NCBI RefSeq assembly: GCF_014640255.1
Contig: NZ_BMGP01000004.1
Coordinates: forward strand, 186,001 to 250,000
DNA length: 64,000 nucleotides
Origin: Subtercola lobariae
Lineage (GTDB): Bacteria > Actinomycetota > Actinomycetes > Actinomycetales > Microbacteriaceae
Direction: 5' to 3'
The notes under the pieces were generated by a model. It had not been told where the DNA came from. It made no database searches and saw nothing but the letters and a program-made list of their open reading frames with translations. How positions within the stretch are numbered: position 1 is the first letter of the stretch; each line of letters begins with the position of its first letter. The translations under genes and the position numbers were made by a program. Positions 1 through 64,000 of the stretch are shown in pieces.

Positions 1-1
1 G

Positions 2-121
2 CTCGCCGCGAACTGGAACAAGCAGGGCACTCCCCCGGCGCTCCCGCCCGAAATCGTGGAGCAGACCGCCGCTCGCTACCGCGAGCTCATCGAGCGCCTG
101 ACCGGCTCCCCCGCCGCCTGA
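2..121 (+). CDS. purC: PurC C-terminus (SAICAR synthase), partial
   Basis: This is the last 39 codons of a gene that starts before the window. The reading frame ends in a run containing WNKQGTPPALPPEIVEQTA and then RYRELIERLTG. That pattern (WN/D...PPAPxLPxEVVExTxxRYxEAYERLTG) is typical of the C-terminus of actinobacterial phosphoribosylaminoimidazole-succinocarboxamide synthase, which joins aspartate to CAIR in purine synthesis. The call fits the other purine genes in the window (purM, purF, purS, purQ, purL, purA). Only the tail is visible, so catalytic residues cannot be checked. The gene converges on purM across a repeat-rich gap. Confidence 0.8.
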   Translation, partial: LAANWNKQGTPPALPPEIVEQTAARYRELIERLTGSPAA

Positions 122-127
122 CCGCCT

Positions 128-225
128 CGGCGGTCACCCGACCGGTTCCGCTGCCGCCTGACCGACACGGCGGTCACCCGACCGGCACGGTGGTCACCCG
201 ACCGGCACGGTGGTCACCCGACCGG
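128..225. repeat. Four near-tandem 20-bp repeats, each with a 5-4-5 palindrome
   Basis: The unit CGGYGGTCACCCGACCGG occurs at 128-145, 168-185, 188-205 and 208-225, so the last three are spaced exactly 20 bp apart. Each contains GGTC-ACCC-GACC, a short dyad (CGGTC/GACCG in the first two copies). The array lies just behind the purC stop in a convergent gap. Iterated dyads could be protein-binding sites or simple tandem slippage; nothing here decides. Confidence 0.75.
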
Positions 226-306
226 TTCCCCTGCTCCTGCGCGCCTCAGCGTCAGCCCGCCGGCGGCCTGACGCGCCCAAAAGCCAGCCGGCCCGCGCCC
301 CATCTA

Positions 307-651
307 CCGCACGAGGGAGTTACGTCGGAGCACAGCCGATATCCGCCCGTATTGTCGACTTGCGCGCTCTGCTCCGACCTAACTCCCGCAGCCTGTGCCC
401 GATGTGTGGATGCTCGGCATCGCAGATGCTCGGCAGCGCACGTGCCCGGCAGCGCACGTGCCCGGCCGCCGCTCACCGCCGACGCCACCGACTGCATGCG
501 TCGCCGCGGGCTCACCCCGTCAGGAGAGCCGGCTCCCCACCACGTGCCGCACGAGGGAGTTACGTCGGAGCACAGCCGATATCCGCCCGTATTGTCGACA
601 TGCGCGCTCTGCTCCGACCTAACTCCCGCAGTCTGTGCCCGATGTGTGGAT
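307..651. repeat. Direct repeat of about 105 bp (two copies 240 bp apart), each holding a 22-bp-arm inverted repeat
   Basis: Bases 307-411 recur at 547-651 with about two differences. Within each copy, an arm beginning GGGAGTTACGTCGGAGCA (315-336 and 555-576) pairs with an arm ending TCCGACCTAACTCCC (366-387 and 606-627), matching at 20 of 22 positions around a loop of about 29 nt. Downstream blocks (about 465-512 and 671-721) are also similar, so the duplicated unit may be about 200-240 bp with indels. The whole 122-742 interval lies between the convergent ends of purC and purM. I see no convincing gene in it. Confidence 0.8.
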
Positions 652-742
652 ACTCAGCAGCGCGCATGCCCTGCCGCCGCTCACCATCGACGCCACCGAC
701 TGTTTGCGTCGCCGCCGGCTCACGCCTGGCAGGGCGCGGGCG

Positions 743-1897
743 TCAGACGGCGTAGGCGCCGACGAGGCGCACGGCGCCGCCGTTGACACCCTTGGCGCCC
801 TGCTCGAAGCCCGTGAAGTCGCGGGAGGTGGTGGCGACTTCGCCGATCTGCCAGGTACGGATTCCGTCTGCCGAGAGCGCTGCTGTGATCGCCGCGGCCG
901 CGGGGGCTGCGACGATGGCGATCATTCCGATACCGAGGTTCCAGGTGCCTTCGGCCGACTCGAGGGTGGAGCCCGCCCAGTCGCTCAGCACGCGGAAGAC
1001 CGGCAGCGGCGACCACGTCGCGCGGTCGACCTCGACCCACGATCCGACAGGCAGCACGCGCGCGAGGTTCGCCGCGATTCCGCCGCCGGTGACGTGGCTG
1101 AGCGCGTGCACGGAGCCCATCGGCACTGCGATGTCGTAGCCTGCGTGGTCGAACCCGTCGGCACCCGTCGCGAAGCCCTGGGCGCCGCCGATCAGGCGCA
1201 GGAGGGGCGCGGTGTACAGCCGGGTGGGCTCGAGCAGAGCTTCACCGACCACGCCACCGAGTTCGGCCGAGGTGGAGCTGTACGAAACTCCGGCACCAGA
1301 GAGAATGTGGCGTACTAGTGAGAATCCGTTCGAGTGCAGGCCCGACGACTCGAGCGCCAGAACAACGTCGCCGGCGGCGACGCGCTCGGGGCCGAGCAGA
1401 GCATCCGCTTCGACCACACCTGTGGCAGCGCCCGCCACATCGTAATCGTCAGGCCCGAGCAGCCCCGGATGCTCGGCCGTCTCGCCCCCGACCAACGCTG
1501 TTCCGGTGGCGGCACACCCCCGCGCGATTCCGGCAACGATGTCGGCGATGCGCGCCGGAACAACCTTGCCGCAGGCGATGTAGTCCGTCATGAAGAGCGG
1601 CCGCGCGCCGACCACCACGATGTCGTCGACCACCATGCCCACCAGGTCTTGACCAATGGTGTCGTGCTTGTCGAGCGCCTGCGCGATGGCGACCTTCGTG
1701 CCGACGCCGTCGGTGGAGGTCGCGAGCAACGGGCGGCGGTACGCCGTGAGCGCCGACACGTCGAAGAGCCCCGCGAATCCGCCGAACCCGCCCACCACGT
1801 TCGGGCCGTGCGTGTTCGAGACCGCCGACTTCATGAGTTCGACCGCGAGGTCTCCGGCCGCGGTGTCGACCCCGGCTTCGGCGTAGCTGTTCGTCAT
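743..1897 (-). CDS. purM: Phosphoribosylformylglycinamidine cyclo-ligase (AIR synthase)
   Basis: This 384-residue cytosolic enzyme converts FGAM plus ATP to AIR in de novo purine synthesis. The family signatures are present: the STDGVGTKV motif at about residues 61-69, DDIVVVGARP near 91-100, the VGGETAEHPG nucleotide-binding segment near 136-145, and a TGGGIAANLARVLP motif in the C-terminal half. Length is close to the family norm of about 350. The ATG is preceded by GGGAG. The gene is unusual here in facing away from purF and towards purC, whereas purF and purM are often co-directional in relatives. A long inverted repeat lies just upstream of its start, so it may sit in the purM leader. 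Confidence 0.95.
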   Translation of the reverse strand: MTNSYAEAGVDTAAGDLAVELMKSAVSNTHGPNVVGGFGGFAGLFDVSALTAYRRPLLATSTDGVGTKVAIAQALDKHDTIGQDLVGMVVDDIVVVGARPLFMTDYIACGKVVPARIADIVAGIARGCAATGTALVGGETAEHPGLLGPDDYDVAGAATGVVEADALLGPERVAAGDVVLALESSGLHSNGFSLVRHILSGAGVSYSSTSAELGGVVGEALLEPTRLYTAPLLRLIGGAQGFATGADGFDHAGYDIAVPMGSVHALSHVTGGGIAANLARVLPVGSWVEVDRATWSPLPVFRVLSDWAGSTLESAEGTWNLGIGMIAIVAAPAAAAITAALSADGIRTWQIGEVATTSRDFTGFEQGAKGVNGGAVRLVGAYAV

Positions 1898-1927
1898 GCG
1901 CCCATTCTCCCAGACTCGCCCCTGCGC

Positions 1928-2007
1928 CGCGCCGCAGTGAGGCCGTTACGCCGTAGCGAGCCCGGCGTACCTGCCTCATCACGGCGTAACAGGCTCACTA
2001 CGGCGCG
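1928..2007. repeat. Long imperfect inverted repeat upstream of purM (GTGAGGCCG family)
   Basis: The arms 1928-1954 and 1981-2007 match at about 24 of 27 positions (CGCGCCG.AGTGAG core, ending TTACGCCGT) around a 26-nt loop. The element lies 30 bp upstream of the purM start, between divergent purM and the plus-strand gene at 2141. It is therefore not an ordinary terminator between convergent genes; it may be a leader structure or binding site. A related GTGAGGCCG.TACG. core occurs at 55723-55741 in the opposite orientation. Confidence 0.7.
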
Positions 2008-2140
2008 TGACGACCGCACAGAGCTGCGTCGAAGGGTGCCCGGCGAAGTAGCTGGGCCGAGCATCCGTTCACCTGTCGTACAGAGGCCAGAAACCCGAGA
2101 CCCATAGCGTCTGAACACATTCGGTTTTCATAGGAGATTC

Positions 2141-4072
2141 ATGAAGCACACAGCACTTTCTGGTGCGGGCGCGGCCGCCGTCGGCTTCGGCCTCGCGGCA
2201 TTGCTCGCCGTCTCGGGCTCGCAATCCGCCCTCGCGAGCGGCACCGTAGCGAGCGGCACCGTAGCGAGCGGCACCGTAGCGAGCAGCACGGCAGCGAGCG
2301 AAACCACCGCGTCGACCACCCCCGGCACCGCCGTCACCGCGAACGCGTTCGGCGACAACACCGGCTACGGCAACGCCGTGCTCGGCCACACCGCCCCCGC
2401 GAACGGCACCGTCAGCATCGATGCTTTCGGCAAATACACTTACACCCCGAACGCCGGCTTCACGGGCACTGACAGCTTCACCATCTCAAGCTCTGACGCC
2501 GTCAAGCTGTTCTCCACCGACCTACCGCCCCTCAAATCCTTCGGAGGCGTGAACGTCACGGCTGGCGGCTACGGCTCATCGGTCACCGCTGTGCCCGGCA
2601 AACCCGGCTTCATCTACGGCCTCACCGACCGCGGCCCCAACGTCGACGGGCCGAACGGCACAAAGATCGAGCCGATTCCGAGCTTCACCCCCGCCATCGG
2701 CGAGTTTCAGTTGGTGGATGGTCAGGCGACCCTCGTGCGCAACATTCCCCTGAAGGCGGCGAACGGCACGCCCCTCAACGGCCAAGTGAACTCCCAGGCG
2801 TCGACCAACGAGACCATCACCGACATCAACGGAAGCCCGCTGCCGGCCTCCCCCTACGGATTCGACTCCGAGGGCCTCGTCGCTCTGCCCGACGGCACCT
2901 TCTGGGTCTCTGACGAATACGGTCCCTACGTCTGGCACTTCGACAGCAACGGCACCAAGATCGGCGGGTTCTCGCCCGATGACGGTACCCTGCCCGCCGA
3001 ACTGAAACTGCGCAACCCGAACCAGGGCATGGAGGGGCTGACCATCACTCCTGACGGCAAGACCCTCGTCGGCCTCATGCAGAGTTCGCTCGTGCAGCAA
3101 GACCTCAACGGCATCAAGCCGAAGGCGATGCCCGTCACGCGGCTCGTCACCATCCCACTCGACGGAAGCCAGGTGCACGAGTACCCCTACTTGCTGAGCG
3201 ACCCGGGCAAGCTCGGCATTGCCTCGAGCGAGATTACGGCGCTGTCGAACACCACTTTCTTGGTCGATGAGCGCGACGGAAACCTACCGCCGGCCAGCGC
3301 TACCAACCCGGTGTCGAAGAAGATCTACCAGATCGACATTTCGGGTGCCACTGACATCGGCCCGGCATCCACTGTGCCGAACAGCACCTACGACGCTTCG
3401 AACGGTGGGCTGCTGCTGACGGCACCTGCTCCGGCTGCCGCAGCGAACGCCGCCGCGTTGCCCGACGGCACCACCACCGTGGAAGGTTTCGCCGCGAAGG
3501 TCTCGCCGTTCACCACCGCCGCCGTGACCGCAGCACTTACGACCCGCGGCATCACGCCGGTTTCGAAGTCGCTCTACCTCGACCTCGGCGCCACCCTCGG
3601 CACGCTCAGCCCCGACGGCAGCTTCTTCGGCCACGACAAGATCGAAGGCATTTATCCGCTGGATGCCCACACCCTGCTCATCTCGAACGACAGCGACTTC
3701 GGGCTCTCGGGCAGCGTTGCGGGTGTCTCGCACCCGTTCGCGCTCGTTCCGAAGATTCTGGCCGACGGAACGCAGGATGACGGCCAGTACCTCGAGGTCG
3801 ACACCGCGAAGCTGCCGGCCACCCCGGTGACCACCACAGTCTCGATCACGGTCGCTCCCGCGGCGGCGGGCGGCAGCACCTCGGGGTCGGGCGCGGCAGG
3901 CACGGGCTCCGGCGCCGTCTCTGGCAATGCGGCTGGCGCCCCCGGCAGCGGTACCCTCGCCAGCACCGGACTCGACACCACGGCTCCCCTCCTCGCGGCC
4001 CTCGCCTTGCTGATCGCCGGCGCGGCGACCTTCGTCGCCACCCGTCGCCACCGCATCGGCACCCACCGCTAA
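2141..4072 (+). CDS. Secreted esterase-like phytase-family protein with LAxTG wall-sorting signal
   Basis: The 643-residue product begins with a signal peptide (about 1-33). A thrice-repeated GTVAS block follows, coded by 15-bp DNA repeats at about 2239-2283. Next come an Ig/VCBS-like segment (about 45-115, ending YTPNAGFTGTDSFTI) and a large domain (about 125-570). That domain has the GLTDRGPNVDG and YGFDSEGLVALPDGTFWVSDEYGP motifs of the esterase-like-activity-of-phytase family. The tail has LASTG at residues 606-610, a hydrophobic helix and an Arg/His-rich end, which is a sorting signal of the LAxTG kind used by class E sortases. No sortase is in the window. Substrate is unknown; a phosphoester role is only a family-level guess. 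It is divergent from purM. Confidence 0.85.
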   Translation: MKHTALSGAGAAAVGFGLAALLAVSGSQSALASGTVASGTVASGTVASSTAASETTASTTPGTAVTANAFGDNTGYGNAVLGHTAPANGTVSIDAFGKYTYTPNAGFTGTDSFTISSSDAVKLFSTDLPPLKSFGGVNVTAGGYGSSVTAVPGKPGFIYGLTDRGPNVDGPNGTKIEPIPSFTPAIGEFQLVDGQATLVRNIPLKAANGTPLNGQVNSQASTNETITDINGSPLPASPYGFDSEGLVALPDGTFWVSDEYGPYVWHFDSNGTKIGGFSPDDGTLPAELKLRNPNQGMEGLTITPDGKTLVGLMQSSLVQQDLNGIKPKAMPVTRLVTIPLDGSQVHEYPYLLSDPGKLGIASSEITALSNTTFLVDERDGNLPPASATNPVSKKIYQIDISGATDIGPASTVPNSTYDASNGGLLLTAPAPAAAANAAALPDGTTTVEGFAAKVSPFTTAAVTAALTTRGITPVSKSLYLDLGATLGTLSPDGSFFGHDKIEGIYPLDAHTLLISNDSDFGLSGSVAGVSHPFALVPKILADGTQDDGQYLEVDTAKLPATPVTTTVSITVAPAAAGGSTSGSGAAGTGSGAVSGNAAGAPGSGTLASTGLDTTAPLLAALALLIAGAATFVATRRHRIGTHR

Positions 4073-4130
4073 CCGAGTCGGGGCACCACCCCGCCCGCAT
4101 CGCATCCCCTCGCCGAGCCGAGGCCGTCGA

Positions 4131-4178
4131 GGTTGCGCACAAGCACCTAAGCCCTCGGGGAGGTGCTTGTGCGTAACC
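4131..4178. terminator. Long hairpin, GTTGCGCA(A)AAGCACC family, copy 1
   Basis: The arms GGTTGCGCACAAGCACCT (4131-4148) and its near-complement (4161-4178) match at 17 of 18 positions with a 12-nt loop. It lies 59 bp after the phytase-like gene and before purF, where it probably ends transcription. There is no U-tract. Two related hairpins occur at about 30080-30128 and 40407-40454. Confidence 0.75.
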
Positions 4179-4293
4179 GCCGCGCGCTCAACGCCGCGGC
4201 CCGGGCGCGTTCTGCCGGGCATCCAGTGGCCGCAGCGGCACCGGGCAGCCCTGACAGAGCCTGACAGAGGGGAACCGCACAGAATGGCGACCG

Positions 4294-4322
4294 TAGAATA
4301 GAGAACGGCCTGTTTTTCTCTA
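4294..4322 (+). promoter_or_regulatory. Putative purF promoter -10 and leader dyad
   Basis: A TAGAAT -10 hexamer lies at 4294-4299. It is overlapped and followed by TAGAGAA (4299-4305) and its exact complement TTCTCTA (4316-4322). The same CGTAGAAT or CGATAGAAT -10 context precedes purS (18877) and purL (21425). This suggests a shared promoter type for the purine genes, but no regulator is identified. Confidence 0.5.
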
Positions 4323-4343
4323 CCGTCTGGAGCCCGCCAAAGC

Positions 4344-5801
4344 ATGTGCGGCATCGTTGGCATCGTTTCGTCTGAGCCCGTCAATCAACTCGTCTACGAC
4401 TCTTTGCTGTTGCTGCAGCACCGCGGCCAAGACTCCACGGGCATCGCGACCGCCGAGCGCGACATCTTCCACATCATCAAAGCCAAAGGCCATGTGCGCG
4501 AAGCCTTTCGAACGAGAGACATGCGCTCGCTTCTCGGAACAATGGGTCTCGGCCATGTGCGCTACGCCACCAAGGGCAACGCGTCGAGCGAGCAAGAGGC
4601 GCAGCCGTTCTATGTGAATGCGCCGTACGGCATCATCCTCGTGCACAACGGCAACCTCACCAATACCCGCGAACTGACGCAAGAACTGTTTCACATCGAC
4701 CGTCGGCACCTGAACACCGATTCAGACACCGAGCTGCTGCTGAACATCCTGGCCCACGAACTGCAAGAGCAGGTTTCGGGCCTCGACCTCGACCCCGAGC
4801 AGGTCTTCACTGCGGTCTCGCGGGTGCACCAGCGCGTGGAGGGTTCGTACGCCACCATCGCCATGATCGCCGGGCACGGGTTGCTCGCGTTCAGAGACCC
4901 GTGGGGAATCCGCCCGCTCACGCTCGGCAAGCGCACCCTCGAGTCGGGGCGCGACGAGTGGGTCGTGGCGAGCGAGTCGCTCGTCATGGAGTCGCTCGGC
5001 TACGAAGTCGTGCGCGATGTCGCTCCAGGCGAGGCCGTTTTCATCACGATGAATGGCGAAATGTACTCCAAGCAGTGCGCTCCGGATGCCCGGCTCGTGC
5101 CCTGCTCGTTCGAATTCGTTTATCTGGCCCGCCCCGACTCCGTGCTCTCGGGCATCTCGGTGTACGAGGCGCGCCTGCGTCTCGGCAACCGTCTCGCCGA
5201 CACTGTTGCGCAGTGGACCCCGTCGGGCGACATCGACGTGGTGATGCCCATCCCCGACAGCTCGCGCCCCGCGGCTATGCAGGTGGCGCAGAAGCTCGGC
5301 ATCGAGTACCGCGAAGGGTTCTACAAGAACCGCTACGTGGGCCGAACGTTCATCATGCCCGGCCAGGCCGTGCGCAAGAAGTCGGTGCGCCAGAAGCTGA
5401 ACGCCATGTCGACCGAGTTCAAGGGCAAGAACGTGCTCATCGTCGACGACTCGATCGTGCGCGGCACCACCTCGAAAGAGATCGTCGACATGGCGCGGCA
5501 GGCGGGTGCGAACAAGGTGACGTTCGCGTCGGCCGCACCACCTGTACGCTTTCCACACGTGTACGGCATCAACATGCCCTCACGCGACGAGCTCGTGGCT
5601 CACAACCGCAAGATTCCCGAGATCGCTGCCTATATGGGTGCCGACCACCTCATCTACCAAGAGGTCGCCGACATGGAGGCGGCGATCATCGAGGGCTCCT
5701 CTGTCGAGCACCTCGAAATGAGCTGCTTCACCGGCGACTACGTCACCGGCACCGTCAGCCCCGAGTACCTCGCCTGGGTAGAGCGCACCCAGAACTCCTG
5801 A
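4344..5801 (+). CDS. purF: Amidophosphoribosyltransferase, E. coli-like class
   Basis: This 485-residue enzyme catalyses the committed step of purine synthesis, transferring glutamine-derived ammonia to PRPP to give phosphoribosylamine. Residue 2 is the Ntn glutaminase nucleophile Cys (MCGIVGIVS), followed by LLLLQHRGQDSTGIA and HNGNLTN. The PRPP loop VLIVDDSIVRGTTS lies at about 363-376. The protein starts directly at the catalytic Cys, with no propeptide, and near the C-terminus has only SCFTGDYV rather than paired cysteines. It therefore looks like the E. coli type without an iron-sulfur cluster rather than the Bacillus/Mycobacterium type. A GGAG lies 11 nt before the ATG, a rather long spacing. 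Confidence 0.95.
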   Translation: MCGIVGIVSSEPVNQLVYDSLLLLQHRGQDSTGIATAERDIFHIIKAKGHVREAFRTRDMRSLLGTMGLGHVRYATKGNASSEQEAQPFYVNAPYGIILVHNGNLTNTRELTQELFHIDRRHLNTDSDTELLLNILAHELQEQVSGLDLDPEQVFTAVSRVHQRVEGSYATIAMIAGHGLLAFRDPWGIRPLTLGKRTLESGRDEWVVASESLVMESLGYEVVRDVAPGEAVFITMNGEMYSKQCAPDARLVPCSFEFVYLARPDSVLSGISVYEARLRLGNRLADTVAQWTPSGDIDVVMPIPDSSRPAAMQVAQKLGIEYREGFYKNRYVGRTFIMPGQAVRKKSVRQKLNAMSTEFKGKNVLIVDDSIVRGTTSKEIVDMARQAGANKVTFASAAPPVRFPHVYGINMPSRDELVAHNRKIPEIAAYMGADHLIYQEVADMEAAIIEGSSVEHLEMSCFTGDYVTGTVSPEYLAWVERTQNS

Positions 5802-5867
5802 CGCGATACCCCACCCCGGGCATCCGTAACCCGCATTCATCCCCGGCTTCGGCTCGCCTCGCGCCCA

Positions 5868-5927
5868 AACGAGAGGTCGAAATCTCTCCAACCTCCCGCC
5901 GTTTGGGAGAGATTTCGACCTCTCGTT
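5868..5927. terminator. Perfect 22-bp-arm inverted repeat, GAGAGGTCGAAATCTCTCC family, copy 1
   Basis: Arm 5868-5889 (core CGAGAGGTCGAAATCTCTCC) is the exact complement of 5906-5927, with a 16-nt loop. It lies between the convergent ends of purF and the luciferase-like gene and probably serves both as a terminator. A second copy with the same arm sequence is at about 20299-20376. Confidence 0.8.
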
Positions 5928-5967
5928 CGGCAAGCGGGGTGGGGGCAGGGGCGGGTGGATGCCCGAG

Positions 5968-7014
5968 TCAGGCGGTCGCGGAGGCGAAGTTCGGCGACCA
6001 GCCGAAGGCCGGGGCCACGTGCTCGGCGATGGTGGCGAGCAAGTGGGCGTTGTACTCCACGCCGAGCTGGTTAGGCACGGTGAGCAGCACGGTGTCGGCC
6101 GCCTGCACCGCGGCGTCGGCGGCGAGTTGAGCGGCTATCACGTCGGGCTCGCCCGTGTACGAGCGCCCGAAGCGGGCGAGGCCGCCGTCGAGGTAGCCGA
6201 CCTGGTCTGACGATTCCCCCGCGGCACCAGAGCCGAAGTAGCGGCGATCGAGGTCTGACGTGATGGGAATCACGCTGCGCGAGATCGAGACCCTCGGCTC
6301 ACGAGTGTGGCCAGCAGATGCCCATGCCGAGCGATAGAGCGCAATCTGCTCCGCCTGCAATTCATCGAACGGCACCCCGGTGTCTTCGGTGAGCAGCGTC
6401 GAACTCTGCAGGTTCATGCCCTGCTCCGCCGCCCAGACGGCCGTGGCGCGAGTGCCAGACCCCCACCAGATGCGGTCGCCGAGCGTCGCCGAACGAGGTT
6501 CGATGGCCAGCGTGCCGGCCGAACCCGTCATCTGCGGGTTGGCGTGGGCAACGTGCGCACCGGCGATGGCCGCCCGAAACAGCTCCGTGTGCGAGCGCGC
6601 GAGATCGGCATCCGTCTCGCCGTCAGCCGGAACATACCCGAACGACTCCGAGCCACGCAGCGCGGTCTCGGGTGACCCGCGGCTCACGCCGAGCTGCAGC
6701 CGCTCGCCGCTGATCAGATCGGCTGCCGCAGCCTCTTCGGCCATGTACAGCGGGTTCTCGTACCGCATATCGATCACGGCCGTGCCGAGTTCGATGCGCG
6801 AGGTGCGGGCGCCCATGGCGGCGAGCAGCGGAAACGGCGACGCCAGCTGCCTGGCGAAGTGGTGCACGCGTACATACGCCCCGTCGATGCCGAGCTCTTC
6901 GGCGGCCTCGGCCAGCTCGATGCTCTGAATGAGCGCATCTCGAGCCGTGCGCGCCTGCGATCCGGGCACGGGCTGATAGTGACCGAACGAGAGAAATCCG
7001 ATGCGCTTCTTCAT
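5968..7014 (-). CDS. LLM-class (luciferase-like) flavin-dependent oxidoreductase
   Basis: The 348-residue cytosolic protein has the bacterial luciferase-like TIM-barrel fold. It shows an N-terminal beta strand (RIGFLSFGHYQPV), HHFARQLASPFPLLAAMGARTSRIELGTAV at about 51-80, and ISGERLQLGVSRGSPE, which is typical of F420- or FMN-dependent monooxygenases. A C-terminal stretch (LLTVPNQLGVEYNAHLLATIAEHVAP) closes the barrel. The substrate is not determinable. The next gene on the same strand (an exporter, 70 bp upstream) could be co-transcribed. It converges on purF across a long hairpin. Confidence 0.88.
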   Translation of the reverse strand: MKKRIGFLSFGHYQPVPGSQARTARDALIQSIELAEAAEELGIDGAYVRVHHFARQLASPFPLLAAMGARTSRIELGTAVIDMRYENPLYMAEEAAAADLISGERLQLGVSRGSPETALRGSESFGYVPADGETDADLARSHTELFRAAIAGAHVAHANPQMTGSAGTLAIEPRSATLGDRIWWGSGTRATAVWAAEQGMNLQSSTLLTEDTGVPFDELQAEQIALYRSAWASAGHTREPRVSISRSVIPITSDLDRRYFGSGAAGESSDQVGYLDGGLARFGRSYTGEPDVIAAQLAADAAVQAADTVLLTVPNQLGVEYNAHLLATIAEHVAPAFGWSPNFASATA

Positions 7015-7083
7015 ACCCGGTACAGCGCCCTGAGCATCCTAGATATTCCCGCTTTCATGCATTCGTATGGATGCTGGCAGAGC

Positions 7084-8325
7084 TCACGCGAGTGTCGCCG
7101 TCGAGGTTGGCGTTGTAGCTCGGCTTCGACGCGGCAGACACAGCGCCAGCAGCACGAACCCCGCGATGGCGCACGCCACGTAGATATAGCCGAGCGGAGC
7201 CTGTGAGTCGTCGGGCAACCCTGCGGCGGCGCCCATGGCGACGGCCACGAAGAGGTAGCAGATGGCCGACGTGAGCCCGCCGATCAGGCCGAGGTTGCGC
7301 TCGAAGAGCCCCATGACGAGCCCGTAAGCCAGCGGGCATAGCGCCCCGCAGCCGGCGAGGGCGAGCACTCCGCCCACGGTGATCCACACCAGGTGCGGGC
7401 CGACGAGAGTGCCACTCAGGGCGAGCACCACCGCGCCGAGAGTGAACGAGGCGAGGGCGGCGAACCCGAGCATCCGCGACGAAATGCGTGTCGCGAAGAA
7501 GCTGGTCGACAGCTCGCCGATCAGGTTGGCGGCCCCCACGACGAGCGCAATGAGCCCGTAGAACGCGGGCGAGAGGCCGAGCTGCATCTCGTAGAGCAGG
7601 GGTGCCACGACGCCGAACATCAGCTGGGCGCTGGCGAACACCGCGAACATCAGCGTCAGGCCGATGAAGATGCGGCGGCGCAGGGTGGAGGCGAGCACCC
7701 CGCGAATCTCTCGGGGTCGAATGGGCGTTCGCCGGGCATCCGGCAGCGTCTCGGGCAGCAGAAAGAAGATGACAGCGGCCGCGAGCAGGGCGAGAACCGC
7801 GATCAGCACGAAGATTCCGCGCCACGAGACGAACTGCACGAGCAGGCCGCCCACGGCAGGGGCGAGCACGGGCGCGAGGCCCCACGAGGCGCCGAGCAGA
7901 CCCGAGAGGGAGGTGAGCCGCGCGCCCCGAAAGGAGTCGGCAGCGATGGCGTAAACGATGACCATGGTCGCGCATCCGCCGAGCCCCTGCACGAATCGCA
8001 GCACGAGAAGGGTGTAGATGTCGCCCGTGAGAGCGCAGCCGAGGCTAGCCACGAGCAGCACTCCGAGGCAGACGAGCAGCGTCGGTTTGCGCCCGCGAGC
8101 GTCGGCGATGATGCCGATCGGCAGCAGCCCGATGCTCATTCCGAGCACGTACGCCGACACCGAGTTCTGCACGAGCGTCGAGGTGGTGTGCAGCTCAGCG
8201 ATCATGTCGGGAATGGCCGGCGTGTACGCGTCGATGGGTATCTGGCTGAGCGGGATGATCGCCAGCAGAATCACCACGAGCATCCGCTGCCGCCCCGCCG
8301 GCCGCGCCACTGCCGCTTCGCTCAC
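7084..8325 (-). CDS. MFS exporter, Bcr/CflA-type drug efflux
   Basis: The product (413 residues from the chosen start) has about 12 membrane helices. It carries the Bcr/CflA-type signature IDAYTPAIPDMIAELHTT after helix 1 and the loop motif GIIADARGRKPTL between helices 2 and 3. RFVQGLGGCATMVIVYAIAAD matches the antiporter region. Such proteins export drugs or metabolites by proton antiport from the cytoplasmic membrane. I chose the GTG at 8325 because GGGGAGG sits 8 nt upstream; an in-frame GTG at 8346 would add seven residues with no better signal. It is divergent from the VOC gene, sharing a gap with a 12-bp palindrome. Confidence 0.85.
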   Translation of the reverse strand: MSEAAVARPAGRQRMLVVILLAIIPLSQIPIDAYTPAIPDMIAELHTTSTLVQNSVSAYVLGMSIGLLPIGIIADARGRKPTLLVCLGVLLVASLGCALTGDIYTLLVLRFVQGLGGCATMVIVYAIAADSFRGARLTSLSGLLGASWGLAPVLAPAVGGLLVQFVSWRGIFVLIAVLALLAAAVIFFLLPETLPDARRTPIRPREIRGVLASTLRRRIFIGLTLMFAVFASAQLMFGVVAPLLYEMQLGLSPAFYGLIALVVGAANLIGELSTSFFATRISSRMLGFAALASFTLGAVVLALSGTLVGPHLVWITVGGVLALAGCGALCPLAYGLVMGLFERNLGLIGGLTSAICYLFVAVAMGAAAGLPDDSQAPLGYIYVACAIAGFVLLALCLPRRSRATTPTSTATLA

Positions 8326-8391
8326 GTGAACATCCTCCCCTCGCACAGCATATGGGAAGCCCTACCGGGAATGCGCGCGGCCGATTTATAG

Positions 8392-8403
8392 TTGTAGCTA
8401 CAA
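8392..8403. promoter_or_regulatory. Perfect 12-bp palindrome overlapping the VOC gene start
   Basis: TTGTAGCTACAA is perfectly self-complementary and ends on the A of the ATG at 8403. A TATAGT-like -10 lies at about 8387-8392. No ribosome-binding site is visible, so the transcript may start very near the codon. A repressor here would block both initiation and translation. Reminiscent of MarR-type sites, but the regulator is not in the window. Confidence 0.5.
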
Positions 8404-9272
8404 TGAATACTTCGACTGAGCTGCTTCCGGCCGACGCTGGCATGGGTGCCGTGACCCTGCGCGTCGGCGACCTCTACGCCATGATTCGCTACTACCGCGA
8501 CGCCGTCACGCTCGAACTGCTGAGCCAGCACGGCGACGTCGCAGTGCTCGGCCGAGGCAGCACGGCGGTGCTTATTCTGCAGTCGGCCCCCGAGCTGAAA
8601 ACCCCCGAACCGCGGGCCGCCGGGCTCTATCACACGGCCATCCTCTTCGACTCGCGCGAAGCGCTCGCGGCCGCGCTCTACTCGGTCGCCACGAAGGCGC
8701 CCGGCACGTTCACGGGCAGCGCAGACCACAAGGTGAGCATCGCTTTCTACTTCACCGACCCCGAAGGCAACGGCGTCGAGCTCTACTGGGATCGCGACCG
8801 CACCGAATGGAGCTGGATTCACGGCCAGGTCGAGATGGCGACGCTCTCCATCGATCCGAACGAGTTCGTGAAGACGTACCTCACGCCAGAACTGATCGAG
8901 AGCCCGCGCGTCGGCCGGGCATCCGTTGGCCATGTGCACCTCTCGGTGGGCGATGTGCCGAGCGCAAAAGAGTTCTACGTGAAGCGTCTCGGTTTCGAGA
9001 CCACCGCGGAGTTCGGCGACAGCGCCCTCTTCGTGTCGGCCGGCAAATACCACCATCACATGGCCATGAACACCTGGCAAAGCGCGGGCGCAGGGCGGCG
9101 AAAGCTCGCGCTGGGGCTCGCCGAGGTCGACATCGTGGTGCCTGCTCCGGATGATCTGGGTGCACTCGAAGAGCGGCTCGCCCACTACGGCACTCCCTTC
9201 GCCAACGACGGGCAGAGCTTGCTCATCGAAGACCCCTGGGGCAGCGCCGTGAAGGTGCGAACTGCTGGCTGA
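8403..9272 (+). CDS. Two-domain VOC protein (extradiol dioxygenase/glyoxalase superfamily)
   Basis: The 289-residue cytosolic protein has two vicinal-oxygen-chelate modules, beginning at GAVTLRVGDLYAMIRYYRDAV (about residue 15) and VGHVHLSVGDVPSAKEFYVK (about 180). Candidate metal ligands are GLYHTAILF and GNGVELYWD in the first and GHVHLS in the second. The layout is that of CatE-like catechol-2,3-dioxygenase-family proteins, often linked to quinone or aromatic detoxification. Activity and substrate are not proven. The start at 8403 gives a possibly leaderless message with the palindrome at its 5' end. Confidence 0.8.
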   Translation: MNTSTELLPADAGMGAVTLRVGDLYAMIRYYRDAVTLELLSQHGDVAVLGRGSTAVLILQSAPELKTPEPRAAGLYHTAILFDSREALAAALYSVATKAPGTFTGSADHKVSIAFYFTDPEGNGVELYWDRDRTEWSWIHGQVEMATLSIDPNEFVKTYLTPELIESPRVGRASVGHVHLSVGDVPSAKEFYVKRLGFETTAEFGDSALFVSAGKYHHHMAMNTWQSAGAGRRKLALGLAEVDIVVPAPDDLGALEERLAHYGTPFANDGQSLLIEDPWGSAVKVRTAG

Positions 9273-9327
9273 ATTCGCTGTCAGTTCGGCCGAGTGGCGT
9301 AATAGATCGGCACGTTCGCACTCTCTA

Positions 9328-9372
9328 TGAGGTGAAGCCCGCAGCTCTGCGGGCCGATCAGACCTCAAGGAA
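9328..9372 (+). promoter_or_regulatory. Folded leader with ribosome-binding site before the glucoamylase gene
   Basis: TGAGGT (9328-9333) can pair with ACCTCA (9362-9367) around an inner stem GCCCGCAG/CTGCGGGC (9337-9344 with 9347-9354). The outer arm abuts the AAGGAA ribosome-binding site (9367-9372), so folding could affect translation of the gene at 9379. Structure only; no ligand or protein is known. Confidence 0.45.
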
Positions 9373-9378
9373 CAGTGA

Positions 9379-11991
9379 ATGCAACGACGCAATCTTTCTC
9401 CCTCTGGCGCCCGGCGAAAGCTGCCGCGCGCCGGGCACGGCTCGACGCCGCTCGATCGGGCCGGGCGTGCCCACGCCCGAGTCGGTCAGGCCGGGCATCC
9501 ACTCGGCCGACTCGGTCGAGCCACGCTCGTCGCCGCCGCGCTGACGGCGGTACTCGCGGCCCCGCTCTGCGCCGGGCAGATCGCTTCGGCGACGGCTTCG
9601 ACGCTGACGGATGCTCCCGCCACCCTTGCGGCGCCGGGAGGCCCGGGCATCACATCCACCTGGACGAGCGGCGACAAACTCGGGCTCGGCACCTCGTTCG
9701 CCGCAGACCCATCGACGTCGAAGTCGCACGTCTGGTACACCCTCGGCCCGGGCAAAATGACCGAGGTCTTCTATCCCACAGCCGACAGCCCGCAGACTCG
9801 TGACCTGCAATACGTCGTGACCGACAACAGCGGGTACACGAGTGTTGAAGAGACTGACACTACTCAGCAGGTCGTGCTCAGCGACAGCCAAGCGCTCGAG
9901 TACACCCAGATCGACACCGCCAAGAACGGTTCGTATCGCATCACGAAGAAGTACGTCACCGACCCCGACCGCTCCACCATGCTCATTGCGACGCACTTCG
10001 AGCAGCTCACCGGCACGACTCCGCTGCACCTGTACGCGCTCTACAACCCCTCGCTCGGCAACGCTGACGCCGACATTGCGAGTACGGTCGGTCACACCTT
10101 GGTGGCTAGCGGCGGCGGCGTGGCCAGTGCGCTCACCTCGTCGTTGCAGTTCACCACAACCACCAGTGGGTACAGCGGCGACGCGACCGATGGGTTCAGC
10201 CAGCTCACCACAAGCCACAAGCTGACCGGCGTCTATGACAGCGCTACGACGCCCGGAAACATCGTGCAGACCGCCGAGGTTCCGGTGGGCCGCGATACCA
10301 CCTTCATGCTCTCGCTCGGGTTCGGGGCATCCACTGCCGAAGCGCAGCTCAACTCGAACGCATCGATACTGGCCGGCTTCACCGACCGCGAAACCGCCTA
10401 CGTGGGCGGCTGGCACAGCTGGTTCACCACGCTGAAGGCCGCGCCGGCGAGCGTCGCGGGCACGCCCAAACTGCTCACGCAGTACGACGTGGCGCTGATG
10501 ACACTGCGGGCGCACGAAGACAAGACTCACCCGGGGGCGTTCGTGGCATCGCTTTCGACGCCGTGGGGCGAGGTGAGAACAGGCAATGCGCCGGGGTACC
10601 ACGCGGTCTGGGCGCGCGACCTCTACAACACCGCCACCGCGTTGAACGCTGCCGGCGACACACCGGCCGCCGTGCGAGCGCTGAACTACATTCTCGGCAC
10701 GCAAGAACGTTCCGACGGCAGTATTCCGCACAACTCGACCGTGAACGGAGCCGGAATCGCGGGGCTCGACGGCCTCCAGTACGACGAGATCGCCGACCCG
10801 GCCATTCTCGCCGACCAGCTGGGCATAACGGATGCGGCGACGTGGGCGAAGGTCGAGCTCTCTGCCGACTACCTCGTTGCGCATGGCGTGAGCACTCCGC
10901 AAGAGCGCTGGGAAGAACAGGGCGGCTACTCGCCCGCCACGATCGCGGCCGAGATCGCCGGGCTCGTCTCGGCAGCAGACATCGCCACGAAGAACGGCGA
11001 CACCGCGCGGGCCACGAGCTACCTCGCCACCGCAGACAACTGGCAGGCGAGCGTGGAGTCGTGGACGGTCACGCACACCGGCGACATCTCGACCGCGCAC
11101 TACGAACGCATCAACCACAATGGCACGCCCGACGAGAACCAAATCCTGACCGACTCCAACGGCTGGTTGAAGCTCGATGCTCGCGATGAGATCGATCCGA
11201 GTTTTCTCGAGCTGACGCGCCTCGGAGTGAAGCCGGCGAATGACGCCGTGATCGGCGCATCCGTTGGCGTGGTCGACTCTGTGCTCAAGTCAGACACGCC
11301 CGCTGGCCCGATGTGGCACCGCTACAGCGAAGACGGCTACGGCGAAAAGGCTGACGGAACGCCGTTCAACAACTCAGACCCGGGTACGATCGGGCGCGCT
11401 TGGCCCGTGCTCACGGGTGAACGGGGGGAGTACGAGCTCGCGAACGGCAACGTGGCGAACGCGCAGACCGACCTGGCCGCGATGGCTGCGAGTGCGAACG
11501 CCGCGTACATGATTCCGGAGCAGGTGTGGGACACCACGAGCATCCCGGGCTTCACCGACGGTCAGGCCACGAACTCGGCCGCGCCGCTCGCCTGGGCTGA
11601 CGCGCAGTACGTACGTCTCGCGCTGTCGATCAGTGCGCCGCGGGCGGCAGGTACGCCGGCCAACGTCGAAACGCCCAAGATCGTGGCCGACCGGTACGCG
11701 AACCAGGTCAACGTCACCCTCACCGAGAACGCCAGCACCAGCTGGGGCGACACGGTCTACGTGGTGGGCGCGAGCGCGGCACTCGGCAGCTGGAAGACCG
11801 ACAAGGCCATTCGCCTGTCGTCGGCGACGTACCCGAACTGGTCGGTTCGGGTCTCGCTGCCCGCGGGTTCGGCCATCGAGTACAAGTTCTTCACGAAGGC
11901 GGCCGACGGCTCCATCCACTGGCAGCTGCCCGGCAACACGACGCACACGCTGCCCGCCGGCGGTGACGTTACCTACACCGGCACCTTCTAG
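9379..11991 (+). CDS. Secreted GH15 glucoamylase/glucodextranase with C-terminal CBM20
   Basis: The 870-residue protein has a long basic N-terminus and a hydrophobic signal helix (about 45-70). A glucodextranase-type N domain follows (about 85-325). The GH15 (alpha/alpha)6 catalytic domain (about 335-750) shows TPWGEVRTGNAPGYHAVWARDLYNTATAL and QYDEIADPAILADQL, the latter matching the region of a catalytic acid. Residues 774-870 form a CBM20 starch-binding module (VYVVGASAALGSWKTDKAIRLS...). It likely releases glucose from starch-like alpha-glucans outside the cell. The ATG follows AAGGAA at good spacing. No other starch genes are nearby. Glucoamylase versus glucodextranase cannot be settled by eye. 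Confidence 0.9.
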   Translation: MQRRNLSPSGARRKLPRAGHGSTPLDRAGRAHARVGQAGHPLGRLGRATLVAAALTAVLAAPLCAGQIASATASTLTDAPATLAAPGGPGITSTWTSGDKLGLGTSFAADPSTSKSHVWYTLGPGKMTEVFYPTADSPQTRDLQYVVTDNSGYTSVEETDTTQQVVLSDSQALEYTQIDTAKNGSYRITKKYVTDPDRSTMLIATHFEQLTGTTPLHLYALYNPSLGNADADIASTVGHTLVASGGGVASALTSSLQFTTTTSGYSGDATDGFSQLTTSHKLTGVYDSATTPGNIVQTAEVPVGRDTTFMLSLGFGASTAEAQLNSNASILAGFTDRETAYVGGWHSWFTTLKAAPASVAGTPKLLTQYDVALMTLRAHEDKTHPGAFVASLSTPWGEVRTGNAPGYHAVWARDLYNTATALNAAGDTPAAVRALNYILGTQERSDGSIPHNSTVNGAGIAGLDGLQYDEIADPAILADQLGITDAATWAKVELSADYLVAHGVSTPQERWEEQGGYSPATIAAEIAGLVSAADIATKNGDTARATSYLATADNWQASVESWTVTHTGDISTAHYERINHNGTPDENQILTDSNGWLKLDARDEIDPSFLELTRLGVKPANDAVIGASVGVVDSVLKSDTPAGPMWHRYSEDGYGEKADGTPFNNSDPGTIGRAWPVLTGERGEYELANGNVANAQTDLAAMAASANAAYMIPEQVWDTTSIPGFTDGQATNSAAPLAWADAQYVRLALSISAPRAAGTPANVETPKIVADRYANQVNVTLTENASTSWGDTVYVVGASAALGSWKTDKAIRLSSATYPNWSVRVSLPAGSAIEYKFFTKAADGSIHWQLPGNTTHTLPAGGDVTYTGTF

Positions 11992-12021
11992 TTCGCCGAG
12001 CACGTTCAGCCACCCTCATCT

Positions 12022-12074
12022 TGTGGGCCGTATGTGCGTTTCGTCACCAGACGAGGTCGCACGTACGGCCCACA
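12022..12074. terminator. 17-bp-arm hairpin between convergent genes
   Basis: TGTGGGCCGTATGTGCG (12022-12038) pairs with CGCACGTACGGCCCACA (12058-12074), with one G-U type mismatch and a 19-nt loop. It lies between the ends of the glucoamylase and mechanosensitive channel genes and probably serves as a bidirectional terminator. Confidence 0.7.
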
Positions 12075-12106
12075 GGATGCTCGGCTTTCGCCCGAGAGAG
12101 GCGTCG

Positions 12107-13318
12107 TTACTCGTGCGGGTCGACGCGCTGCACCTCGACCGGGCCCGTGAACTGGCTGCCGCGCAGCTCAGACCGCGCGTCTCCGCTGAACAGCGCATCC
12201 GGAGGCGTTTTCGACGGCGCCGTCTTCTTGCGCGGCGCATCTGACTCGAGCGGGGTCTCAGACAGCTCGACCCTGCTGTGCGGAACCGTCTGCGGGCTGA
12301 CCTGCTGCACCCAGCTGACCATCGATTCGCGCACGTAACAGCGCAGGTCGAAGAGCGTCGGCGCATCGACCGCGGTGACGAGAATGCGAATGCGCACGTA
12401 ACCCGCGAGGGCGTCGGTGACCTGCAGAATGGCCACGCGGTGATCCCACAGCTCGGTCTTCTCCATGATGCGGTGCAGTTCATCGCGCATGGCGTCGGGC
12501 TTCACGCGCCAGTCGAGGTCGAACTCGACGGCGCCCATCAGCTCGGAGTTCTTACGCGTCCAATTCTGAAACGGCGTGGTGGTGAAGTAGGTCGACGGCA
12601 GAACCATGCGCCGGTCATCCCACAGATGAACGACCACGTAGGTGAGCGTGATTTCTTCAATGCGGCCCCACTCGGTTTCGACGATCACCACATCGTCGAC
12701 GCGAATGGCGTCGCTGAACGCGAGTTGCACGCCGGCAAAGACGTTCGCCAGGGTCGACTGGGCCGCGAGGCCGGCGATGATCGAGATGAGTCCGGCGGAA
12801 GCGAGCAGGCTCGCGCCCGCCGCCGAGACACCCGGAAAGGTCAGCAGAATCGCGCCGAGCCCGATGAGCACCGCGGCAACGACCGTGATGCGCCGGATGA
12901 TCAGCACCTGTGTTCGCAGCCGCCGGGCATGCCGGTTGTCGGGCACGTCGGTGCGGTAGCGCGCCAGCCCGAGGTCTTCGAGAAAAATGGCCAGCGCGCA
13001 GACCAGCCAGGTGCCGGCAGCAATGGATGCCACGAGCATGCTGTGACTCAGAAACTCACGCCACCACGGGTCGAGGTTCGAGGCCTGCACGCCCGCCCAC
13101 AACGCAATGACGAGCAGAAAGATGCGAAACGGCATGCGTGCACGTTTGACGAGCAGGCCGGCCCAGTCTTTTCGGCGCGCGATTCGTCGCACGATGAAGG
13201 CGACCACCGCGGTGACAACGATGGCGATCGCCACAGCGATCACGGTGAAGATGAGGGTTTGCAGCCAGGGCATACCGCTCAGGGTAGAGAAAATTTCGGT
13301 CAAGAACGCATCCTTCAC
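12107..13318 (-). CDS. MscS-family mechanosensitive ion channel
   Basis: The 403-residue membrane protein has helices at about 18-42, 66-84, 92-113 and 140-165. The pore helix region LLASAGLISIIAGLAAQSTLANVFAGVQLAFSDAIRVDDVV matches MscS TM3 and the beta-domain entrance (GxxxGxAxQ pattern). A cytoplasmic beta domain (VVIVETEWGRIEEITLTYVVVHLWDDRRMVLPSTYF) and an alpha/beta domain follow. The extra tail of about 60 residues is charged and probably disordered. It would release solutes on hypo-osmotic shock. Start ATG at 13318; transcribed alone. Confidence 0.9.
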   Translation of the reverse strand: MKDAFLTEIFSTLSGMPWLQTLIFTVIAVAIAIVVTAVVAFIVRRIARRKDWAGLLVKRARMPFRIFLLVIALWAGVQASNLDPWWREFLSHSMLVASIAAGTWLVCALAIFLEDLGLARYRTDVPDNRHARRLRTQVLIIRRITVVAAVLIGLGAILLTFPGVSAAGASLLASAGLISIIAGLAAQSTLANVFAGVQLAFSDAIRVDDVVIVETEWGRIEEITLTYVVVHLWDDRRMVLPSTYFTTTPFQNWTRKNSELMGAVEFDLDWRVKPDAMRDELHRIMEKTELWDHRVAILQVTDALAGYVRIRILVTAVDAPTLFDLRCYVRESMVSWVQQVSPQTVPHSRVELSETPLESDAPRKKTAPSKTPPDALFSGDARSELRGSQFTGPVEVQRVDPHE

Positions 13319-13463
13319 AAACTTCGTGAGATGGGTTTCGAGCGACGCCGCACAAAACTTCGGTTACTCCACCCTGTCACGCCCGCTCTCCCGAACCTCC
13401 GTAACCCCTGAGCGGAAGGCTTCACTTCACGCATTGGAACTTGTTAATGATAGACTCTCACTT

Positions 13464-13730
13464 ATGATGAATCGTTCGCGCTATGGTCGCGCAGCTGGTC
13501 GATTGTCGATCGCTGCGCTGGTGGCGACGAGCGTCGTCTTGTGCGCCGCCGGCTGCGGTCCAATCACCTTCCACACTCCCGCAACCGGGGCGCCGTGGGT
13601 GTCAACCAACGGCGGAATCGGCTCGGGCGGCAGTTCAGTGTTCGGGTCGGGCGGCGGCTCAGGCGGCGCTTCGAACGGTGTTCATTCGGGCGCCGGGGGT
13701 CATAGCTTCCACCACTCGTCGCATCACTGA
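13464..13730 (+). CDS. Small putative lipoprotein with Gly/Ser-rich body and His-rich tail
   Basis: The 88-residue product has basic residues, a hydrophobic helix (about 15-30) and CAAGC at 27-31, a weak lipobox with Cys31 as the possible lipidated residue. A Gly/Ser-rich segment follows, ending GGHSFHHSSHH. The His-rich end suggests metal binding but this is inference. A -10-like TAGACT at 13451-13456 lies about 7 nt before the ATG pair (13464/13467), so the message may be leaderless. Family unknown. Confidence 0.6.
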   Translation: MMNRSRYGRAAGRLSIAALVATSVVLCAAGCGPITFHTPATGAPWVSTNGGIGSGGSSVFGSGGGSGGASNGVHSGAGGHSFHHSSHH

Positions 13731-14045
13731 TTCGTGGCGCACTGATTAGTGTCGTGCCTACTGACTTTGCGCCCGTCGGCTTGATCCCCCACCGACCCGT
13801 AGCCTCACGCGAAAACCCTGCCACGTCGCGCGGAACCTGGTCTATTGGCGTTCCGGCCAACCCCGCAGTCGTCTGCGCGCGAACACTGTTGGCCTGAATG
13901 CACGCCACATCAGGCGAGCATGGCTGTACGCCGCCTTGCGCGCGGTCGCACATGTAAAAGCGCCCATTCGGAGCATCTGAACCCATTCGTCGGGTGAAGA
14001 TGCGCCGAACGGGCGCTGATTGGTGGCGCTGGGCGCGAGCCGAGG
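13731..14045. other. Convergent gap with a 20-bp-arm hairpin; otherwise no feature seen
   Basis: About 315 bp separate the small lipoprotein gene from the end of the DHA2 exporter gene. The only structure I can support is an inverted repeat: AGCGCCCATTCGGAGCATCT (13959-13978) pairs with AGATGCGCCGAACGGGCGCT (13998-14017) at 18 of 20 positions, with a 19-nt loop that itself holds ACCC/GGGT. It probably acts as a bidirectional terminator. Open frames in 13731-13958 look random and lack ribosome-binding sites. Confidence 0.65.
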
Positions 14046-15782
14046 TCAGCTCGCGGTGGTCGGCGGGGCAGTGTGGCCGGTCGGGGCAGGTGCGGCGTGA
14101 GCACCAGCTGCGTGCGTTCCGGCCGCGTGCGCTCCCGAGTGGGTGGGCGCTGACTGGGCTGCCGTGGCACTCGAGGCCGTGGCCGCCGCCGATACTGACA
14201 CGGAACCGGGGGCTGACACCGAGGCAGACGCGGTGGCGGGGACCGCCACGGGTGCGGCTTCGGTGGCTGAGGCCGGCGCGGCGGCGGAGGCCGCCGTGTC
14301 TGCGGCAACCGGGGTGCCTGCGGTGGGGCCCCAGGTGCGGGCCGCGGGCTTTGCGAAGAAGATCACCGCGACGGCACCGAGCAGCGCCACGATGGCGGGC
14401 AACAGCATCGCCTGCGACATGGCAGTTGCGAAACCGGCCTTCAGGGCATCTGGCAGCGGGCCGCCCTCACCCGCACCGGCGCCGCCGCTACCGGCCGCGA
14501 CCGGAAGCTCGGCCGTCAAGCGCGACTGCATGAGCGCTGCGATTGCGGCGCTACCGATGACGGCACCCACCTGGCGGGTGGTGTTGTAGACGCCCGAACC
14601 GGCACCCGCGAGTTGCGGGTTGAGGTTACGAGTGGCTGTGGTCGAGAGCGGTGACCAGATGAAGGCGTTCGCCACACCGAGCAAGCCGAGCGGGAAGAGC
14701 AGCTGCCAGAGTTCGACGTTCGGCGTCATGAGCGACGCCTGCCAGAACAGTGCGGCAGACAGCGCCACGAAGCCGAACAGCGTCAGCAAGCGCGGGTGCA
14801 CCCGGTCGACCAGACGGCCGACGACGGGCGAGAGGCCGCCGGTGAACACGGCCATGGGCACGAGCATCAGCGCGGCTTCGGTGGGGGTCAAACCACGAAC
14901 ATCCTGCGCATAGAGCATGAACGGCAGCGTCATACCGGTGATGACGAAACCCATCACCGTGATGGCGATGTTCGCCAGCGAGAAGTTGCGGTCGCGAAAC
15001 ACCTTCAGCGGCAGCAGCGGTTCGCCGCGGTTGAAGACCTGCCAGACGATGAACACCCCGAGCATCACGATGCCGAAGATGATGAGACCCCACACCGAGA
15101 TGATGCCCGTGATGGTGCCCCAATTGTAGGTCTCTCCCTCTTGAATGCCGAACACGATGCAGAACAAAGCGATGGCACTCAGAAACACGCCGAGAATGTC
15201 GAACTTGTGCTCGTGCGTCTTCAGCACGGGCACGAACTTCACGGCCAGAACGAACGCGATCACGCCGATTGGAACGTTCACGAAGAAGATCCACTCCCAA
15301 CCGAGACCGTCGACGAGCACGCCGCCGAGAATCGGGCCGACGAGCGTGGCGATACCGGCGACAGCACCCCAGAGCGCCATGGCCTGGCCACGGCTCGTCG
15401 CGGGGAAGATGCGGGTGATGACCGCCATCGTCTGCGGGGTCATCAGCGCGGCGCCGAGACCCTGAACGACGCGGGCGATGATGAGCGTGGTGATGTCACC
15501 GGCGAAGCCGCACCAGAGCGAGGCGAGCGTGAAGATCACCAGACCGGCGAGGTAGATGTATTTCGGGCCGAAGCGGTCACCGAGGCGGCCGGTGATGAGC
15601 AGAGGTACGGCGTAGGCCAGCAGGTAGGCGCTGGTCACCCAGACGACGGCATTGATGTCGGCGTCGAGACCTTTTTGAATGGCCGGAGTCGCGACAGAGA
15701 CGATGGTGCTGTCGACCAGGATCATGAAGAACCCGATCACCAACGTCCAGAGCGCGGGCCACGGTTTTGCCATGGTTTCCAT
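14046..15782 (-). CDS. DHA2-family MFS exporter (EmrB/QacA type)
   Basis: The 578-residue protein has about 14 membrane helices over residues 8-480. It shows MILVDSTIVSVATPAI in helix 1 (the D-x-TIV-x-VALP motif of DHA2 pumps), ITGRLGDRFGPKYIY (motif A) and RVVQGLGAALMTPQTMA (helix 4). It would expel cationic or amphipathic compounds by proton antiport. The last 100 residues are low-complexity Ala/Thr/Ser/Pro with a final His-rich stretch, longer than usual. AAGGAAA lies 8 nt before the ATG. The PadR-family gene lies 81 bp upstream on the same strand and probably controls it. Confidence 0.9.
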   Translation of the reverse strand: METMAKPWPALWTLVIGFFMILVDSTIVSVATPAIQKGLDADINAVVWVTSAYLLAYAVPLLITGRLGDRFGPKYIYLAGLVIFTLASLWCGFAGDITTLIIARVVQGLGAALMTPQTMAVITRIFPATSRGQAMALWGAVAGIATLVGPILGGVLVDGLGWEWIFFVNVPIGVIAFVLAVKFVPVLKTHEHKFDILGVFLSAIALFCIVFGIQEGETYNWGTITGIISVWGLIIFGIVMLGVFIVWQVFNRGEPLLPLKVFRDRNFSLANIAITVMGFVITGMTLPFMLYAQDVRGLTPTEAALMLVPMAVFTGGLSPVVGRLVDRVHPRLLTLFGFVALSAALFWQASLMTPNVELWQLLFPLGLLGVANAFIWSPLSTTATRNLNPQLAGAGSGVYNTTRQVGAVIGSAAIAALMQSRLTAELPVAAGSGGAGAGEGGPLPDALKAGFATAMSQAMLLPAIVALLGAVAVIFFAKPAARTWGPTAGTPVAADTAASAAAPASATEAAPVAVPATASASVSAPGSVSVSAAATASSATAAQSAPTHSGAHAAGTHAAGAHAAPAPTGHTAPPTTAS

Positions 15783-15863
15783 TGAAGTGGTTTCCTTAAA
15801 GTGTTGTGGAGAGCGGTGGGAAAGGCGGTGTGAAGTGAAGTGGTGGGGGGCGAAGTGCGGCGA

Positions 15864-16529
15864 TCAGCCCGCAGAAGCGGCGGTCAGTTCGGTCTCGTCA
15901 GCGGTGAGAAAGTAGTCGGCGTGCGCCGGGGCGGCGGCCTGTTCGGCACGGTTGAAGTCGACGTCGTCCATCCACTCGAGACGGTGTGCGGTCAGGTCGG
16001 CCACAAGCTGCTCGATCCATGCGATCTCGGTGATCAATAGCGCCTCACGATGCGAACCGTGCAACCAGAACAACCGGAGCGCGCCTTCTTCTTTCTTTTG
16101 CGAAATGATGTCACGCACCACCGACAGTTGACCGCGCAGCTCGGTGAGCCGCAGGGTGAGCAACTGGATGACCGTGGCCCGAGGCAAGTTGTGGGCCTCA
16201 CTGATGGCCAGTTCGAATTCGGGGTACTCATTCGCAGGGGTCTGCAGCAGTTCGGAGACACGATTCTCGAGCGCCGAACGACCGGCCGCTGTGATCTCGT
16301 AGGTAGTTCGCTCGGGCCTACTGCCGTCGCGCCCCGTTCCCGCAACGGTGACGAACCCGTCGCGGGCAAGCCGGTCGACCGCGTGATAAAGCGACCCCGG
16401 GCGCACCTTGACGATTTCGCTTTTGAAGCGCCTGATGAGCAGCTGGTACATCTCGTAGGGGTGCATCGGCGCTTCGGTCAGCAGCGCGAGCGCCGACAGA
16501 CCCAGGGGCGTGAGGGCAGTGGATGCCAT
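15864..16529 (-). CDS. PadR-family transcriptional regulator
   Basis: The 221-residue cytosolic protein has the PadR winged helix at residues 1-85: LTPLGLSALALLTEAPMHPYEMYQLL, then KVRPGSLYHAVDRLARDGFV and a wing with TTYEITAAGR. The C-terminal half (about 100-200) is the helical Vir-type dimerisation domain with a conserved-looking EIAWIEQLVADL. PadR repressors often sit beside the exporter they repress and respond to its substrate. Here the DHA2 pump gene follows in the same direction. Two copies of a TATTCCA dyad lie just upstream of the start and suggest autorepression. Confidence 0.88.
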   Translation of the reverse strand: MASTALTPLGLSALALLTEAPMHPYEMYQLLIRRFKSEIVKVRPGSLYHAVDRLARDGFVTVAGTGRDGSRPERTTYEITAAGRSALENRVSELLQTPANEYPEFELAISEAHNLPRATVIQLLTLRLTELRGQLSVVRDIISQKKEEGALRLFWLHGSHREALLITEIAWIEQLVADLTAHRLEWMDDVDFNRAEQAAAPAHADYFLTADETELTAASAG

Positions 16530-16552
16530 GCTGAATCCTTTCGTCGAGAACG

Positions 16553-16596
16553 TATTCCAGCGGAACTATTCGGTGTGAACTATTCCACATGGAATA
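16553..16596. promoter_or_regulatory. Paired putative PadR operators
   Basis: TATTCCACATGGAATA (16581-16596) is a perfect 7-2-7 dyad. TATTCCAGCGGAACTA (16553-16568) is a degenerate copy 28 bp away. Both lie 24-67 bp upstream of the padR-like start, in position to cover its promoter. Confidence 0.6.
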
Positions 16597-16656
16597 TACG
16601 CCAATCTCACGTCGAACGCAAACCACCGAGCAGGCACCCGGTTCCACAATCGACAA

Positions 16657-16703
16657 ACGGGTTTGTGCGGGGTGTGGAAACTGCACACCCCGCACAAACC
16701 CGT
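16657..16703. terminator. Perfect 19-bp-arm hairpin downstream of catalase
   Basis: ACGGGTTTGTGCGGGGTGT (16657-16675) pairs exactly with 16685-16703 around a 9-nt loop. It lies 17 bp after the catalase stop on the minus strand and upstream of the padR operators, so it most likely ends the fur-catalase transcript. Confidence 0.75.
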
Positions 16704-16719
16704 AGCTCGAATGGCCGTG

Positions 16720-18249
16720 CTAGACCTTCAGAGAAACGTCTGCTTGCGACTCGCGGTTGAGGCCGGCCGCGTTCGGCGGCGCTACCTCGGGGTCGATGTC
16801 GCCCTCGGCAAGGAGGGCCTCGACGCGGTCGGCGAGCGACCCGTCGACGTTGCGCCAGTACTGCAGCGCGCGCGCCTTGATCTCGGGGATGGTCACCTGG
16901 CCTACGTGACCGGCGATGTTGTTCGCCAGACGCTCGCGCGCGGCGTCGTCGAGCACCTCGCGAACGAGGGTGCCGGCCTGGCCGAAATCGTCGTCTTCAG
17001 CGTGCAACGTCGCGGCGGTGCGCTGCAGTTCACCGTCGTTCTGCCAGCCCGCGGAGTCGCCCGCGGCATCCGGTGACGCAGCAGGCCCGCCCACTGAGTT
17101 CGGCGCGTACACCGGAACGGCCGGCGAGTTGTAGGCGTACCGCGCCGCGCCGTCTTTCGAGTACGAGTTGACCTCGGCCGCATGCGGGGCGTTGACGGGC
17201 AGCTGAGCGTGGTTCGTTCCGACACGGTACCGGTGAGCATCCGCGTAGCTGAAAATGCGGGCGAGCAGCATCTTGTCGGGGCTGGCCGCGATGCCGGGTA
17301 CGAAGTTCGAGGGGGCGAAGGTGGCCTGCTCGATCTCGGCGAAGTAGTTCGCGGGGTTGCGGTTCAGCGTGAGCGTGCCGACGCGGTGCAGCGGGTAGTC
17401 GGCGTGCGGCCAGACCTTGGTGAGGTCGAACGGGTTGAAACGGTAGGTCGCCGCCTCGGCGTAGGGCATGATCTGCACCGAGAGAGTCCAGGAGGGGAAG
17501 TCGCCGCGGTCGATGGCCTCACCGAGGTCGCGAATGTGGAAGTCGGCGTCTTCGCCCGCGATCGTGTTGGCTGCTTCCTGACTCAGAATCTCGATGCCTT
17601 GATTGGTCTTGAAGTGGTACTTCACCCAGAACCGCTCGCCCGCAGCGTTGATCCACTGGTAGGTGTGGGAGCCGAAGCCGTCCATGTGGCGCCAAGAGGC
17701 GGGCAGGCCACGGTCACCCATGAGCCAGGTCACCTGGTGGGCAGACTCGGGCGAGAGCGACCAGAAATCCCACTGCATGTCGTTGTTGCGCAAGTGCGAA
17801 CCCGGCAGACGCTTCTGCGAGTGGATGAAGTCAGGAAACTTGATGCCATCACGAATGAAGAACACGGGCGTGTTGTTGCCCACGAGGTCGTAGTTGCCCT
17901 CGGTGGTGTAGAACTTCAGCGCGAAACCGCGCGGGTCGCGCCAGGTGTCGGGGCTGCCCTGCTCGCCGGCGACGGTCGAGAATCGGGCGAGAGCCTCGGT
18001 GGTGACGCCGGGCTGGAAAAGTGCCGCGCGAGTGAAGGCCGACACGTCATCGGTGATCTCGAGGGTGCCAAACGCTCCCCCGCCCTTGGCGTGCACGATG
18101 CGCTCCGGCACCTTCTCGCGGTTGAACTGCGCGAGTTTCTCGATGAGGTAGTGATCGTGCAGAGGAATGACGCCGTCGGCGCCGACGCTCTGCGAGTGAT
18201 CGTCGCTCGCAACCGGGGCGCCCGAGTTGGTGGTGGTGTATTCGGTCAT
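16720..18249 (-). CDS. kat: Monofunctional heme catalase
   Basis: The 509-residue protein converts hydrogen peroxide to water and oxygen. It carries the catalytic His in [15 protein letters not shown] (about residue 60), the Asn in [12 protein letters not shown] (about 135) and the proximal heme Tyr in [17 protein letters not shown] (about 345). Length matches small-subunit catalases. The ATG at 18249 follows GGAGAG. A longer open frame extends upstream through the fur-like gene in another frame and is not real. The Fur-family gene lies 88 bp upstream in the same direction, an arrangement known for peroxide-responsive furA/perR-catalase pairs. Confidence 0.95.
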
Positions 18250-18337
18250 GTTCTCTCCATCGGTTTCATATATTCGAATTTCGGAATGTGACGTTGTGGG
18301 GCTTTCGGCGCATCGGCGCGGGCAGTGGATGCCCGGC

Positions 18338-18784
18338 TCAGGTATTGCGCCCGGCGGAGGTACGGGCATCCGTCGCCTGGCACGCCGGGCAGAGCCCCCA
18401 ATACGTGACCTCGGCGGTGGCGATGGCGAAGCCGCCCGCCTCAGAAGGAGTAAGGCACGGCGCGTGACCGACCGCGCAGTCGACGTCTTGCACCGCCCCG
18501 CAACCGGTGCAGATGGCGTGGTGGTGATTGTCGCCGATGCGGCGCTCGTAGAGCGCGGGTGACCCTGCTGGCTCGATGCGGCGGATGAGCTCGGCCTCGG
18601 TGAGAGCGGCAAGAACGACGTAGATCGACTGCAGGGTGATGCCGGGTTGCTGCTTCTGCACCGCACGATGAACGGCGTCGGTGTCGGCGTGCGGCAGGGC
18701 ATCCAGAGCCTCGAGAACCGCGAGACGCTGAGTCGTGACACGCAGGCCGGCGGCACGGATGCTGTCGGCCGGTTCGGGAGTCAT
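18338..18784 (-). CDS. Fur-family regulator (FurA/PerR-like)
   Basis: The 148-residue protein has the Fur winged helix ([51 protein letters not shown]). The metal/dimer domain includes [19 protein letters not shown] and a second cysteine pair, LCPACQ, forming a structural Zn site. [10 protein letters not shown] is where PerR/FurA proteins bind the regulatory metal. Linkage to catalase favours a peroxide sensor over an iron regulator. The ATG at 18784 was chosen because family similarity begins there; an in-frame TTG at 18796 is possible. Purine gene purS is divergent from it. Confidence 0.85.
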
Positions 18785-18812
18785 GCGCCCAGTCAAGCAG
18801 TTATCGTGAGTA

Positions 18813-18827
18813 ATTCATAATAAGAAT
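18813..18827. promoter_or_regulatory. Putative Fur/PerR box upstream of the fur-like gene
   Basis: ATTCATA-A-TAAGAAT is a 7-1-7 inverted repeat matching at 6 of 7 positions in AT-rich DNA, 29-43 bp upstream of the fur-like start. The layout matches Fur/PerR boxes and suggests autoregulation. It also lies in the divergent purS promoter region, about 50 bp upstream of that -10. Confidence 0.45.
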
Positions 18828-18876
18828 GGCTCAATTCGCTGATCTGGGCCGCCCTGCCGGTGCCCGCCGGCTCGCG

Positions 18877-18896
18877 TAGAATGGGCGCATTCGCCC
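18877..18896 (+). promoter_or_regulatory. Putative purS promoter -10 and short hairpin
   Basis: CGTAGAAT contains TAGAAT at 18877-18882, followed at once by GGGCG-CATT-CGCCC (18883-18896). The -10 context matches those before purF and purL. Confidence 0.45.
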
Positions 18897-18915
18897 AGCC
18901 GTACGAAAAGAGTTC

Positions 18916-19308
18916 GTGGTGCCCACAATCGTCGTCGAAGTCATGCCCAAAGCAGAGTTGCTCGACCCGCAGGGCAAGGCCGTAGCCGGCGCCCTCGCGC
19001 GGCTCGGCCGCTCGCAGATCACCAGCGTTCGCGTCGGCAAACGGTTCGAGATCGAGGTCGAAGGCCCCGCCGACGACGCGATTCTCGCCGAGGTAGCGGC
19101 TCTCGCCGACGAGGTGCTGGCGAACCTCGTCATCGAAGACGTCATCAGCGTGCACTTCGCGGGTGCCGACGGGTTCGGCCTCGACGCAGACAACGACTTC
19201 GAGACGGGCAACGTCACGAGCGACACGTCGTTCGATGCGGCGCAGGGCGACGTGTCGAGCGAGACCGAGCAGCAGCTCGAAGACGAGATCAGCGAGGGGC
19301 TCGCGTAG
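18916..19308 (+). CDS. purS: FGAM synthase subunit PurS with acidic C-terminal extension
   Basis: PurS bridges the glutaminase PurQ and synthetase PurL in the three-part FGAM synthase. Residues 4-85 match the family: [24 protein letters not shown], then [20 protein letters not shown] and [10 protein letters not shown]. Typical PurS is about 80-85 residues; this one is 130, with an added acidic tail ([11 protein letters not shown]...[17 protein letters not shown]). Two adjacent GTG codons (18916, 18919) may start it. Its stop shares one base with the purQ start, so the two are probably coupled. Confidence 0.93.
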
Positions 19309-20249
19309 TGGGTACGAATTCTGGGCTCAGCGCGGGTTCGTGGGCGAACGGAGCTGCGGGCGCGGGAAGCGCGGCTGGCGCTGCGGGCGCGGGTGCGGGT
19401 GCGGGTGCGGCTACCGCTGCGGGCAACGCGGCCGGTAGCACGGGTTCAGGTGGCTGGGCAGGCTCGGGCGGCTCGGGTGGCTCTCTCGACGACGGTAGCG
19501 GGTCGTTCGGCGGCGGTGGCTTCAGCGTGAACCCCGAGGCAGGCGCGGGCATCCGCATCGGCGTCGTGACTTTTCCGGGGTCGCTCGACGATCGCGATGC
19601 GGCGCGGGCGGTGCGGATGATCGGGGCCGAGGCCGTGCCGCTGTGGCACGGCACTCACGACCTAGAGGGCGTCGACGCGGTCATCCTGCCCGGCGGTTTC
19701 AGCTACGGCGACTACCTGCGGGCCGGTGCTATTGCGAGCCTGTCACCGATCATGGCTGAGGTCGTAGGTGCCGCGAACAGCGGTCTTCCCGTGCTCGGAA
19801 TCTGCAACGGCTTTCAAATGCTCGCCGAAGCGCACCTTCTGCCCGGCGGGCTCATTCGCAACGACCACGGCAACTTCATCTGCCGCGACCAGCGCCTGCG
19901 CGTCGAGAACCCGTCAACCGCGTGGACAAACGCGTTCGCCGCCGGAGCCGACATCACCATTCCGTTGAAGAACGGCGAGGGCGGCTTCATCGCCTCCGCC
20001 GACGAAATCGAGCGGCTCGAAGGCGAGGGCCACGTCGTATTCCGATACCTCGACGTGAACCCCAACGGCTCCATGAACGACATCGCCGGCGTCACCAACG
20101 CCCGCGGCAACGTGGTGGGCCTGATGCCGCACCCCGAGCACGCCGTGGAGCCGGGTTTCGGCCCCGACACCGCCTTCGCCATGCGCTCAGGCACCGACGG
20201 GCTCGCCCTCTTCGCCTCCGTGCTCACCTCCCTCGTCGCCCCCGCGTAA
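19308..20249 (+). CDS. purQ: FGAM synthase glutaminase subunit PurQ with Gly/Ala/Ser-rich N-terminal extension
   Basis: PurQ hydrolyses glutamine to feed ammonia to PurL. The core begins at about residue 82 ([17 protein letters not shown]), with the nucleophile Cys166 in [10 protein letters not shown] and the His/Glu pair in [11 protein letters not shown]. Usual length is about 225; this frame gives 313 because of about 80 low-complexity residues rich in Gly, Ala and Ser. The GTG at 19308 overlaps the purS stop by one base, favouring coupling. An in-frame GTG at 19527 behind GGCGGTGG would give a near-normal protein. Which start is used is open. Confidence 0.93.
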
Positions 20250-20298
20250 CCCCGCCGCGCTCCCCACTCCCCGCCCCACCCCCGCCCCGCCCCCACCC

Positions 20299-20376
20299 CT
20301 CGCCAAAATCGAGAGGTCGAAATCTCTCCCAAAAGCCGGATTATGGGAGACATTTTGACCTCTCGATTTTGCGAGG
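20299..20376. terminator. Long hairpin, GAGAGGTCGAAATCTCTCC family, copy 2
   Basis: The left arm contains AATCGAGAGGTCGAAATCTC (20307-20326) and ends TCCC at 20330. The right arm, from about 20345 to 20376, contains GACCTCTCGATTTTGCGAGG. They pair over about 30 bases with a few mismatches and a 14-nt loop. The arm shares GAGAGGTCGAAATCTCTCC with the hairpin at 5868-5927. It lies after purQ and before a co-directional gene. Confidence 0.78.
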
Positions 20377-20443
20377 GGCGGGGTGAGGGGGCGGGGCTGT
20401 GGATAAGCCCGAGAACCGGCAGGGAGTGGTGCAGGGTTGCGAG

Positions 20444-21412
20444 ATGCCTCGTCGAACACCTTTGCCGCCCGAGCTCGCGGCGCGCGCCTTTTCGGTTGGC
20501 CTCGGAAAACAGCTGGGGCTGAGCAACCGCAGGCTCGACGCCCCCGACCTTGCTTCGCCGTTCTATGGCGTGCGGTCTTCGCGCCGAGCGATCAGCACCG
20601 TTGAAGAGCAGTGTCTTGCCTATGCCCCGCGGATGTTTAGAGACCAGTCGTTCAGCCACATCACCGCGGCACGACTGTGGCGTCTGCCTCTTTCCCGTCG
20701 GTTCGATCCGGCCGAGCCGCTGCACATTGCCGCGTCCGATCGAAACGGGCGCACGCGTGTCACGGGTGTCACCGCGCATCGTCTGTGGCCGCCACATCAC
20801 CGCACGACCCGGATGAATGGGCTGCTGGTGAGCGACGCGATAAGTACGTGGCTTCAGTTGGCGAGCATCCTGAGCCTTGACGACTTGATTGCCGCTGGGG
20901 ATGCGCTCGTGCTTGTGCCCGTTTACCTAGACCGTGCCGCGCCGGCAGCTCGTCCGTACGCGACGCCTGACCAACTGAGCCACAGGGTCGGAGCATTCCA
21001 CGGACCGGGAAAGCGGCGGCTCGTTGAAGCCCTCGATCACGTGCGACTCGGGTGCGAATCGCCGAAGGAGACCATTCTGCGGCTACTGCTGACCCGAAAT
21101 GGGATGCCCGAGCCCGAGCTCAACGTGCGAATATTCGGTACGCGATCAGCCTTTGTGCCGCGGGTAGACCTCGGTTACCCGCAGTTGAAAGTGCTCGTCG
21201 AGTACGACGGCGAGCAACATCGAAAGAATGACGAGCAATACGCTCGCGACCGGCAGCGCGCAGCCGACCTTCGGGCGGCCGGGTACACACTCGTCACCGT
21301 ATTGAAGGGCGGGCTGGCAGGCGATGGGGCGGCCCGCACGATTGCCGACGTGCGCGAGGCCTTGCTCACGGCCGGCTGGCATCCTGGGCGCATGGGGCGA
21401 GACCGGGCATAG
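20444..21412 (+). CDS. DUF559-type endonuclease-fold protein
   Basis: The protein (322 residues from ATG 20444) has an N-terminal helical part ([11 protein letters not shown]...[13 protein letters not shown]) and a C-terminal domain with [64 protein letters not shown]. The latter matches the Vsr-like DUF559 fold with a D...EYDGxxH core and a following Arg-rich helix. Such proteins are common and numerous in actinobacteria; their function is unknown, with nuclease activity only inferred. A GTG at 20399 is an alternative start. It interrupts the purQ-purL order, and its stop region touches the purL promoter. Confidence 0.78.
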
Positions 21413-21471
21413 TGGTCGCGCCGATAGAATTAGCAAGCGATTCCGCGCGCCCTCAGAAGGAGCCCTCCCGC

Positions 21472-23850
21472 GTGTCTGACACCACCGATTCCACCTCACG
21501 CCCGCCCGTCGACAGCGTGAGTGTGGCCGAAGCCACTCCCGAGAAGGAGCAGCCGTACGCCGCGCTGGGACTGAAGCCCGACGAGTATGCACGAATTCGC
21601 GAGATTCTGAGGCGCCGGCCCACGAGCGGCGAACTCGCCATGTACTCGGTGATGTGGAGCGAGCACTGCTCCTACAAGTCGAGCAAGATCTACCTCAAAC
21701 AGTTCGGTTCGAAGACCACCGAGAAGATGCGCAAGAACCTCATGGTGGGCATCGGCGAGAACGCTGGCGTCGTCGACGTGGGCGAGGGCTGGGCGGTCAC
21801 GTTCAAGGTGGAGTCGCACAACCACCCGAGCTACATCGAGCCGTTTCAGGGCGCCGCAACCGGCGTCGGCGGTATCGTGCGCGACATCATCTCGATGGGC
21901 GCGCGCCCCGTCGCGGTGATGGATCAGCTTCGCTTCGGCGACATCGACCACGAAGACACCGCTCGTGTCGTGCACGGCGTTGTCGGCGGCATCAGCTTCT
22001 ACGCGAACTGCCTCGGGCTGCCGAACATCGGCGGCGAGACGTACTTCGACAGCGTGTATCAAGGCAACCCGCTCGTCAACGCGCTGGCCGTCGGGGTGCT
22101 GCGGCACGAAGACATCCATTTGGCAAACGCGACCGGCGCGGGCAACAAGGTCGTGCTGTTCGGGGCGCGTACCGGCGGAGATGGCATCGGCGGGGCATCC
22201 ATTCTCGCCAGCGACACGTTCGACGCGAAAGGGCCCACGAAGCGCCCGGCGGTGCAGGTGGGCGACCCGTTCGCTGAGAAGGTGCTCATCGAATGCTGCC
22301 TCGAGCTCTTTCGCGAGCAGCTCGTTGAGGGCATCCAAGATCTCGGTGCTGCGGGTATCTCGTGCGCCACCAGCGAGCTCGCCAGTAACGGCGACGGCGG
22401 AATGTACATCGAACTCGACAAGGTGCTGCTGCGTGACCCGAGCCTCACCGCAGAAGAGATCCTGATGAGCGAAAGCCAAGAGCGCATGATGGCTGTCGTT
22501 CAGCCGTCGAAGCTCGATGCCTTCTTGGCGGTTGTGGCGAAATGGGATGTTGAGACCAGCGTTCTGGGCGAAGTGACCGACACTGGGCGCCTCATCATCG
22601 ACTGGCGCGGCGAGCAGATCGTGAACGTCGAGCCGCGCACGGTGGCAGTGGATGGGCCGGTCTACGACCGCCCGGTCGCGTACCCCACCTGGATCGACAA
22701 ACTGCACGAAGACACCGCAGCCACCCTGCCCCGCGCGAGCGATGACGACGAGCTGCGCGCACAAGTTCTGACGCTGCTCGGCAGCGCCAACCTCGCCAGC
22801 AAGAGCTGGATCACCGACCAGTACGACCGCTACGTGATGGGCAACACGGCCCTGTCTTTTCCTGACGACGGCGGCATGATTCGTGTCGACGAGGAGTCGG
22901 GGCTCGGTTTCGCCATCGCCACCGACGCGAACGGCCGATACTGCCAGCTCGACCCGTACTACGGCGCTCAGCTCGCCCTCGCCGAGGCGTACCGCAACGT
23001 GTCGGTCACCGGCGCTGTGCCCGCGGCCGTCACCGACTGCCTCAACTTCGGTTCGCCAGAGAACCCTGAGGTCATGTGGCAGTTCTCGCAGGCCATCGCA
23101 GGGCTCTCTGACGGCTGCCTCGAACTCGAGATACCCGTCACCGGCGGCAACGTGTCGTTCTACAACCAGACCGGCGGCGCCCCCATCCACCCGACCCCCG
23201 TGGTCGGAGTGCTCGGCGTCATCGATGACGTCGCTCGCCGAGTGCCGAGCGGCTGGCAAGACGAGGGCAACAACATCTACCTGCTCGGCGTCACGAAGAC
23301 CGAGCTCGACGGGTCTGCGTGGGCCGGAACCATCCACGACCACCTCGGCGGTCGCCCGCCCGTTGTCGACCTGCCTCGCGAAGCGGCGCTCGGCGGCCTG
23401 CTGCACGCCGGTGCCATGCAGGGTCTGCTCGCTTCAGCCCACGACCTCGCCGACGGCGGGCTCGCTCAGGCGCTGGCCGAAGCCGTCCTGCGCTTCGGCG
23501 TCGGAGCACGCGTGTGGCTCGACGAACTCATGCTGCGTGACGGCATCGACCTCACCACTGCGCTGTTCAGCGAGTCGACGGGCCGCGTCATCGTGTCGGT
23601 TCCGCGCGAAGACGACGTGAAGTTCATGGGTCTCTGCGAGGGCCGCGAGTACCCCGTACTGCGTATCGGCGTCACCGACTCCGGCGCGGGCGTTCCTTCG
23701 GCCGACAGCGCGATCGGCATCGGCATCGAACCGACGTCGAGCACGGATGCCGCACTCGACATTCAGGGCCACTTCACCATTGACATCGCAGACCTCTACG
23801 CCGCCCACCGCGGCGCCCTCTCGGCCCGCTTCGGCGCCACGGTCGCCTAG
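21472..23850 (+). CDS. purL: FGAM synthase large subunit, small-PurL type
   Basis: The 792-residue synthetase makes FGAM from FGAR, ATP and PurQ-derived ammonia. It has [21 protein letters not shown] near the N-terminus, [41 protein letters not shown] and [12 protein letters not shown]. Its length fits the PurS/PurQ-dependent form and not the 1,300-residue fused form. GTG at 21472 follows AGAAGGAG; an in-frame GTG further upstream has no such site. A TAGAAT hexamer at 21425-21430 suggests its own promoter, consistent with separation from purQ by the DUF559 gene and a hairpin. Confidence 0.96.
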
Positions 23851-23920
23851 CCCTGGCGCGATCACACCGTCGCCACTCTGAGCCAGGCGGATGGGCCAGC
23901 GGGCCGCCGGAGGGTCTAGG

Positions 23921-24283
23921 TCAGAGCGACAGGTGAAACTTCAGTGCGTCATCCACTTGACGCATGACCCATGCGGGCACCCAACCGGTGATGGCCGCCA
24001 GGCGCTCGACCGAGACCGTGCGCACCTGCTCCGCCTGCGCTTTCGACGCGCTCGTCAGGCCCATCTCGCCGATCGCCTCAGGGTCATCGATGAGCACCTG
24101 AAACTCGGCTCGAACCTTCGAGACGTTCGACGTCAGCGGCACGATGGTGATGGTGCCTCTGCCCAAGCTCGTCGCCGCGAAGTTGGCGCCGTCGTTGCTG
24201 ACCACAATGCATGGTCTTGTCTTCGACGCTTCGCTCGGCTCTGTGGGGTCGAGCCTGACGCCGACGACTTGGCCGCGCCTCAC
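23921..24283 (-). CDS. MazF/PemK-family toxin
   Basis: The 120-residue protein has the MazF fold signature: MRRGQVVGVRLDPTEPSEASKTRPCIVVSND, TITIVPLTSN and LTSASKAQAEQVRTVSVERL. These proteins are usually ribosome-independent mRNA endoribonucleases. The GTG at 24283 overlaps the antitoxin stop in the 4-nt GTGA arrangement, which implies coupled translation, antitoxin first. Length is slightly above the usual 110. RNA target not predictable. Confidence 0.9.
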   Translation of the reverse strand: MRRGQVVGVRLDPTEPSEASKTRPCIVVSNDGANFAATSLGRGTITIVPLTSNVSKVRAEFQVLIDDPEAIGEMGLTSASKAQAEQVRTVSVERLAAITGWVPAWVMRQVDDALKFHLSL

Positions 24284-24504
24284 GCGCCGATGCCGTCGTG
24301 GGCAGCGGCATCCCACGCGCGCGATTCGGTTGAGGCGATCCATTCGTCGTTCGCGGCGGCGTAGTCGCGCACCGCTCGCATCTCGCGGGCAATTCGAACC
24401 AGGTCGTGAATGACGGCCGAGCGATTACCCGAGTGGTCGCGCGCCAATTCGTCGATGTACTCGACATCGTTATCAGAGAGGCTCACACTCAATTTGGCGG
24501 TCAT
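24280..24504 (-). CDS. Ribbon-helix-helix antitoxin (MazE-like)
   Basis: The 74-residue product begins MTAKLSVSLSDNDVEYIDELARDHSGNRSAVIHDLVR, a ribbon-helix-helix DNA-binding domain, and ends in an acidic/aromatic tail (EWIASTESRAWDAAAHDG) suited to wrap the toxin. It precedes the MazF-like toxin with a 4-nt overlap. TCGCGGT occurs twice just upstream of the start, flanking an ACTAGT palindrome, a possible autoregulatory site. Confidence 0.88.
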   Translation of the reverse strand: MTAKLSVSLSDNDVEYIDELARDHSGNRSAVIHDLVRIAREMRAVRDYAAANDEWIASTESRAWDAAAHDGIGA

Positions 24505-24555
24505 ACCGCGATACTACTAGTGTGCGACCGCGAAGTACGCCGAAAGGCAGCGAGA

Positions 24556-24900
24556 TCAGACGGTCTTCGGCTCGACCGTCGCGATCACCCCAGTGGTCGC
24601 TGCAATGCGCTCGTGGTGGTGAATGACCTCGGCCACGATGAAGTTCAAGAACTTCTCGGCGAACTCGGGGTCGAGGTGCGACTCTTCGGCGAGCGCGCGC
24701 AGCCGCTTGATCTGCCGCGCCTCACGCTCGAGGTCGGCAGCGGGCAACCCGTGGGCGGCTTTCAGCCGGCCGACGAGCTGGGTGAACTTGAAGCGCTCGG
24801 CCAGCAGATGAATGAGGGCCGCGTCGACGTTGTCGATGCTCTCGCGAATGCTCTGCAAGCGAGTGAGGGCGTCGTCGTCGGAGGTCTCGTGCTCGGTCAT
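24556..24900 (-). CDS. Chorismate mutase (AroQ class)
   Basis: The 114-residue all-helical protein matches monofunctional AroQ chorismate mutases, which turn chorismate into prephenate for Phe/Tyr synthesis. Visible signatures are LTRLQSIRESIDNVDAALIHLLAERFKFTQLVGRLKAAHGLPAADLERE and a last helix FLNFIVAEVIHHHERI. The Arg in the first helix and the RxxxTQxVGxxKAxxxLPxxDxxRE core are as in actinobacterial members. ATG at 24900. It lies 29 bp after the DMT transporter gene on the same strand. Confidence 0.9.
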   Translation of the reverse strand: MTEHETSDDDALTRLQSIRESIDNVDAALIHLLAERFKFTQLVGRLKAAHGLPAADLEREARQIKRLRALAEESHLDPEFAEKFLNFIVAEVIHHHERIAATTGVIATVEPKTV

Positions 24901-24929
24901 ATCCAAAACTGTATTGGGTCGAAGCTGAG

Positions 24930-25895
24930 TTATTGCACACTGTTGCTCTGTAGAGCATCCGGTCGCCGCGCAGCCCAGAGCCGAATGCGCTTCTGGGTGA
25001 GCAGGATGCCCAGAAACACCAACAGCGCCCCGAGTGGTTCGTTCCAGGTGAACGTCTCGCCGAGAACGAGCACGCCGAGAATCACTCCCACCACGGGCGT
25101 GATGTACGTGACAGTGGATGCGCCCGTAGGCCCCCACGCCCGCAGCACGGCGATGTTCCACACGTAGGCCAGGCCGGTGCCGAGCGCGCCTAGCGCTAGC
25201 AGGCTCACCACGATCGGCACGGTCAGCGCCAGCGGCCCGAGCGCGACGACAGGCGTGAGGGCGAGCATCACGAGAGCGCCCATGCCCACCTGCATGAACG
25301 CGAACGGCACCCCGGCGATGGCCCGCGAACTGAGAAACCGGCGGGTGTAACCGAAGGTGACGCCGTAACAGACGGCTGCGCCGAGGCAGGCCAATTGACC
25401 GAGCAGATCACCCGTGAGTGCGGCGTACCCCCATGGGCCGACGATCACGATCGTTCCAATGACGCCGATCGCGATGCCCGTAGCCTGGCTGCGGTTCAGC
25501 CGCTCGACCCGAAAGGCCAGCGTCGCGAGCAGTGCCGTGGTGATGGGCGTCACGGCGTTGTAGATGCTCGCGAGACTCGACGAAACGTACTGCTCGGCCC
25601 AGGCGAACAGCAGAAACGGCAGCACGTTACCGACGATTCCGATGACCAGAAAGTGCAGCCAGACCACGGGCTCGCGAGGCAGGCGCTGCCTGCTGATCAG
25701 CACGATGAGCCCGAGGGTGAGCGCGCCGAGAATGATGCGAGCCCAGGCCACCTGGCCGAAACTCACTCCAGTGAGAGCGACCTTCATGAAGAGAAAGCTG
25801 CTGCCCCACACCAACCCCATGGCCAAGAACTGCAGCAGCACGCGGATGTTGCGCGGCGGCGCGGCGGGGGTGGTCGATGGTGCGTTGTGGGTCAC
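24930..25895 (-). CDS. EamA/DMT-family transporter
   Basis: The product (about 321 residues) has ten predicted membrane helices in two EamA repeats, the first starting LLQFLAMGLVWGSSFLFMKVALTGVSFGQVAWARIILGAL and the second near LGALGTGLAYVWNIAVLR...TYITPVVGVILGVLVLGE. Members export amino acids or other metabolites; the substrate cannot be read from sequence. GTG at 25895 is chosen because similarity starts just after it; the ribosome-binding site is poor. Chorismate mutase follows 29 bp downstream. Confidence 0.85.
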   Translation of the reverse strand: MTHNAPSTTPAAPPRNIRVLLQFLAMGLVWGSSFLFMKVALTGVSFGQVAWARIILGALTLGLIVLISRQRLPREPVVWLHFLVIGIVGNVLPFLLFAWAEQYVSSSLASIYNAVTPITTALLATLAFRVERLNRSQATGIAIGVIGTIVIVGPWGYAALTGDLLGQLACLGAAVCYGVTFGYTRRFLSSRAIAGVPFAFMQVGMGALVMLALTPVVALGPLALTVPIVVSLLALGALGTGLAYVWNIAVLRAWGPTGASTVTYITPVVGVILGVLVLGETFTWNEPLGALLVFLGILLTQKRIRLWAARRPDALQSNSVQ

Positions 25896-25927
25896 CTCAG
25901 AGACACTAGCGCGAACGGGTGACGCCC

Positions 25928-25985
25928 GCCCCGGGCATCCGGAGCCGAGCGCCACCGCCCCGGGCATCCGGAGCCGAGCGCCACC
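25928..25985. repeat. Perfect 29-bp tandem duplication
   Basis: Bases 25928-25956 are repeated exactly at 25957-25985; each copy contains CCGGGCATCCGGAGCCGAGC. It lies between the DMT transporter and ohr genes and holds two copies of the GGGCATCC octamer. Confidence 0.85.
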
Positions 25986-26040
25986 GCGAACAGCGCAATC
26001 GCCCCGCGCACCGCGAAAGCAGCACGCGCAGCGAACGCCG

Positions 26041-26460
26041 CTACTGAACCGTGACGATCTTCACTTCGATGTTGCCGCGCGTGGCGTTCGAGTACGGGCA
26101 GACCTGGTGTGCGGCATCGGCCGCGGCCTGCGCCTGCTCGGGCGACGCCTTCGGCACATACACGTCGAGCTCGACCGCGAGACCGAAACCACCCTCGCCG
26201 TTGCTGCCGATGCTCACGCTCGCCGAAACTTCGGCGTCTGTGGTGTCGATCTCGAGGCGCTTGCCCACGACGTGCAGTGCGCTCAAGAAGCACGCCGAGT
26301 AGCCGGCGGCGAAAAGCTGTTCGGGGTTGGTTCCCTCGCCGGTGCCGCCCATTTCTTTGGGCGGGCGGGTGTCGAGGTCAAGGCGGTCGTCTTCGCTTCG
26401 AATGTGGCCATCGCGCCCTCCGCCTGAGGCGTGGGCGATTGCAGTGTAGAGAGCTTCCAT
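26041..26460 (-). CDS. ohr: Organic hydroperoxide resistance protein (Ohr/OsmC family)
   Basis: The 139-residue protein reduces organic hydroperoxides with two cysteines, seen at Cys57 (FAAGYSACFLSAL) and Cys121 (HQVCPYSNATRGN). The GGTGEGTNPEQLFAAGYSACF segment is diagnostic for Ohr as opposed to OsmC. The cofactor in actinobacteria is likely lipoylated or mycothiol-linked thiols (inference). No OhrR regulator is adjacent. It is divergent from the mycothiol-dependent-family gene at 26504. Confidence 0.92.
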   Translation of the reverse strand: MEALYTAIAHASGGGRDGHIRSEDDRLDLDTRPPKEMGGTGEGTNPEQLFAAGYSACFLSALHVVGKRLEIDTTDAEVSASVSIGSNGEGGFGLAVELDVYVPKASPEQAQAAADAAHQVCPYSNATRGNIEVKIVTVQ

Positions 26461-26503
26461 GTGTTTAGTCCATCACACGTTTCTGGTCGCGTGATGTGCC
26501 ACG

Positions 26504-27121
26504 ATGTCATTCATGGGCACCGTCGCCATCTTTCATCAGGCCGCAGAGGCATTCGTCGAACTCGTCGCGCGCATCAGAGACGATCAGTGGCAAGACGAGG
26601 GGCTCGGCTCGTGGAGCGTCAGGTCGCTCGTCGGCCACACCACTCGCGCCATTCTGACCGTAGAGACGTACCTCAGTCACGACGAGGTCTCGCCCGTGGG
26701 CCTGCCGACCGCCGAAGACTATTACGCCCTGATCTACCGCGACTTCGCAGACCCCGAGTCGGTCGCGATTCGCGGTGTCGAGGCGGGAGTGTGGCTGGGC
26801 GAGCATCCGGTGTCGAAGATTCAGGATGCCCTGCAGCGCGCCAGCGACGCCATCGCCTCAGCGCCCGCCGGCCGTGTGGTCTCGGTGGGCGGGCACGGCA
26901 TCGAATTGACGCAGTACTTGCGCACGAGAATCTTCGAGCTCGTGGTTCACTCCATCGACATCGGCAGAGCCATCGGGCAACCGCACGGCCAATCGCCCGA
27001 GTGCGTCACCGACGCGACCTCGCTCGCGGCGCGCATCGGCGCCCGCGCCGGGTCTGGCGAAGAGATACTGCTGGCGCTCACGGGCCGTGCGCCGCTGCCG
27101 CCCGGTTTCACGGTGGTCTGA
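26504..27121 (+). CDS. Maleylpyruvate isomerase-family (mycothiol-dependent, DinB-like) protein
   Basis: The 205-residue protein has the MDMPI N-terminal four-helix fold: FHQAAEAFVELVARIRDDQWQDEGLGSWSVRSLVGHTTRAILTVETYL, with metal-binding His in VGHT and a later ELVVHSIDIGRAIG His. Members use mycothiol in isomerase or transferase reactions; the actual substrate is unknown. The neighbouring Ohr gene suggests a thiol or redox context (inference). Start may be 26504 or the in-frame ATG at 26513; no clear ribosome-binding site. Confidence 0.78.
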   Translation: MSFMGTVAIFHQAAEAFVELVARIRDDQWQDEGLGSWSVRSLVGHTTRAILTVETYLSHDEVSPVGLPTAEDYYALIYRDFADPESVAIRGVEAGVWLGEHPVSKIQDALQRASDAIASAPAGRVVSVGGHGIELTQYLRTRIFELVVHSIDIGRAIGQPHGQSPECVTDATSLAARIGARAGSGEEILLALTGRAPLPPGFTVV

Positions 27122-27229
27122 CGTCGACGCCGCCCGTTTAGGTGGCCCCGGCGACCGCCTGCCGGCCCATTTCGCGACTTCGGGTGGGCCGTGCCGGCCG
27201 CCATTTGACTCGCGCGGTAGCGTGGTGGC

Positions 27230-27307
27230 ATGGCTGTGACCCTGCGCCCGACTTCGCTCGACTACACGACGACCGTCATCACCATGGGGAAGCCGCTGAC
27301 CGCGTGA
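27230..27307 (+). CDS. Possible 25-codon upstream ORF coupled to a membrane protein gene
   Basis: ATG at 27230 opens a frame coding MAVTLRPTSLDYTTTVITM plus six more residues, whose TGA overlaps the GTG of the next gene (GTGA at 27304-27307). A TAGCGT -10-like hexamer lies about 10 bp upstream. The 4-nt overlap suggests translational coupling, yet the peptide has no recognisable relative and could be chance or a gene remnant. Confidence 0.35.
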   Translation: MAVTLRPTSLDYTTTVITMGKPLTA

Positions 27308-27945
27308 GTGAGCCGACGGGCCAGCCCGCAGACGCGAGCCCGTCTGCAGCGGCCGGGGCGGCCGGGGGGCCGGCGGCATCCCGAGCCCGAGTAAAGCGCG
27401 CGCCCCTGCCGCATCAGTCGCTCGGGGTGATCGTGGTGGGCATGAGCCTGGCCGTGTGGTGGCCCGCCTTCACGCTGGGGGCGTGGGGGGAGATTTTCTT
27501 CGACACGCTGCTGCGGGTCTGGGTGGCCGCGACGGCCGCGTTCTTCGTAGTGGTTGTGGTTCGGGCAGCGCGGCGGCGCATCGGCTGGCGGGTGCTCACC
27601 CTGCTGCTGCCGACGGTGTGGCTCGTTCTCAGCATCGCGGTCGATTCCGATTCGGGCGAGCTGTGGGTGGCGCTGGTCTCTCTCGCGGGCATTTTGCTTG
27701 TGATATTAGGAATTCCGCTGATGATCTGGGTGCTCGCCCGCGTGATCTGGCCCGACATCAGCGACACGGTACCGTTTCGCGGCAAAGTTCTCGCGCTCGG
27801 CATCGTTCTGCTCATCGCCGTGGGGTCGTTCGTGCTGGGAGCAAACCAGTCCCGTTTTCTCACCTGCGAAGACTTCTCGATCAGCGGCAACTCCGAGCCG
27901 CCCGGTTGCGTGCACGACACGCCTGCGCCGCTCAGCACGCCATAG
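27304..27945 (+). CDS. Hypothetical multi-pass membrane protein
   Basis: Not recognised. The 213-residue product has a disordered Ala/Pro-rich start, then five likely membrane helices (about 40-60, 65-90, 95-115, 122-150, 160-182). A short C-terminal tail has two cysteines (FLTCEDFSISG...PPGCVHD) that could form a disulfide outside the membrane. GTG at 27304 was chosen because it lies in the GTGA overlap with the short upstream ORF and removes a long, GC-rich leader frame. Confidence 0.7.
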   Translation: MSEPTGQPADASPSAAAGAAGGPAASRARVKRAPLPHQSLGVIVVGMSLAVWWPAFTLGAWGEIFFDTLLRVWVAATAAFFVVVVVRAARRRIGWRVLTLLLPTVWLVLSIAVDSDSGELWVALVSLAGILLVILGIPLMIWVLARVIWPDISDTVPFRGKVLALGIVLLIAVGSFVLGANQSRFLTCEDFSISGNSEPPGCVHDTPAPLSTP

Positions 27946-27994
27946 CCGAACGGCCGCGCTGGCGTCACCCTGCCGGCGCGCACGCAGCTGTCGC

Positions 27995-28056
27995 GGGCGG
28001 CGCAACCAGCGGCCGCCACCGTGCAGGGCGGCGCAACCGGTGGCCGCCACCGTGCA
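27995..28056. repeat. 31-bp tandem duplication
   Basis: Two adjacent 31-bp units (27995-28025 and 28026-28056) start GGGCGGCGCAACC and end GGCCGCCACCGTGCA with two differences. They lie in the convergent gap between the membrane-protein gene and the SRPBCC gene. Confidence 0.8.
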
Positions 28057-28077
28057 CGCAGCTGCGGCTCGCGCAAC

Positions 28078-28686
28078 CTATTCGGGCGGAAACACCACCG
28101 ACGGCTTCACACCCAGTTCGTCAGCGAACCGCTCGTTGAGCTCGGCCCACCCGTACTCCAGGGCATTCGCGCCGCGTTTGGGCGCCTCCGGATGCCCGGC
28201 CAGCACCGTCTCGAGAACGTCGAAGCACAACTGCCAGCCAGCCGCCACCGCCGAGACCATCGACACGTCTCCGAGCGTGTGCCGCAGTACGAGAACCGAA
28301 CCGGTGCCTTCGTCGTCTCCGCCCGCCGGATTCACATCGCCCAGCAACGCCTCGAGCCCGTCAGGTGTGACATCGGCGGTGATCTCCCACCGCAGCACAT
28401 CGACGCCCCAGGTGTACTTCAGCAGGTGCGGCGGCTTCACCACGAGCACCTCGATAAGCACCTCTTGGTCATCACCGTTGCCATCGGCGAGCATCACGAG
28501 GGTCGCCGGGCCGAACGAGTCAAGCACACGATCAGCCGTGTGCGGCGCCCACAGTTTCAGCTGCTCGGGCTCGGTGAGCGCGCCCCAGAGCACCTCCGGC
28601 GACACATCGAAGTTGCGCTCGATGACGACCGTGGTGCTCGCGTCGGCACCCGTCGAGACGCTCACGCGCTGAAGTTCACTGGTCAC
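28078..28686 (-). CDS. SRPBCC/AHSA1-like domain protein
   Basis: The 202-residue protein has a START-like SRPBCC fold: TTVVIERNFDVSPEVLWGALTEPEQLKLWAPH near the N-terminus, a central HLLKYTWGVDVLRWEITAD strand region and the closing helix SMVSAVAAGWQLCFDVLETVLAGHPEA, typical of the AHSA1/activator-of-Hsp90-like family. Ligand and role unknown. GTG at 28686 is the most plausible start; GGGGGT lies very close to it. Confidence 0.78.
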   Translation of the reverse strand: MTSELQRVSVSTGADASTTVVIERNFDVSPEVLWGALTEPEQLKLWAPHTADRVLDSFGPATLVMLADGNGDDQEVLIEVLVVKPPHLLKYTWGVDVLRWEITADVTPDGLEALLGDVNPAGGDDEGTGSVLVLRHTLGDVSMVSAVAAGWQLCFDVLETVLAGHPEAPKRGANALEYGWAELNERFADELGVKPSVVFPPE

Positions 28687-28809
28687 ACCCCCAGAGTACG
28701 CGGGGGCGCCGACATGCTCGGGCCGGGCGCGCGCGGGGCACAGGATGCCCGGGGGCTCGATTCGCGTCAAGCCCTGCCGAACATCCATTGCCCCGGGTAG
28801 ACCGGAAGA

Positions 28810-29985
28810 ATGAAAGCACTCACTTTTCACGGAACCCAGAACGTCTCGGTCGACACTGTGCCCGACCCGCGCATCGAAGAGCCCACTGATGTCATCATCA
28901 AGGTCACCTCGACTGCGATTTGCGGCTCAGACCTTCACCTGTACGACGTGCTCGGCGCCTTCATCAAGACAGGCGATATTCTCGGGCACGAGCCGATGGG
29001 CGTGGTCGTCGAAGTGGGGAGAGACGTCAAGAACCTCGCGGTGGGTGACCGGGTGGTGATTCCGTTCGTGATCGCCTGCGGGCACTGCTACATGTGTCAA
29101 CGCGGGCTGCACAGCCAGTGCGAGACGACGCAGAACCGCGAGTCTGAGAGCGGAGCCTCGCTGTACGGCTACACCGAGCTGTACGGTGGCGTGCCCGGCG
29201 GCCAGGCCGAGTTCTTGCGCGTGCGGCTCGCCGATTTCAACGCGCTCAAGGTGGGCACCGAACTGCCAGACGAGCGGTATTTGTTCTTGAGCGACATTCT
29301 TCCGACGGCGTGGCAGGGCGTTCAGTACGCGAACGTGCCTGACGGCGGAACTCTCGCCGTTCTCGGCCTCGGCCCGGTGGGGCAGTTCGCGAGTCGCATC
29401 GGGGCGCACCTCGGCTACCGCGTGCTCGGCGTCGACCCGGTGCCCGAGCGGCGTGCGCTCGCCGAGCGTCACGGCATCGAAACGCTCGACCTCACCGATG
29501 ACGTGCTCGATCGGCTGCGCGAGCGCACCGACGGCCGCGGGCCCGACTCCGTGGTCGATGCTGTTGGCATGGAAGCCCACGGAAACCCGGGCGCGGGATT
29601 CGCCCAAAAGGCTGCCACGCTGCTTCCCGATGCCCTCGCCAAACCACTGATGAAGACGGCCGGAGTCGATCGACTCGCGGCGCTTCACCTCGCCCTCGAT
29701 GCGGTGAAGCGTGGCGGAACGGTCTCCCTGAGCGGCGTCTACGCCGGCGCTGGCGACCCTATGCCCATGATCCACATGTTCGACAAGGGCCTCACACTGC
29801 GCATGGGGCAGTGCAACGTGCAGAAGTGGCGCGACGAAATCGTGCCGCTGGTCGAAGACCCGGCAGACCCGCTCGGCACCGAAGATCTCACCACCCACGC
29901 CGTGCCGCTCGACCGCGCGCCCGAGATGTACAAGATCTTCAAGGAGAAAGAAGACGGCTGCATCAAGGTGGTTCTGAAGCCGTAG
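28810..29985 (+). CDS. Zinc-dependent alcohol dehydrogenase (formaldehyde dehydrogenase-like MDR)
   Basis: The 391-residue medium-chain dehydrogenase has catalytic-zinc ligands in TAICGSDLHLYD (Cys38), ILGHEPMGVV (His) and structural-zinc cysteines in IACGHCYMCQRGLHSQC. The Rossmann motif is LAVLGLGPVGQFASRIGAHLG near 190. The segment DSVVDAVGMEAHG is typical of glutathione-independent formaldehyde dehydrogenase-like enzymes. It likely oxidises an alcohol or aldehyde with NAD; substrate not known. A long hairpin follows about 95 bp after the stop. Confidence 0.88.
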   Translation: MKALTFHGTQNVSVDTVPDPRIEEPTDVIIKVTSTAICGSDLHLYDVLGAFIKTGDILGHEPMGVVVEVGRDVKNLAVGDRVVIPFVIACGHCYMCQRGLHSQCETTQNRESESGASLYGYTELYGGVPGGQAEFLRVRLADFNALKVGTELPDERYLFLSDILPTAWQGVQYANVPDGGTLAVLGLGPVGQFASRIGAHLGYRVLGVDPVPERRALAERHGIETLDLTDDVLDRLRERTDGRGPDSVVDAVGMEAHGNPGAGFAQKAATLLPDALAKPLMKTAGVDRLAALHLALDAVKRGGTVSLSGVYAGAGDPMPMIHMFDKGLTLRMGQCNVQKWRDEIVPLVEDPADPLGTEDLTTHAVPLDRAPEMYKIFKEKEDGCIKVVLKP

Positions 29986-30079
29986 CGCAATCTCGCGGCA
30001 AGTGGATGCCCGCCCGAAGCCACCGCGAAGCCTCACCCCTGGCGCGAAGGAGGCCATCGAGGTTGCGGCTTCGTTCGGG

Positions 30080-30128
30080 GGTTCGCAAAAGCACCTGCCG
30101 ACGCGCCTGGGGGTGCTTTTGCGCAACC
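30080..30128. terminator. Long hairpin, GTTGCGCAAAAGCACC family, copy 2
   Basis: The left arm GGTTCGCAAAAGCACC (30080-30095) pairs with GGTGCTTTTGCGCAACC (30112-30128), with one bulged base and a loop of about 16 nt. It probably terminates the dehydrogenase message. Same arm family as 4131-4178 and 40407-40454. Confidence 0.75.
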
Positions 30129-30142
30129 CCGGCGGGTAACGT

Positions 30143-30652
30143 ATGGCTGTGATCGAAGACGGCGTGATGACGCTTCAGTTCGAGCTCGACGCCTCGAACG
30201 GCGAGGAGCTCCCGGGTACCGAAGAGTACTTCGCGAGCGCGCTGCGGCCTGCGATCGTCGGGCGACTCAGCCTGAGTGCGGCGGTTCGGGCGACACTCGT
30301 ACTTGCGTACGCGGTCGACGTGCGCGTGCAGCCTGAGGTAGGAGCTGAGGCAGAGGGCGCGGCTGAGGCAGAGGGCGCAACCACCATCGCGTCGGCCACC
30401 AGGCGGCCGCGCGAGTTCGCCGTCGTCGTGACGAACGACCCCGACAGCCCCGCGCCATACAGCCGCTTCGCCGCGAAGGGAGTGACGCTCGTGCGTCAGC
30501 TGCCTGGCGTGTCAGACGATATGGTGCTGCAGTTCGACCCGGGAGAGTACTTTTTCGAGTTGCGACGGGGTACGTCGATGGCCGACGTCGAGCATCCGGT
30601 AGCGCTCAATCGCGTGTCGTTCTTCACGGAACGGCAGGCGGCCGGCCGCTGA
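30143..30652 (+). CDS. Hypothetical protein
   Basis: Not recognised. The 169-residue, apparently cytosolic product is mixed alpha/beta, with a short acidic repeat in the middle (AEAEGAAEAEGA, coded by repeated GCTGAGGCAGAGGGCGC) that splits two better-formed halves: FASALRPAIVGRLSLSAAVRATLVLAYAVDV and ALNRVSFFTERQ at the end. No signal peptide or membrane segment. It starts 15 bp after the hairpin. The ATG at 30143 lacks a clear ribosome-binding site. Confidence 0.6.
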   Translation: MAVIEDGVMTLQFELDASNGEELPGTEEYFASALRPAIVGRLSLSAAVRATLVLAYAVDVRVQPEVGAEAEGAAEAEGATTIASATRRPREFAVVVTNDPDSPAPYSRFAAKGVTLVRQLPGVSDDMVLQFDPGEYFFELRRGTSMADVEHPVALNRVSFFTERQAAGR

Positions 30653-30735
30653 GCAGCGCTGCCTCGCCTGCGAGCGTTACCTCTCGGCGTCGAATGCTTT
30701 CTTGTTGAGTTTCACTGCCACGTGACGGTCTCCGT

Positions 30736-31335
30736 TCAGCTCGATTTCGGTGCTGAAACGACGCTACGACGAATCGCGACCCCCAGGTAGGCTCTGCGCG
30801 CGACGAGGCTGAGCAGTAACATGCCGAACAGCGCGAAGTAGGCGAATGCGTAGTAGCTGAACAGGCTCTGCTGTTCGAAGGCGCTGTCTTTCGACGCCAG
30901 CCGTAAGACCGTCACGAAGAGGCTCGCCGCCGTGATGGCAGGCAGCGCGCCGCGCACGAGTACGATTTCGATTTCGTTCAGCAGCGACGCGTGAAACGGA
31001 GTCAGCTCGGGGCGCATGGTCGGCAGTGCGCCGTGAAAAGCCTCGAGCGAGCGAAACCGGCGCATGCGCAGCAGCTCCACGCCGGCGCCGAACAGCGACA
31101 ACAGTGCGAGGCTGCCGAGCGCGAAGTAGACCTCGTCGCCGAAAAAGTCGGCCACCTCGGCGTGCGCGAACGACGACGCAATCGCGATCGGCAGGGCAGA
31201 CACCAGCAGCAGGCACACGGTGATTCCCACGAGATTGACGAAGCGCAGCCGCCAATACCGCTTCAGCATGTCGTCGGTGACGAGTGCAGTGTCGATTCCG
31301 CCGAACGTGGCAGCGGGCATCCGTTCGCCAGCCAC
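30736..31335 (-). CDS. Hypothetical four-helix membrane protein
   Basis: Not recognised as a named family. The 199-residue product has likely membrane helices at about 32-55, 68-88, 128-147 and 160-182, a short cytosolic N-terminus and a loop (MRRFRSLEAFHGALPTMRPELTPFHASLLNEIEI) between helices 2 and 3. It starts 4 bp after the Ntn hydrolase stop on the same strand, so the two are probably co-transcribed. GTG 31335 or ATG 31320 may be the start. Confidence 0.7.
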   Translation of the reverse strand: MAGERMPAATFGGIDTALVTDDMLKRYWRLRFVNLVGITVCLLLVSALPIAIASSFAHAEVADFFGDEVYFALGSLALLSLFGAGVELLRMRRFRSLEAFHGALPTMRPELTPFHASLLNEIEIVLVRGALPAITAASLFVTVLRLASKDSAFEQQSLFSYYAFAYFALFGMLLLSLVARRAYLGVAIRRSVVSAPKSS

Positions 31336-31339
31336 TCGC

Positions 31340-32281
31340 TCAGTACACCAGCTCGGCGGGCGCGAACCGGGCCGCCGAATCGCCCACGAGCGTCTCGTCG
31401 CGCGGGTTGAGAGCCAGCACCTCAGTGCTGTCTTTCAGATCGGCCAGGCTCACCCAGAAGAGGCTCGGGCTGCGGGTCGACATGAAGAAGTAGGTGCCGT
31501 TCGTGAGGTCGGCGCCCGCCTCCCACCACGTCGGGTAGACGCCCCCGTCGCCGTAGGGCGCGCCGTAGGGCACAGCGACGTTGTGGATCAGCTGAAACAC
31601 GCCCGCGACAGCCTGCTGCACGTTCTCGGGTTCAGGAAGGTAGTGCAGAAAGTAGCTGGCACGAACAAAGCGGTCGGGTGAGCTGATGTCGCCGGGCAGT
31701 GGCAGGTCTCCCCCGAACGGCTTGTAGCGCGCGAGGTTCGCGAGCTGGGCATCCATCGTGGGCGAATTGGCCATCACCCGAAATTCGGGGCCGTGATGCA
31801 CCACGAGCTCGCCGCCGATGGGTTCGATGATGGCCGAGTCGCCGCTCGCGTCTTCGATGGCGATGTGCACTCCGAGGTCTTGGCCCCGCAGCACCTTCGA
31901 GCTGATGCGCACGTCATCGATGGCCGCCACGACCTCGGCCACGGTCGCGAAGTTGTCGAGCACGTATTGCACCCAGAGCGCGATGCTGACGGATGCCCGG
32001 GTATCCGCCCCCGCCCACATGCCCGGCTCGGGGTTGAGGTAGAGCGCGTGCGCGGCGAGGCCCTTCTCGTTCAGGCCGTCGCTCGTGCCGAGACCCCACA
32101 TGCTCAGCACGACGCTGGAGTAGCTCGAGACCCAGGTGTGCGGGCTTTGCTCCGCCCCGCCGTCGCGACTCATGCCGCGCGGAACGAACCACAGCTCGGG
32201 CTCGTCGCTGACGGCCCAATCCATGCAGCGGGTGACGGTCTTGGCGACCTGGTTGTCGTTCCAGAAGATGCGCGTGCACAT
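31340..32281 (-). CDS. Linear-amide C-N hydrolase, choloylglycine hydrolase/penicillin V acylase family
   Basis: The 313-residue Ntn hydrolase has the nucleophile Cys exposed after Met removal (MCTRIFWNDN), followed by TRCMDWAVS, matching the Arg-x-x-Asp pair of the choloylglycine hydrolase family. Later come DGLNEKGLAAHALYL and EDASGDSAIIEP. No signal peptide, so a cytosolic enzyme is likely. Natural substrates could be N-acyl amides such as bile-salt-like, penicillin-like or acyl-homoserine lactone compounds; none can be assigned. A membrane-protein gene follows 4 bp downstream. Confidence 0.87.
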   Translation of the reverse strand: MCTRIFWNDNQVAKTVTRCMDWAVSDEPELWFVPRGMSRDGGAEQSPHTWVSSYSSVVLSMWGLGTSDGLNEKGLAAHALYLNPEPGMWAGADTRASVSIALWVQYVLDNFATVAEVVAAIDDVRISSKVLRGQDLGVHIAIEDASGDSAIIEPIGGELVVHHGPEFRVMANSPTMDAQLANLARYKPFGGDLPLPGDISSPDRFVRASYFLHYLPEPENVQQAVAGVFQLIHNVAVPYGAPYGDGGVYPTWWEAGADLTNGTYFFMSTRSPSLFWVSLADLKDSTEVLALNPRDETLVGDSAARFAPAELVY

Positions 32282-32312
32282 GCTGGCAACGCTACTGGAT
32301 GCCCGGGGTGCC

Positions 32313-32579
32313 CTATTTCGCCTTCTTCGACCCGCTCGTGCTCTTCGACCCGCCGCTCTTCGTGGCCGCGCTCGCTTTCTTCGTCAGCGCCTCGGGCTTA
32401 TGCACCGCTTCGCCGCCACTTTTCTCACTCTGCACGAGGTACTGAGGGTCAGCTCGAGACGCTTTCACGTCGCGCTTCGCCGCGTGCGTGTCGTCGGTGA
32501 TCTTCTTCTCGACGTGGCCCTCGGCGGTGCCGCCGTGCGACTGCCAGGTGACGTGGTCGCCCTTCGTGAATTCGCTCAT
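32313..32579 (-). CDS. DUF2945 (small tudor-like) protein
   Basis: The 88-residue protein matches the DUF2945 pattern: MSEFTKGDHVTWQSHGGTAEGHVEKKITDDT and then ADPQYLVQSEKSGGEAVHKPEALTK. The rest is a Lys/Ser-rich tail (SGGSKSTSGSKKAK) that may bind nucleic acid. Function unknown. It lies between the Ntn hydrolase and the AAA ATPase genes, 9 bp downstream of the latter on the same strand. Confidence 0.85.
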   Translation of the reverse strand: MSEFTKGDHVTWQSHGGTAEGHVEKKITDDTHAAKRDVKASRADPQYLVQSEKSGGEAVHKPEALTKKASAATKSGGSKSTSGSKKAK

Positions 32580-32588
32580 GCGGGTACG

Positions 32589-33809
32589 TTACGCCCCGCG
32601 GGTGCCACCTTCGAGGGCTTGCGCAGGGCCCCCGAACTCTGCGGACTGCCGATTGATGAACGAGGCCATTCCTGGCACGGTGAAGGCGATACGGCCGCGT
32701 TCGGGCGAATACACCACTCCTTTTTCGAGCAAGCCCTGGCGGGTTGTGCTGAGCGCAGACGTTGGCACTCCAAGCCGGTCAGCGATATCAGGCGTACGCG
32801 AGCCGCGTTCTTCGTCAGCAGCCATCGCCCGGAGGTAGTTTCGTTCGGTTGGCGTCGCTCGATCCCATCGCGCAGGAAAAAACCCCATGTCAAGGGCGGC
32901 ATTACCCTCGACGACCGCCTCTCGCGCGTCATGCAATCGAACGATCTTCGCCTCGGCAATATCCCACGCTGCCTGGCCATATGTTTGCAGAAAGTAAGGG
33001 TATCCACCCGAGGCGGTCAAAAGTTCTGAGATGGCCTCCGGTTCGTACTCGACCCCCAACCGGCCAGCTGGAATCAGCAAAGCATCTCGGGACGCCGAGA
33101 CATCGAGTGCGCCGATTTCTCGGTAGTTGAACAATCGCTCGGCATAGGAACGCGACGAACTGAGTATCGAAGGCAGCGAGGGCAGGCCTGCCCCGAAAAT
33201 ATAGAACGGCCACCCTTTCTGACCGGCTTTGTGCTGTGCAGCGAGCAGGGCCGACATCAGTTCGGGGTCAATATCTTGCATCTCGTCGATGAAAAGCCCG
33301 AATGCGCTCGACGCCTTCTGCAACGCGGGCACGAGATCTTCGATGACTTCTTCGAAGTCGACTTCGATGCGCCCGGAATCGGCTCGGCCTCTGGTTTGAT
33401 CAACGTTGAAGTCGATGGATGCGACACCCAACGACAGACTGAACGATTTGACGGTGCCGAGCACCGCCTTCAACTCTTCGCTGAAGTGCTTACTGCGTTG
33501 TAGACGCCGAACGGCGAGCAGGAGGGCGCGCCCGAGCTTGTGTCGAGCAATTTCGTGGCCGCTTTCGGTCGCACTGCCTTCGAGTTCGACGGTGAACCAG
33601 TCGGCCTGCTCTGCTTGTCGAAGAAACCTATTCAAAAGCACGGTCTTGCCCACACCACGCAGCCCGTGGAGGATTATGCCGCGACTACTGCGCCTCCCGC
33701 GAGATCGAGCCACGACCAGGTCGAAGGCATCAATCTCTGCCTGCCTGCCCACCAAGTCAGGTGGAGTGAGACCTGATCCGGGCGAGTATGGATTGATTTC
33801 CGGCTGCAT
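32589..33809 (-). CDS. AAA-family ATPase with C-terminal winged helix
   Basis: The 406-residue protein has NPYSPGSGLTPPDLVGRQAEIDAF, then Walker A at about residues 49-56 (GLRGVGKT), Walker B in AFGLFIDEMQDID and a sensor-like FYIFGAGLPSLPSIL. Residues about 310-390 form a winged-helix part (LRAMAADEERGSRTPDIADRLGVPTSALSTTRQGLLEKGVVY). This is the Orc1/Cdc6- or MNS/STAND-like layout of stand-alone ATPases often linked to mobile DNA or defence, but no partner is obvious. Upstream DNA is markedly AT-rich for this genome, and a short peptide gene precedes it, hinting at acquisition. Confidence 0.82.
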   Translation of the reverse strand: MQPEINPYSPGSGLTPPDLVGRQAEIDAFDLVVARSRGRRSSRGIILHGLRGVGKTVLLNRFLRQAEQADWFTVELEGSATESGHEIARHKLGRALLLAVRRLQRSKHFSEELKAVLGTVKSFSLSLGVASIDFNVDQTRGRADSGRIEVDFEEVIEDLVPALQKASSAFGLFIDEMQDIDPELMSALLAAQHKAGQKGWPFYIFGAGLPSLPSILSSSRSYAERLFNYREIGALDVSASRDALLIPAGRLGVEYEPEAISELLTASGGYPYFLQTYGQAAWDIAEAKIVRLHDAREAVVEGNAALDMGFFPARWDRATPTERNYLRAMAADEERGSRTPDIADRLGVPTSALSTTRQGLLEKGVVYSPERGRIAFTVPGMASFINRQSAEFGGPAQALEGGTRGA

Positions 33810-33880
33810 ATAGAAAATTATATGCGAATATATGACTTCGGATATAAATGCATATACGAACCGATAAAAACGTGTGGGCG
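33810..33880. other. AT-rich segment upstream of the AAA ATPase gene
   Basis: About 70 bp with several ATATG/CATAT and TATATG runs (33810-33865), strikingly AT-rich against the surrounding GC-rich DNA. It could hold the ATPase promoter and operator sites or mark a junction of foreign DNA. No defined box can be named. Confidence 0.6.
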
Positions 33881-33885
33881 GGTAA

Positions 33886-33948
33886 TCAAGCGCGTGAAGA
33901 CAAGATTTCGATGCCGTCGAAATCGAGGTCGGGAAGTGTAATGGCCAT
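33886..33948 (-). CDS. 20-residue peptide ORF upstream of the AAA ATPase gene
   Basis: ATG at 33948 codes MAITLPDLDFDGIEILSSRA and a stop. AAGGGAA lies about 8 nt before the ATG, a good ribosome-binding site. The acidic, Leu/Ile-rich DLDFDGIEIL pattern recalls leader halves of some actinobacterial peptide-natural-product precursors, but there is no core peptide and no modifying enzyme nearby. It may be a regulatory leader peptide, a remnant or a real microprotein. Confidence 0.4.
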   Translation of the reverse strand: MAITLPDLDFDGIEILSSRA

Positions 33949-33972
33949 GCGTGTGTTCCCTTCGAACAGGCA

Positions 33973-33992
33973 CCGACGCCCCTTGGCGTCGG
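33973..33992. promoter_or_regulatory. Perfect 8-bp-stem hairpin in the leader of the peptide ORF
   Basis: CCGACGCC-CCTT-GGCGTCGG is a stable stem with a 4-nt loop, about 25 nt upstream of the peptide ORF start on the minus strand. It could protect or attenuate the message; there is no T-tract. Confidence 0.5.
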
Positions 33993-34090
33993 CTAACTGA
34001 CCCACACGGTAACACATAATTGAGCGCGCCTCATTACTTATCCACAGGCGCTAACCGATCGAACTTCAACTGCCCCAAAAGGCGCAGGCC

Positions 34091-35389
34091 TCAGACCTCG
34101 TCGGCGCCCAAGAGGTCGTGACGCACGACGATGGCCTCGCGGCCCGGGCCCACCCCGATGGCGGAGATGCGCGATCCGCTCATGGCCTCGATGGCGAGAA
34201 CGTAGTTCTGCGCGTTCAGCGGCAAGTCTTCGAAGGAGCGGGCGCCCGTAATGTCTTCCGACCAGCCTGGGAACTCCTCGTAGATGGGAACCGCGTGGTG
34301 GAAGTCGCTCTGCGACACGGGAACCTCGTCGACGCGAACGCCGTCGACGTCGTACGCGACGCAGACCGGAATGGTGGTGAGGCCGGTCAGAACATCCAAC
34401 TTGGTGAGCACGAAGTCGGTGACGCCGTTGATGCGCGCCGAGTATCGGGCGATGGGGGCGTCGTACCAGCCGCAGCGACGCGGGCGGCCCGTGGTGGTGC
34501 CGAACTCGAAGCCGTTGGCGCGCAAGAACTCGCCCGACTCGTCGAAGAGTTCGGTGGGAAACGGGCCGGCACCGACTCGCGTTGTGTACGCCTTGACGAT
34601 GCCGATGACGCGGTCGATGCGGTTGGGCGCAACACCCGAGCCCGTGGAAGCCCCGCCAGAGGTGGCGTTCGACGAGGTCACGAACGGGTAGGTGCCGTGA
34701 TCGACGTCGAGCATGGTGGCCTGGCCACCTTCGAACAGCACGGTCTTACCGGCATCCAGAGCCTGATTCAAGATCAGCGAGGTGTCGGCGACCATCGGGC
34801 GCAAGCGCTCGGCGTACGACAGCAGGTCGTCGACGATCTCGTCGATGATGATGGCGCGGCGGTTGTACACCTTCACGAGCAGGTGGTTTTTCTGCTCGAG
34901 CGCACCTTCGACCTTCTGGCGCAGAATGTTCTCGTCGAAGAGGTCTTGAATGCGAATGCCGAGGCGGTTGATCTTGTCGGCGTAGGCCGGGCCGATTCCG
35001 CGACCCGTGGTGCCGATTTGGCGTTTGCCCAAGAATCGCTCGGTGACCTTGTCGAGTGTGCGGTGATAGGCCGTGATGACATGGGCGTTAGCGCTGATGA
35101 GCAGGCGCGAAACATCCACCCCGCGTGAAATCAGAGCCTCCAGCTCGTGAAAGAGCACCTCGATGTCGACCACCACGCCATTCGTGATCACCGGCGTGAC
35201 ATTCGGGGTCAGGATGCCCGACGGCAGTAGGTGCAACGCATACTTCTGCGTGCCGATCACCACGGTGTGGCCAGCATTGTTGCCGCCGTTGAACTTCACG
35301 ACGTAGTCGACACGACTGCCAAGCAGGTCAGTCGCTTTGCCTTTACCTTCGTCGCCCCATTGGGCTCCGATCAGTACGATTGCCGGCAT
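34091..35389 (-). CDS. purA: Adenylosuccinate synthetase
   Basis: The 432-residue cytosolic enzyme joins IMP and aspartate with GTP on the branch to AMP. It starts [24 protein letters not shown], the GTP-binding loop, followed by [58 protein letters not shown] and [12 protein letters not shown]. Length and motifs are those of the family. It lies 2 bp after the DUF3151 gene on the same strand, an arrangement I recall as common in actinobacteria. It is separate from the other purine genes. Confidence 0.97.
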
Positions 35390-35391
35390 TT

Positions 35392-35889
35392 CTAGAGCCC
35401 TTCAGTCGTATCTGCGGTCGACGCCGCGCGGAAGTGAGCCGTTTCGATGGCCTCACTCGCCGCGGGGTCAGACATCTGCAGAAAGTCGTTCAGCCTGGCC
35501 ACTTCGTCGACTTCACCGATTGCGTCGGCGCCCCGACGCAGTGCGTAGAGCGAGCGAAGCACGCCTCGGTTCGGCTCGTGCGACCACGGCACGGGGCCCT
35601 GGCCGCGCCAGCCGCCCTTGCGAAGGGCGTCGAGGCCGCGGTGGTAGCCGACGCGAGCGTAGGCGTAGGCCGGCAGAATCTCGCCCGCCTCGAAAGCATC
35701 GTCAGACAGCAGCGCCCAGACGAGAGACGACGTGGGGAATCGCCGCACGAGCGCTTCGAGGTCGGCTCGGGTGAGTACCTGCTCGTCGATGGTCACGCCG
35801 TCGGGAAGTACGGAGGCGATAGCCTCGGCCACTCCGTCTTCGGGGTTCAGCAGGGTCGGGGGCACGCCAAGGAGGTTTTCGCCGGTCAC
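35392..35889 (-). CDS. DUF3151 protein upstream of purA
   Basis: The 165-residue protein matches DUF3151: [15 protein letters not shown] near the start, then [67 protein letters not shown], the nearly invariant core of the family. Function unknown. The GTG at 35889 starts at the family's usual N-terminus; a longer open frame upstream is GC-rich noise. Two base pairs separate it from purA, so it is almost certainly co-transcribed. Confidence 0.9.
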
Positions 35890-36015
35890 ACTCAATCCTA
35901 TCAAGAGGGCTGAGTGGGCCCGGGCTGTGGGTGGCAGCGGGCGGCGGATTCCCGAATAACGACTCACCGCGGGCATCCATCGGCCAATGTCAGAGGTCGG
36001 GCGCACAATTGCAGC

Positions 36016-36171
36016 ATGACTTACCACGACATCTGCGAGCGCTGCGAAGGATGCGGCGCCGACCCGCTGCAGCCCTTCCACGACGCCGAGGTACGTATCT
36101 GCGTCGAATGCCACGGCGACGGTTACGTCGACGTGTTCGAGTTTCGCCTGCCCGAGCGGCTTTCGGCCTAA
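36016..36171 (+). CDS. 51-residue zinc-ribbon-like microprotein
   Basis: The product MTYHDICERCEGCGADPLQP... has CxxCxxC (C7, C10, C13) and CVECHGDGY, resembling the cysteine repeats of DnaJ-type or rubredoxin-like zinc ribbons. It probably binds one zinc. A CACAAT -10-like hexamer ends about 7 nt before the ATG at 36016, so the transcript is probably leaderless. Function unknown. Confidence 0.65.
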   Translation: MTYHDICERCEGCGADPLQPFHDAEVRICVECHGDGYVDVFEFRLPERLSA

Positions 36172-36218
36172 CGCCGCATCTCGAGCGAAACGGGCTAGGA
36201 AGCGCCAGACCCGGCCTG

Positions 36219-36356
36219 GTGGGTGCGGACCTGGCGCCACTCGAGGGCATCAGGCATCGAGAGCCAACCGACCGCGAGGCATTTGCAGACATCACAAGAG
36301 TGAATGCTCGAGCCACGGTCGCTGATGTGCTCGATGAACTTCGCGGTGATCGATGA
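36219..36356 (+). pseudogene. Truncated antitoxin (Phd/VapB-like C-terminus)
   Basis: A 45-codon frame ends ADITRVNARATVADVLDELRGDR and overlaps the PIN toxin start by ATGA (36353-36356). That ending fits actinobacterial Phd-type antitoxins partnered with PIN toxins. The normal N-terminal DNA-binding half (about 30-40 residues) is missing; the frame upstream runs into the zinc-ribbon gene with no relation to Phd. It appears 5'-truncated, though a short functional form from GTG 36219 cannot be ruled out. Confidence 0.6.
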
Positions 36357-36751
36357 TCTGTTACCTCGACACGTCTGCGGCAGGCAAATTGCTCGTCACT
36401 GAACCCGAGAGCGATGCCCTCGTTCGACATCTCGATCAGTTCGGGCATCGGCGCGGCTCGGTGATTGCATCGAGCACGCTGCTTGAAACGGAACTCAGGC
36501 GAATGGCTTCGCGGCTCGGATTTACACAAGCCGCAGTGTCAGGGCTGCTTCGCAAACTCAGCGTCATCGACATCGAGCGAGACGTTTTTCGCGAGGCGGG
36601 CCTGATGCTGCCAGGCGGCTCGCTTCGCAGCCTCGACGCGCCTCACATCGCCACCGCCGAGCGAATTGCCGCAGACGAATTCATTTCGTACGACGAGCGG
36701 CAAGCTCAATCTGCTGCGGAAGTCGGTTTGCGAGTAACGCAGCCCGCATGA
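36353..36751 (+). CDS. PIN-domain ribonuclease toxin (VapC-like)
   Basis: The 132-residue protein starts MICYLDTSAAGKLLVTEPES, with Asp6 as the first metal ligand. Further acids follow in ASSTLLETELRR, SLDAPHIATAERI and DEFISYDERQ, the four-acid PIN active site. Such toxins cleave tRNA or rRNA. ATG at 36353 overlaps the remnant antitoxin stop by 4 nt. With the antitoxin apparently damaged, the toxin may be weak, silent or neutralised by another protein; its catalytic residues look intact. Confidence 0.88.
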   Translation: MICYLDTSAAGKLLVTEPESDALVRHLDQFGHRRGSVIASSTLLETELRRMASRLGFTQAAVSGLLRKLSVIDIERDVFREAGLMLPGGSLRSLDAPHIATAERIAADEFISYDERQAQSAAEVGLRVTQPA

Positions 36752-36754
36752 CTG

Positions 36755-36784
36755 AATAACTTGCACAGCGGTGTGCAAGTTATT
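36755..36784. promoter_or_regulatory. Perfect 13-4-13 palindrome upstream of tetR
   Basis: AATAACTTGCACA (36755-36767) and TGTGCAAGTTATT (36772-36784) are exact complements around GCGG. TTGCAC inside it can serve as a -35. It ends 11 bp before the tetR GTG at 36796, in the position of a TetR autorepression operator. Confidence 0.75.
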
Positions 36785-36795
36785 AGAGTGGAGGG

Positions 36796-37452
36796 GTGAC
36801 CACATTTACCCCCTCGAAGCCGCCGCGACGCGACGCGACGGAGAACCGCGCCGCGATACTCGAGTCGGCACGCGTACTGCTGAATCGCGATCCTGAGGCG
36901 TCGCTTGAAGCCATCGCGGCCGGCGCGGGGCTCTCACGCCGCTCGATCTATGGGCATTTCGCCACCCGCGACGAACTCGTCAGCGAGATTCAGACGCTCG
37001 GCGGTCAGCGAGTCACCGCAGCTCTCGCCCACATCGACCACGCCGACTCCCGCGTGGCCATTGCGCTCATCGGCGCCAGGCTGTGGTCTGAGGTCGAAAA
37101 CGTGCGCGTGATGGCCCAGCTCGCCGTGCGCGGCCCGCAACGCCGAGACTTCGCCAACACGTTGCGCCCGGTGCGCGAAAAGCTGCTCGCCATCGTGGAG
37201 CGCGGCATTGCCGCTCGAGAACTCCGCACCGACGTTGCCGCCGAAACTCTCGCCAACCTCATCGAAGGCGCCGCTCTTTCAGTGCTCGACGAAGCCATTC
37301 GAGCTGATCTTTCGAATCGTGAGGGCCACCGGTTGGTGATGCTCGCAGCGCTCGGCACGGTAGGGCTCTCGTGGCACGAGTCGAACGCCGTGATCAAGCA
37401 CCACGCCGAACTTGAGTTCGCTGAACGCGTTACCGACGAGGAGACGAAATGA
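36796..37452 (+). CDS. TetR-family regulator
   Basis: The 218-residue protein has the TetR DNA-binding part at 15-62 (ENRAAILESARVLLNRDPEASLEAIAAGAGLSRRSIYGHFATRDELVSEI) and a helical ligand-binding half. GTG 36796 follows GGAGGG. Its TGA overlaps the next ATG by 4 nt, so it is co-translated with the ABC-like and YhgE-like genes, which it probably represses through the palindrome upstream. Ligand unknown. Confidence 0.88.
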   Translation: MTTFTPSKPPRRDATENRAAILESARVLLNRDPEASLEAIAAGAGLSRRSIYGHFATRDELVSEIQTLGGQRVTAALAHIDHADSRVAIALIGARLWSEVENVRVMAQLAVRGPQRRDFANTLRPVREKLLAIVERGIAARELRTDVAAETLANLIEGAALSVLDEAIRADLSNREGHRLVMLAALGTVGLSWHESNAVIKHHAELEFAERVTDEETK

Positions 37453-38300
37453 AGGTCATCCTGAGCAGCGTTTCGAAGGGCGAGAACGGCGAGAACCTGC
37501 CGGCGACCTCGCTGAGCTACGAGTCGGGGGCCGTGACGCTCGCGGTCGTCGAAACGGCTAAACGCCCCACGGTTCTCGCCCTGATGGCGGCGGGTCGCAT
37601 GGTTCCGGATGCCGGCACCATCACCTTCGACGACCGAACCGACCCTGCTGCGTTGCGTGAGCGTTCGGCCATCGTCGATGCGCCCGACGTCAGTGAGCCC
37701 GTTGATGACCTGAAACTTACCGCCGTGGTGCAAGAGGAGTTGATGTTCGCCGAGCGATCCAACTCGCGCCGCGATGCCCTCAACGCGCTCGACGAGCTGG
37801 ATGCCGGGCAGTACGCCGGGTATGAGATGCAGAACGTTCCGCCTGTTGTGCGGCTGCGCATTCTCGCCGAGCTCGCGGTTTCGCGGCCCGGCATCGAGGC
37901 CGTGGTTCTGACCTCGCCCGATCGGCACGGCGGTGACCCGCTCGGCTGGTGGGCGGTAGCAGCCGACTTGGCCGAGCGCGGGCTCGCGGTGCTCGTCATC
38001 GCCTCTGAGGCCTCGATCGATGCGGTGCGCGAGATCGCGTCACGCTTCGAAACCGACCGTCTCGCAGAACTCGAACGCCAGGCTGCCGCGCGTCGCCGCG
38101 AAGAAGCGGAAGCGGCTGCAGCTGCCAACGCTGCTGCAGATGCACAAGACGAACACCCCCATCCCCACGCCGTTCCCCTTGCCCACCCCGACAACGCGGT
38201 CATCGGCGCGGGCAGCCCACCGACCAGCACCAGCACCGCCCCCAGCACCACCCACACCCCCGCGCACACAACACCCGCGCCCCCGAAGGATCACGCATGA
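37449..38300 (+). CDS. ABC-ATPase-like protein lacking Walker A, with low-complexity tail
   Basis: The 283-residue product follows the outline of an ABC ATP-binding subunit: VLALMAAGRMVPDAGTITFDD resembles the post-Walker-A segment LxGLxxPDxGTITFDG. QNVPPVVRLRILAELAVSRPGIEAVVLTSPDRHGGDPLGWWAVAADLAERGLAVLVI resembles signature through switch regions. There is no GxxGxGKS/T loop and no normal signature or DE pair, so ATP hydrolysis is unlikely. The last 75 residues are an Ala/Glu helix followed by a Pro/His/Thr-rich stretch. It overlaps tetR and the YhgE-like gene by ATGA at both ends. Confidence 0.65.
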   Translation: MKVILSSVSKGENGENLPATSLSYESGAVTLAVVETAKRPTVLALMAAGRMVPDAGTITFDDRTDPAALRERSAIVDAPDVSEPVDDLKLTAVVQEELMFAERSNSRRDALNALDELDAGQYAGYEMQNVPPVVRLRILAELAVSRPGIEAVVLTSPDRHGGDPLGWWAVAADLAERGLAVLVIASEASIDAVREIASRFETDRLAELERQAAARRREEAEAAAAANAAADAQDEHPHPHAVPLAHPDNAVIGAGSPPTSTSTAPSTTHTPAHTTPAPPKDHA

Positions 38301-40360
38301 AAATCGTGACGCTCGTCACCCAAGAGTTTCGCCGCCTCACCGCCACCAGCCTCGCCCGCCTCGCGCTCGTGGCGCTGATGCTCGTTCCCGTCATCTACGC
38401 GGGCCTCTACCTCTGGGCGAACAGCGACCCCTACGGCAACGTGAAGAACATCCCCGTCGCCCTGGTGGTTGAAGATACCGGCGCCACCGTCAACGGATCG
38501 CCCGTCAACTATGGCCAACAGGTTCACGACCAGCTGCTGAAAGACGGCAGCGTGAAGTGGATGGATGCGACGCCCGACCAGGCCGCCAGCGGCATCAAAG
38601 ACGGAACCTACGACTTCATCTTGACGCTCGGCCCCGACTTCTCCACGATGCTCACGTCTGCTGGCACAGCAACCCCGCAACAGGCCGTCGTGCAGCTCAC
38701 GACCAACGACACGAACAGCTTCTTGGCCAGCACAATCGCCGCGACGGTCGCCGAGAAGGTGCGCCTCAGCATCTCGCAGCAGGTCGGCGAAGCCGCAGCG
38801 CTGCAGTTCTTGAACGGATTCGCCACCATTCACACGAACGTCAGTACCGCGGCCGACGGTGCCACGCAATTGGCCGACGGCACCGCCCAGGCCGAGGCCG
38901 GGGCATCCACTCTCGCCAGCGGAGCAGCGCAAGCCAACTCGGGAGCGGCAGATCTGGCGAACGGTTCTGCCTCGGCGGCGAGCGGAGCATCCACTCTCTC
39001 GAACGGGGCGAGGCAGACGAATGACGGCGCCGAGCAGCTCGCGAGTGGCCTCGACACGCTGGCTGCCAAATCGGCCACCCTGCCGGCAGACACGGCGAAG
39101 CTCAACACCGGCGCGCAGGCGGTTGCCGGCGGCAACGCCCAGCTCTCGGCCGCGGCCACGCAGGCTGCTTCGGTGGCTCAGGATGCCGCTGACCAAGTGG
39201 CTCCGGCGCGAGCTCAGATCGTGCAAGACCTCACCGACCTCGGCCTGACGCCCGATCAGCAAGCGCCCATTCTGGCCAAACTCGACACGGTCGGAACCGC
39301 CATATCGAACGGCAACGACCAGATTCAGGGCGTCAACACGCAGGTGGCCAAGCTATCGACTGGCGCCGCGCAGGTCGCCGCCGGCACCCAGCAGCTCGCC
39401 GACAACGCGCCCGCCCTGACATCTGGCATCAACCAGGCCGACTCCGGCGCGCACCAGGTGGCGAGCGGAACACAGCAACTGGCCGACGGCGCAGCGAGCC
39501 TCGCCGATGGAACACAGCAGGTCGCCGACGGAGCGGCAACCCTCAAGACCGCAACGCAGCAACTCGCCGACGGCAGCGCCACACTCGCCAGCGGCGCCAC
39601 AACGCTGAACTCGGGTGCCGATCAGTTGCGCGATGGGCTGGTTTCGGGGCTGGCGCAGATTCCGAACTATACCGGTGATCAGGCTCAAGCCGCGGCGGCC
39701 GTCATCGCGACGCCCGCGCGGGTCGACACCGATTCGGTCACGAAAGCAACGACGTATGGGGCCGGAATGGCGCCGTTCTTCATCAGCCTCGCCGCCTGGA
39801 TCGGCATCTACGCGCTGTTCTTGATCATCAAGCCGCTCTCGAAGCGCGCGCTGACCGCGATGAAAACCCCGCTCAAGGTTGCTCTGGCGGGCTGGCTGGC
39901 CCCGGCCATCCTGGGCGCCCTGCAGATGGTCGCGGTGTACCTCGTCGTGACGCTCGCCCTCGGTTTCGGGGTCGCGAATGTGCCCGGCATGCTCGCCTTC
40001 ATGATTCTCACCTCGGTGACGTTCGCGGCGATCATTCTCGCGCTCAACGTGTGGCTCGGCAGCGTGGGGCAGTTCATCGGGCTGGTGCTGATGGTGGTGC
40101 AGCTGGTCACGGCAGGCGGAACGTTCCCGTGGCAGACGCTGCCCGGGCCACTTGCCGCGCTGCATCACGCGCTGCCGATGTCATATGCCGTCGACGGAAT
40201 ACGTCAGTTGATGTACGGCGGCGACATGATGCTGGCGCTCAACGACGCCGGGGTGCTGGCGATCTGGCTGCTCGCGGCGGGTGCGTTCACGTATTTCCTC
40301 GCAACCCGAGCGACCCGCGCGCGAACCCTACGCGACCTGCGCCCCTCCCTCATCGGCTGA
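38297..40360 (+). CDS. YhgE/Pip-family membrane protein
   Basis: The 687-residue protein has one N-terminal membrane helix (about 20-42, LARLALVALMLVPVIYAGLYLWANSDPYG), a large outside region and five C-terminal helices (about 495-670). The outside part (180-460) carries many degenerate 7- to 11-residue repeats of the form ADGAxxLASGA, coiled-coil-like as in YhgE/Pip and type VII EsaA/YueB proteins. NIPVALVVEDTGATVNG is the family's N-terminal motif. These act as phage receptors in Firmicutes or in export; here the role is unknown. The preceding pseudo-ABC and tetR genes form one unit. Confidence 0.88.
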   Translation: MKIVTLVTQEFRRLTATSLARLALVALMLVPVIYAGLYLWANSDPYGNVKNIPVALVVEDTGATVNGSPVNYGQQVHDQLLKDGSVKWMDATPDQAASGIKDGTYDFILTLGPDFSTMLTSAGTATPQQAVVQLTTNDTNSFLASTIAATVAEKVRLSISQQVGEAAALQFLNGFATIHTNVSTAADGATQLADGTAQAEAGASTLASGAAQANSGAADLANGSASAASGASTLSNGARQTNDGAEQLASGLDTLAAKSATLPADTAKLNTGAQAVAGGNAQLSAAATQAASVAQDAADQVAPARAQIVQDLTDLGLTPDQQAPILAKLDTVGTAISNGNDQIQGVNTQVAKLSTGAAQVAAGTQQLADNAPALTSGINQADSGAHQVASGTQQLADGAASLADGTQQVADGAATLKTATQQLADGSATLASGATTLNSGADQLRDGLVSGLAQIPNYTGDQAQAAAAVIATPARVDTDSVTKATTYGAGMAPFFISLAAWIGIYALFLIIKPLSKRALTAMKTPLKVALAGWLAPAILGALQMVAVYLVVTLALGFGVANVPGMLAFMILTSVTFAAIILALNVWLGSVGQFIGLVLMVVQLVTAGGTFPWQTLPGPLAALHHALPMSYAVDGIRQLMYGGDMMLALNDAGVLAIWLLAAGAFTYFLATRATRARTLRDLRPSLIG

Positions 40361-40406
40361 CGCGCGGTACGCTCCCGCAGAATCCGGCGATTCGCTTGTC
40401 GCCCTC

Positions 40407-40454
40407 GTTGCGCAAAGGCACCTTCCGAGCATCGTGCCGGTGCTTTTGCGCAAC
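40407..40454. terminator. Long hairpin, GTTGCGCAAAAGCACC family, copy 3
   Basis: GTTGCGCAAAGGCACC (40407-40422) pairs with GGTGCTTTTGCGCAAC (40439-40454), with one G-U position and a 16-nt loop. It lies between the convergent ends of the YhgE-like and molybdoenzyme genes. Confidence 0.78.
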
Positions 40455-40511
40455 CCAGGCGGGCGTCGTCGAACGGCGGCGAACCAGCCAGGGCGCGGGC
40501 GTCGCTGCGAA

Positions 40512-42161
40512 TTACTGCACGGTGAGCTGGATGGTGTGCAGGCCCGTGGAGCCTGAAGGGGCGGGGGGCGCCTCGTCTGAGGTCTGGGTGTAACCGGAGG
40601 TGTCGGTGGCGCGCACGGCGATGACGTGGTTGCCGCTCGTAGCCTGCCAGGGCAGCACCCACTGGCGCCAGGTGTCGGCCGAGATGGCATCGGCGAGGGT
40701 CGCTTCGACCCACGGCCCGTTGTCGACCTGCACTTCGACCTTCGCGATGCCCGTGTGCTGAGCCCAGGCGACGCCAGCGATCGGGATGGTTCCGGCGGCG
40801 AGACCCGCGTTGTTCTTCGGGGTATCGATGCGCGATGAGGTCTTGATCGGGCCGAGAGCCGTCCAGCCGCGCGGAGTCCAGTAGCCCATGTCTTGAGCGA
40901 ACGTGGTGACCTTCATCTCGACCACCCATTTCGTGGCCGAGACGTAGCCGTAGAGCCCGGGCACGACCATGCGCACGGGAAAACCGTGTTCGACGGGCAG
41001 CGGAGCCCCGTTCATCCCGACAGCCAACAACGACTGCCGGTCGGTGTCTTGCAGCACCTCGAGCGGCGAGCCTGCAGTAAACCCGTCTGAGCTCTTCGAC
41101 AGCACCATATCGGCGCCGGCCGTGGGCTTGGCCCGGGTCAGCAGATCACGAATGGGGTAGCCGAGCCAGGTGGCGTTGCCGATGAGGTCGCCGCCCACCT
41201 CGTTCGAGACGCAGGTGAGCGTGATGGTGTCTTCGACCAGCGGCAGCGCGAGCAGGTCGGCGAACGAAATCTCGACCTCGTTCTCGACCATGCCGTAGAT
41301 TCTGAGCTTCCACGAATCGGGATTCAGCTGCGGAACCTGCAACGCCGTGTCGATGCGGTAGAAGTCGCCGGCCGGCGTGATGACGGGGCTGATTCCGCTG
41401 ATGCCGAGCTCTGCACCGCTCGGGATGACCGGGGCCGCCGTCGAAGGCGCGGGCAGCACCAGCGCGTTGCGGGCGCTCGTCACGGCGGCGGCCGTGGCAT
41501 TCATCAGCCGCGCGCCCGCCCCGACCACCGCGGATGCGGCGGCCGCCACGATCACGAACGTCAAGAACTGGCGCCGCTCATACGAAGCGGGGCCGGTGCG
41601 CACGGTCGGGGCCGGCGTCGAGGGCGCACTCGTCGCGGGCCCGACGTTCGCCGCCACCGGAGTGCTCACTCCGCTCGCGATCACTGCGGCCGCGGCTTCG
41701 GCACGTTTACGGATGCCCGCTTCGCGCGAATCCCAGCGTTTCAAGCGCTGCTGCAAGGCACGCAGAACGAACACCCCGACGAGCATTCCCACAACTGTAG
41801 GTATCGCCGAGAATCCGGATGCCCCATCTCGCGTCGTCACGGCGACCACCGCGATGGCAGAGAACACCACGAGCACCACGATGCCCCAAGGCGGCCGGTG
41901 GTATTCGAGCAACCCCGCGATGCACGCGCCGGCCACCACGATGATGCCGAGCAACGTGAGCAGCGCGGCCTTGTCGCCCGTGCCGAACAACGAGATCATG
42001 ACGTCTTTGACGCCCGGCGGGGCCAGGTCGATCATCAGCGAACCGACGGAGAAAAGCGGGCTGGCCTCGGCGCTGATGAATACGGCCACCAACTCGGCCG
42101 AGGCAAGAACGGTTGCCGCAGCGACCACACCCGTCAGGGCCGCCCACACGTTGCGTCGCAT
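40512..42161 (-). CDS. Membrane-anchored sulfite-oxidase-like molybdopterin oxidoreductase
   Basis: The 549-residue protein has four or five N-terminal membrane helices (about 7-137), a linker, one more helix (about 203-225) and an outside molybdopterin domain (about 255-430). The molybdenum-ligand Cys is near residue 316 in TITLTCVSNEVGGDLIGNATWLG, followed by GFPVRMVVPGLYGYVSATKWVVEM. An Ig-like dimerisation domain ends the protein (VDNGPWVEATL...). This is the actinobacterial membrane sulfite oxidase-family form. Substrate unproven; sulfite is the family default. It is the last gene behind an ABC import operon. Confidence 0.9.
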   Translation of the reverse strand: MRRNVWAALTGVVAAATVLASAELVAVFISAEASPLFSVGSLMIDLAPPGVKDVMISLFGTGDKAALLTLLGIIVVAGACIAGLLEYHRPPWGIVVLVVFSAIAVVAVTTRDGASGFSAIPTVVGMLVGVFVLRALQQRLKRWDSREAGIRKRAEAAAAVIASGVSTPVAANVGPATSAPSTPAPTVRTGPASYERRQFLTFVIVAAAASAVVGAGARLMNATAAAVTSARNALVLPAPSTAAPVIPSGAELGISGISPVITPAGDFYRIDTALQVPQLNPDSWKLRIYGMVENEVEISFADLLALPLVEDTITLTCVSNEVGGDLIGNATWLGYPIRDLLTRAKPTAGADMVLSKSSDGFTAGSPLEVLQDTDRQSLLAVGMNGAPLPVEHGFPVRMVVPGLYGYVSATKWVVEMKVTTFAQDMGYWTPRGWTALGPIKTSSRIDTPKNNAGLAAGTIPIAGVAWAQHTGIAKVEVQVDNGPWVEATLADAISADTWRQWVLPWQATSGNHVIAVRATDTSGYTQTSDEAPPAPSGSTGLHTIQLTVQ

Positions 42162-42210
42162 GCTCTCACCCTAGGCGTGAAAAGCTGACGCTCGCCTGTG
42201 ACCGCGGCGC

Positions 42211-43314
42211 TTAGGGTGCAGGCCAGATCAGGGAGGTGCCGTTGTAGATCGCCGAGAGAAATGACGGGTCGGTGGCGGCGTCGAGGTCGGGGGCGCTGGG
42301 CAGCACGCCGCTCTTCACCAGAAACTGGCTCTCTTGCGTCAGCAGGTCGGAGTTCAGCGAGCCGAGCGGGGTGCCGGCGGGCTGCGCCTTCGTGACGAGC
42401 CCGGTTTCGGTCTGCCACACCTGCACGTTGTGATCCACGTCGTACCCGGCGCCCGAGAGGGTGGAGGCGAAGCCCACACACTCGGCAGCGTTGGTGAGGC
42501 AGTAATTGTAGGCGTGAAAGGATGCCCGCAAGAAGTCTTGGGTGGCGGTGGGGTTCGCCTTGATGAACGCCGGGTTAGCTGCGACGGTGCCGAAGGTGCC
42601 CGGAATTCCGTAGTCTTCGGGATTCCACAGCTTCACGTCGGTGCCGTCGGCCTTCAGCGTGAGCGGTTCGTTCGATTTGTAGCCGGTGAGCGATTGCACC
42701 TGACCGCGCGGCAGCACGGTGGGGTCGTAGCCCACCACGACCTGGGTGATCGACGAGAGGTCGGCGCCCGCGTCGACGAGCATCGTCTGAATCTCGGGCG
42801 GCAGCTGGCCCTTCTGGCCGAGGGTCGTGCCGTCGAGCTGTTTCAGGTCGGTGATGTTCGGCAGCGTCATCAGGGTGGCGATGGGTACCTGCCCGTAGGT
42901 CGCGATGCCGGTCACGTTGACGCCGTTCGACTGCGAGCGCAGCAGGTCGGCGTCGCCACCGAGGTCGGTGAATGTCGCGGTTCCCGCGGCGACGAGTTGC
43001 GCGTTCGCGGCGGTGTCACCCGTGCCGGGCTGAATCTGCACGTCGAGGCAGAGCGCATCGAAGTAACCGAGCTGCTTCGCGGCGAGAACGTCGAGAATGC
43101 TGGCCGAGGCCTGGTACTGATAGCCGGTGACGTAGTTGATGGTGCCCGCGGCCTTGTTCTGGGCGCAACGCTCGGCCGAGATGGCCGAACCGGAAGCCGC
43201 GCCGGAGCTTGTGGGCGAGGGGGAGGCCGAGCATCCACTCAACCCCAGAGCAGCCGTAGCGATGACGGCAGCGAGGGCGAGTAGTCGGGGGCGGCGGCTG
43301 TGTCGGGTGGGCAT
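42211..43314 (-). CDS. ABC-transporter substrate-binding lipoprotein (NMT1/THI5/SsuA-like)
   Basis: The 367-residue protein has a signal peptide and the lipobox LSGC (about residues 25-28). The following domain has the NMT1/SsuA-like INYVTGYQYQASASILDVLAAKQLGYFDALCLDVQIQPGTGDTAANAQLVAAGTATFTDLGG, ending TSLIWPAP. The family binds sulfonates, nitrate, taurine or thiamine-precursor pyrimidines; the ligand cannot be told. Next to a sulfite-oxidase-like gene, an organosulfur compound is a reasonable inference. Downstream gap to the oxidase gene is 49 bp. Confidence 0.87.
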   Translation of the reverse strand: MPTRHSRRPRLLALAAVIATAALGLSGCSASPSPTSSGAASGSAISAERCAQNKAAGTINYVTGYQYQASASILDVLAAKQLGYFDALCLDVQIQPGTGDTAANAQLVAAGTATFTDLGGDADLLRSQSNGVNVTGIATYGQVPIATLMTLPNITDLKQLDGTTLGQKGQLPPEIQTMLVDAGADLSSITQVVVGYDPTVLPRGQVQSLTGYKSNEPLTLKADGTDVKLWNPEDYGIPGTFGTVAANPAFIKANPTATQDFLRASFHAYNYCLTNAAECVGFASTLSGAGYDVDHNVQVWQTETGLVTKAQPAGTPLGSLNSDLLTQESQFLVKSGVLPSAPDLDAATDPSFLSAIYNGTSLIWPAP

Positions 43315-43348
43315 CGGGCGTGTCCGTTCGGTCGGATGGAATGCGAAG

Positions 43349-44143
43349 TCAGTTTCGCCGTGACAATTGCGACTCGTGCCAGCGCAGCACGCGTCGTTCG
43401 AGCAGAATCACGACCAGCAGCAGCAGCGAACCCATCGCGGCCAGGCACGCGATGGCGGCGTACACGACGGCGAGCCTCGAATTCGCCGAAGCCACACTGA
43501 TTACTGTACCGAGGCCTTTGCCTGCCCCGGGCGCGATGAACTCGGCGACCACCGCGCCAACGAGCGACAGCGGAAACACCACGCGAAGCGCCGCGAAGAG
43601 GTACGGCAGGCTGCCGGGCAGCCTCAGCCGCCCCAGAACCGCGAGCCTCGATGCGTGCAAGGTGGTGAACACCTGCAGCACCGGCGGCGACACCGAATTG
43701 AGCCCGATGATGAGGTTCATCAGAATAGGAAAAAACGTGATCAGCGCCGTCACGATGAGTTTCGGGGCCGGCCCGAACCCGAACGCCACTACGAGTGCCG
43801 GCGCAAGCGCAACCACCGGAGTTACGTTCAGGATGACCGCCAGCGGCATGATCGCGCGGCGCAGTATGCCCGATTCAGTGACCAGCACGGCCACGATGAA
43901 CGCCGAAATCAGCCCGATGACCAGGCCGATAAGCGCCTCACTGAGCGTCACCCAGGCGTTTTCGAGGTAGTACGACGTGTTCGTGACGAGCTGCAACCCC
44001 ACCTGGCCGAGGCGCGGCAGCAGGTAGGGGTTGCCGATGGCGATCCACTCCCAGAGCAGGCCGGCGATGACCACGGCGACCACGGTCGGCAGCCAGAACA
44101 GCGGGTTCCAGCGCGAGCGAGTGGTGCCCCATTCGGCACTCAC
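43349..44143 (-). CDS. ABC-transporter permease (SsuC/TauC-like)
   Basis: The 264-residue protein has about six membrane helices and the EAA-like cytosolic loop LQVFTTLHASRLAVLGRLRLPGSLPYLFAALRVVFPLSLVGAVVAEFIAPGAGKGLG. This matches permeases of the nitrate/sulfonate/taurine class. GTG at 44143 is the start. It lies between the ATPase gene (70 bp upstream) and the lipoprotein gene (34 bp downstream), completing one importer. Confidence 0.9.
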   Translation of the reverse strand: MSAEWGTTRSRWNPLFWLPTVVAVVIAGLLWEWIAIGNPYLLPRLGQVGLQLVTNTSYYLENAWVTLSEALIGLVIGLISAFIVAVLVTESGILRRAIMPLAVILNVTPVVALAPALVVAFGFGPAPKLIVTALITFFPILMNLIIGLNSVSPPVLQVFTTLHASRLAVLGRLRLPGSLPYLFAALRVVFPLSLVGAVVAEFIAPGAGKGLGTVISVASANSRLAVVYAAIACLAAMGSLLLLVVILLERRVLRWHESQLSRRN

Positions 44144-44213
44144 GACGGTTCGCCCTGGCCGGCTGCGGGTGCGGGCGAGACGCGCGCGCCGCCGATTGGT
44201 ATCAGCGCGGCGC

Positions 44214-45050
44214 TCACGAGGAGCTCACCCCGGCCGACTGCAGCTTCGAGCGGATCAGGTCTTGGTAGTCGTGCAACACCTTTGCCTCGACCAGCCCGTG
44301 TCGGCGCGGGCGCGGCACGTCAATCGGCACCACCGCGGCGATGCGGCCCGGCCGCGGCGACATCACCACCACCGTGTCTGAGAGCACCACGGCCTCAGAA
44401 ACCGAATGTGTCACGAACACCACCGTGGTCACGAGCTTCTGCCAGAGCTTCAGAAGCTGGTCTTGGGTGGCCTCGCGGGTGAATTCGTCGAGGGCCGAGA
44501 AGGGTTCGTCCATCAGCAGAACGTCGGCCTGGGTCGCGAAGGCGCGGGCGATCGCCACGCGCTGCTGCATTCCGCCTGAGAGTTGGTGCGGCAGGGCACG
44601 CACGGAGTCGGCGAGGCCGAGCTCGGTGAGCAGAGCGACCGGGTCTGCCGTGCCAGGGGGCCGGTGGCCGGGCAGTTCGCGCCGCCGGGCATCCGCTCGC
44701 CGGTTGACCTTCAGCGGAATTCGCACGTTCTCGAGCACGCTGAGCCACGGCAACAGGGCTGGCACCTGCGGCATGAAGCCGATCATCTTGGCGGCCGATG
44801 CCTCGGCGGGCGTGCTGCCGAAGATGCTGACCGAGCCGGTATCGGGATGCTCGAGGCCGGCCATCAGCCGCAACAACGTCGACTTGCCGCACCCACTCGG
44901 CCCGATGATGCTGACAAATTGGCCGCGATTCATGCTGAAGTCGACATCGGCGAGCGCCGGCCGCTGTGCCCCTGGGCGCCCGTACGACTTGGCTGCGCCT
45001 GACACCACCAGGCGGTCGTCTGAGCCCGGAGCGTCGATTTCGGTCACCAT
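44214..45050 (-). CDS. ABC-transporter ATP-binding protein (SsuB/TauB-like)
   Basis: The 278-residue subunit has Walker A IIGPSGCGKSTLLRLMAG (about 57-74), Q-loop MIGFMPQVPALLPWLSVLENVRIP, signature LSGGMQQRVAIARAFA and Walker B ADVLLMDEPFSALDEFTRE with H-loop VVFVTHSVSEAV. This layout is that of sulfonate/nitrate/taurine importers. An insert (NRRADARRRELPGHRPPGTADP) before the signature is longer than usual. ATG at 45050 lies 4 bp after the MFS pump stop, so the pump and importer genes may share a transcript. Confidence 0.92.
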   Translation of the reverse strand: MVTEIDAPGSDDRLVVSGAAKSYGRPGAQRPALADVDFSMNRGQFVSIIGPSGCGKSTLLRLMAGLEHPDTGSVSIFGSTPAEASAAKMIGFMPQVPALLPWLSVLENVRIPLKVNRRADARRRELPGHRPPGTADPVALLTELGLADSVRALPHQLSGGMQQRVAIARAFATQADVLLMDEPFSALDEFTREATQDQLLKLWQKLVTTVVFVTHSVSEAVVLSDTVVVMSPRPGRIAAVVPIDVPRPRRHGLVEAKVLHDYQDLIRSKLQSAGVSSS

Positions 45051-45054
45051 TCGA

Positions 45055-46491
45055 CTATACGGCGGGCCTCGCCGGCCGAATGTTCTCGCCCGCGCTGCGG
45101 CTGAGGCGCAGAGCCTCGAGGGTCGACAGCAGTGTGAGCGCGCCGATGACCACGAAACTGAATTGGAACGCGCTGAGACCCACTGCTTCACCTGCGCCGG
45201 CCGCGCCCGTTGCTGCTTCTCCGGCGCGCAACGCGATCGCGCCGATCGCCACGCCGAACCCAGCTGCCACCTGCTGCAACGTCGAGGCGAACGTGTTCGC
45301 ATCGGTCATCTTGGTCTGGGGGATGTCAGCGAATGCGATGGTGTTGTAGGCCGTGAAGCCGGTGGAGCGCATGACTCCACTGAAGATCAGCAGAATCGCC
45401 ACCAGCACAACAGGGGTGTCGACGGTCAGAAACGCGCAGAGCACCATGCTGAGAGCGGCTCCCGCGGTTGCCGCGACGATGACCGTTCGAAAGCCGAACC
45501 GCCGAAGCAGCGGCGTGGTAAACGGTTTGATGCCGATATTGCCGACGAAAACGAACAACACCAACGTTCCTGCGACCACGGGCGTGTAACCGAATGAGTC
45601 TTGAAAGAGCAACGGCAGCAAGAACGGAACGGCGCTGATGGTCATCCTGAACACCGAACCGCCGACGTGCGCCAGCCGAAACGTTTCGACTCGCAAGTTG
45701 CTCAGTCTGAGCAGTGGATGCTCGGCCCGCAGAAAATGCCAGGTTGCGACCCCGAGCAGGCCGAGCCCCACCGCCGCGAGCACCAGAAGTTCGAGCAGGT
45801 TCTGGTCGTTGCCGGCCAGCAGTGAACCGAGGTAGACGAGCACGCCGAGGCCCACGCCGGTGAGCACGAGGCCCAGCCAGTCGAGCGCCGGAGGGCTCAG
45901 GTGCCCTTCGCGCGGCACGATGCGCAGAGCCACCACGAACGCGATTACGCCGAGCGGCACGTTGATCAGAAAGATCCAGTGCCACGAGGCGTAGGTCGTC
46001 AAGATTCCGCCGACCAAGGGCGCGATCACGGGGGCGGCGAGCGCCGGCCAGGTCAGCAGCGCAACGGTTCGAATCAGGTCGGCTTTGCTTGTGACGCGCA
46101 ACACGGCGAGTCGGCCGACCGGAACCATCAGCGCACCGCCCACGCCCTGCAGCACCCGAAAAACGGTGAGCTCGGTGAGATTCTGGCTGAGCGCGCACAG
46201 AATCGACGCGATGGTGAAGATGGCGATGGCGGTGAGAAAGATGCGGCGTGCGCCGAACCGCTGGGTCAGCCAGCCGCTCAACGGAATGAGCACGGCGAGC
46301 GTCAGCAGATAGGCCGTGATTGCGACGCCCACGCTGAGCGACGCGACGCCAAAAGCGTTGCCGATGCTGGGTGCCGCGGTAGTCAGAATGGTGCCGTCGA
46401 GGTTCTCCATGAAGAAGGTGCCGGCCACGAGCAGGGCGATGTTGCGTTGGCGATGTGGATGCTCGTGCGCTGGCACTTCGGATTCACTCAC
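45055..46491 (-). CDS. DHA2-family MFS exporter
   Basis: The 478-residue protein has about 14 membrane helices, with FFMENLDGTILTTAAPSIG in helix 1 (the D-G-T-I-x-T-A-x-P DHA2 motif), SGWLTQRFGARRIFL (motif A) and FRVLQGVGGALMVPVGRL. It likely extrudes drugs or metabolites. GTG at 46491 directly abuts the SMR gene stop (46492), and the ABC ATPase gene starts 4 bp after its own stop. Confidence 0.88.
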   Translation of the reverse strand: MSESEVPAHEHPHRQRNIALLVAGTFFMENLDGTILTTAAPSIGNAFGVASLSVGVAITAYLLTLAVLIPLSGWLTQRFGARRIFLTAIAIFTIASILCALSQNLTELTVFRVLQGVGGALMVPVGRLAVLRVTSKADLIRTVALLTWPALAAPVIAPLVGGILTTYASWHWIFLINVPLGVIAFVVALRIVPREGHLSPPALDWLGLVLTGVGLGVLVYLGSLLAGNDQNLLELLVLAAVGLGLLGVATWHFLRAEHPLLRLSNLRVETFRLAHVGGSVFRMTISAVPFLLPLLFQDSFGYTPVVAGTLVLFVFVGNIGIKPFTTPLLRRFGFRTVIVAATAGAALSMVLCAFLTVDTPVVLVAILLIFSGVMRSTGFTAYNTIAFADIPQTKMTDANTFASTLQQVAAGFGVAIGAIALRAGEAATGAAGAGEAVGLSAFQFSFVVIGALTLLSTLEALRLSRSAGENIRPARPAV

Positions 46492-46830
46492 TTAGCGCTT
46501 CGCACCCAGCTCGAGCAGCAGAACGCCCCCGATGACGAGCACGATTCCGGCGATCTGCACCCAGCTCAGAAACTCTTTGAAAACGAGCCAGCTGATGATC
46601 GAGACGAGCACGATGCCCACGCCGCCCCACACCGCGTACGCGATGCCGAGCGGAACGCCGCGCGAAAGCGTGAAGTTGAGCATCACGAAGCTCGCGACGT
46701 ACCCGACAACGACGATGGCGTACGCCCACCACCGGTTGGCGAGGGTCACCCCTTCGCCCGACGTGAACTTCAAAAACGTCGTGGCGACGACTTCGGAGGC
46801 GATCGCCAGCGCCAAAAAGAGGTACCCCAC
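46492..46830 (-). CDS. SMR-family efflux protein (EmrE/SugE-like)
   Basis: The 112-residue protein has four membrane helices: MGYLFLALAIASEVVATTFLK holds the membrane-embedded proton-coupling Glu14, and ANRWWAYAIVVVGYVASF, GIAYAVWGGVGIVLVSIISWLVF and IAGIVLVIGGVLLLEL follow. SMR proteins act as dimers exporting quaternary cations or guanidinium by proton exchange. It is the first gene of a run of six minus-strand genes. ATG at 46830. Confidence 0.92.
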   Translation of the reverse strand: MGYLFLALAIASEVVATTFLKFTSGEGVTLANRWWAYAIVVVGYVASFVMLNFTLSRGVPLGIAYAVWGGVGIVLVSIISWLVFKEFLSWVQIAGIVLVIGGVLLLELGAKR

Positions 46831-46988
46831 CTCTCAACCCTACGGCTCGTGGGGCGGTACGGCTCGCGCGGCGCTACCCGTTGCGACGCAGGCGGGCGGT
46901 GAGGGAGTGAGTCGTGGCGGGCAGGTCATCGCGGCGCGGTGGCGCGACCCGCGACAGCAGCGCGACCCGCGAATTGTCACCCGGCGGG

Positions 46989-47945
46989 CTACGGCGTGAT
47001 CGTAATCAGCGTTCCGAGCGGAAGCGCGTTGACGGCGGTGATGGCGTCTGCCGGCAGGCGGATGCAGCCGTGTGAGATTTGCCCCGTGTTCTCGGCTTCG
47101 AAGTGCACGCCGATTAGACCCCCGTCGGAACCTCCGCCGTAGGGCTCGTCGGCCACCGCCGAATGCAACGACGTCAGCTGGATCGGGTACACATCTTCAC
47201 CCTGCGACGGATCGAGGTAGCGCGCCTGAATGTACCCCGTGACACCGGTGGGCGTTGGGGTATTGGGCGCACCGACGCCGACCTTGAACGTCGCGACGGG
47301 TTGCCCGGGCGTGGTGATCGTGAGCGTCTGCTGCCCCAACGACACGTCAATACGCGCGGGCACGTCGCCATCTTTGATGAGCAGACTCGTGCGAATCCAC
47401 GCGCTCGACTGCGCTGGCGCGTTTCCATTGTTCTGCGAAGGCAGCGCCTGCCTGCTCGGCGTCAGAACGAGCGCCCACGGTCCGTCGATCTCGACGGGCA
47501 CCACCACGGTGTTCTGCCCCAAGAAGTTCAGCGCGGCCAGCCGCGCGACCGGAGTGACCTTGTCTGCTCCATACAGAGGCGCATCCGCTGCCACATGGTA
47601 GGTCGCCGACCCTGTGTTCGCGGCTGACCCTGTGTTCGCTGCTGACCCTGTTTTTGTTGCTGACCCAGTGCTTGTTGCTGATCCAGTGCTTGCGGCCGGG
47701 CCGACCGTCTGCGAGTACGCGATCAGCCCGGGGATGACGGCGTCGTACTTCGCATCCGGCAACGCGGCCACTGTGTCGCCGGTCGGTGGCAGATACCCAT
47801 CAGCTGCCGCTGTCGGCTCGCTCGATGCCACCACGCCCGCTCCCGGAGTCGCCGACGTGGGCGCCTCGAACATGGCGCACGATGAGAGCGTCACTGCGAG
47901 CACCACCGCGGTGAAGGCAGAACCAACGCGTTCCTTGACTTTCAT
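46989..47945 (-). CDS. L,D-transpeptidase (YkuD) lipoprotein
   Basis: The 318-residue protein has a signal peptide with lipobox LSSC (about residues 20-23). A linker holds six STGSA/NTGSA repeats coded by 18-bp tandem repeats (about 47600-47690), and a C-terminal YkuD domain shows GVHFEAENTGQISHGCIRLPADAI, containing the catalytic SHGC motif. It would form 3-3 peptidoglycan cross-links or anchor proteins outside the cell. The repeat tract can vary in number by slippage, changing linker length. Confidence 0.9.
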   Translation of the reverse strand: MKVKERVGSAFTAVVLAVTLSSCAMFEAPTSATPGAGVVASSEPTAAADGYLPPTGDTVAALPDAKYDAVIPGLIAYSQTVGPAASTGSATSTGSATKTGSAANTGSAANTGSATYHVAADAPLYGADKVTPVARLAALNFLGQNTVVVPVEIDGPWALVLTPSRQALPSQNNGNAPAQSSAWIRTSLLIKDGDVPARIDVSLGQQTLTITTPGQPVATFKVGVGAPNTPTPTGVTGYIQARYLDPSQGEDVYPIQLTSLHSAVADEPYGGGSDGGLIGVHFEAENTGQISHGCIRLPADAITAVNALPLGTLITITP

Positions 47946-48005
47946 GTGACTTCCGTCGATGAGGAGCGAGTGGGAAACGAGCGCTGCCCGGGGCAGGCGA
48001 CGCGA

Positions 48006-49421
48006 CTACCCATCCACTGTCGGCAAGTGCCCGCCCGGCATCGTCGGAACCGGAGTCGACGTAGGGGTCGGAGTCGGTGTGGGCGTAGGAGTTGGCGTTA
48101 CGGCAGCGATGTGCAATGTGTACGACGCACTCGCATCAGGATCAACCCCGTTCGACGCGGTGAGCGTGATCGCAAAGTCGCCCGATACCGTCGGGGTTCC
48201 GGAGATCACGCCATTCGCGAACCTCAAACCGGCCGGAAGCGCACCCGCGAGGCTGTACATCATCGGCTGCCTCGAAATGCCCGTAGCCGTAAATGCAAAC
48301 GAGTACGCCGTGCCGACGGTCGCCGCACCAGGATCACCCGAAGTAATGGTCGGGCTCACGCTCTGCTGGAGCACCGACACGTTTGCGGTGCCCTGATTTG
48401 CAACGAATGCCGAATGGGTGCTGGGGTCAACTGCGACCCCCGCGGGTCGCAGTTCGGTCTTGCTGAGCGGGGTTTCTGCGACAACGGTATTCGTCGCCGA
48501 ATCAACTACCGAAATGCCGGCATCGAAATTAGCGACGTAAACAGACCCCGCATCAGCATCAATGCCAATGGCGTTCGGATGCGATCCGACTGTAATCGGC
48601 GAACCCGAAACCTCTGTGAGCGTTGAGGTATCGAGCACGCTCACCGTATTGTTGTCGAAATTCGCGATGTACGCGCGGCCTCTCGTCGAATCGACGGCAA
48701 TGGCATTGGGGCTCGCGAACCCGTGCTGCAGCATGTCTGTGACGGTGTTCGTCGTTCCGCCAATGACGTCGACCTCGTTGTCACCCTGCAATGCTACGAA
48801 TATCTTGTTCGTTCGCGAATCGACGGCGATGCCCTCGGGTTTGCTGCTGGCGCCGCCGCCGACCATGATTGGAGCGCCTACCTGGGCGCCCGTTTGCCCG
48901 TCGAGCACCGTCACCGTGCCATCGTTGTAATTCGCGACGTAGACCTCGTCGTTTGTCGAGTTCCAGGCGATCGCGTCTGGCTTGGACCCAACATTAACCG
49001 GTGAACCGATCACTGGCGTGCTTGTAGTGGTATCGATCATTGAAACCGAGTCGGAGTCGTAATCTGCGATAAAGAGCAGGTGGTCGGTTTCATCAACGGC
49101 CAGTGCGCTCGGGTTCGCCCCTGCGCCCCCGAAGAGGAGGGTGGCGGTCTTATGGGTGACCGCATCAATTGTCGTCAGAGAATTGCTGGTACCCCCTGCG
49201 ACGAATATCTGCTGGTGTTGGGTGCTGGGATTCGCGTTCGAATCGAAAGCAGCAGCCACTGCGCCCTGCACCGTTATCGGAGAATCCGGATCGGGCGTGA
49301 AATGGGAGGTCGACGCAGATGCCGAAGTCACTGTGCCGACGGCGACAAGGCTAGCGAGGCCTACGACGCAAGCGGCACGAGCAAATGTGCGTGGCCCGAG
49401 GTGAGAATGTTTCAAAGACAT
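48006..49421 (-). CDS. Secreted YVTN/YncE-like beta-propeller with putative Ig domain
   Basis: The 471-residue protein has a signal peptide (about 1-36) and repeated propeller blades (for example SKPDAIAWNSTNDEVYVANYNDGTVTVLD). A He_PIG-type Ig domain follows (about 360-445, AFTATGISRQPMMYSLAGALPAGLRFANGVISGTP), then a PTPTP repeat tail (about 450-465). Such proteins bind surface or cell-wall partners; no enzyme motif. It is a paralogue of the gene at 51663, sharing blade sequences and the Ig domain. Both are on the minus strand, with trmH and mntH between them. Confidence 0.85.
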   Translation of the reverse strand: MSLKHSHLGPRTFARAACVVGLASLVAVGTVTSASASTSHFTPDPDSPITVQGAVAAAFDSNANPSTQHQQIFVAGGTSNSLTTIDAVTHKTATLLFGGAGANPSALAVDETDHLLFIADYDSDSVSMIDTTTSTPVIGSPVNVGSKPDAIAWNSTNDEVYVANYNDGTVTVLDGQTGAQVGAPIMVGGGASSKPEGIAVDSRTNKIFVALQGDNEVDVIGGTTNTVTDMLQHGFASPNAIAVDSTRGRAYIANFDNNTVSVLDTSTLTEVSGSPITVGSHPNAIGIDADAGSVYVANFDAGISVVDSATNTVVAETPLSKTELRPAGVAVDPSTHSAFVANQGTANVSVLQQSVSPTITSGDPGAATVGTAYSFAFTATGISRQPMMYSLAGALPAGLRFANGVISGTPTVSGDFAITLTASNGVDPDASASYTLHIAAVTPTPTPTPTPTPTSTPVPTMPGGHLPTVDG

Positions 49422-49467
49422 GCGGACGAGAATAGCCGATTTATTCTCGAAATGGCAACAAGACCAC

Positions 49468-50103
49468 TCAGAAGCGCACGTGCTGCAGAATCCAGGCGTG
49501 CATGGCGACGGCAGCCGCCGCCGAGGCGTTCATCGAGCGGGTGGAGCCGAATTGACTGATTTCGACCACGGCCGCCGCGGCCGCGACGGCGTCTGGGGTG
49601 AGTCCTGGGCCCTCTTGGCCGAAGAGCAGAACGCAACGCGACGGGAAGGCGAACGTTTCGATGAGCCCGCTGCCGGGAACGTTGTCGATCGCGATGATCG
49701 GCAGAGCATCCGCCGCCGCCCACGAAACGAAATCGGCGACCGTTTCGTGATGCTGAATGTGCTGATAGCGGTCTGTGACCATGGCGCCGCGCCGGTTCCA
49801 ACGCTTGCGACCGATCACATGAACGGTGTCTGCAGCGAAAGCGTTGGCACTTCGCACGATCGAACCGATGTTCATGTCGTGCTGCCAGTTCTCGATGGCG
49901 ACGTGAAACGGATGCCGGTGCTGATCGAGATCTGCGACGATGGCCGCCATGCTCCAGTACCGGTACCGGTCGATGACGTTTCGCGAGTCGCCGCGCTCGA
50001 GCAGCTCGGGGTCGTAGAACGTCTCCGTCGGAAGCTCGCCCACCCACGGCCCGACCCCGTTCGTGGTGAGTTCGAGGGAGGGGTTGTTTTGGGCGTCAGA
50101 CAC
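49468..50103 (-). CDS. TrmH/SpoU-family RNA methyltransferase
   Basis: The 211-residue protein has the SPOUT knot motifs: ENWQHDMNIGSIVRSANAFAADTVHVIGRKRWNRRGAM (motif 1), RCVLLFGQEGPGLTPDAV (motif 2) and GSTRSMNASAAAAVAMHAW (motif 3). It methylates a 2'-O ribose of tRNA or rRNA. GTG at 50103 gives the shortest plausible start; a longer frame upstream overlaps the mntH promoter and is unlikely. The ribosome-binding site is weak. Confidence 0.87.
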   Translation of the reverse strand: MSDAQNNPSLELTTNGVGPWVGELPTETFYDPELLERGDSRNVIDRYRYWSMAAIVADLDQHRHPFHVAIENWQHDMNIGSIVRSANAFAADTVHVIGRKRWNRRGAMVTDRYQHIQHHETVADFVSWAAADALPIIAIDNVPGSGLIETFAFPSRCVLLFGQEGPGLTPDAVAAAAAVVEISQFGSTRSMNASAAAAVAMHAWILQHVRF

Positions 50104-50176
50104 AGCCCCCAAGATAGCCGGTGCCGTGCCACAGCGCCGAATCGCGGCCGCACGACGACGGCACAACGACAGCAAA

Positions 50177-50192
50177 GTTAGATGCACCTAAC
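50177..50192. promoter_or_regulatory. Putative MntR/DtxR-type box upstream of mntH
   Basis: GTTAGATGCACCTAAC is an 8-8 inverted repeat matching at 7 of 8 positions with TTAG/CTAA ends, 21 bp before the mntH ATG (50214). TTAG...CTAA ends are typical of actinobacterial DtxR/IdeR/MntR operators. The putative MntR in the window makes a manganese-responsive operator likely (inference). Confidence 0.6.
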
Positions 50193-50213
50193 ATTTCGTG
50201 GCATACTCGGTGA

Positions 50214-51572
50214 ATGGCGCTGGAACAGCGAGAGCACACGCCGGGGCAGGCCGCCTCGGCGACGCACAAGCCCGCGCGCGCCCCGCGCCTGCTATTTCTA
50301 CTCGGGCCCGCCTTCGTGGCCGCGATCGCCTACGTCGACCCGGGCAACGTTGCCGCGAACCTCACAGCAGGCGCGCGCTACGGGTACCTGCTGGTGTGGG
50401 TGTTGGTGGTGGCCAATGCGATGGCCATGATCATCCAGTACCAGTCGGCGAAGCTTGGAATCGTGACTGGGCGGAGCCTGCCCGAACTACTCGGCGATCG
50501 CATGCACACCCGCAGCCGGCGCGCGTTCTGGGTGCAGGCCGAGCTGGTGGCTGCGGCGACTGACCTCGCCGAGGTCATCGGCGGCGCCATCGCCCTGCAG
50601 CTGCTGTTCGGGCTGCCGTTGCTGCTCGGCGGGGTGATTGTGGGCGTTATCTCGATGATCATTCTGGCCGTGCAGTCGCAGCGCGGGCAGCGTCCGTTCG
50701 AAACCGTCATCATGACGTTGCTCGGCGTGATTGCGGTGGGGTTTCTCGCCGGCCTGTTCGTGAGCCCCGTCAACTGGGGTGCGGCGGCCGGCGGGCTCGT
50801 GCCCCGCTTCGAGGGAACCGACACGGTGCTGCTGGCCGCCGGGATGCTCGGGGCGACGGTCATGCCGCATGCGATCTACCTGCATTCCTCCCTCGCGCGC
50901 GACCGTCACGCGCCGAGTGCCGCCGCCGGTGCCGGTGTCGGCACAGCACCCGCGCAACCACAAGCGCCAGCCCCGAGCTTCGTTTTGCACGGCGGTCGTG
51001 AGGTCTCGGGCATCCGGCGCCTGCTGCACGCAACGAAGTGGGATGTCACCGCCGCGCTCGTGCTGGCCGGCGCCGTGAACATCTCGATGCTGCTCACGGC
51101 CGCTGCGAACCTCGGCGGAGTCAGCGGAACCGACACCATCGCCGGCGCCCACGCCGCCATCACAGCCGCCCTCGGCCCGGCCATCGGCGTCATCTTCGCC
51201 GTCGGCCTGCTGGCGTCGGGCCTTGCCTCAACGTCGGTGGGTTCGTACGCCGGCGCCACCATCATGTCGGGGTTGCTGCGGGTGCGTATTCCGTTGCTTC
51301 TGCGGCGCGTGCTCACCCTGATTCCGGCGCTCATCATTCTGGGCGCAGGAGTGAACCCGACCTGGGCGCTCGTGCTCTCGCAGGTGTTTCTGAGTCTCGG
51401 CATTCCGTTCGCGTTGATTCCGCTCATCCGTCTGACGGGCGACCGGATGCTGATGGGCACCTTCGCGAACCGACTCCCCCTGCGCGTACTGTGCTGGGTC
51501 GTCGCCGTGCTCATCGTTGCCCTCAACGTGGCGCTGATCGGTCTGACCATCGCCGGCGGTCTCGGCGGCTGA
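50214..51572 (+). CDS. mntH: Nramp-family Mn2+/divalent metal transporter
   Basis: The 452-residue membrane protein has about 11 helices. The metal-binding motif DPGNVAANLTAGA starts at Asp42, and the TM6-like MPHAIYLHSSLARD motif follows near residue 222. RSLPELLGDR and AEVIGGAIALQLLFGLPLLLGG are also as in MntH. It imports Mn2+ (also Fe2+) with protons. A 30-residue Pro/Ala loop after the MPH motif is longer than normal. Its promoter holds a TTAG...CTAA dyad and the MntR-type regulator gene lies 3.4 kb downstream on the opposite strand. Confidence 0.93.
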   Translation: MALEQREHTPGQAASATHKPARAPRLLFLLGPAFVAAIAYVDPGNVAANLTAGARYGYLLVWVLVVANAMAMIIQYQSAKLGIVTGRSLPELLGDRMHTRSRRAFWVQAELVAAATDLAEVIGGAIALQLLFGLPLLLGGVIVGVISMIILAVQSQRGQRPFETVIMTLLGVIAVGFLAGLFVSPVNWGAAAGGLVPRFEGTDTVLLAAGMLGATVMPHAIYLHSSLARDRHAPSAAAGAGVGTAPAQPQAPAPSFVLHGGREVSGIRRLLHATKWDVTAALVLAGAVNISMLLTAAANLGGVSGTDTIAGAHAAITAALGPAIGVIFAVGLLASGLASTSVGSYAGATIMSGLLRVRIPLLLRRVLTLIPALIILGAGVNPTWALVLSQVFLSLGIPFALIPLIRLTGDRMLMGTFANRLPLRVLCWVVAVLIVALNVALIGLTIAGGLGG

Positions 51573-51662
51573 TCGGCGAGCGCCGACGGCGGCCGAGTCG
51601 CCGACGAGCGGAATGTCAGCCCTGACTGCACCCGCCCGCCCGCCGGTCGATCACGTTCGCGC

Positions 51663-52925
51663 TCAGAACCGCGGGCGAAGACCCGGAGTGACCGTGATGC
51701 TGAGAGCGGCACTCGCCGTTCCGGCCGCTGTCGTCGCTGTGACGGTGACCGCGAACGTGCCGTTCGCGCGCGGGCTGCCCGAGATGACACCGGAGCGCGC
51801 GTCGAGCGTGAGCCCGAGCGGGAGCGCGCCCGACGTGACGGTGAACGTCGGCGCAGGCGTTCCGCTCGCGGTGACCGCGAACGAGTAGGGCGTGCCCGTC
51901 GTGCCGGCCGGGGCGGCGCCAGACGTGATCGCCGGGCTAGTCGAATGCTGAACCACCGACACGGTGTCGTCGCCGAAGTTCGAGACGATGGCGGCGTCTT
52001 GGCTCTGGTCGAACGCTACGCCGTAACCCTCAGAGTCGCCCGTCGACACGGTCGCTACGACCGAGTTCGACGAATCGATGACCGAAACCGTGGCGAGCGA
52101 GCTAGCGTAGTTCAGGTTCGCGACGTAGACATCACCGTTCGACTCGTCAATCGCCAGCGCACTCGGCTCTGTGCCCACGGGTATTGTTGCGTCGGCCACG
52201 AGCGATTGCTGGCTGATCACCGATACCGTGTTGTCGTCGAAATTCGCAACATAGACGGTACCGTTCAGCTGATTGACCGCCACGTCGTCGGGTGCGCCGC
52301 CGACCGGAAACGCTGTCACCGTCAGCGCCGGGGTGATCTCGGAAATAGAGTCGTCGTTGAAATTCGTGACGAATACATCTCCCGTCGCCTGATAGACGGC
52401 CACTCCGTTAGGGTTCGCGCCGACAGGCACTGTGTCGGTGACATCGTCACTCGCGTTGAGCACGGAGACCGTGTTGTCGTCACTGTTCGTGACGTATTTC
52501 TGGTGGGTCCAACCGTTGATGGCAATGCCATGCGGCCCTCCGCCGACCGGAATCGTTTTGATGACGTCATTCGTCACGCCGTCGAGCACTGAAACCGTAC
52601 TACTGCCCTCGTTCGCCACGTACACCCAGCCCGAAGAGGGATCTACTGCGATGGCGTTCGGTTGCACTCCCACGTCGACCACCTTCACAACATCGTGCGC
52701 CGCATTGAGCACGGAGACGGTGTGGCCAGTCGAACCCCAATTGGCGACATACTCCATGTGCGTCAGTGGGCTGATGGCCACTCCGGTCGGCCCCGTTCCA
52801 ACGCTCGTGGTCTGTGTCAGCGTGTACGCGGTCGAGGCTAACGCTGGCGCCGCGGCCCCCACAAGTGCCAGTGGCACGGCCACAACTGCTGCGATCGCCC
52901 CAGCTTTCAGTGCGCTTTTCTTCAT
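51663..52925 (-). CDS. Secreted beta-propeller protein with Ig domain, paralogue of the gene at 48006
   Basis: The 420-residue protein has a signal peptide (about 1-31, ending APALAS), a propeller of about seven blades (QPNAIAVDPSSGWVYVANEGSSTVSVLDGVTND and similar) and a C-terminal He_PIG Ig domain (ATGTTGTPYSFAVTASGTPAPTFTVTSGALPLGLTLD). ATG at 52925 follows AGGAG; an in-frame ATG 42 bp earlier lacks a site. No catalytic motif. Probably a cell-surface binding protein. Confidence 0.87.
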   Translation of the reverse strand: MKKSALKAGAIAAVVAVPLALVGAAAPALASTAYTLTQTTSVGTGPTGVAISPLTHMEYVANWGSTGHTVSVLNAAHDVVKVVDVGVQPNAIAVDPSSGWVYVANEGSSTVSVLDGVTNDVIKTIPVGGGPHGIAINGWTHQKYVTNSDDNTVSVLNASDDVTDTVPVGANPNGVAVYQATGDVFVTNFNDDSISEITPALTVTAFPVGGAPDDVAVNQLNGTVYVANFDDNTVSVISQQSLVADATIPVGTEPSALAIDESNGDVYVANLNYASSLATVSVIDSSNSVVATVSTGDSEGYGVAFDQSQDAAIVSNFGDDTVSVVQHSTSPAITSGAAPAGTTGTPYSFAVTASGTPAPTFTVTSGALPLGLTLDARSGVISGSPRANGTFAVTVTATTAAGTASAALSITVTPGLRPRF

Positions 52926-53046
52926 TCCAGTTCTCCTCACCGAGGTGAACTTTTTTCGCCTCGCCAAAGAGATCGAGAATCGGCCGATTCATTACGCCGA
53001 AAGACGAAGCAACTCACGTTTCTCGGACGATTCGTGCCGTGGATGC

Positions 53047-53601
53047 TCAGCGGCGGTAGATGGCAGCCAGTAGTTCGTCGGGGCGATCGGTGCGCACGGT
53101 GTAGCTCACCCCGGTGGAGGTGCGGAGCACTGCAACACCCGAGCCCGAGGTGAAGAGCAAGCCGCGCTTATTGCCGGGGAGCACGCGATAGCCCGCGCCG
53201 CCGAATTCGCGCGCCACGATGTCGACCTTCTTCGCCGATCCGATGTCAGCACGGTCGAAACGCACGCGCCAGACCGGCGAGAGTGCCAGAGTGATGGCGG
53301 CGACATCGACTAAAATCACGATTCGCACCGTCAGTGCGAGCAGACCGACGGCGATCAAAACCACCACACCGACCACCGCAGCCACTGTACTGCCGCCCTG
53401 AAACGACCCGGGGTCGAGCGCTGTCGCGTCGACCGCGAGTACCACGGCCGCGACCAGCGCAATGACGCCGACGACGCGCAGCCACACCGGCGCAGCCGTC
53501 TGCTCGCGAAACAGCTGCGTGTTCGGGCCAGCGAGACCGCCGTTGCCACCCGAACCGTTGCGGCCACTACCACCACCAGCGCCACCCGGACTCGCGCTCA
53601 C
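53047..53601 (-). CDS. Two-helix membrane protein with PH-like C-terminal domain
   Basis: The 184-residue product has a Gly/Asn-rich N-terminus, two membrane helices (about 40-60 and 75-98) and a cytosolic segment (IGSAKKVDIVAREFGGAGYRVLPGNKRGLLFTSGSGVAVLRTSTGVSYTVRTDRPDELLAAI) resembling bacterial PH-like domains of unknown function. Its GTG overlaps the mntR stop (53598-53601, GTGA), so it is co-translated with mntR. A role in metal response is only inferred. Confidence 0.75.
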   Translation of the reverse strand: MSASPGGAGGGSGRNGSGGNGGLAGPNTQLFREQTAAPVWLRVVGVIALVAAVVLAVDATALDPGSFQGGSTVAAVVGVVVLIAVGLLALTVRIVILVDVAAITLALSPVWRVRFDRADIGSAKKVDIVAREFGGAGYRVLPGNKRGLLFTSGSGVAVLRTSTGVSYTVRTDRPDELLAAIYRR

Positions 53602-54284
53602 GACTCGACCCGCGTCACCCAGATGGCATCGGATGCTCGCTGCCCTAGCTCCACGCGCACAGCAGCCTGTTCGTCACCCACCACCACCTGCACCTCGCCC
53701 GCCGCCGTGCGCTTCTCCAGCACCGTCAACCGCACATCGAGCAGCACCCCTCTGTCGGCCACGTACCGAAGCACGGACGGGTCGGCATCTGAGATGCGCG
53801 ACACCGCGAACGGATGCCCGCTCGGCGCATCGCTCAGCCGCACCGCATCGGGGCGGTACGAGAGACCCGCGGCCGAGGGAATGGGGTCACCGTGCGGGTC
53901 GCGAGAAGGCATGCCGAGCATCCGGTCGATGCGGTCGATGAGTTTGTCGGAGACGGCGTGCTCGAGCACTTCTGCTTCGTCGTGCACCTCATCCCACGAG
54001 TAGTCGAGCACCTCGACCAGAAATGTTTCGACGAGGCGATGCCGGCGCACCATCTCTACAGCCACGAGCCGGCCCGCGTCGGTGAGTTCGATGCTGCCGT
54101 AGGGTTCATGCACAACCATTCCGAGCCCAACGAGCTTACGAATGCCATCAGAGACGGTCGCAGTGCTGACGCCCGCACGCTCGGCGAGCCGTTTTACCGT
54201 GACCGCCTCAGTCGACCATTCGTCGGCCGCCCAGATCACCTTCAGATAATCTTGGGCGGCGGTGGTGAGGCTCGAAACGGGCAT
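53598..54284 (-). CDS. mntR: DtxR/MntR-family metalloregulator with MntR-type metal site
   Basis: The 228-residue protein has a winged helix (LTTAAQDYLKVIWAADEWSTEAVTVKRLAERAGVSTATVSDGIRKLVGLGMVV), a metal and dimer domain (RRHRLVETFLVEVLDYSWDEVHDEAEVLEHAVSDKL) and a C-terminal SH3-like FeoA domain, so full DtxR length. In DtxR the equivalents of Asp12 and Glu105 are Met10 and Cys102; here they are Asp and Glu, as Asp8 and Glu99 in Bacillus MntR. This predicts Mn2+ rather than Fe2+ selectivity. It likely represses mntH. ATG at 54284. Confidence 0.87.
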   Translation of the reverse strand: MPVSSLTTAAQDYLKVIWAADEWSTEAVTVKRLAERAGVSTATVSDGIRKLVGLGMVVHEPYGSIELTDAGRLVAVEMVRRHRLVETFLVEVLDYSWDEVHDEAEVLEHAVSDKLIDRIDRMLGMPSRDPHGDPIPSAAGLSYRPDAVRLSDAPSGHPFAVSRISDADPSVLRYVADRGVLLDVRLTVLEKRTAAGEVQVVVGDEQAAVRVELGQRASDAIWVTRVES

Positions 54285-54382
54285 GGCTCCAGTGTAGTTT
54301 TTCGCGGCGGTGAAACCCCAGGCATCGATACCGCAACGTCTGCTGAGCACAGCATGAGAGAAATCGCAATCCCTGTAAGAAG

Positions 54383-54395
54383 TTAGTTTGGCTAA
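54383..54395. promoter_or_regulatory. Putative MntR box in the mntR/54410 divergent region
   Basis: TTAGTTTGGCTAA has the TTAG/CTAA ends of the mntH box with a 5-nt centre. It covers the region just upstream of a TAAAAT -10 (54398-54403) serving the plus-strand gene at 54410 and lies about 100 bp upstream of mntR. The match is partial. Confidence 0.45.
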
Positions 54396-54409
54396 GTAAA
54401 ATTGGTTTT

Positions 54410-54715
54410 GTGCATCGAGTACATTTTCTGCCGAGCGCCACAAGCGCCGCCCCCCAGCCCACCTCGTCAAGCGCGAGTGCGAACCCGCCCACGTCGGCCA
54501 GTTACACTCACACGGTTCATCACGCTGGCAATCAGTACTTCGCCACAGCCGAGATGGCCGAGATCTTTCGTGCTCACGCCTACGAAATCGTAGAGCGGGG
54601 CCACACCGAGCTCGTGCCTCTGCTGCACCACTCGGGAGTCGATCTGCTGCTGATCAGCCCGCAGGCGAACTTCGCAGTGGTCGCCATCGAGATCGGTCAC
54701 CTCGAAGCGAGTTGA
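54410..54715 (+). CDS. Small protein of unknown function, probably leaderless and metal-regulated
   Basis: Not recognised. The 101-residue product has a Ser/Ala/Pro-rich first third and a second part YTHTVHHAGNQYFATAEMAEIFRAHAYEIVERGHTELVPLLHHSGVDLLLISPQANFAVV with several His residues. A TAAAAT -10 ends about 7 nt before the GTG at 54410, consistent with a leaderless message. An MntR-like dyad overlaps that promoter. An inner ATG at 54555 would give a 53-residue form. Divergent from mntR. Confidence 0.55.
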   Translation: MHRVHFLPSATSAAPQPTSSSASANPPTSASYTHTVHHAGNQYFATAEMAEIFRAHAYEIVERGHTELVPLLHHSGVDLLLISPQANFAVVAIEIGHLEAS

Positions 54716-54832
54716 CGCCGCCGACCAGTGCCGCTCGCCCGCTGACGCTGCACGTTGGTGCATCCAGCTTGCGGCCAGGTGCCATCAAGCCGACTCGCAG
54801 TACCCTGGGTGGTGAACACCTGGAGGGTCTCC

Positions 54833-55633
54833 GTGAGTCGTCGTGACGAAATCGAATGCTGGCTGACCGACATGGACGGCGTGCTCGTGCACGAGAACCA
54901 GGCCCTGCCCGGGGCCGCCGAACTGCTGCAGCAGTGGCGCGACGAAGGTAAGCCCTACCTCGTGCTCACCAACAACTCGATGTTCACCCCGCGTGACTTG
55001 AGTGCACGTCTGCTCGCCTCGGGGCTCGAGGTGCCCGAAGAGAGCATCTGGACATCCGCTCTTGCCACCGCAGCCTTTCTCAAGTCGCAGCAGCCAGGCG
55101 GTTCGGCCTTCGTCATCGGCGAAGCCGGCATCACCACCGCTCTGCACGAGGCCGGCTTCATTCTCACCGACACCAACCCCGACTACGTGGTGGTGGGTGA
55201 GACGCGCAACTACTCGTTCGAGGCCATCACCCGCGCTATTCGGCTGATTGCGGGCGGAGCTCGGTTCATCGCGACGAATCCGGATGCCACGGGGCCGAGT
55301 GCCGAAGGCCCGCTGCCTGCCACGGGAGCTGTCGCCGCGCTCATCACGAAGGCCTGTGGCAAGGAGCCCTACGTCGTGGGCAAGCCGAACCCCATGATGT
55401 TCCGCTCGGCGCTCAACAAGATCGGCGCTCACTCCGAGAACACCGGCATGATCGGTGACCGCATGGATACCGACGTGGTCGCCGGCATCGAGGCGGGCCT
55501 CCACACGATTCTCGTGCTCACCGGCATCAGCGACCAGACCGAGATCGCCAAGTACCCGTTCCGCCCCGACGAGATACTCAAGGGCGTCTACGAACTGCTC
55601 TCCCCCGACCCCGTCGAGTCTGACGAGATCTGA
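54833..55633 (+). CDS. HAD-IIA (NagD-like) phosphatase
   Basis: The 266-residue cytosolic enzyme has HAD motif I CWLTDMDGVLVHE, motif II VLTNNSM, a C2 cap (VIGEAGITTALHEAGFILTDTNPDYVVVGE) and motifs III/IV GKPNPMMF and GMIGDRMDTDVVAG. NagD-like members dephosphorylate nucleotides or sugar phosphates. GTG at 54833 follows GGAGGG; a longer frame starting 54755 has no such site. Confidence 0.9.
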   Translation: MSRRDEIECWLTDMDGVLVHENQALPGAAELLQQWRDEGKPYLVLTNNSMFTPRDLSARLLASGLEVPEESIWTSALATAAFLKSQQPGGSAFVIGEAGITTALHEAGFILTDTNPDYVVVGETRNYSFEAITRAIRLIAGGARFIATNPDATGPSAEGPLPATGAVAALITKACGKEPYVVGKPNPMMFRSALNKIGAHSENTGMIGDRMDTDVVAGIEAGLHTILVLTGISDQTEIAKYPFRPDEILKGVYELLSPDPVESDEI

Positions 55634-55680
55634 TCTGCCGCGCTCGACTCGGCACGCTCAACTCGGCGCGCGCGGCTAAC

Positions 55681-55740
55681 TGAGCCCGTTGCGGGCAATT
55701 GAGACCGTTACACCGGGCTCAATTCGACGTAGCGGCCTCA
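55681..55740. terminator. Imperfect 27-bp-arm hairpin related to the GTGAGGCCG family
   Basis: 55681-55707 pairs with 55714-55740 at about 20 of 27 positions. The right arm, read on the minus strand, gives TGAGGCCGCTACGTCG, similar to 1937-1952 upstream of purM. It lies between the convergent HAD and MBL genes, and its end includes the MBL stop codon. Confidence 0.6.
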
Positions 55741-56478
55741 CTTCGCGGCGGCGGCGGCGGCCGCAGCGGCAGCAGCGGCGCGGGTCTCGCGCACTGCGGC
55801 GGCGATTCCGCCGCGATACGGAGTGCCGTGGCCCGGCAGCACCCAGGTCGCCGAAAACTCCTCGAGGTTGGCGAGCGAGGCCAGCGCCTCGGCTGGGTCG
55901 TCGGTGAAGGGCGCGGGCTGCATGCCCGTCTTCCCGTTGAGCACGTGCCGGGTCGTGAGGGCGTCTCCCACGAAAACCGCGTCGGCTACCGGCGAGAAGA
56001 CGGCGATGCTGCCCGGTGAATGGCCGGGCATCCGGATGACCTGCGGCGCACCCGGCAGATCGAGCGCTTCATCACCCTTCAGTTCAACCACCTCGGTCAG
56101 GTACTTCGGCCGGATCATGCCCTTGCGCGCGCCGTAAGCCACAAAGCCGAGCGTCGGGCCGATCTTCATGCGCCCGCCCGATGCCTTGGATTTCTCGAGG
56201 CCCTTCGACCTGGCGGCGTCAGCCTCGTGAATGTAAATCGGAACGCCGGTCTCGCGGTGCAGTTGTTCGGCGAAGCCGATGTGATCGCCGTCGCCATGAG
56301 TGATGATCGCCCCACGAATGTCGCCGAGCGACCGCCCCAGAGCCGAGAGTTCGGCTTTCAGGTCGGCGTACATGCCGGGCAACCCGGCGTCGATCACAGT
56401 GATGCCTTCGTCGGTGGCGATGAGGTAGGCGGCAACGATGTCGTTGCCGAGGCGGTAGAGCGAAGGGCCGAGTTTCAT
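55738..56478 (-). CDS. MBL-fold metallohydrolase
   Basis: The 246-residue protein has the zinc motif ITHGDGDHIGFAEQL (HxDxDH-like, about 60-74), later His in MPGHSPGSIAVF and Asp in DAVFVGDALTTRH, and a final LPGHGTPYRGG. It starts MKLGPSLYRLGNDIVAAYLIATDEGITVIDAGLPG. The Gly in HGDGDH is unusual compared with HxHxDH, as in some lactonase-like members. Ends with a poly-Ala helix. Divergent from a TetR gene with three palindromes between, so likely its target. Confidence 0.87.
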   Translation of the reverse strand: MKLGPSLYRLGNDIVAAYLIATDEGITVIDAGLPGMYADLKAELSALGRSLGDIRGAIITHGDGDHIGFAEQLHRETGVPIYIHEADAARSKGLEKSKASGGRMKIGPTLGFVAYGARKGMIRPKYLTEVVELKGDEALDLPGAPQVIRMPGHSPGSIAVFSPVADAVFVGDALTTRHVLNGKTGMQPAPFTDDPAEALASLANLEEFSATWVLPGHGTPYRGGIAAAVRETRAAAAAAAAAAAAK

Positions 56479-56534
56479 CAGATTCTCCGTGAGGTTCAGG
56501 TGCGGTATGGGAACCGCATTGCTATGCTTGCGTG

Positions 56535-56577
56535 ATAGCTATTCTACGTAGCCATGATAGCTATGGTCAATAGCTAT
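56535..56577. promoter_or_regulatory. Three ATAGCTAT palindromes in the MBL/tetR divergent region
   Basis: ATAGCTAT occurs at 56535-56542, 56557-56564 and 56570-56577. Spacing of 22 and 13 bp between starts suggests a TetR-type operator region serving both promoters. Confidence 0.65.
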
Positions 56578-56592
56578 ACGAAAGGTTTGCCG

Positions 56593-57174
56593 ATGCCCAC
56601 CCCCGATCGAACATCGCTCGACGACATCGTGCGCGCCGGCCGCGCCATTCTCGAAGCTGACGGCTTGCCGAAGCTGACGATGCAGGCGGTGGCCGAGCGC
56701 GTGGGGGTGCGCGCGCCCTCGCTGTACAAACGCGTGAAGAACCGCGACGACCTCATTCGTTTGATCGTCGCATCCACGGCCGACGAGCTCTCAGACCGCC
56801 TCAATGCGGTCGAAACCGCCGCTCACCACACAATCGAAGTCCAACCGGATGCCCGAGCCACCCTCATCGCCCTGGCCCATGCCCTGCGTGGTTTCGCCCA
56901 CCAGTACCCCGCCGCCTTCGCCCTCATCTTCGCGGCCGTACCGGCATCCACACCCCTCAACCGGCAGTCGCTCGAACGTTCGATCGACCCCGTCATGCGG
57001 GTGACCGCTGAACTCGCAGGCCCGGAGAACGCGCTCGAGGCGGCCCGAACCGTCACCGCTTGGGCGAACGGTTTCATCAGCATGGAGCTCGCGGGCGCCT
57101 TTCAACTCGGCGGCGACGTCGACAGTGCGTTCGACTTCGGCATCACGCATCTGGCCGACGCCCTTACGCGCTAG
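56593..57174 (+). CDS. TetR-family regulator
   Basis: The 193-residue protein has the TetR helix-turn-helix (DDIVRAGRAILEADGLPKLTMQAVAERVGVRAPSLYKRVKNRDDLIRLI) and a TetR_C WHG-like helical part (AHALRGFAHQYPAAFALIFAAVP, ARTVTAWANGFISMELAGAFQLGG). ATG at 56593 follows GAAAGG by 7 nt; an earlier in-frame ATG lies inside the operator region. Probably autoregulated and controlling the divergent MBL gene. Confidence 0.88.
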   Translation: MPTPDRTSLDDIVRAGRAILEADGLPKLTMQAVAERVGVRAPSLYKRVKNRDDLIRLIVASTADELSDRLNAVETAAHHTIEVQPDARATLIALAHALRGFAHQYPAAFALIFAAVPASTPLNRQSLERSIDPVMRVTAELAGPENALEAARTVTAWANGFISMELAGAFQLGGDVDSAFDFGITHLADALTR

Positions 57175-57261
57175 ACGCCTTCGCCCGGCCGACTCCCTCG
57201 CCCAGTAAACAACCTCGCCTAGACGCCTTCGCCTGGCCGACGCCCTCAGCCGCTAGACGCC
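57151..57261. repeat. Repeated tetR 3'-end sequence in the tetR/DUF2207 gap
   Basis: CTAGACGCCTTCGCCCGGCC (57171) recurs as CTAGACGCCTTCGCCTGGCC (57219), and CTGGCCGACGCCCT (57151) recurs at 57233. The 78-bp gap thus appears built from slippage copies of the last tetR codons. Confidence 0.6.
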
Positions 57262-59283
57262 CCCGCCGCCTCCGCCACCACCGCCGCCGCCCGAGAAGCC
57301 GCCACCGCCCGAGCCGCCGCTCGAACTCGACGACGTGCTCGCAGCGAGACTCGAGTCGACCACGCTCGACAGCGACGAGATGGTACCCACGAAAAGCGCC
57401 GCGTTGAACGCGCCCACGTTGCCGCCGTACCACTCCGGCTGCGACCCGAGCTGCTCGTAATACGTGCCCAGCACCTGCGACCACTCGGTTTCGAGGTTCA
57501 GCAGCACGGCGTACGGCAGCAGCTTCTCGTAGATCTTCACCACTTGACCCCAGTCGGGCGCATTCACCTGCGTCTTGAGCGCGCCCTCGGGGCTCTGCAG
57601 CATGGCAAAACGGTCTTTCTCGGCCAGCCGAATGTAGAGCTCGAGCCCCTTGATGTAGTCGCGCAGCTCTGCACCTGTGGCCGTGAGGGGCTTTTTGAAC
57701 CCGGCCACGAACACCGTGATCGCGGCCACCACGCACACACCGATCAGGATGAACGGCAGCGCTCCCCCGTAATCGTCGCCGATCGCGAGCGAGCCCGCGA
57801 GAAACGCCAGCCCGCCGAACACGATTACAGCCAAAGCGAAGAGCGCACTGAAGAGCGTCGTGCCGCCGCGCACCAGCCCATCGGTCACGACCTGTTTGCG
57901 TGTCGACTGCATCAGCGCGTAAATGCCCTTGGCGAGGGTCGTGTCTTGCTTCTGAATCTGCATCCATGCGCCGAGCTGCAGCGAATCGCCGAACAGCAGC
58001 TTCACCAGCTCGAGTTCGGTGGGGTCGAGACCATCGAGACTCGTCAGCCGCAACCAGTAGGTCTTGCCGCCCCAGCCCGATTTTTCTTGCTCCACGATCT
58101 GAATGTTGCGTCGCACCGCGAGACTCACGAAGCTGGCCGCCGGCGCCCTTTTGTCTTGCTTGTAAATGACCGACGCCACGAGCAGATTCACCCCGGGCGG
58201 CACAGTGTACTCAGCGATGATGGTCGGCCGACCCTTACCGTCTTTGAGGTAGGTGCTGCGCAGGATGATCGCTCCCACGGCCACCAGAACGGCGAGTATC
58301 GCGAAAATGAGTTCGGCGATCGCGGCGGGAGACGCGAAGAACGAGTTGTCGCGCGGGGTGAAGGTGCCGGGCTGAAACCCGATCGAAACGGTGACGTTCT
58401 CGCCCGCGGCGAGCTGCTGCGGTGAGGTGGTGAAGGTCGTGTCGGCCGCGCCGGTCGTTGCAGACGCGGTCGCGCTCGAGGTTATGTCACAGGTGTCCGT
58501 TGCCCCTGCCACGCCCCAGTAGCACGCCGTCTTGCCGTTCAGATTGCCCGCGAGATCAGCCGGCACATGCACCGTCGCCGTCGCGCTCGCGAACGGCTGC
58601 TTCCATGCCGTGCCGTTCGTATCCCAGTAGAACTCGTCGTCGTTCGTGTTCGAGAAGTACTGCGTCACGTTCGTCTGTGTGTAGGTCAGCACATACGCCT
58701 GCGAGCCGTGCACGTAGTCGTCGGCCGCGATGGTGACGAGCAGCAAATCGTCTTGCGTCTGGGTTGAGTATGAGCGCGCGTTTCCGTTGCCGTCGGTGAT
58801 CGACACGATGTTCACGTCGGTGGGGTGACCGTCGTACTTCGTGGGGATGGCTCGCTGAATACCGTGGTTCTGGTCGATGGAGGGGAACTGAGCATCCAGT
58901 GTCTCGACGGTTGTCAGGGTGGAGTGCCCACTGGCGTCACGGCCGAGCGTGTAGTCGCCGCTGAAGCTGGTGAACGTGAAGTCGTTGACTCCGGTTCCGA
59001 TGGCTGAGATCGGCGCGGGCTCCGCGGCCGATGGCGCCGCCTTAGCGGGAGCGGCTGCTGCGGCAAGCGCCGCCACAGCGGGTGACCCCACAGCGGGAGC
59101 GGCTAATGAGGCAGGCGCCACCACGGCGGGTGCTGCCATAGCGGGAGCCGCCGTCAATCCCACCAGCGCAAACCCGAGCGCAAGCGCGAGCCCGACCACA
59201 GCACCCCTGACACCCCCACGTCGCAGAAGCCCGGGCCCCGCCACGGCCACCCCCTCGCCGCCTGCCTTCGCTCGTCGAGTCAT
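57253..59283 (-). CDS. DUF2207 membrane protein with Gly-rich tail
   Basis: The 676-residue protein has a signal peptide (about 25-50), an Ala-rich linker, and the outside DUF2207 domain (about 95-300: NDFTFTSFSGDYTLGRDASGHSTLTTVETLDAQFP). Membrane helices follow at about 325-345, 465-490 and 500-520, with a cytosolic segment between them (LPPTELELVKLLF-like). The end is SSSGGSGGGGFSGGGGGGGGGGGV, as common in this family. Function unknown; proposed membrane or cell-envelope roles are unproven. Transcribed alone, just downstream of the repeats. Confidence 0.88.
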   Translation of the reverse strand: MTRRAKAGGEGVAVAGPGLLRRGGVRGAVVGLALALGFALVGLTAAPAMAAPAVVAPASLAAPAVGSPAVAALAAAAAPAKAAPSAAEPAPISAIGTGVNDFTFTSFSGDYTLGRDASGHSTLTTVETLDAQFPSIDQNHGIQRAIPTKYDGHPTDVNIVSITDGNGNARSYSTQTQDDLLLVTIAADDYVHGSQAYVLTYTQTNVTQYFSNTNDDEFYWDTNGTAWKQPFASATATVHVPADLAGNLNGKTACYWGVAGATDTCDITSSATASATTGAADTTFTTSPQQLAAGENVTVSIGFQPGTFTPRDNSFFASPAAIAELIFAILAVLVAVGAIILRSTYLKDGKGRPTIIAEYTVPPGVNLLVASVIYKQDKRAPAASFVSLAVRRNIQIVEQEKSGWGGKTYWLRLTSLDGLDPTELELVKLLFGDSLQLGAWMQIQKQDTTLAKGIYALMQSTRKQVVTDGLVRGGTTLFSALFALAVIVFGGLAFLAGSLAIGDDYGGALPFILIGVCVVAAITVFVAGFKKPLTATGAELRDYIKGLELYIRLAEKDRFAMLQSPEGALKTQVNAPDWGQVVKIYEKLLPYAVLLNLETEWSQVLGTYYEQLGSQPEWYGGNVGAFNAALFVGTISSLSSVVDSSLAASTSSSSSGGSGGGGFSGGGGGGGGGGGV

Positions 59284-59378
59284 GCTGCACCTTTCTCGTC
59301 GAAGCCGGCTCCGTGGTCATCGTCTCAGAGCACACCGAGGCAACCTGAGCGGCGCTCGAGTACCGCCCACTCTAGACG

Positions 59379-60092
59379 CTACCCGCTGAACACGGCCGGA
59401 GCGAAGTTGCCTGTGATGGGCAAGCTCGACGAGCGGCTGACGAAACAGTAGTAGTCGCGCAGGCCCGCCTGCCACTGCGCAGCGTTCACGGGGTAGTCGG
59501 CCTGCCACACCACGTCAGGGTAGGCCGCAAGAATGGCGGAGTTGAAGTTCGCCGGCTGCTGGCAGAGCAGATTGAGCTGCTGTTTGATGGCATCCTGGCC
59601 CGGATACGCCGCCGCCGGGTCGTCACTGAGCGATCCCCGGCTCATCACCTGAGCGCCGTGCGGCACCGCGCAATCGACAACGGTGAACTTCTGCTGCCAT
59701 GCCGAGGTGAACGGATTGATGCACTCGCCGCCGCGCAGATCGCTCCAGTCGTAGGTCCCGGCCAGCTGGGGCCCGGCGGTCGAGGTCGGTGTCGGCGTAG
59801 GCGTCGGTGTGGGCGTCGTTGTCGGGGTGGGCGTGGCCGCCGGTGCTGCGCTCAGGATGCTCGGCAGCCGTGTGCCGAGCAGAAACAGCCCGGCGAGCAC
59901 GAGAACCGCAACAGCAATCACGGCCGCGGGCAGCACGAGCCGCGAGCGCCCTCGCTCGGCGGGCAGATGCCCGCCCGGCCGCGCGACGGGGCTCTGCGAG
60001 CGAGCGGAGCCCGTCACCGGCGCCGCACTCGACTCGCCCGGCGCACTCGCGGGGCGAGGGTCATCGGCCCCAGTTGATTCGCGCGAATCCAC
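59379..60092 (-). CDS. Septum-formation-family membrane protein
   Basis: The 237-residue protein has a disordered N-terminus, one membrane helix (about 52-75), a PTPTPTPT linker and an outside domain YDWSDLRGGECINPFTSAWQQKFTVVDCAVPHGAQVMSRGSL with paired cysteines, matching the Septum_form family found across actinobacteria. Its exact job is unknown. It lies 5 bp after pyrE on the same strand. Confidence 0.85.
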   Translation of the reverse strand: MDSRESTGADDPRPASAPGESSAAPVTGSARSQSPVARPGGHLPAERGRSRLVLPAAVIAVAVLVLAGLFLLGTRLPSILSAAPAATPTPTTTPTPTPTPTPTSTAGPQLAGTYDWSDLRGGECINPFTSAWQQKFTVVDCAVPHGAQVMSRGSLSDDPAAAYPGQDAIKQQLNLLCQQPANFNSAILAAYPDVVWQADYPVNAAQWQAGLRDYYCFVSRSSSLPITGNFAPAVFSG

Positions 60093-60097
60093 CGGCG

Positions 60098-60646
60098 CTA
60101 GCTGAGCCCGAGGTCGTCGAGACCGATGGCGTAGAAGTAGGGGTACCCCGCACCCTCGATGCGCTCGCGCGCCTCCGTATCGCGGTCGACCACCACGGCG
60201 ACCCCGGCGATGATGGCGCCCACTTTCTCGAGCGCCTCGATCGCCTTCAGCGGCGAACCGCCCGTGGTAGAAGTGTCTTCGAGCACGACGACACGCTTGC
60301 CCTCGAGATCAGGGCCTTCGACCTGCTTGCCGCGACCGTGGTCTTTCGGCTCTTTTCGCACGACGAACGCGTCATAACTGAGCCCGCGTGCAGCACCCTG
60401 ATGGAGAATCGCCGCCGCAACCGGGTCTGCACCCATCGTGAGCCCGCCCACCGCCGAGACATCGGGAATCTCAGCAATCACATCAAGCATGACCTGCCCG
60501 ATGAGCGGCGCCACGCGGTGGTCGAGACTGACTCGACGCAGGTCGACGTAGTACGTCGCCTTCTTACCGCTCGTGAGCGTGAAGTCGCCGTGAAACACCG
60601 CGAGGTCGGAGATGTACGAGATGAGCTGATCGCGCGCGTTGGTCAC
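60098..60646 (-). CDS. pyrE: Orotate phosphoribosyltransferase
   Basis: The 182-residue enzyme makes OMP from orotate and PRPP in pyrimidine synthesis. It starts RDQLISYISDLAVFHGDFTLTSGKKATYYVDLRRVSLDH and has the PRPP loop RVVVLEDTSTTGGSPLKAIEAL. EKVGAIIAGVAVVVDRDTEARERIEGAGYPYFYAIGLDDLGL is the usual C-terminus. No other pyrimidine gene is in view; the septum-formation gene is 5 bp downstream. Confidence 0.96.
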   Translation of the reverse strand: MTNARDQLISYISDLAVFHGDFTLTSGKKATYYVDLRRVSLDHRVAPLIGQVMLDVIAEIPDVSAVGGLTMGADPVAAAILHQGAARGLSYDAFVVRKEPKDHGRGKQVEGPDLEGKRVVVLEDTSTTGGSPLKAIEALEKVGAIIAGVAVVVDRDTEARERIEGAGYPYFYAIGLDDLGLS

Positions 60647-60797
60647 CCGACCACCATACCCGCCCGGCGCAAAGCACCCGGGATCACTCTATGTCGCCCA
60701 AAACCGGGCGGGAGGGGAACTTTTTGTGATCGCCCCGTGGCGCGAGGGCGTCGGTGGGTGGCACGAGGGCATCGGTGGGCGCGAATAGGCTTGCTTC

Positions 60798-61631
60798 ATG
60801 CGTGTTGCCACCTGGAATGTGAACTCCATCAGGGCCCGAGTGGGCCGCGTCACCGAATGGCTGGTGCGCGAAGACATCGACGTGGTCGCCATGCAAGAGA
60901 TCAAGTGCCGCGAGAACCAGTTTCCGTTCGAGCCCTTCACTGAAGCCGGCTACGACGTCGAGCTGCACGGCCTTAACCAGTGGAACGGCGTCGCCTTCGC
61001 AAGTCGACTGCCGATGGAAGACCTCGCGGTGGGCTTCGAAGGCGTTCCCGGTTTCGGCAAACCCGACGAGAACGGGGTGCTGCCGTCAGAAGCGCGAGCA
61101 CTCGGCGTGACGGTGAACGGTGTTCGGCTGTGGAGCTTGTACGTTCCGAATGGTCGCGAACTCGGCGATCCGCATTACGACTACAAGCTGAAGTGGCTCG
61201 ATCAGCTCGCAGATCAGACTCGGGGTTGGCTCGCCGAGCATCCTGATCAGCCCCTGGCATTGATGGGCGACTGGAATGTCGCTCCGCTCGATACAGACGT
61301 GTGGGATCTGTCGGTGTTCGAGGGCGCCACCCACGTCTCGCCACCCGAACGCGCCGCCTTCTCGAAGTTCGAAGCGATTGGGCTCAGCGACGTGGTGCGC
61401 CCACTCGTGCCCACCGGCTACACCTACTGGGACTACAAACAGCTGCGATTCCCCCGCAACGAAGGCATGCGCATCGACTTCATCATGGGTTCGGCGCCTT
61501 TCGCTTCGCTGGTGACGGATGCCCGTATCGACCGCAACGAACGAAAAGGTACGGCGCCGAGCGATCACGTTCCCGTGGTGGTCGACCTCGATCTAGATCT
61601 CGAAGACGACGACCGCCCCATGGCTCTGTGA
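60798..61631 (+). CDS. xth: Exodeoxyribonuclease III (AP endonuclease)
   Basis: The 277-residue enzyme acts in base excision repair. Visible motifs are MRVATWNVNSIRARVGRVTEWL, VVAMQEIKCRENQFP (catalytic Glu), GDWNVAPLDTDVWD, YTYWDYKQLRFPRNEGMRIDFIMGS and PSDHVPVVVDLDLD (catalytic Asp-His). Length matches the family. ATG at 60798; no clear operon neighbours. Confidence 0.95.
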   Translation: MRVATWNVNSIRARVGRVTEWLVREDIDVVAMQEIKCRENQFPFEPFTEAGYDVELHGLNQWNGVAFASRLPMEDLAVGFEGVPGFGKPDENGVLPSEARALGVTVNGVRLWSLYVPNGRELGDPHYDYKLKWLDQLADQTRGWLAEHPDQPLALMGDWNVAPLDTDVWDLSVFEGATHVSPPERAAFSKFEAIGLSDVVRPLVPTGYTYWDYKQLRFPRNEGMRIDFIMGSAPFASLVTDARIDRNERKGTAPSDHVPVVVDLDLDLEDDDRPMAL

Positions 61632-61655
61632 TCGCGTTCTGCCGATAGCGGTGAT

Positions 61656-62582
61656 CTAGCTGGGGGCCAGCAGCGCCGAGATCACGAGCAGCACCGGGAG
61701 AGCCGCGATAGTGGTCAGCAGAACCACGTCTCGCGTGACCGCCACTCCGATGCCGAAACGAAACGCGTAATTGAACATGTTCTGCGCGCTCGGCAGCGCG
61801 GCGAGCACCACCACCGCGAACACATGGGTGCTGTCGAGGCGCAACACGAAGACGGCGAAGACGTAGGCGACGATCGGCATCAGCACGCTCTTCAGCGCCG
61901 TGGCCACGATGATCTCGCGGCGATCGCTGCCGGGCGGAAACAGGCGCTGGCCCGAAAGCGACATACCGAATGTCACGAGCACGAGTGGAATGGCCGCGCC
62001 ACCGATCAGAACGAACGGCGCCAGCACGGCATCGGGCAGGTGCCAGCCGAATAGCGCCACGATGAACCCCGCCAGCGAGCCGAGAATGATCGGATTGCGC
62101 ACCGGCTGCATCAGAATCGCCTTGACCGATGCTCCGCCGCGGGTCGACACATCGAGCACGGTCAGCAGAATCGGCGACAAGATGATGACCTGCAGCATCA
62201 GCACGGGAGCGATGAACTGCGCGCTGCCGAGCACGTACACAGCCACGGGCAAGCCGATGTTGTTCGCGTTCACATACGACGATGAGGCCGCACCGAGCGC
62301 GGTGAGGGCCAGGGAGCGTCGAAAGAACAGCCGCGAAATCAGCACGAAGGCGCCCGAGGTCACCACCACCGCCACGATGGTGACCACCAGAAACGACGAG
62401 AAGATCACGCTGATGTCGGCACGCGCGAGCACCGTGAACAGCAGGCACGGGCTCGCCACGAAGAACACGAAGCGGTTGAGCGCTACCGGGGCCTCGGCGG
62501 GCAGAACGTGCAGCCGCTGAACGATGAACCCCACCAGAATCACCACCCCGATGATGGCGAACCCGGTCAGCACCCCGATCAC
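61656..62582 (-). CDS. AEC (auxin efflux carrier)-family transporter
   Basis: The 308-residue membrane protein has about ten helices. It starts GVLTGFAIIGVVILVGFIVQRLHVLPAEAPVALNRFVFFVASPCLLFTVLARADI, then has ANNIGLPVAVYVLGSAQFIAPVLMLQVIILSPILLTVLD and NPIILGSLAGFIVALFG, the AEC features. It likely transports organic acids or malate; the substrate is unknown. Converges with xth over 24 bp. Confidence 0.88.
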   Translation of the reverse strand: MIGVLTGFAIIGVVILVGFIVQRLHVLPAEAPVALNRFVFFVASPCLLFTVLARADISVIFSSFLVVTIVAVVVTSGAFVLISRLFFRRSLALTALGAASSSYVNANNIGLPVAVYVLGSAQFIAPVLMLQVIILSPILLTVLDVSTRGGASVKAILMQPVRNPIILGSLAGFIVALFGWHLPDAVLAPFVLIGGAAIPLVLVTFGMSLSGQRLFPPGSDRREIIVATALKSVLMPIVAYVFAVFVLRLDSTHVFAVVVLAALPSAQNMFNYAFRFGIGVAVTRDVVLLTTIAALPVLLVISALLAPS

Positions 62583-62658
62583 GCTGTCACCCCGATATGC
62601 GCGACCGCCGACCCGCCAGCCGCAGCGGCCACGCGCATCACCGCCCCGGGGTCTCTGG

Positions 62659-64000
62659 TCACGGCTCCGTGGCCATCGCGCTGACGAGCGCCGCCTTCAG
62701 GTACGGCGTCAGCGTGGTGGCGAACGTGTTCGTCAAATGATCTTGGTCGCGGTAGACGTTGGCGCCGCCGATGACCGCCAAGCAGTCGGTTGCCGTGCAG
62801 TACGTGTTGCTGAAGTCGAGCAGAGTGACGTGCTCGCCCGCCGCGATCGATGCCTTCGCCGCGATGGCGACGGGTGGGTCGGCGACCAGCCCGTCGGCGC
62901 GCGGCTCGGTGCAGTCTGATTCGGCAGAGGTGCGCAGGCATTTGTTGGGGTCGTCTGTCCACGCGGGATTGTCGACGGTGGTGACCACGGGCGTGCCCTT
63001 GGCGGTGACCTCTTTCCACGCGTCGCTGAACCCGCTGGCGAGCGCCTGGCCAGACGCTGACGTTCCGGGCGCAGTCGCATCGGCGAGCGCCGCCGTGAAG
63101 ATCACGTCGTACGGCTGCACCGAAGCGAGTTCTGCGGTGAGATTCGCTTGCCACGCGTTACACGAACGCGAAAACGCATCGACACCGGGCATCGGAACCG
63201 TGTTCCACGGGCATCCACCTTTGATGTAGGTGGTGAGCGCCCAGCCGTTGTCGTCGGCCAGCTGGATGAACGGCGAAAGCAACGCGAACGCGTGACTGTC
63301 GCCGATGAGTGCCACCCGCTTCGCGTTCGGGTCGGTCGAGCCGAAGTGGCACGCGTACAGCCCCGAATCGTTGAGCGTCACGAGGCACTCCGGGTGAGCC
63401 GGCCGGTCGGCGTTGCCGAACCCGGGCGACGGGATGATCGTGTCGGCCAGCGCCGCATTCGGGCACGTTACGGCAGCGCCACCCGCATCGGCACCCGAAC
63501 CCGTACCGGTACTAGTGGCCGGAGCCGTCGCGGTGCCAGCGCCCGACGCCGCGGCACCCGCCGCTGTCGCGACCTGCTGATGCGTACCCGTTGCATCAGT
63601 CACCTCAGGGCCGGGGCCCGACGCCGCGCCGAAGCACGCCGGCGGATCGGAGACTGTGCTCGCGAGTTGGCTCGCAGCGGCGTCGTACTTCGGCTGCTGC
63701 ACCACCCACACACTCGACACCAGCAACACCATCACGGCCATGCCCGCGAGCATGAAGGAGAAGGTGAAGCGAGGCTTTCGGAGCGCGAAGAACTTCAGCT
63801 GACGCGTCGGGTCTTCGACGAACTTCTTCGTCAGCCACGCAAGCACCACCGCAATGACGAACAACGCCACGCGGTTGTAGATCGACAGACCCCAGCCCGG
63901 AATGAACGGCGCAATCACAATGAGCGGCCAGTGCCAGAGGTAGAGCGAATAGGAGATGTCGCCGAAGAACCGCGGCACCCGGGTGCTGAGCACTCGGCCG
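62659..64000 (-). CDS. Acyltransferase-3/SGNH protein, partial at window end
   Basis: The visible 447-residue C-terminal part of a larger gene running beyond 64000 has the last acyltransferase-3 helices (FFGDISYSLYLWHWPLIVIAPF... KKFVEDPTRQLKFF). A further helix, a long Ala/Thr/Gly linker and an SGNH domain follow: KRVALIGDSHAFALLSPFIQLADDNGW and DHLTNTFATTLTPYLKAAL with the DxxH pair. Such proteins O-acetylate surface glycans or peptidoglycan. The HWP motif sits in the first visible helix. The start lies outside the window. Confidence 0.85.
   Translation of the reverse strand, partial: GRVLSTRVPRFFGDISYSLYLWHWPLIVIAPFIPGWGLSIYNRVALFVIAVVLAWLTKKFVEDPTRQLKFFALRKPRFTFSFMLAGMAVMVLLVSSVWVVQQPKYDAAASQLASTVSDPPACFGAASGPGPEVTDATGTHQQVATAAGAAASGAGTATAPATSTGTGSGADAGGAAVTCPNAALADTIIPSPGFGNADRPAHPECLVTLNDSGLYACHFGSTDPNAKRVALIGDSHAFALLSPFIQLADDNGWALTTYIKGGCPWNTVPMPGVDAFSRSCNAWQANLTAELASVQPYDVIFTAALADATAPGTSASGQALASGFSDAWKEVTAKGTPVVTTVDNPAWTDDPNKCLRTSAESDCTEPRADGLVADPPVAIAAKASIAAGEHVTLLDFSNTYCTATDCLAVIGGANVYRDQDHLTNTFATTLTPYLKAALVSAMATEP

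Follow-up and report, generated by a model that had tools for sequence, protein, structure and literature searches.

A YhgE/Pip membrane protein of Subtercola lobariae encoded with a putative pseudo-ATPase of ABC ancestry and a linked TetR-family regulator

Homologs of the YhgE/Pip family are reported to include proteins of the ABC-2 superfamily (PMC3924187), and in firmicutes members of the family are described as phage entry factors, the task of the YhgE domain itself being presented as open (PMC4999554). YueB, a distant relative of PIP, is reported to interact with the pseudokinase YukC, which binds no ATP (PMC9600267). Among the literature matches listed, no title or abstract opening describes an ABC-like partner of YhgE. 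Here we describe such a candidate in a window of Subtercola lobariae DNA, by which we mean the whole stretch of 64,000 nucleotides that was analyzed (features in Table 1). Judging from sequence comparisons, we consider it probable that the locus is an operon for a YhgE membrane protein and a dedicated pseudo-ATPase under a linked TetR regulator, and that the pseudo-ATPase docks onto YhgE as a scaffold or regulator.

Table 1. Position of the genes and of the sequence features discussed in the text, numbered from the first letter of the window
Feature	Start	End	Strand	Description
Putative TetR operator	36755	36784		Perfect 13-4-13 palindrome, AATAACTTGCACA-gcgg-TGTGCAAGTTATT, in front of tetR
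tetR, TetR-family regulator	36796	37452	+	GTG start, 218 aa; TetR_N domain (PF00440) 33.5 bits (cut-off 24)
Pseudo-ABC protein (middle gene)	37449	38300	+	ATG start, 283 aa; predicted to be related to ABC nucleotide-binding domains; ATP motifs absent
Walker A position	37548	37571	+	Here VETAKRPT (residues 34-41); ET-x-x-RP in 58/70
Walker B and D-loop position	37899	37940	+	Here AVVLTSPDRHGGDP (residues 151-164); P[DE]R[HR]G[GS] in 70/70
Variable C-terminal tail	38028	38297	+	His/Pro/Thr-rich at its end; from length comparison among homologs and dN/dS
yhgE, YhgE/Pip membrane protein	38297	40360	+	ATG start, 687 aa; ABC-2-like membrane domain and xxxLxxG heptads

The genes overlap at both junctions by the 4 bases ATGA, and a YhgE gene lies downstream of the middle gene in 69 of 70 Microbacteriaceae loci, a set that includes the window locus; the lone exception stops at a contig end. 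A 4-base overlap between the middle gene and yhgE is possible in 63 of 68 loci. The initial annotation had presented tetR, the ABC-like gene and yhgE as one coupled unit, to be sought as the same gene set in homologs, and the overlaps and the conserved pairing bear this out. The operon contains neither a second ATPase gene nor an MMPL gene.

The perfect palindrome announced in front of tetR is present, and its 18-base core, TTGCACA-N4-TGTGCAA (36761-36778), occurs exactly once in the genome. With at most 2 mismatches of 14, the core lies upstream of tetR in all 58 other loci that have a tetR ortholog (40 of them exact), whereas the best of 1,160 letter-shuffled controls had 3 mismatches. Since the core is found in 58/58 of these loci versus 0/11 of those lacking a tetR ortholog, the palindrome is almost certainly the operator of the linked TetR repressor, which would bind it.

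The middle protein had been described initially as keeping the outline of an ABC protein but lacking the Walker A and signature motifs, and as possibly a scaffold for YhgE rather than an ATPase. The absence of both motifs, which speaks against an ordinary ABC ATPase, holds in 70 of 70 Microbacteriaceae loci: Walker A (GxxGxGK[ST]) is absent from the first 215 residues of every middle protein, and none has SGG, the center of the LSGGQ signature, at residues 101-170. The Walker B Asp and the catalytic Glu are each found in 0/20 Microbacteriaceae rows versus 10/10 true ABC controls; of 20 control regions taken, 16 passed a motif filter and 10 were placed in the tree, and, because the filter requires Walker A and SGG, the controls satisfy those two columns by construction. 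Translation of 37401-38350 in its three forward frames yields neither GxxxxGK[ST] nor [LI]SGG, and GxxxxGK[ST] is also absent from the three reverse frames, so a frameshift concealing Walker A in the middle gene, a possibility raised at the outset, is ruled out. Both of the named public records that we inspected label the partner an "ATP-binding protein", though it lacks Walker A.

Other residues have taken over at these places. Eleven columns are invariant across 67 sequences, among them P40, G49, R50, G56, D77, E96, R135, P157, R159, and G161, and several of these lie at or near the positions of the ATP motifs. The core of the protein is under purifying selection, as judged by a dN/dS of 0.026 to 0.281 in 21 close, partly overlapping pairs, and in 20 of these pairs the tail has a higher dN/dS than the core. 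Of the initial description of a His/Pro/Thr-rich tail, the part that concerns the window protein stands; among homologs, tail length and composition vary, the proteins ranging from 195 to 395 aa and so extending roughly 2 to 200 aa past residue 193 (a range that leaves out L072, whose frame contains N letters, and L038, which is truncated at the edge of its contig). An apparent fusion of the middle protein with YhgE at L072 was not used, its reading frame crossing these N letters. The conserved residues could also reflect a remodeling of the old nucleotide site for another ligand, its ET-x-x-RP and P-[DE]-R-H-G-G loops forming a pocket for a metabolite or a lipid head group and the protein acting as a sensor that gates YhgE. 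We regard this as unlikely, given that profile searches recognized no ligand-binding family and that such residues are equally compatible with a protein interface or a protein core.

In hhalign comparisons, the middle family matched a set of 16 true ABC domains from this genome at 96.4% (residues 3-136) and family f5, which consists of YhgE-paired ABC-like proteins, at 97.5% (residues 12-195), and f5 in turn matched ABC domains at 99.8%, whereas 10 reversed-profile controls reached at most 6.1%. The direct match to true ABC domains covers only the first two thirds of the protein. Single-sequence searches gave fainter signals: 3 of the 67 members weakly matched NCBIfam ABC models such as cbiO (E up to 0.01), none matched Pfam ABC_tran (PF00005) at E 0.1, and 13 weakly matched Resolvase (best E 0.0053), the window protein's own match being below the cut-off. 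A profile search of the PDB returned weak ABC matches (best E 0.045), ranked under a chance match to a leucine-rich repeat (E 0.0071). AlphaFold, applied to two sequences, gave poor models twice (pLDDT 46.6 and 45.6), and therefore the predicted ABC fold rests on sequence profiles. When the second of these poor models was submitted to Foldseek, 16 of the first 17 rows were labeled as ABC chains and the other one just as a membrane protein complex; no match reached E 0.001, the best E was 0.12, and TM-scores were mostly 0.2 to 0.3, so that we do not take this listing as proof of the fold. The absent ABC_tran match, the weak Resolvase match and the poor models would also fit a non-ABC alpha/beta fold with a chance resemblance, which we consider very improbable in view of the hhalign scores against their reversed controls and of a chain of relatives that score above the Pfam cut-off and occupy the same place before YhgE. 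Together, the comparisons indicate that the middle protein descends from ABC nucleotide-binding domains, to which the YhgE-paired relatives link it.

Elsewhere in the phylum, the YhgE-paired relatives are graded, lacking more or fewer of the ATP motifs, and those without motifs are still paired with YhgE. A wider alignment of 52 rows contains the catalytic Glu in 0/52, LSGGQ in 0/52 (four MMPL-fused rows being gapped at that site) and the Walker A Lys in 5/52; the H-loop column, gapped in many rows, was left out. L117 has no profile match and was included on its position and its GPSGSGRT motif, and L137, whose upstream open reading frame matches the profile weakly (18.4 bits), was kept out. 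Three large profile-matched proteins (L099-L101), the sole matches in two of 15 genomes (G770 and G778), proved to be true ABC proteins with intact motifs and were excluded from the family. The phylum also contains YhgE genes without a profile-matching neighbor (tandem YhgE at L127, L129, L131-L135, and L143), and YhgE can therefore do without such a partner. Conservation of a putative coupling loop in YhgE was dropped as evidence, a similar loop being present where the partner is unrecognized (L123 and L124).

A second architecture, found in this genome and in five others, unites a similar ABC-like domain and an MMPL transporter in one fusion protein, encoded upstream of another YhgE. The MMPL-fused domains fall into two groups in the best tree, and a single clade was not rejected by the AU test (p 0.34), so that more than one history of Walker Lys loss is compatible with the data; parsimony requires at least two changes. 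The fusion seen at the second locus is a hint of an RND-type partner driven by protons. That a relative of transporter motors without recognizable ATP motifs is maintained together with YhgE suggests that its fold now serves a different function. As a tentative scenario, possible though doubtful, the partnered YhgE proteins of Actinomycetota may derive from ABC exporters: hydrolysis would have been lost in the ancestral motor and the binding of ATP afterwards, perhaps on several occasions, with the motor fold retained as an ATP-free subunit and one branch joining a proton-driven MMPL pump. If so, a former ABC machine would now run, in the MMPL-joined branch, on another energy source. Intermediate stages survive in living relatives, and the order of motor loss is therefore open to experiment.

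The product of the last gene is, as first proposed, a YhgE-like membrane protein: its N-terminal domain (TIGR03061, 166.9 bits, cut-off 96.15, E 2.9e-49) and its C-terminal domain (TIGR03062, 203.2 bits, cut-off 102.2, E 3.5e-60) both pass, and so does ABC2_membrane_3 (76.8 bits, cut-off 31.6). The initial mention of dozens of ADGAxxLASGA repeats was overstated; we counted 20 heptads of the form xxx[LIVM]xxG, two of them overlapping, with starts at residues 189-445, and TIGR03057 gave 8 passing stretches. The firmicute relatives PIP and YueB are reported to serve phage infection (PMC4999554; PMC9600267), which might make the trio a phage receptor or a defense unit, a reading that we find extremely improbable, as the use of a surface protein by a phage reveals little of the protein's own task. 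Alternatively, YhgE could be a working ABC exporter, in which the middle protein would be an inactive half paired with an active ABC ATPase encoded elsewhere. Degenerate sites beside active ones are described as common among ABC transporters, the second half of Bacillus subtilis NupO reportedly has neither the Lys of Walker A nor the Asp and Glu of Walker B (PMC11466899), and the genome has 108 ABC_tran matches, one of them in another gene group of the window (44214-45302). We nevertheless think such a pair quite improbable, for the operon has no second ATPase gene and the two halves would need to be encoded separately.

Our current model is that of an ATP-free docking subunit. TetR would repress the operon by binding the palindrome before its own gene until a ligand frees it, whereupon the pseudo-ATPase and YhgE would be produced together. 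YhgE is predicted to be of the ABC-2 type, with one helix, a large outside part carrying the heptad repeats, and several further helices. The middle protein, a probable motor-domain descendant that has no motifs for ATP binding or hydrolysis, would most likely sit on the cytoplasmic face of YhgE, at the place of an ABC exporter's motor, and hold or regulate it without using ATP; any transport would then be driven by something else.

How does this locus compare with known systems? With ABC nucleotide-binding domains (PF00005), the middle protein shares homology detected by profile-profile comparison, and it differs from them by the loss of Walker A, LSGGQ, the Walker B Asp and the catalytic Glu. 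Degenerate-site ABC transporters such as NupO likewise keep a motor domain despite lost catalytic residues (PMC11466899), but theirs is described as adjoining an active half, for which the operon here has no gene. The MMPL transporters (PF03176) are connected to YhgE at other loci through the fused ABC-like domain, in contrast to the operon here. The type VIIb secretion pairs EsaA/YueB and EssB/YukC also combine a YhgE-related protein with an ATP-incapable pseudo-enzyme, as far as they are described in PMC9600267, but the fold of that pseudo-enzyme is different, and the YhgE protein here scores below the cut-off of the EsaA model (TIGR03929, 56.2 versus 122 bits). Finally, the protein resembles the YhgE/Pip family in having both domain models above cut-off with heptads between them, and is distinguished by its tie to a partner that resembles a motor protein but has no ATP motifs, and whose conservation in several families of the phylum offers a handle on the task of the YhgE domain.

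The tetR-middle gene-yhgE row forms a genuine unit that is conserved, as is its predicted operator. As the initial annotation stated, the three genes are present, both junctions are ATGA overlaps, a perfect 13-4-13 palindrome precedes tetR and the third product is of the YhgE/Pip type. For this last protein, the two domain models both scored above cut-off. The palindrome is directly preceded by the end of a gene for a VapC-like PIN-domain protein (PF01850, 40 bits), for which no clear antitoxin gene was found among the short ORFs preceding it; on the other side, convergent to yhgE, lies a gene whose product, judged by its sequence, is presumably molybdopterin-oxidoreductase-like.

Positions of the gene unit, its surroundings and the second gene row of the host genome
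Feature	Position	Strand
PIN-domain protein	36353-36751	+
Palindrome	36755-36784	
Palindrome core	36761-36778	
tetR	36796-37452	+
Middle gene (283 aa)	37449-38300	+
yhgE	38297-40360	+
Presumed molybdopterin-oxidoreductase-like protein	40512-42161	-
TetR-MMPL-second YhgE row (locus L040, beyond the window)	5767-11640	-

Relatives of the middle protein occur in 11 of the 12 genomes searched within the genus and in at least 189 of the 398 searched within the family, a lower bound because only six candidates were scored per genome. Our locus set comprises the window and 69 others (n = 70), picked among the better matches at about one or two per genus, with duplicates, short overlapping loci and second-YhgE loci excluded; the closest named relative among those compared belongs to a Subtercola MAG (L001; 81% identity over residues 1-218). 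The proposed pairing is conserved, with YhgE downstream on the same strand in 69/70 loci, the sole exception (L038) being cut off by the end of its contig. Junctions between the middle gene and yhgE allow a 4-base overlap in 63 of 68 cases (L038 and L072 excluded), those between tetR and the middle gene in 46 of 58 (L072 excluded). By tblastn, 59 of the 70 loci contain a tetR orthologue; among the other 11, two (L056 and L078) have, nearby and on the opposite strand, a TetR-type gene of a different kind, in three a TetR-type gene is more distant, and in six the TetR profile found no match.

All 58 other loci with a tetR orthologue carry the core TTGCACA-N4-TGTGCAA no more than about 200 bases upstream, with no mismatch over its 14 fixed bases in 40 loci, one in 15 and two in 3, and the best score among 1160 shuffled upstream stretches was three mismatches, reached three times. 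At two mismatches or fewer, the core was absent from all 11 loci lacking the orthologue, and among 51 further loci (more distant, MMPL-type or unrelated) L127 alone carries a two-mismatch site, none being closer. The host genome contains one exact core site, the palindrome before tetR itself, and seven at two mismatches or fewer versus two for a control pattern, which suggests that TetR most likely controls only its own operon.

The middle protein matched none of the Pfam ABC models. The reported absence of Walker A and signature motifs extends to all 70 proteins, which lack the former in their first 215 residues and any SGG within residues 101-170; in place of ATP motifs they have P-[DE]-R-[HR]-G-[GS] (70/70) and ET-x-x-RP (58/70). 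Eleven columns are invariant across 67 sequences, and dN/dS of the core ranges from 0.026 to 0.281 in 21 close pairs (with members shared between pairs), the tail exceeding the core in 20 of them. The gene is maintained by selection rather than decaying, and its product is a predicted pseudo-ATPase.

Motif loss is graded among the ABC-like neighbours of YhgE. In genome family f26, GRNGSGKT is retained (4/4); f5 has GPSG[ST]GRT, with Arg in place of Lys (9/9); f6 is variable over nine rows (GSGGRGRT, MPGGHSQK and others); three rows from other families of the order read GDRQDQRT, GDPGPALT and GDPGPGHV; and the Microbacteriaceae are of the ET-x-x-RP type. Across 52 aligned rows, of which 20 come from the 70 Microbacteriaceae proteins and 32 are others, no row has the catalytic Glu or LSGGQ and five have the Walker A Lys, versus 10/10 for each in true ABC controls; the Walker B Asp persists in 20 (f5, 9/9; f26, 4/4; L130; MMPL-fused, 5/6; one other). 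ABC_tran scored over cut-off in six of ten such proteins scanned with Pfam (L102, L103, L104, L109, L119 and the L130 C-terminus) and was absent from four (L097, L098, L105 and L141). In a tree, a branch with 100/100 support divides the 52 rows from the 10 ABC controls, several inner branches being weak. Gene order differs in f5 (9/9 loci) and in these f26 loci (4/4), where an ORF of TetR type, on the strand of yhgE, ends downstream of it. Two public plasmid records, from Arthrobacter and Rhodococcus, hold relatives preceding YhgE that have no Walker A despite their annotation as ATP-binding proteins. Tandem YhgE pairs occur in L127, L129, L131-L135 and L143, where the ORFs directly upstream gave no match to the middle-protein profile.

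The second gene row of the host genome consists of a TetR gene, a 1044-aa MMPL protein ending in an ABC-like domain without Walker A, and a second YhgE, whose gene overlaps the MMPL gene by 4 bases. Five other loci of the family share this layout (L138-L142; MMPL checked with Pfam for L141 alone, otherwise judged by sequence), and four of them (L138, L139, L140 and L142) lack the region around the signature. L130 (f8) has an MMPL fusion in which the Walker A of the ABC-like domain is intact (ABC_tran, 57 bits). By hhalign, the MMPL-fused domains matched L130 at 98.5% and the stand-alone family at 84%. The 69-row core profile matched the YhgE-paired f5 proteins at 97.5% (residues 12-195) and 16 true ABC domains of the same genome at 96.4% (residues 3-136), versus at most 6.1% in ten reversed-profile controls (five target profiles against both the stand-alone and MMPL-fused families). 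By profile comparison, the middle protein derives from an ABC domain, and its ATP motifs have been lost.

Across the phylum, the profile matched 15 of 396 genomes, of which six belong to the family of the window genome and two were matched through true ABC proteins only; YhgE itself was found in 77/396 (E 1e-10), and we inspected 40 chosen YhgE regions and ten around profile matches. The large proteins of L099-L101, matched by profile, were rejected as members because their ABC motifs are intact; an FHA-like stretch, seen by eye, lies ahead of these.

We know of no role in phage infection beyond the firmicute relatives of YhgE. For those relatives, such a role is described (PMC4999554). YhgE matches the ABC-2 membrane family, a kinship also stated in a transporter survey (PMC3924187). 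Gene order gives good support to its predicted partnership with the middle protein. In the simplest reading, which we infer, the middle protein would occupy the position of an exporter motor on YhgE, without ATP. Type VIIb secretion offers a parallel, in that YueB interacts there with YukC, a pseudokinase for which ATP binding has been shown to be absent (PMC9600267).
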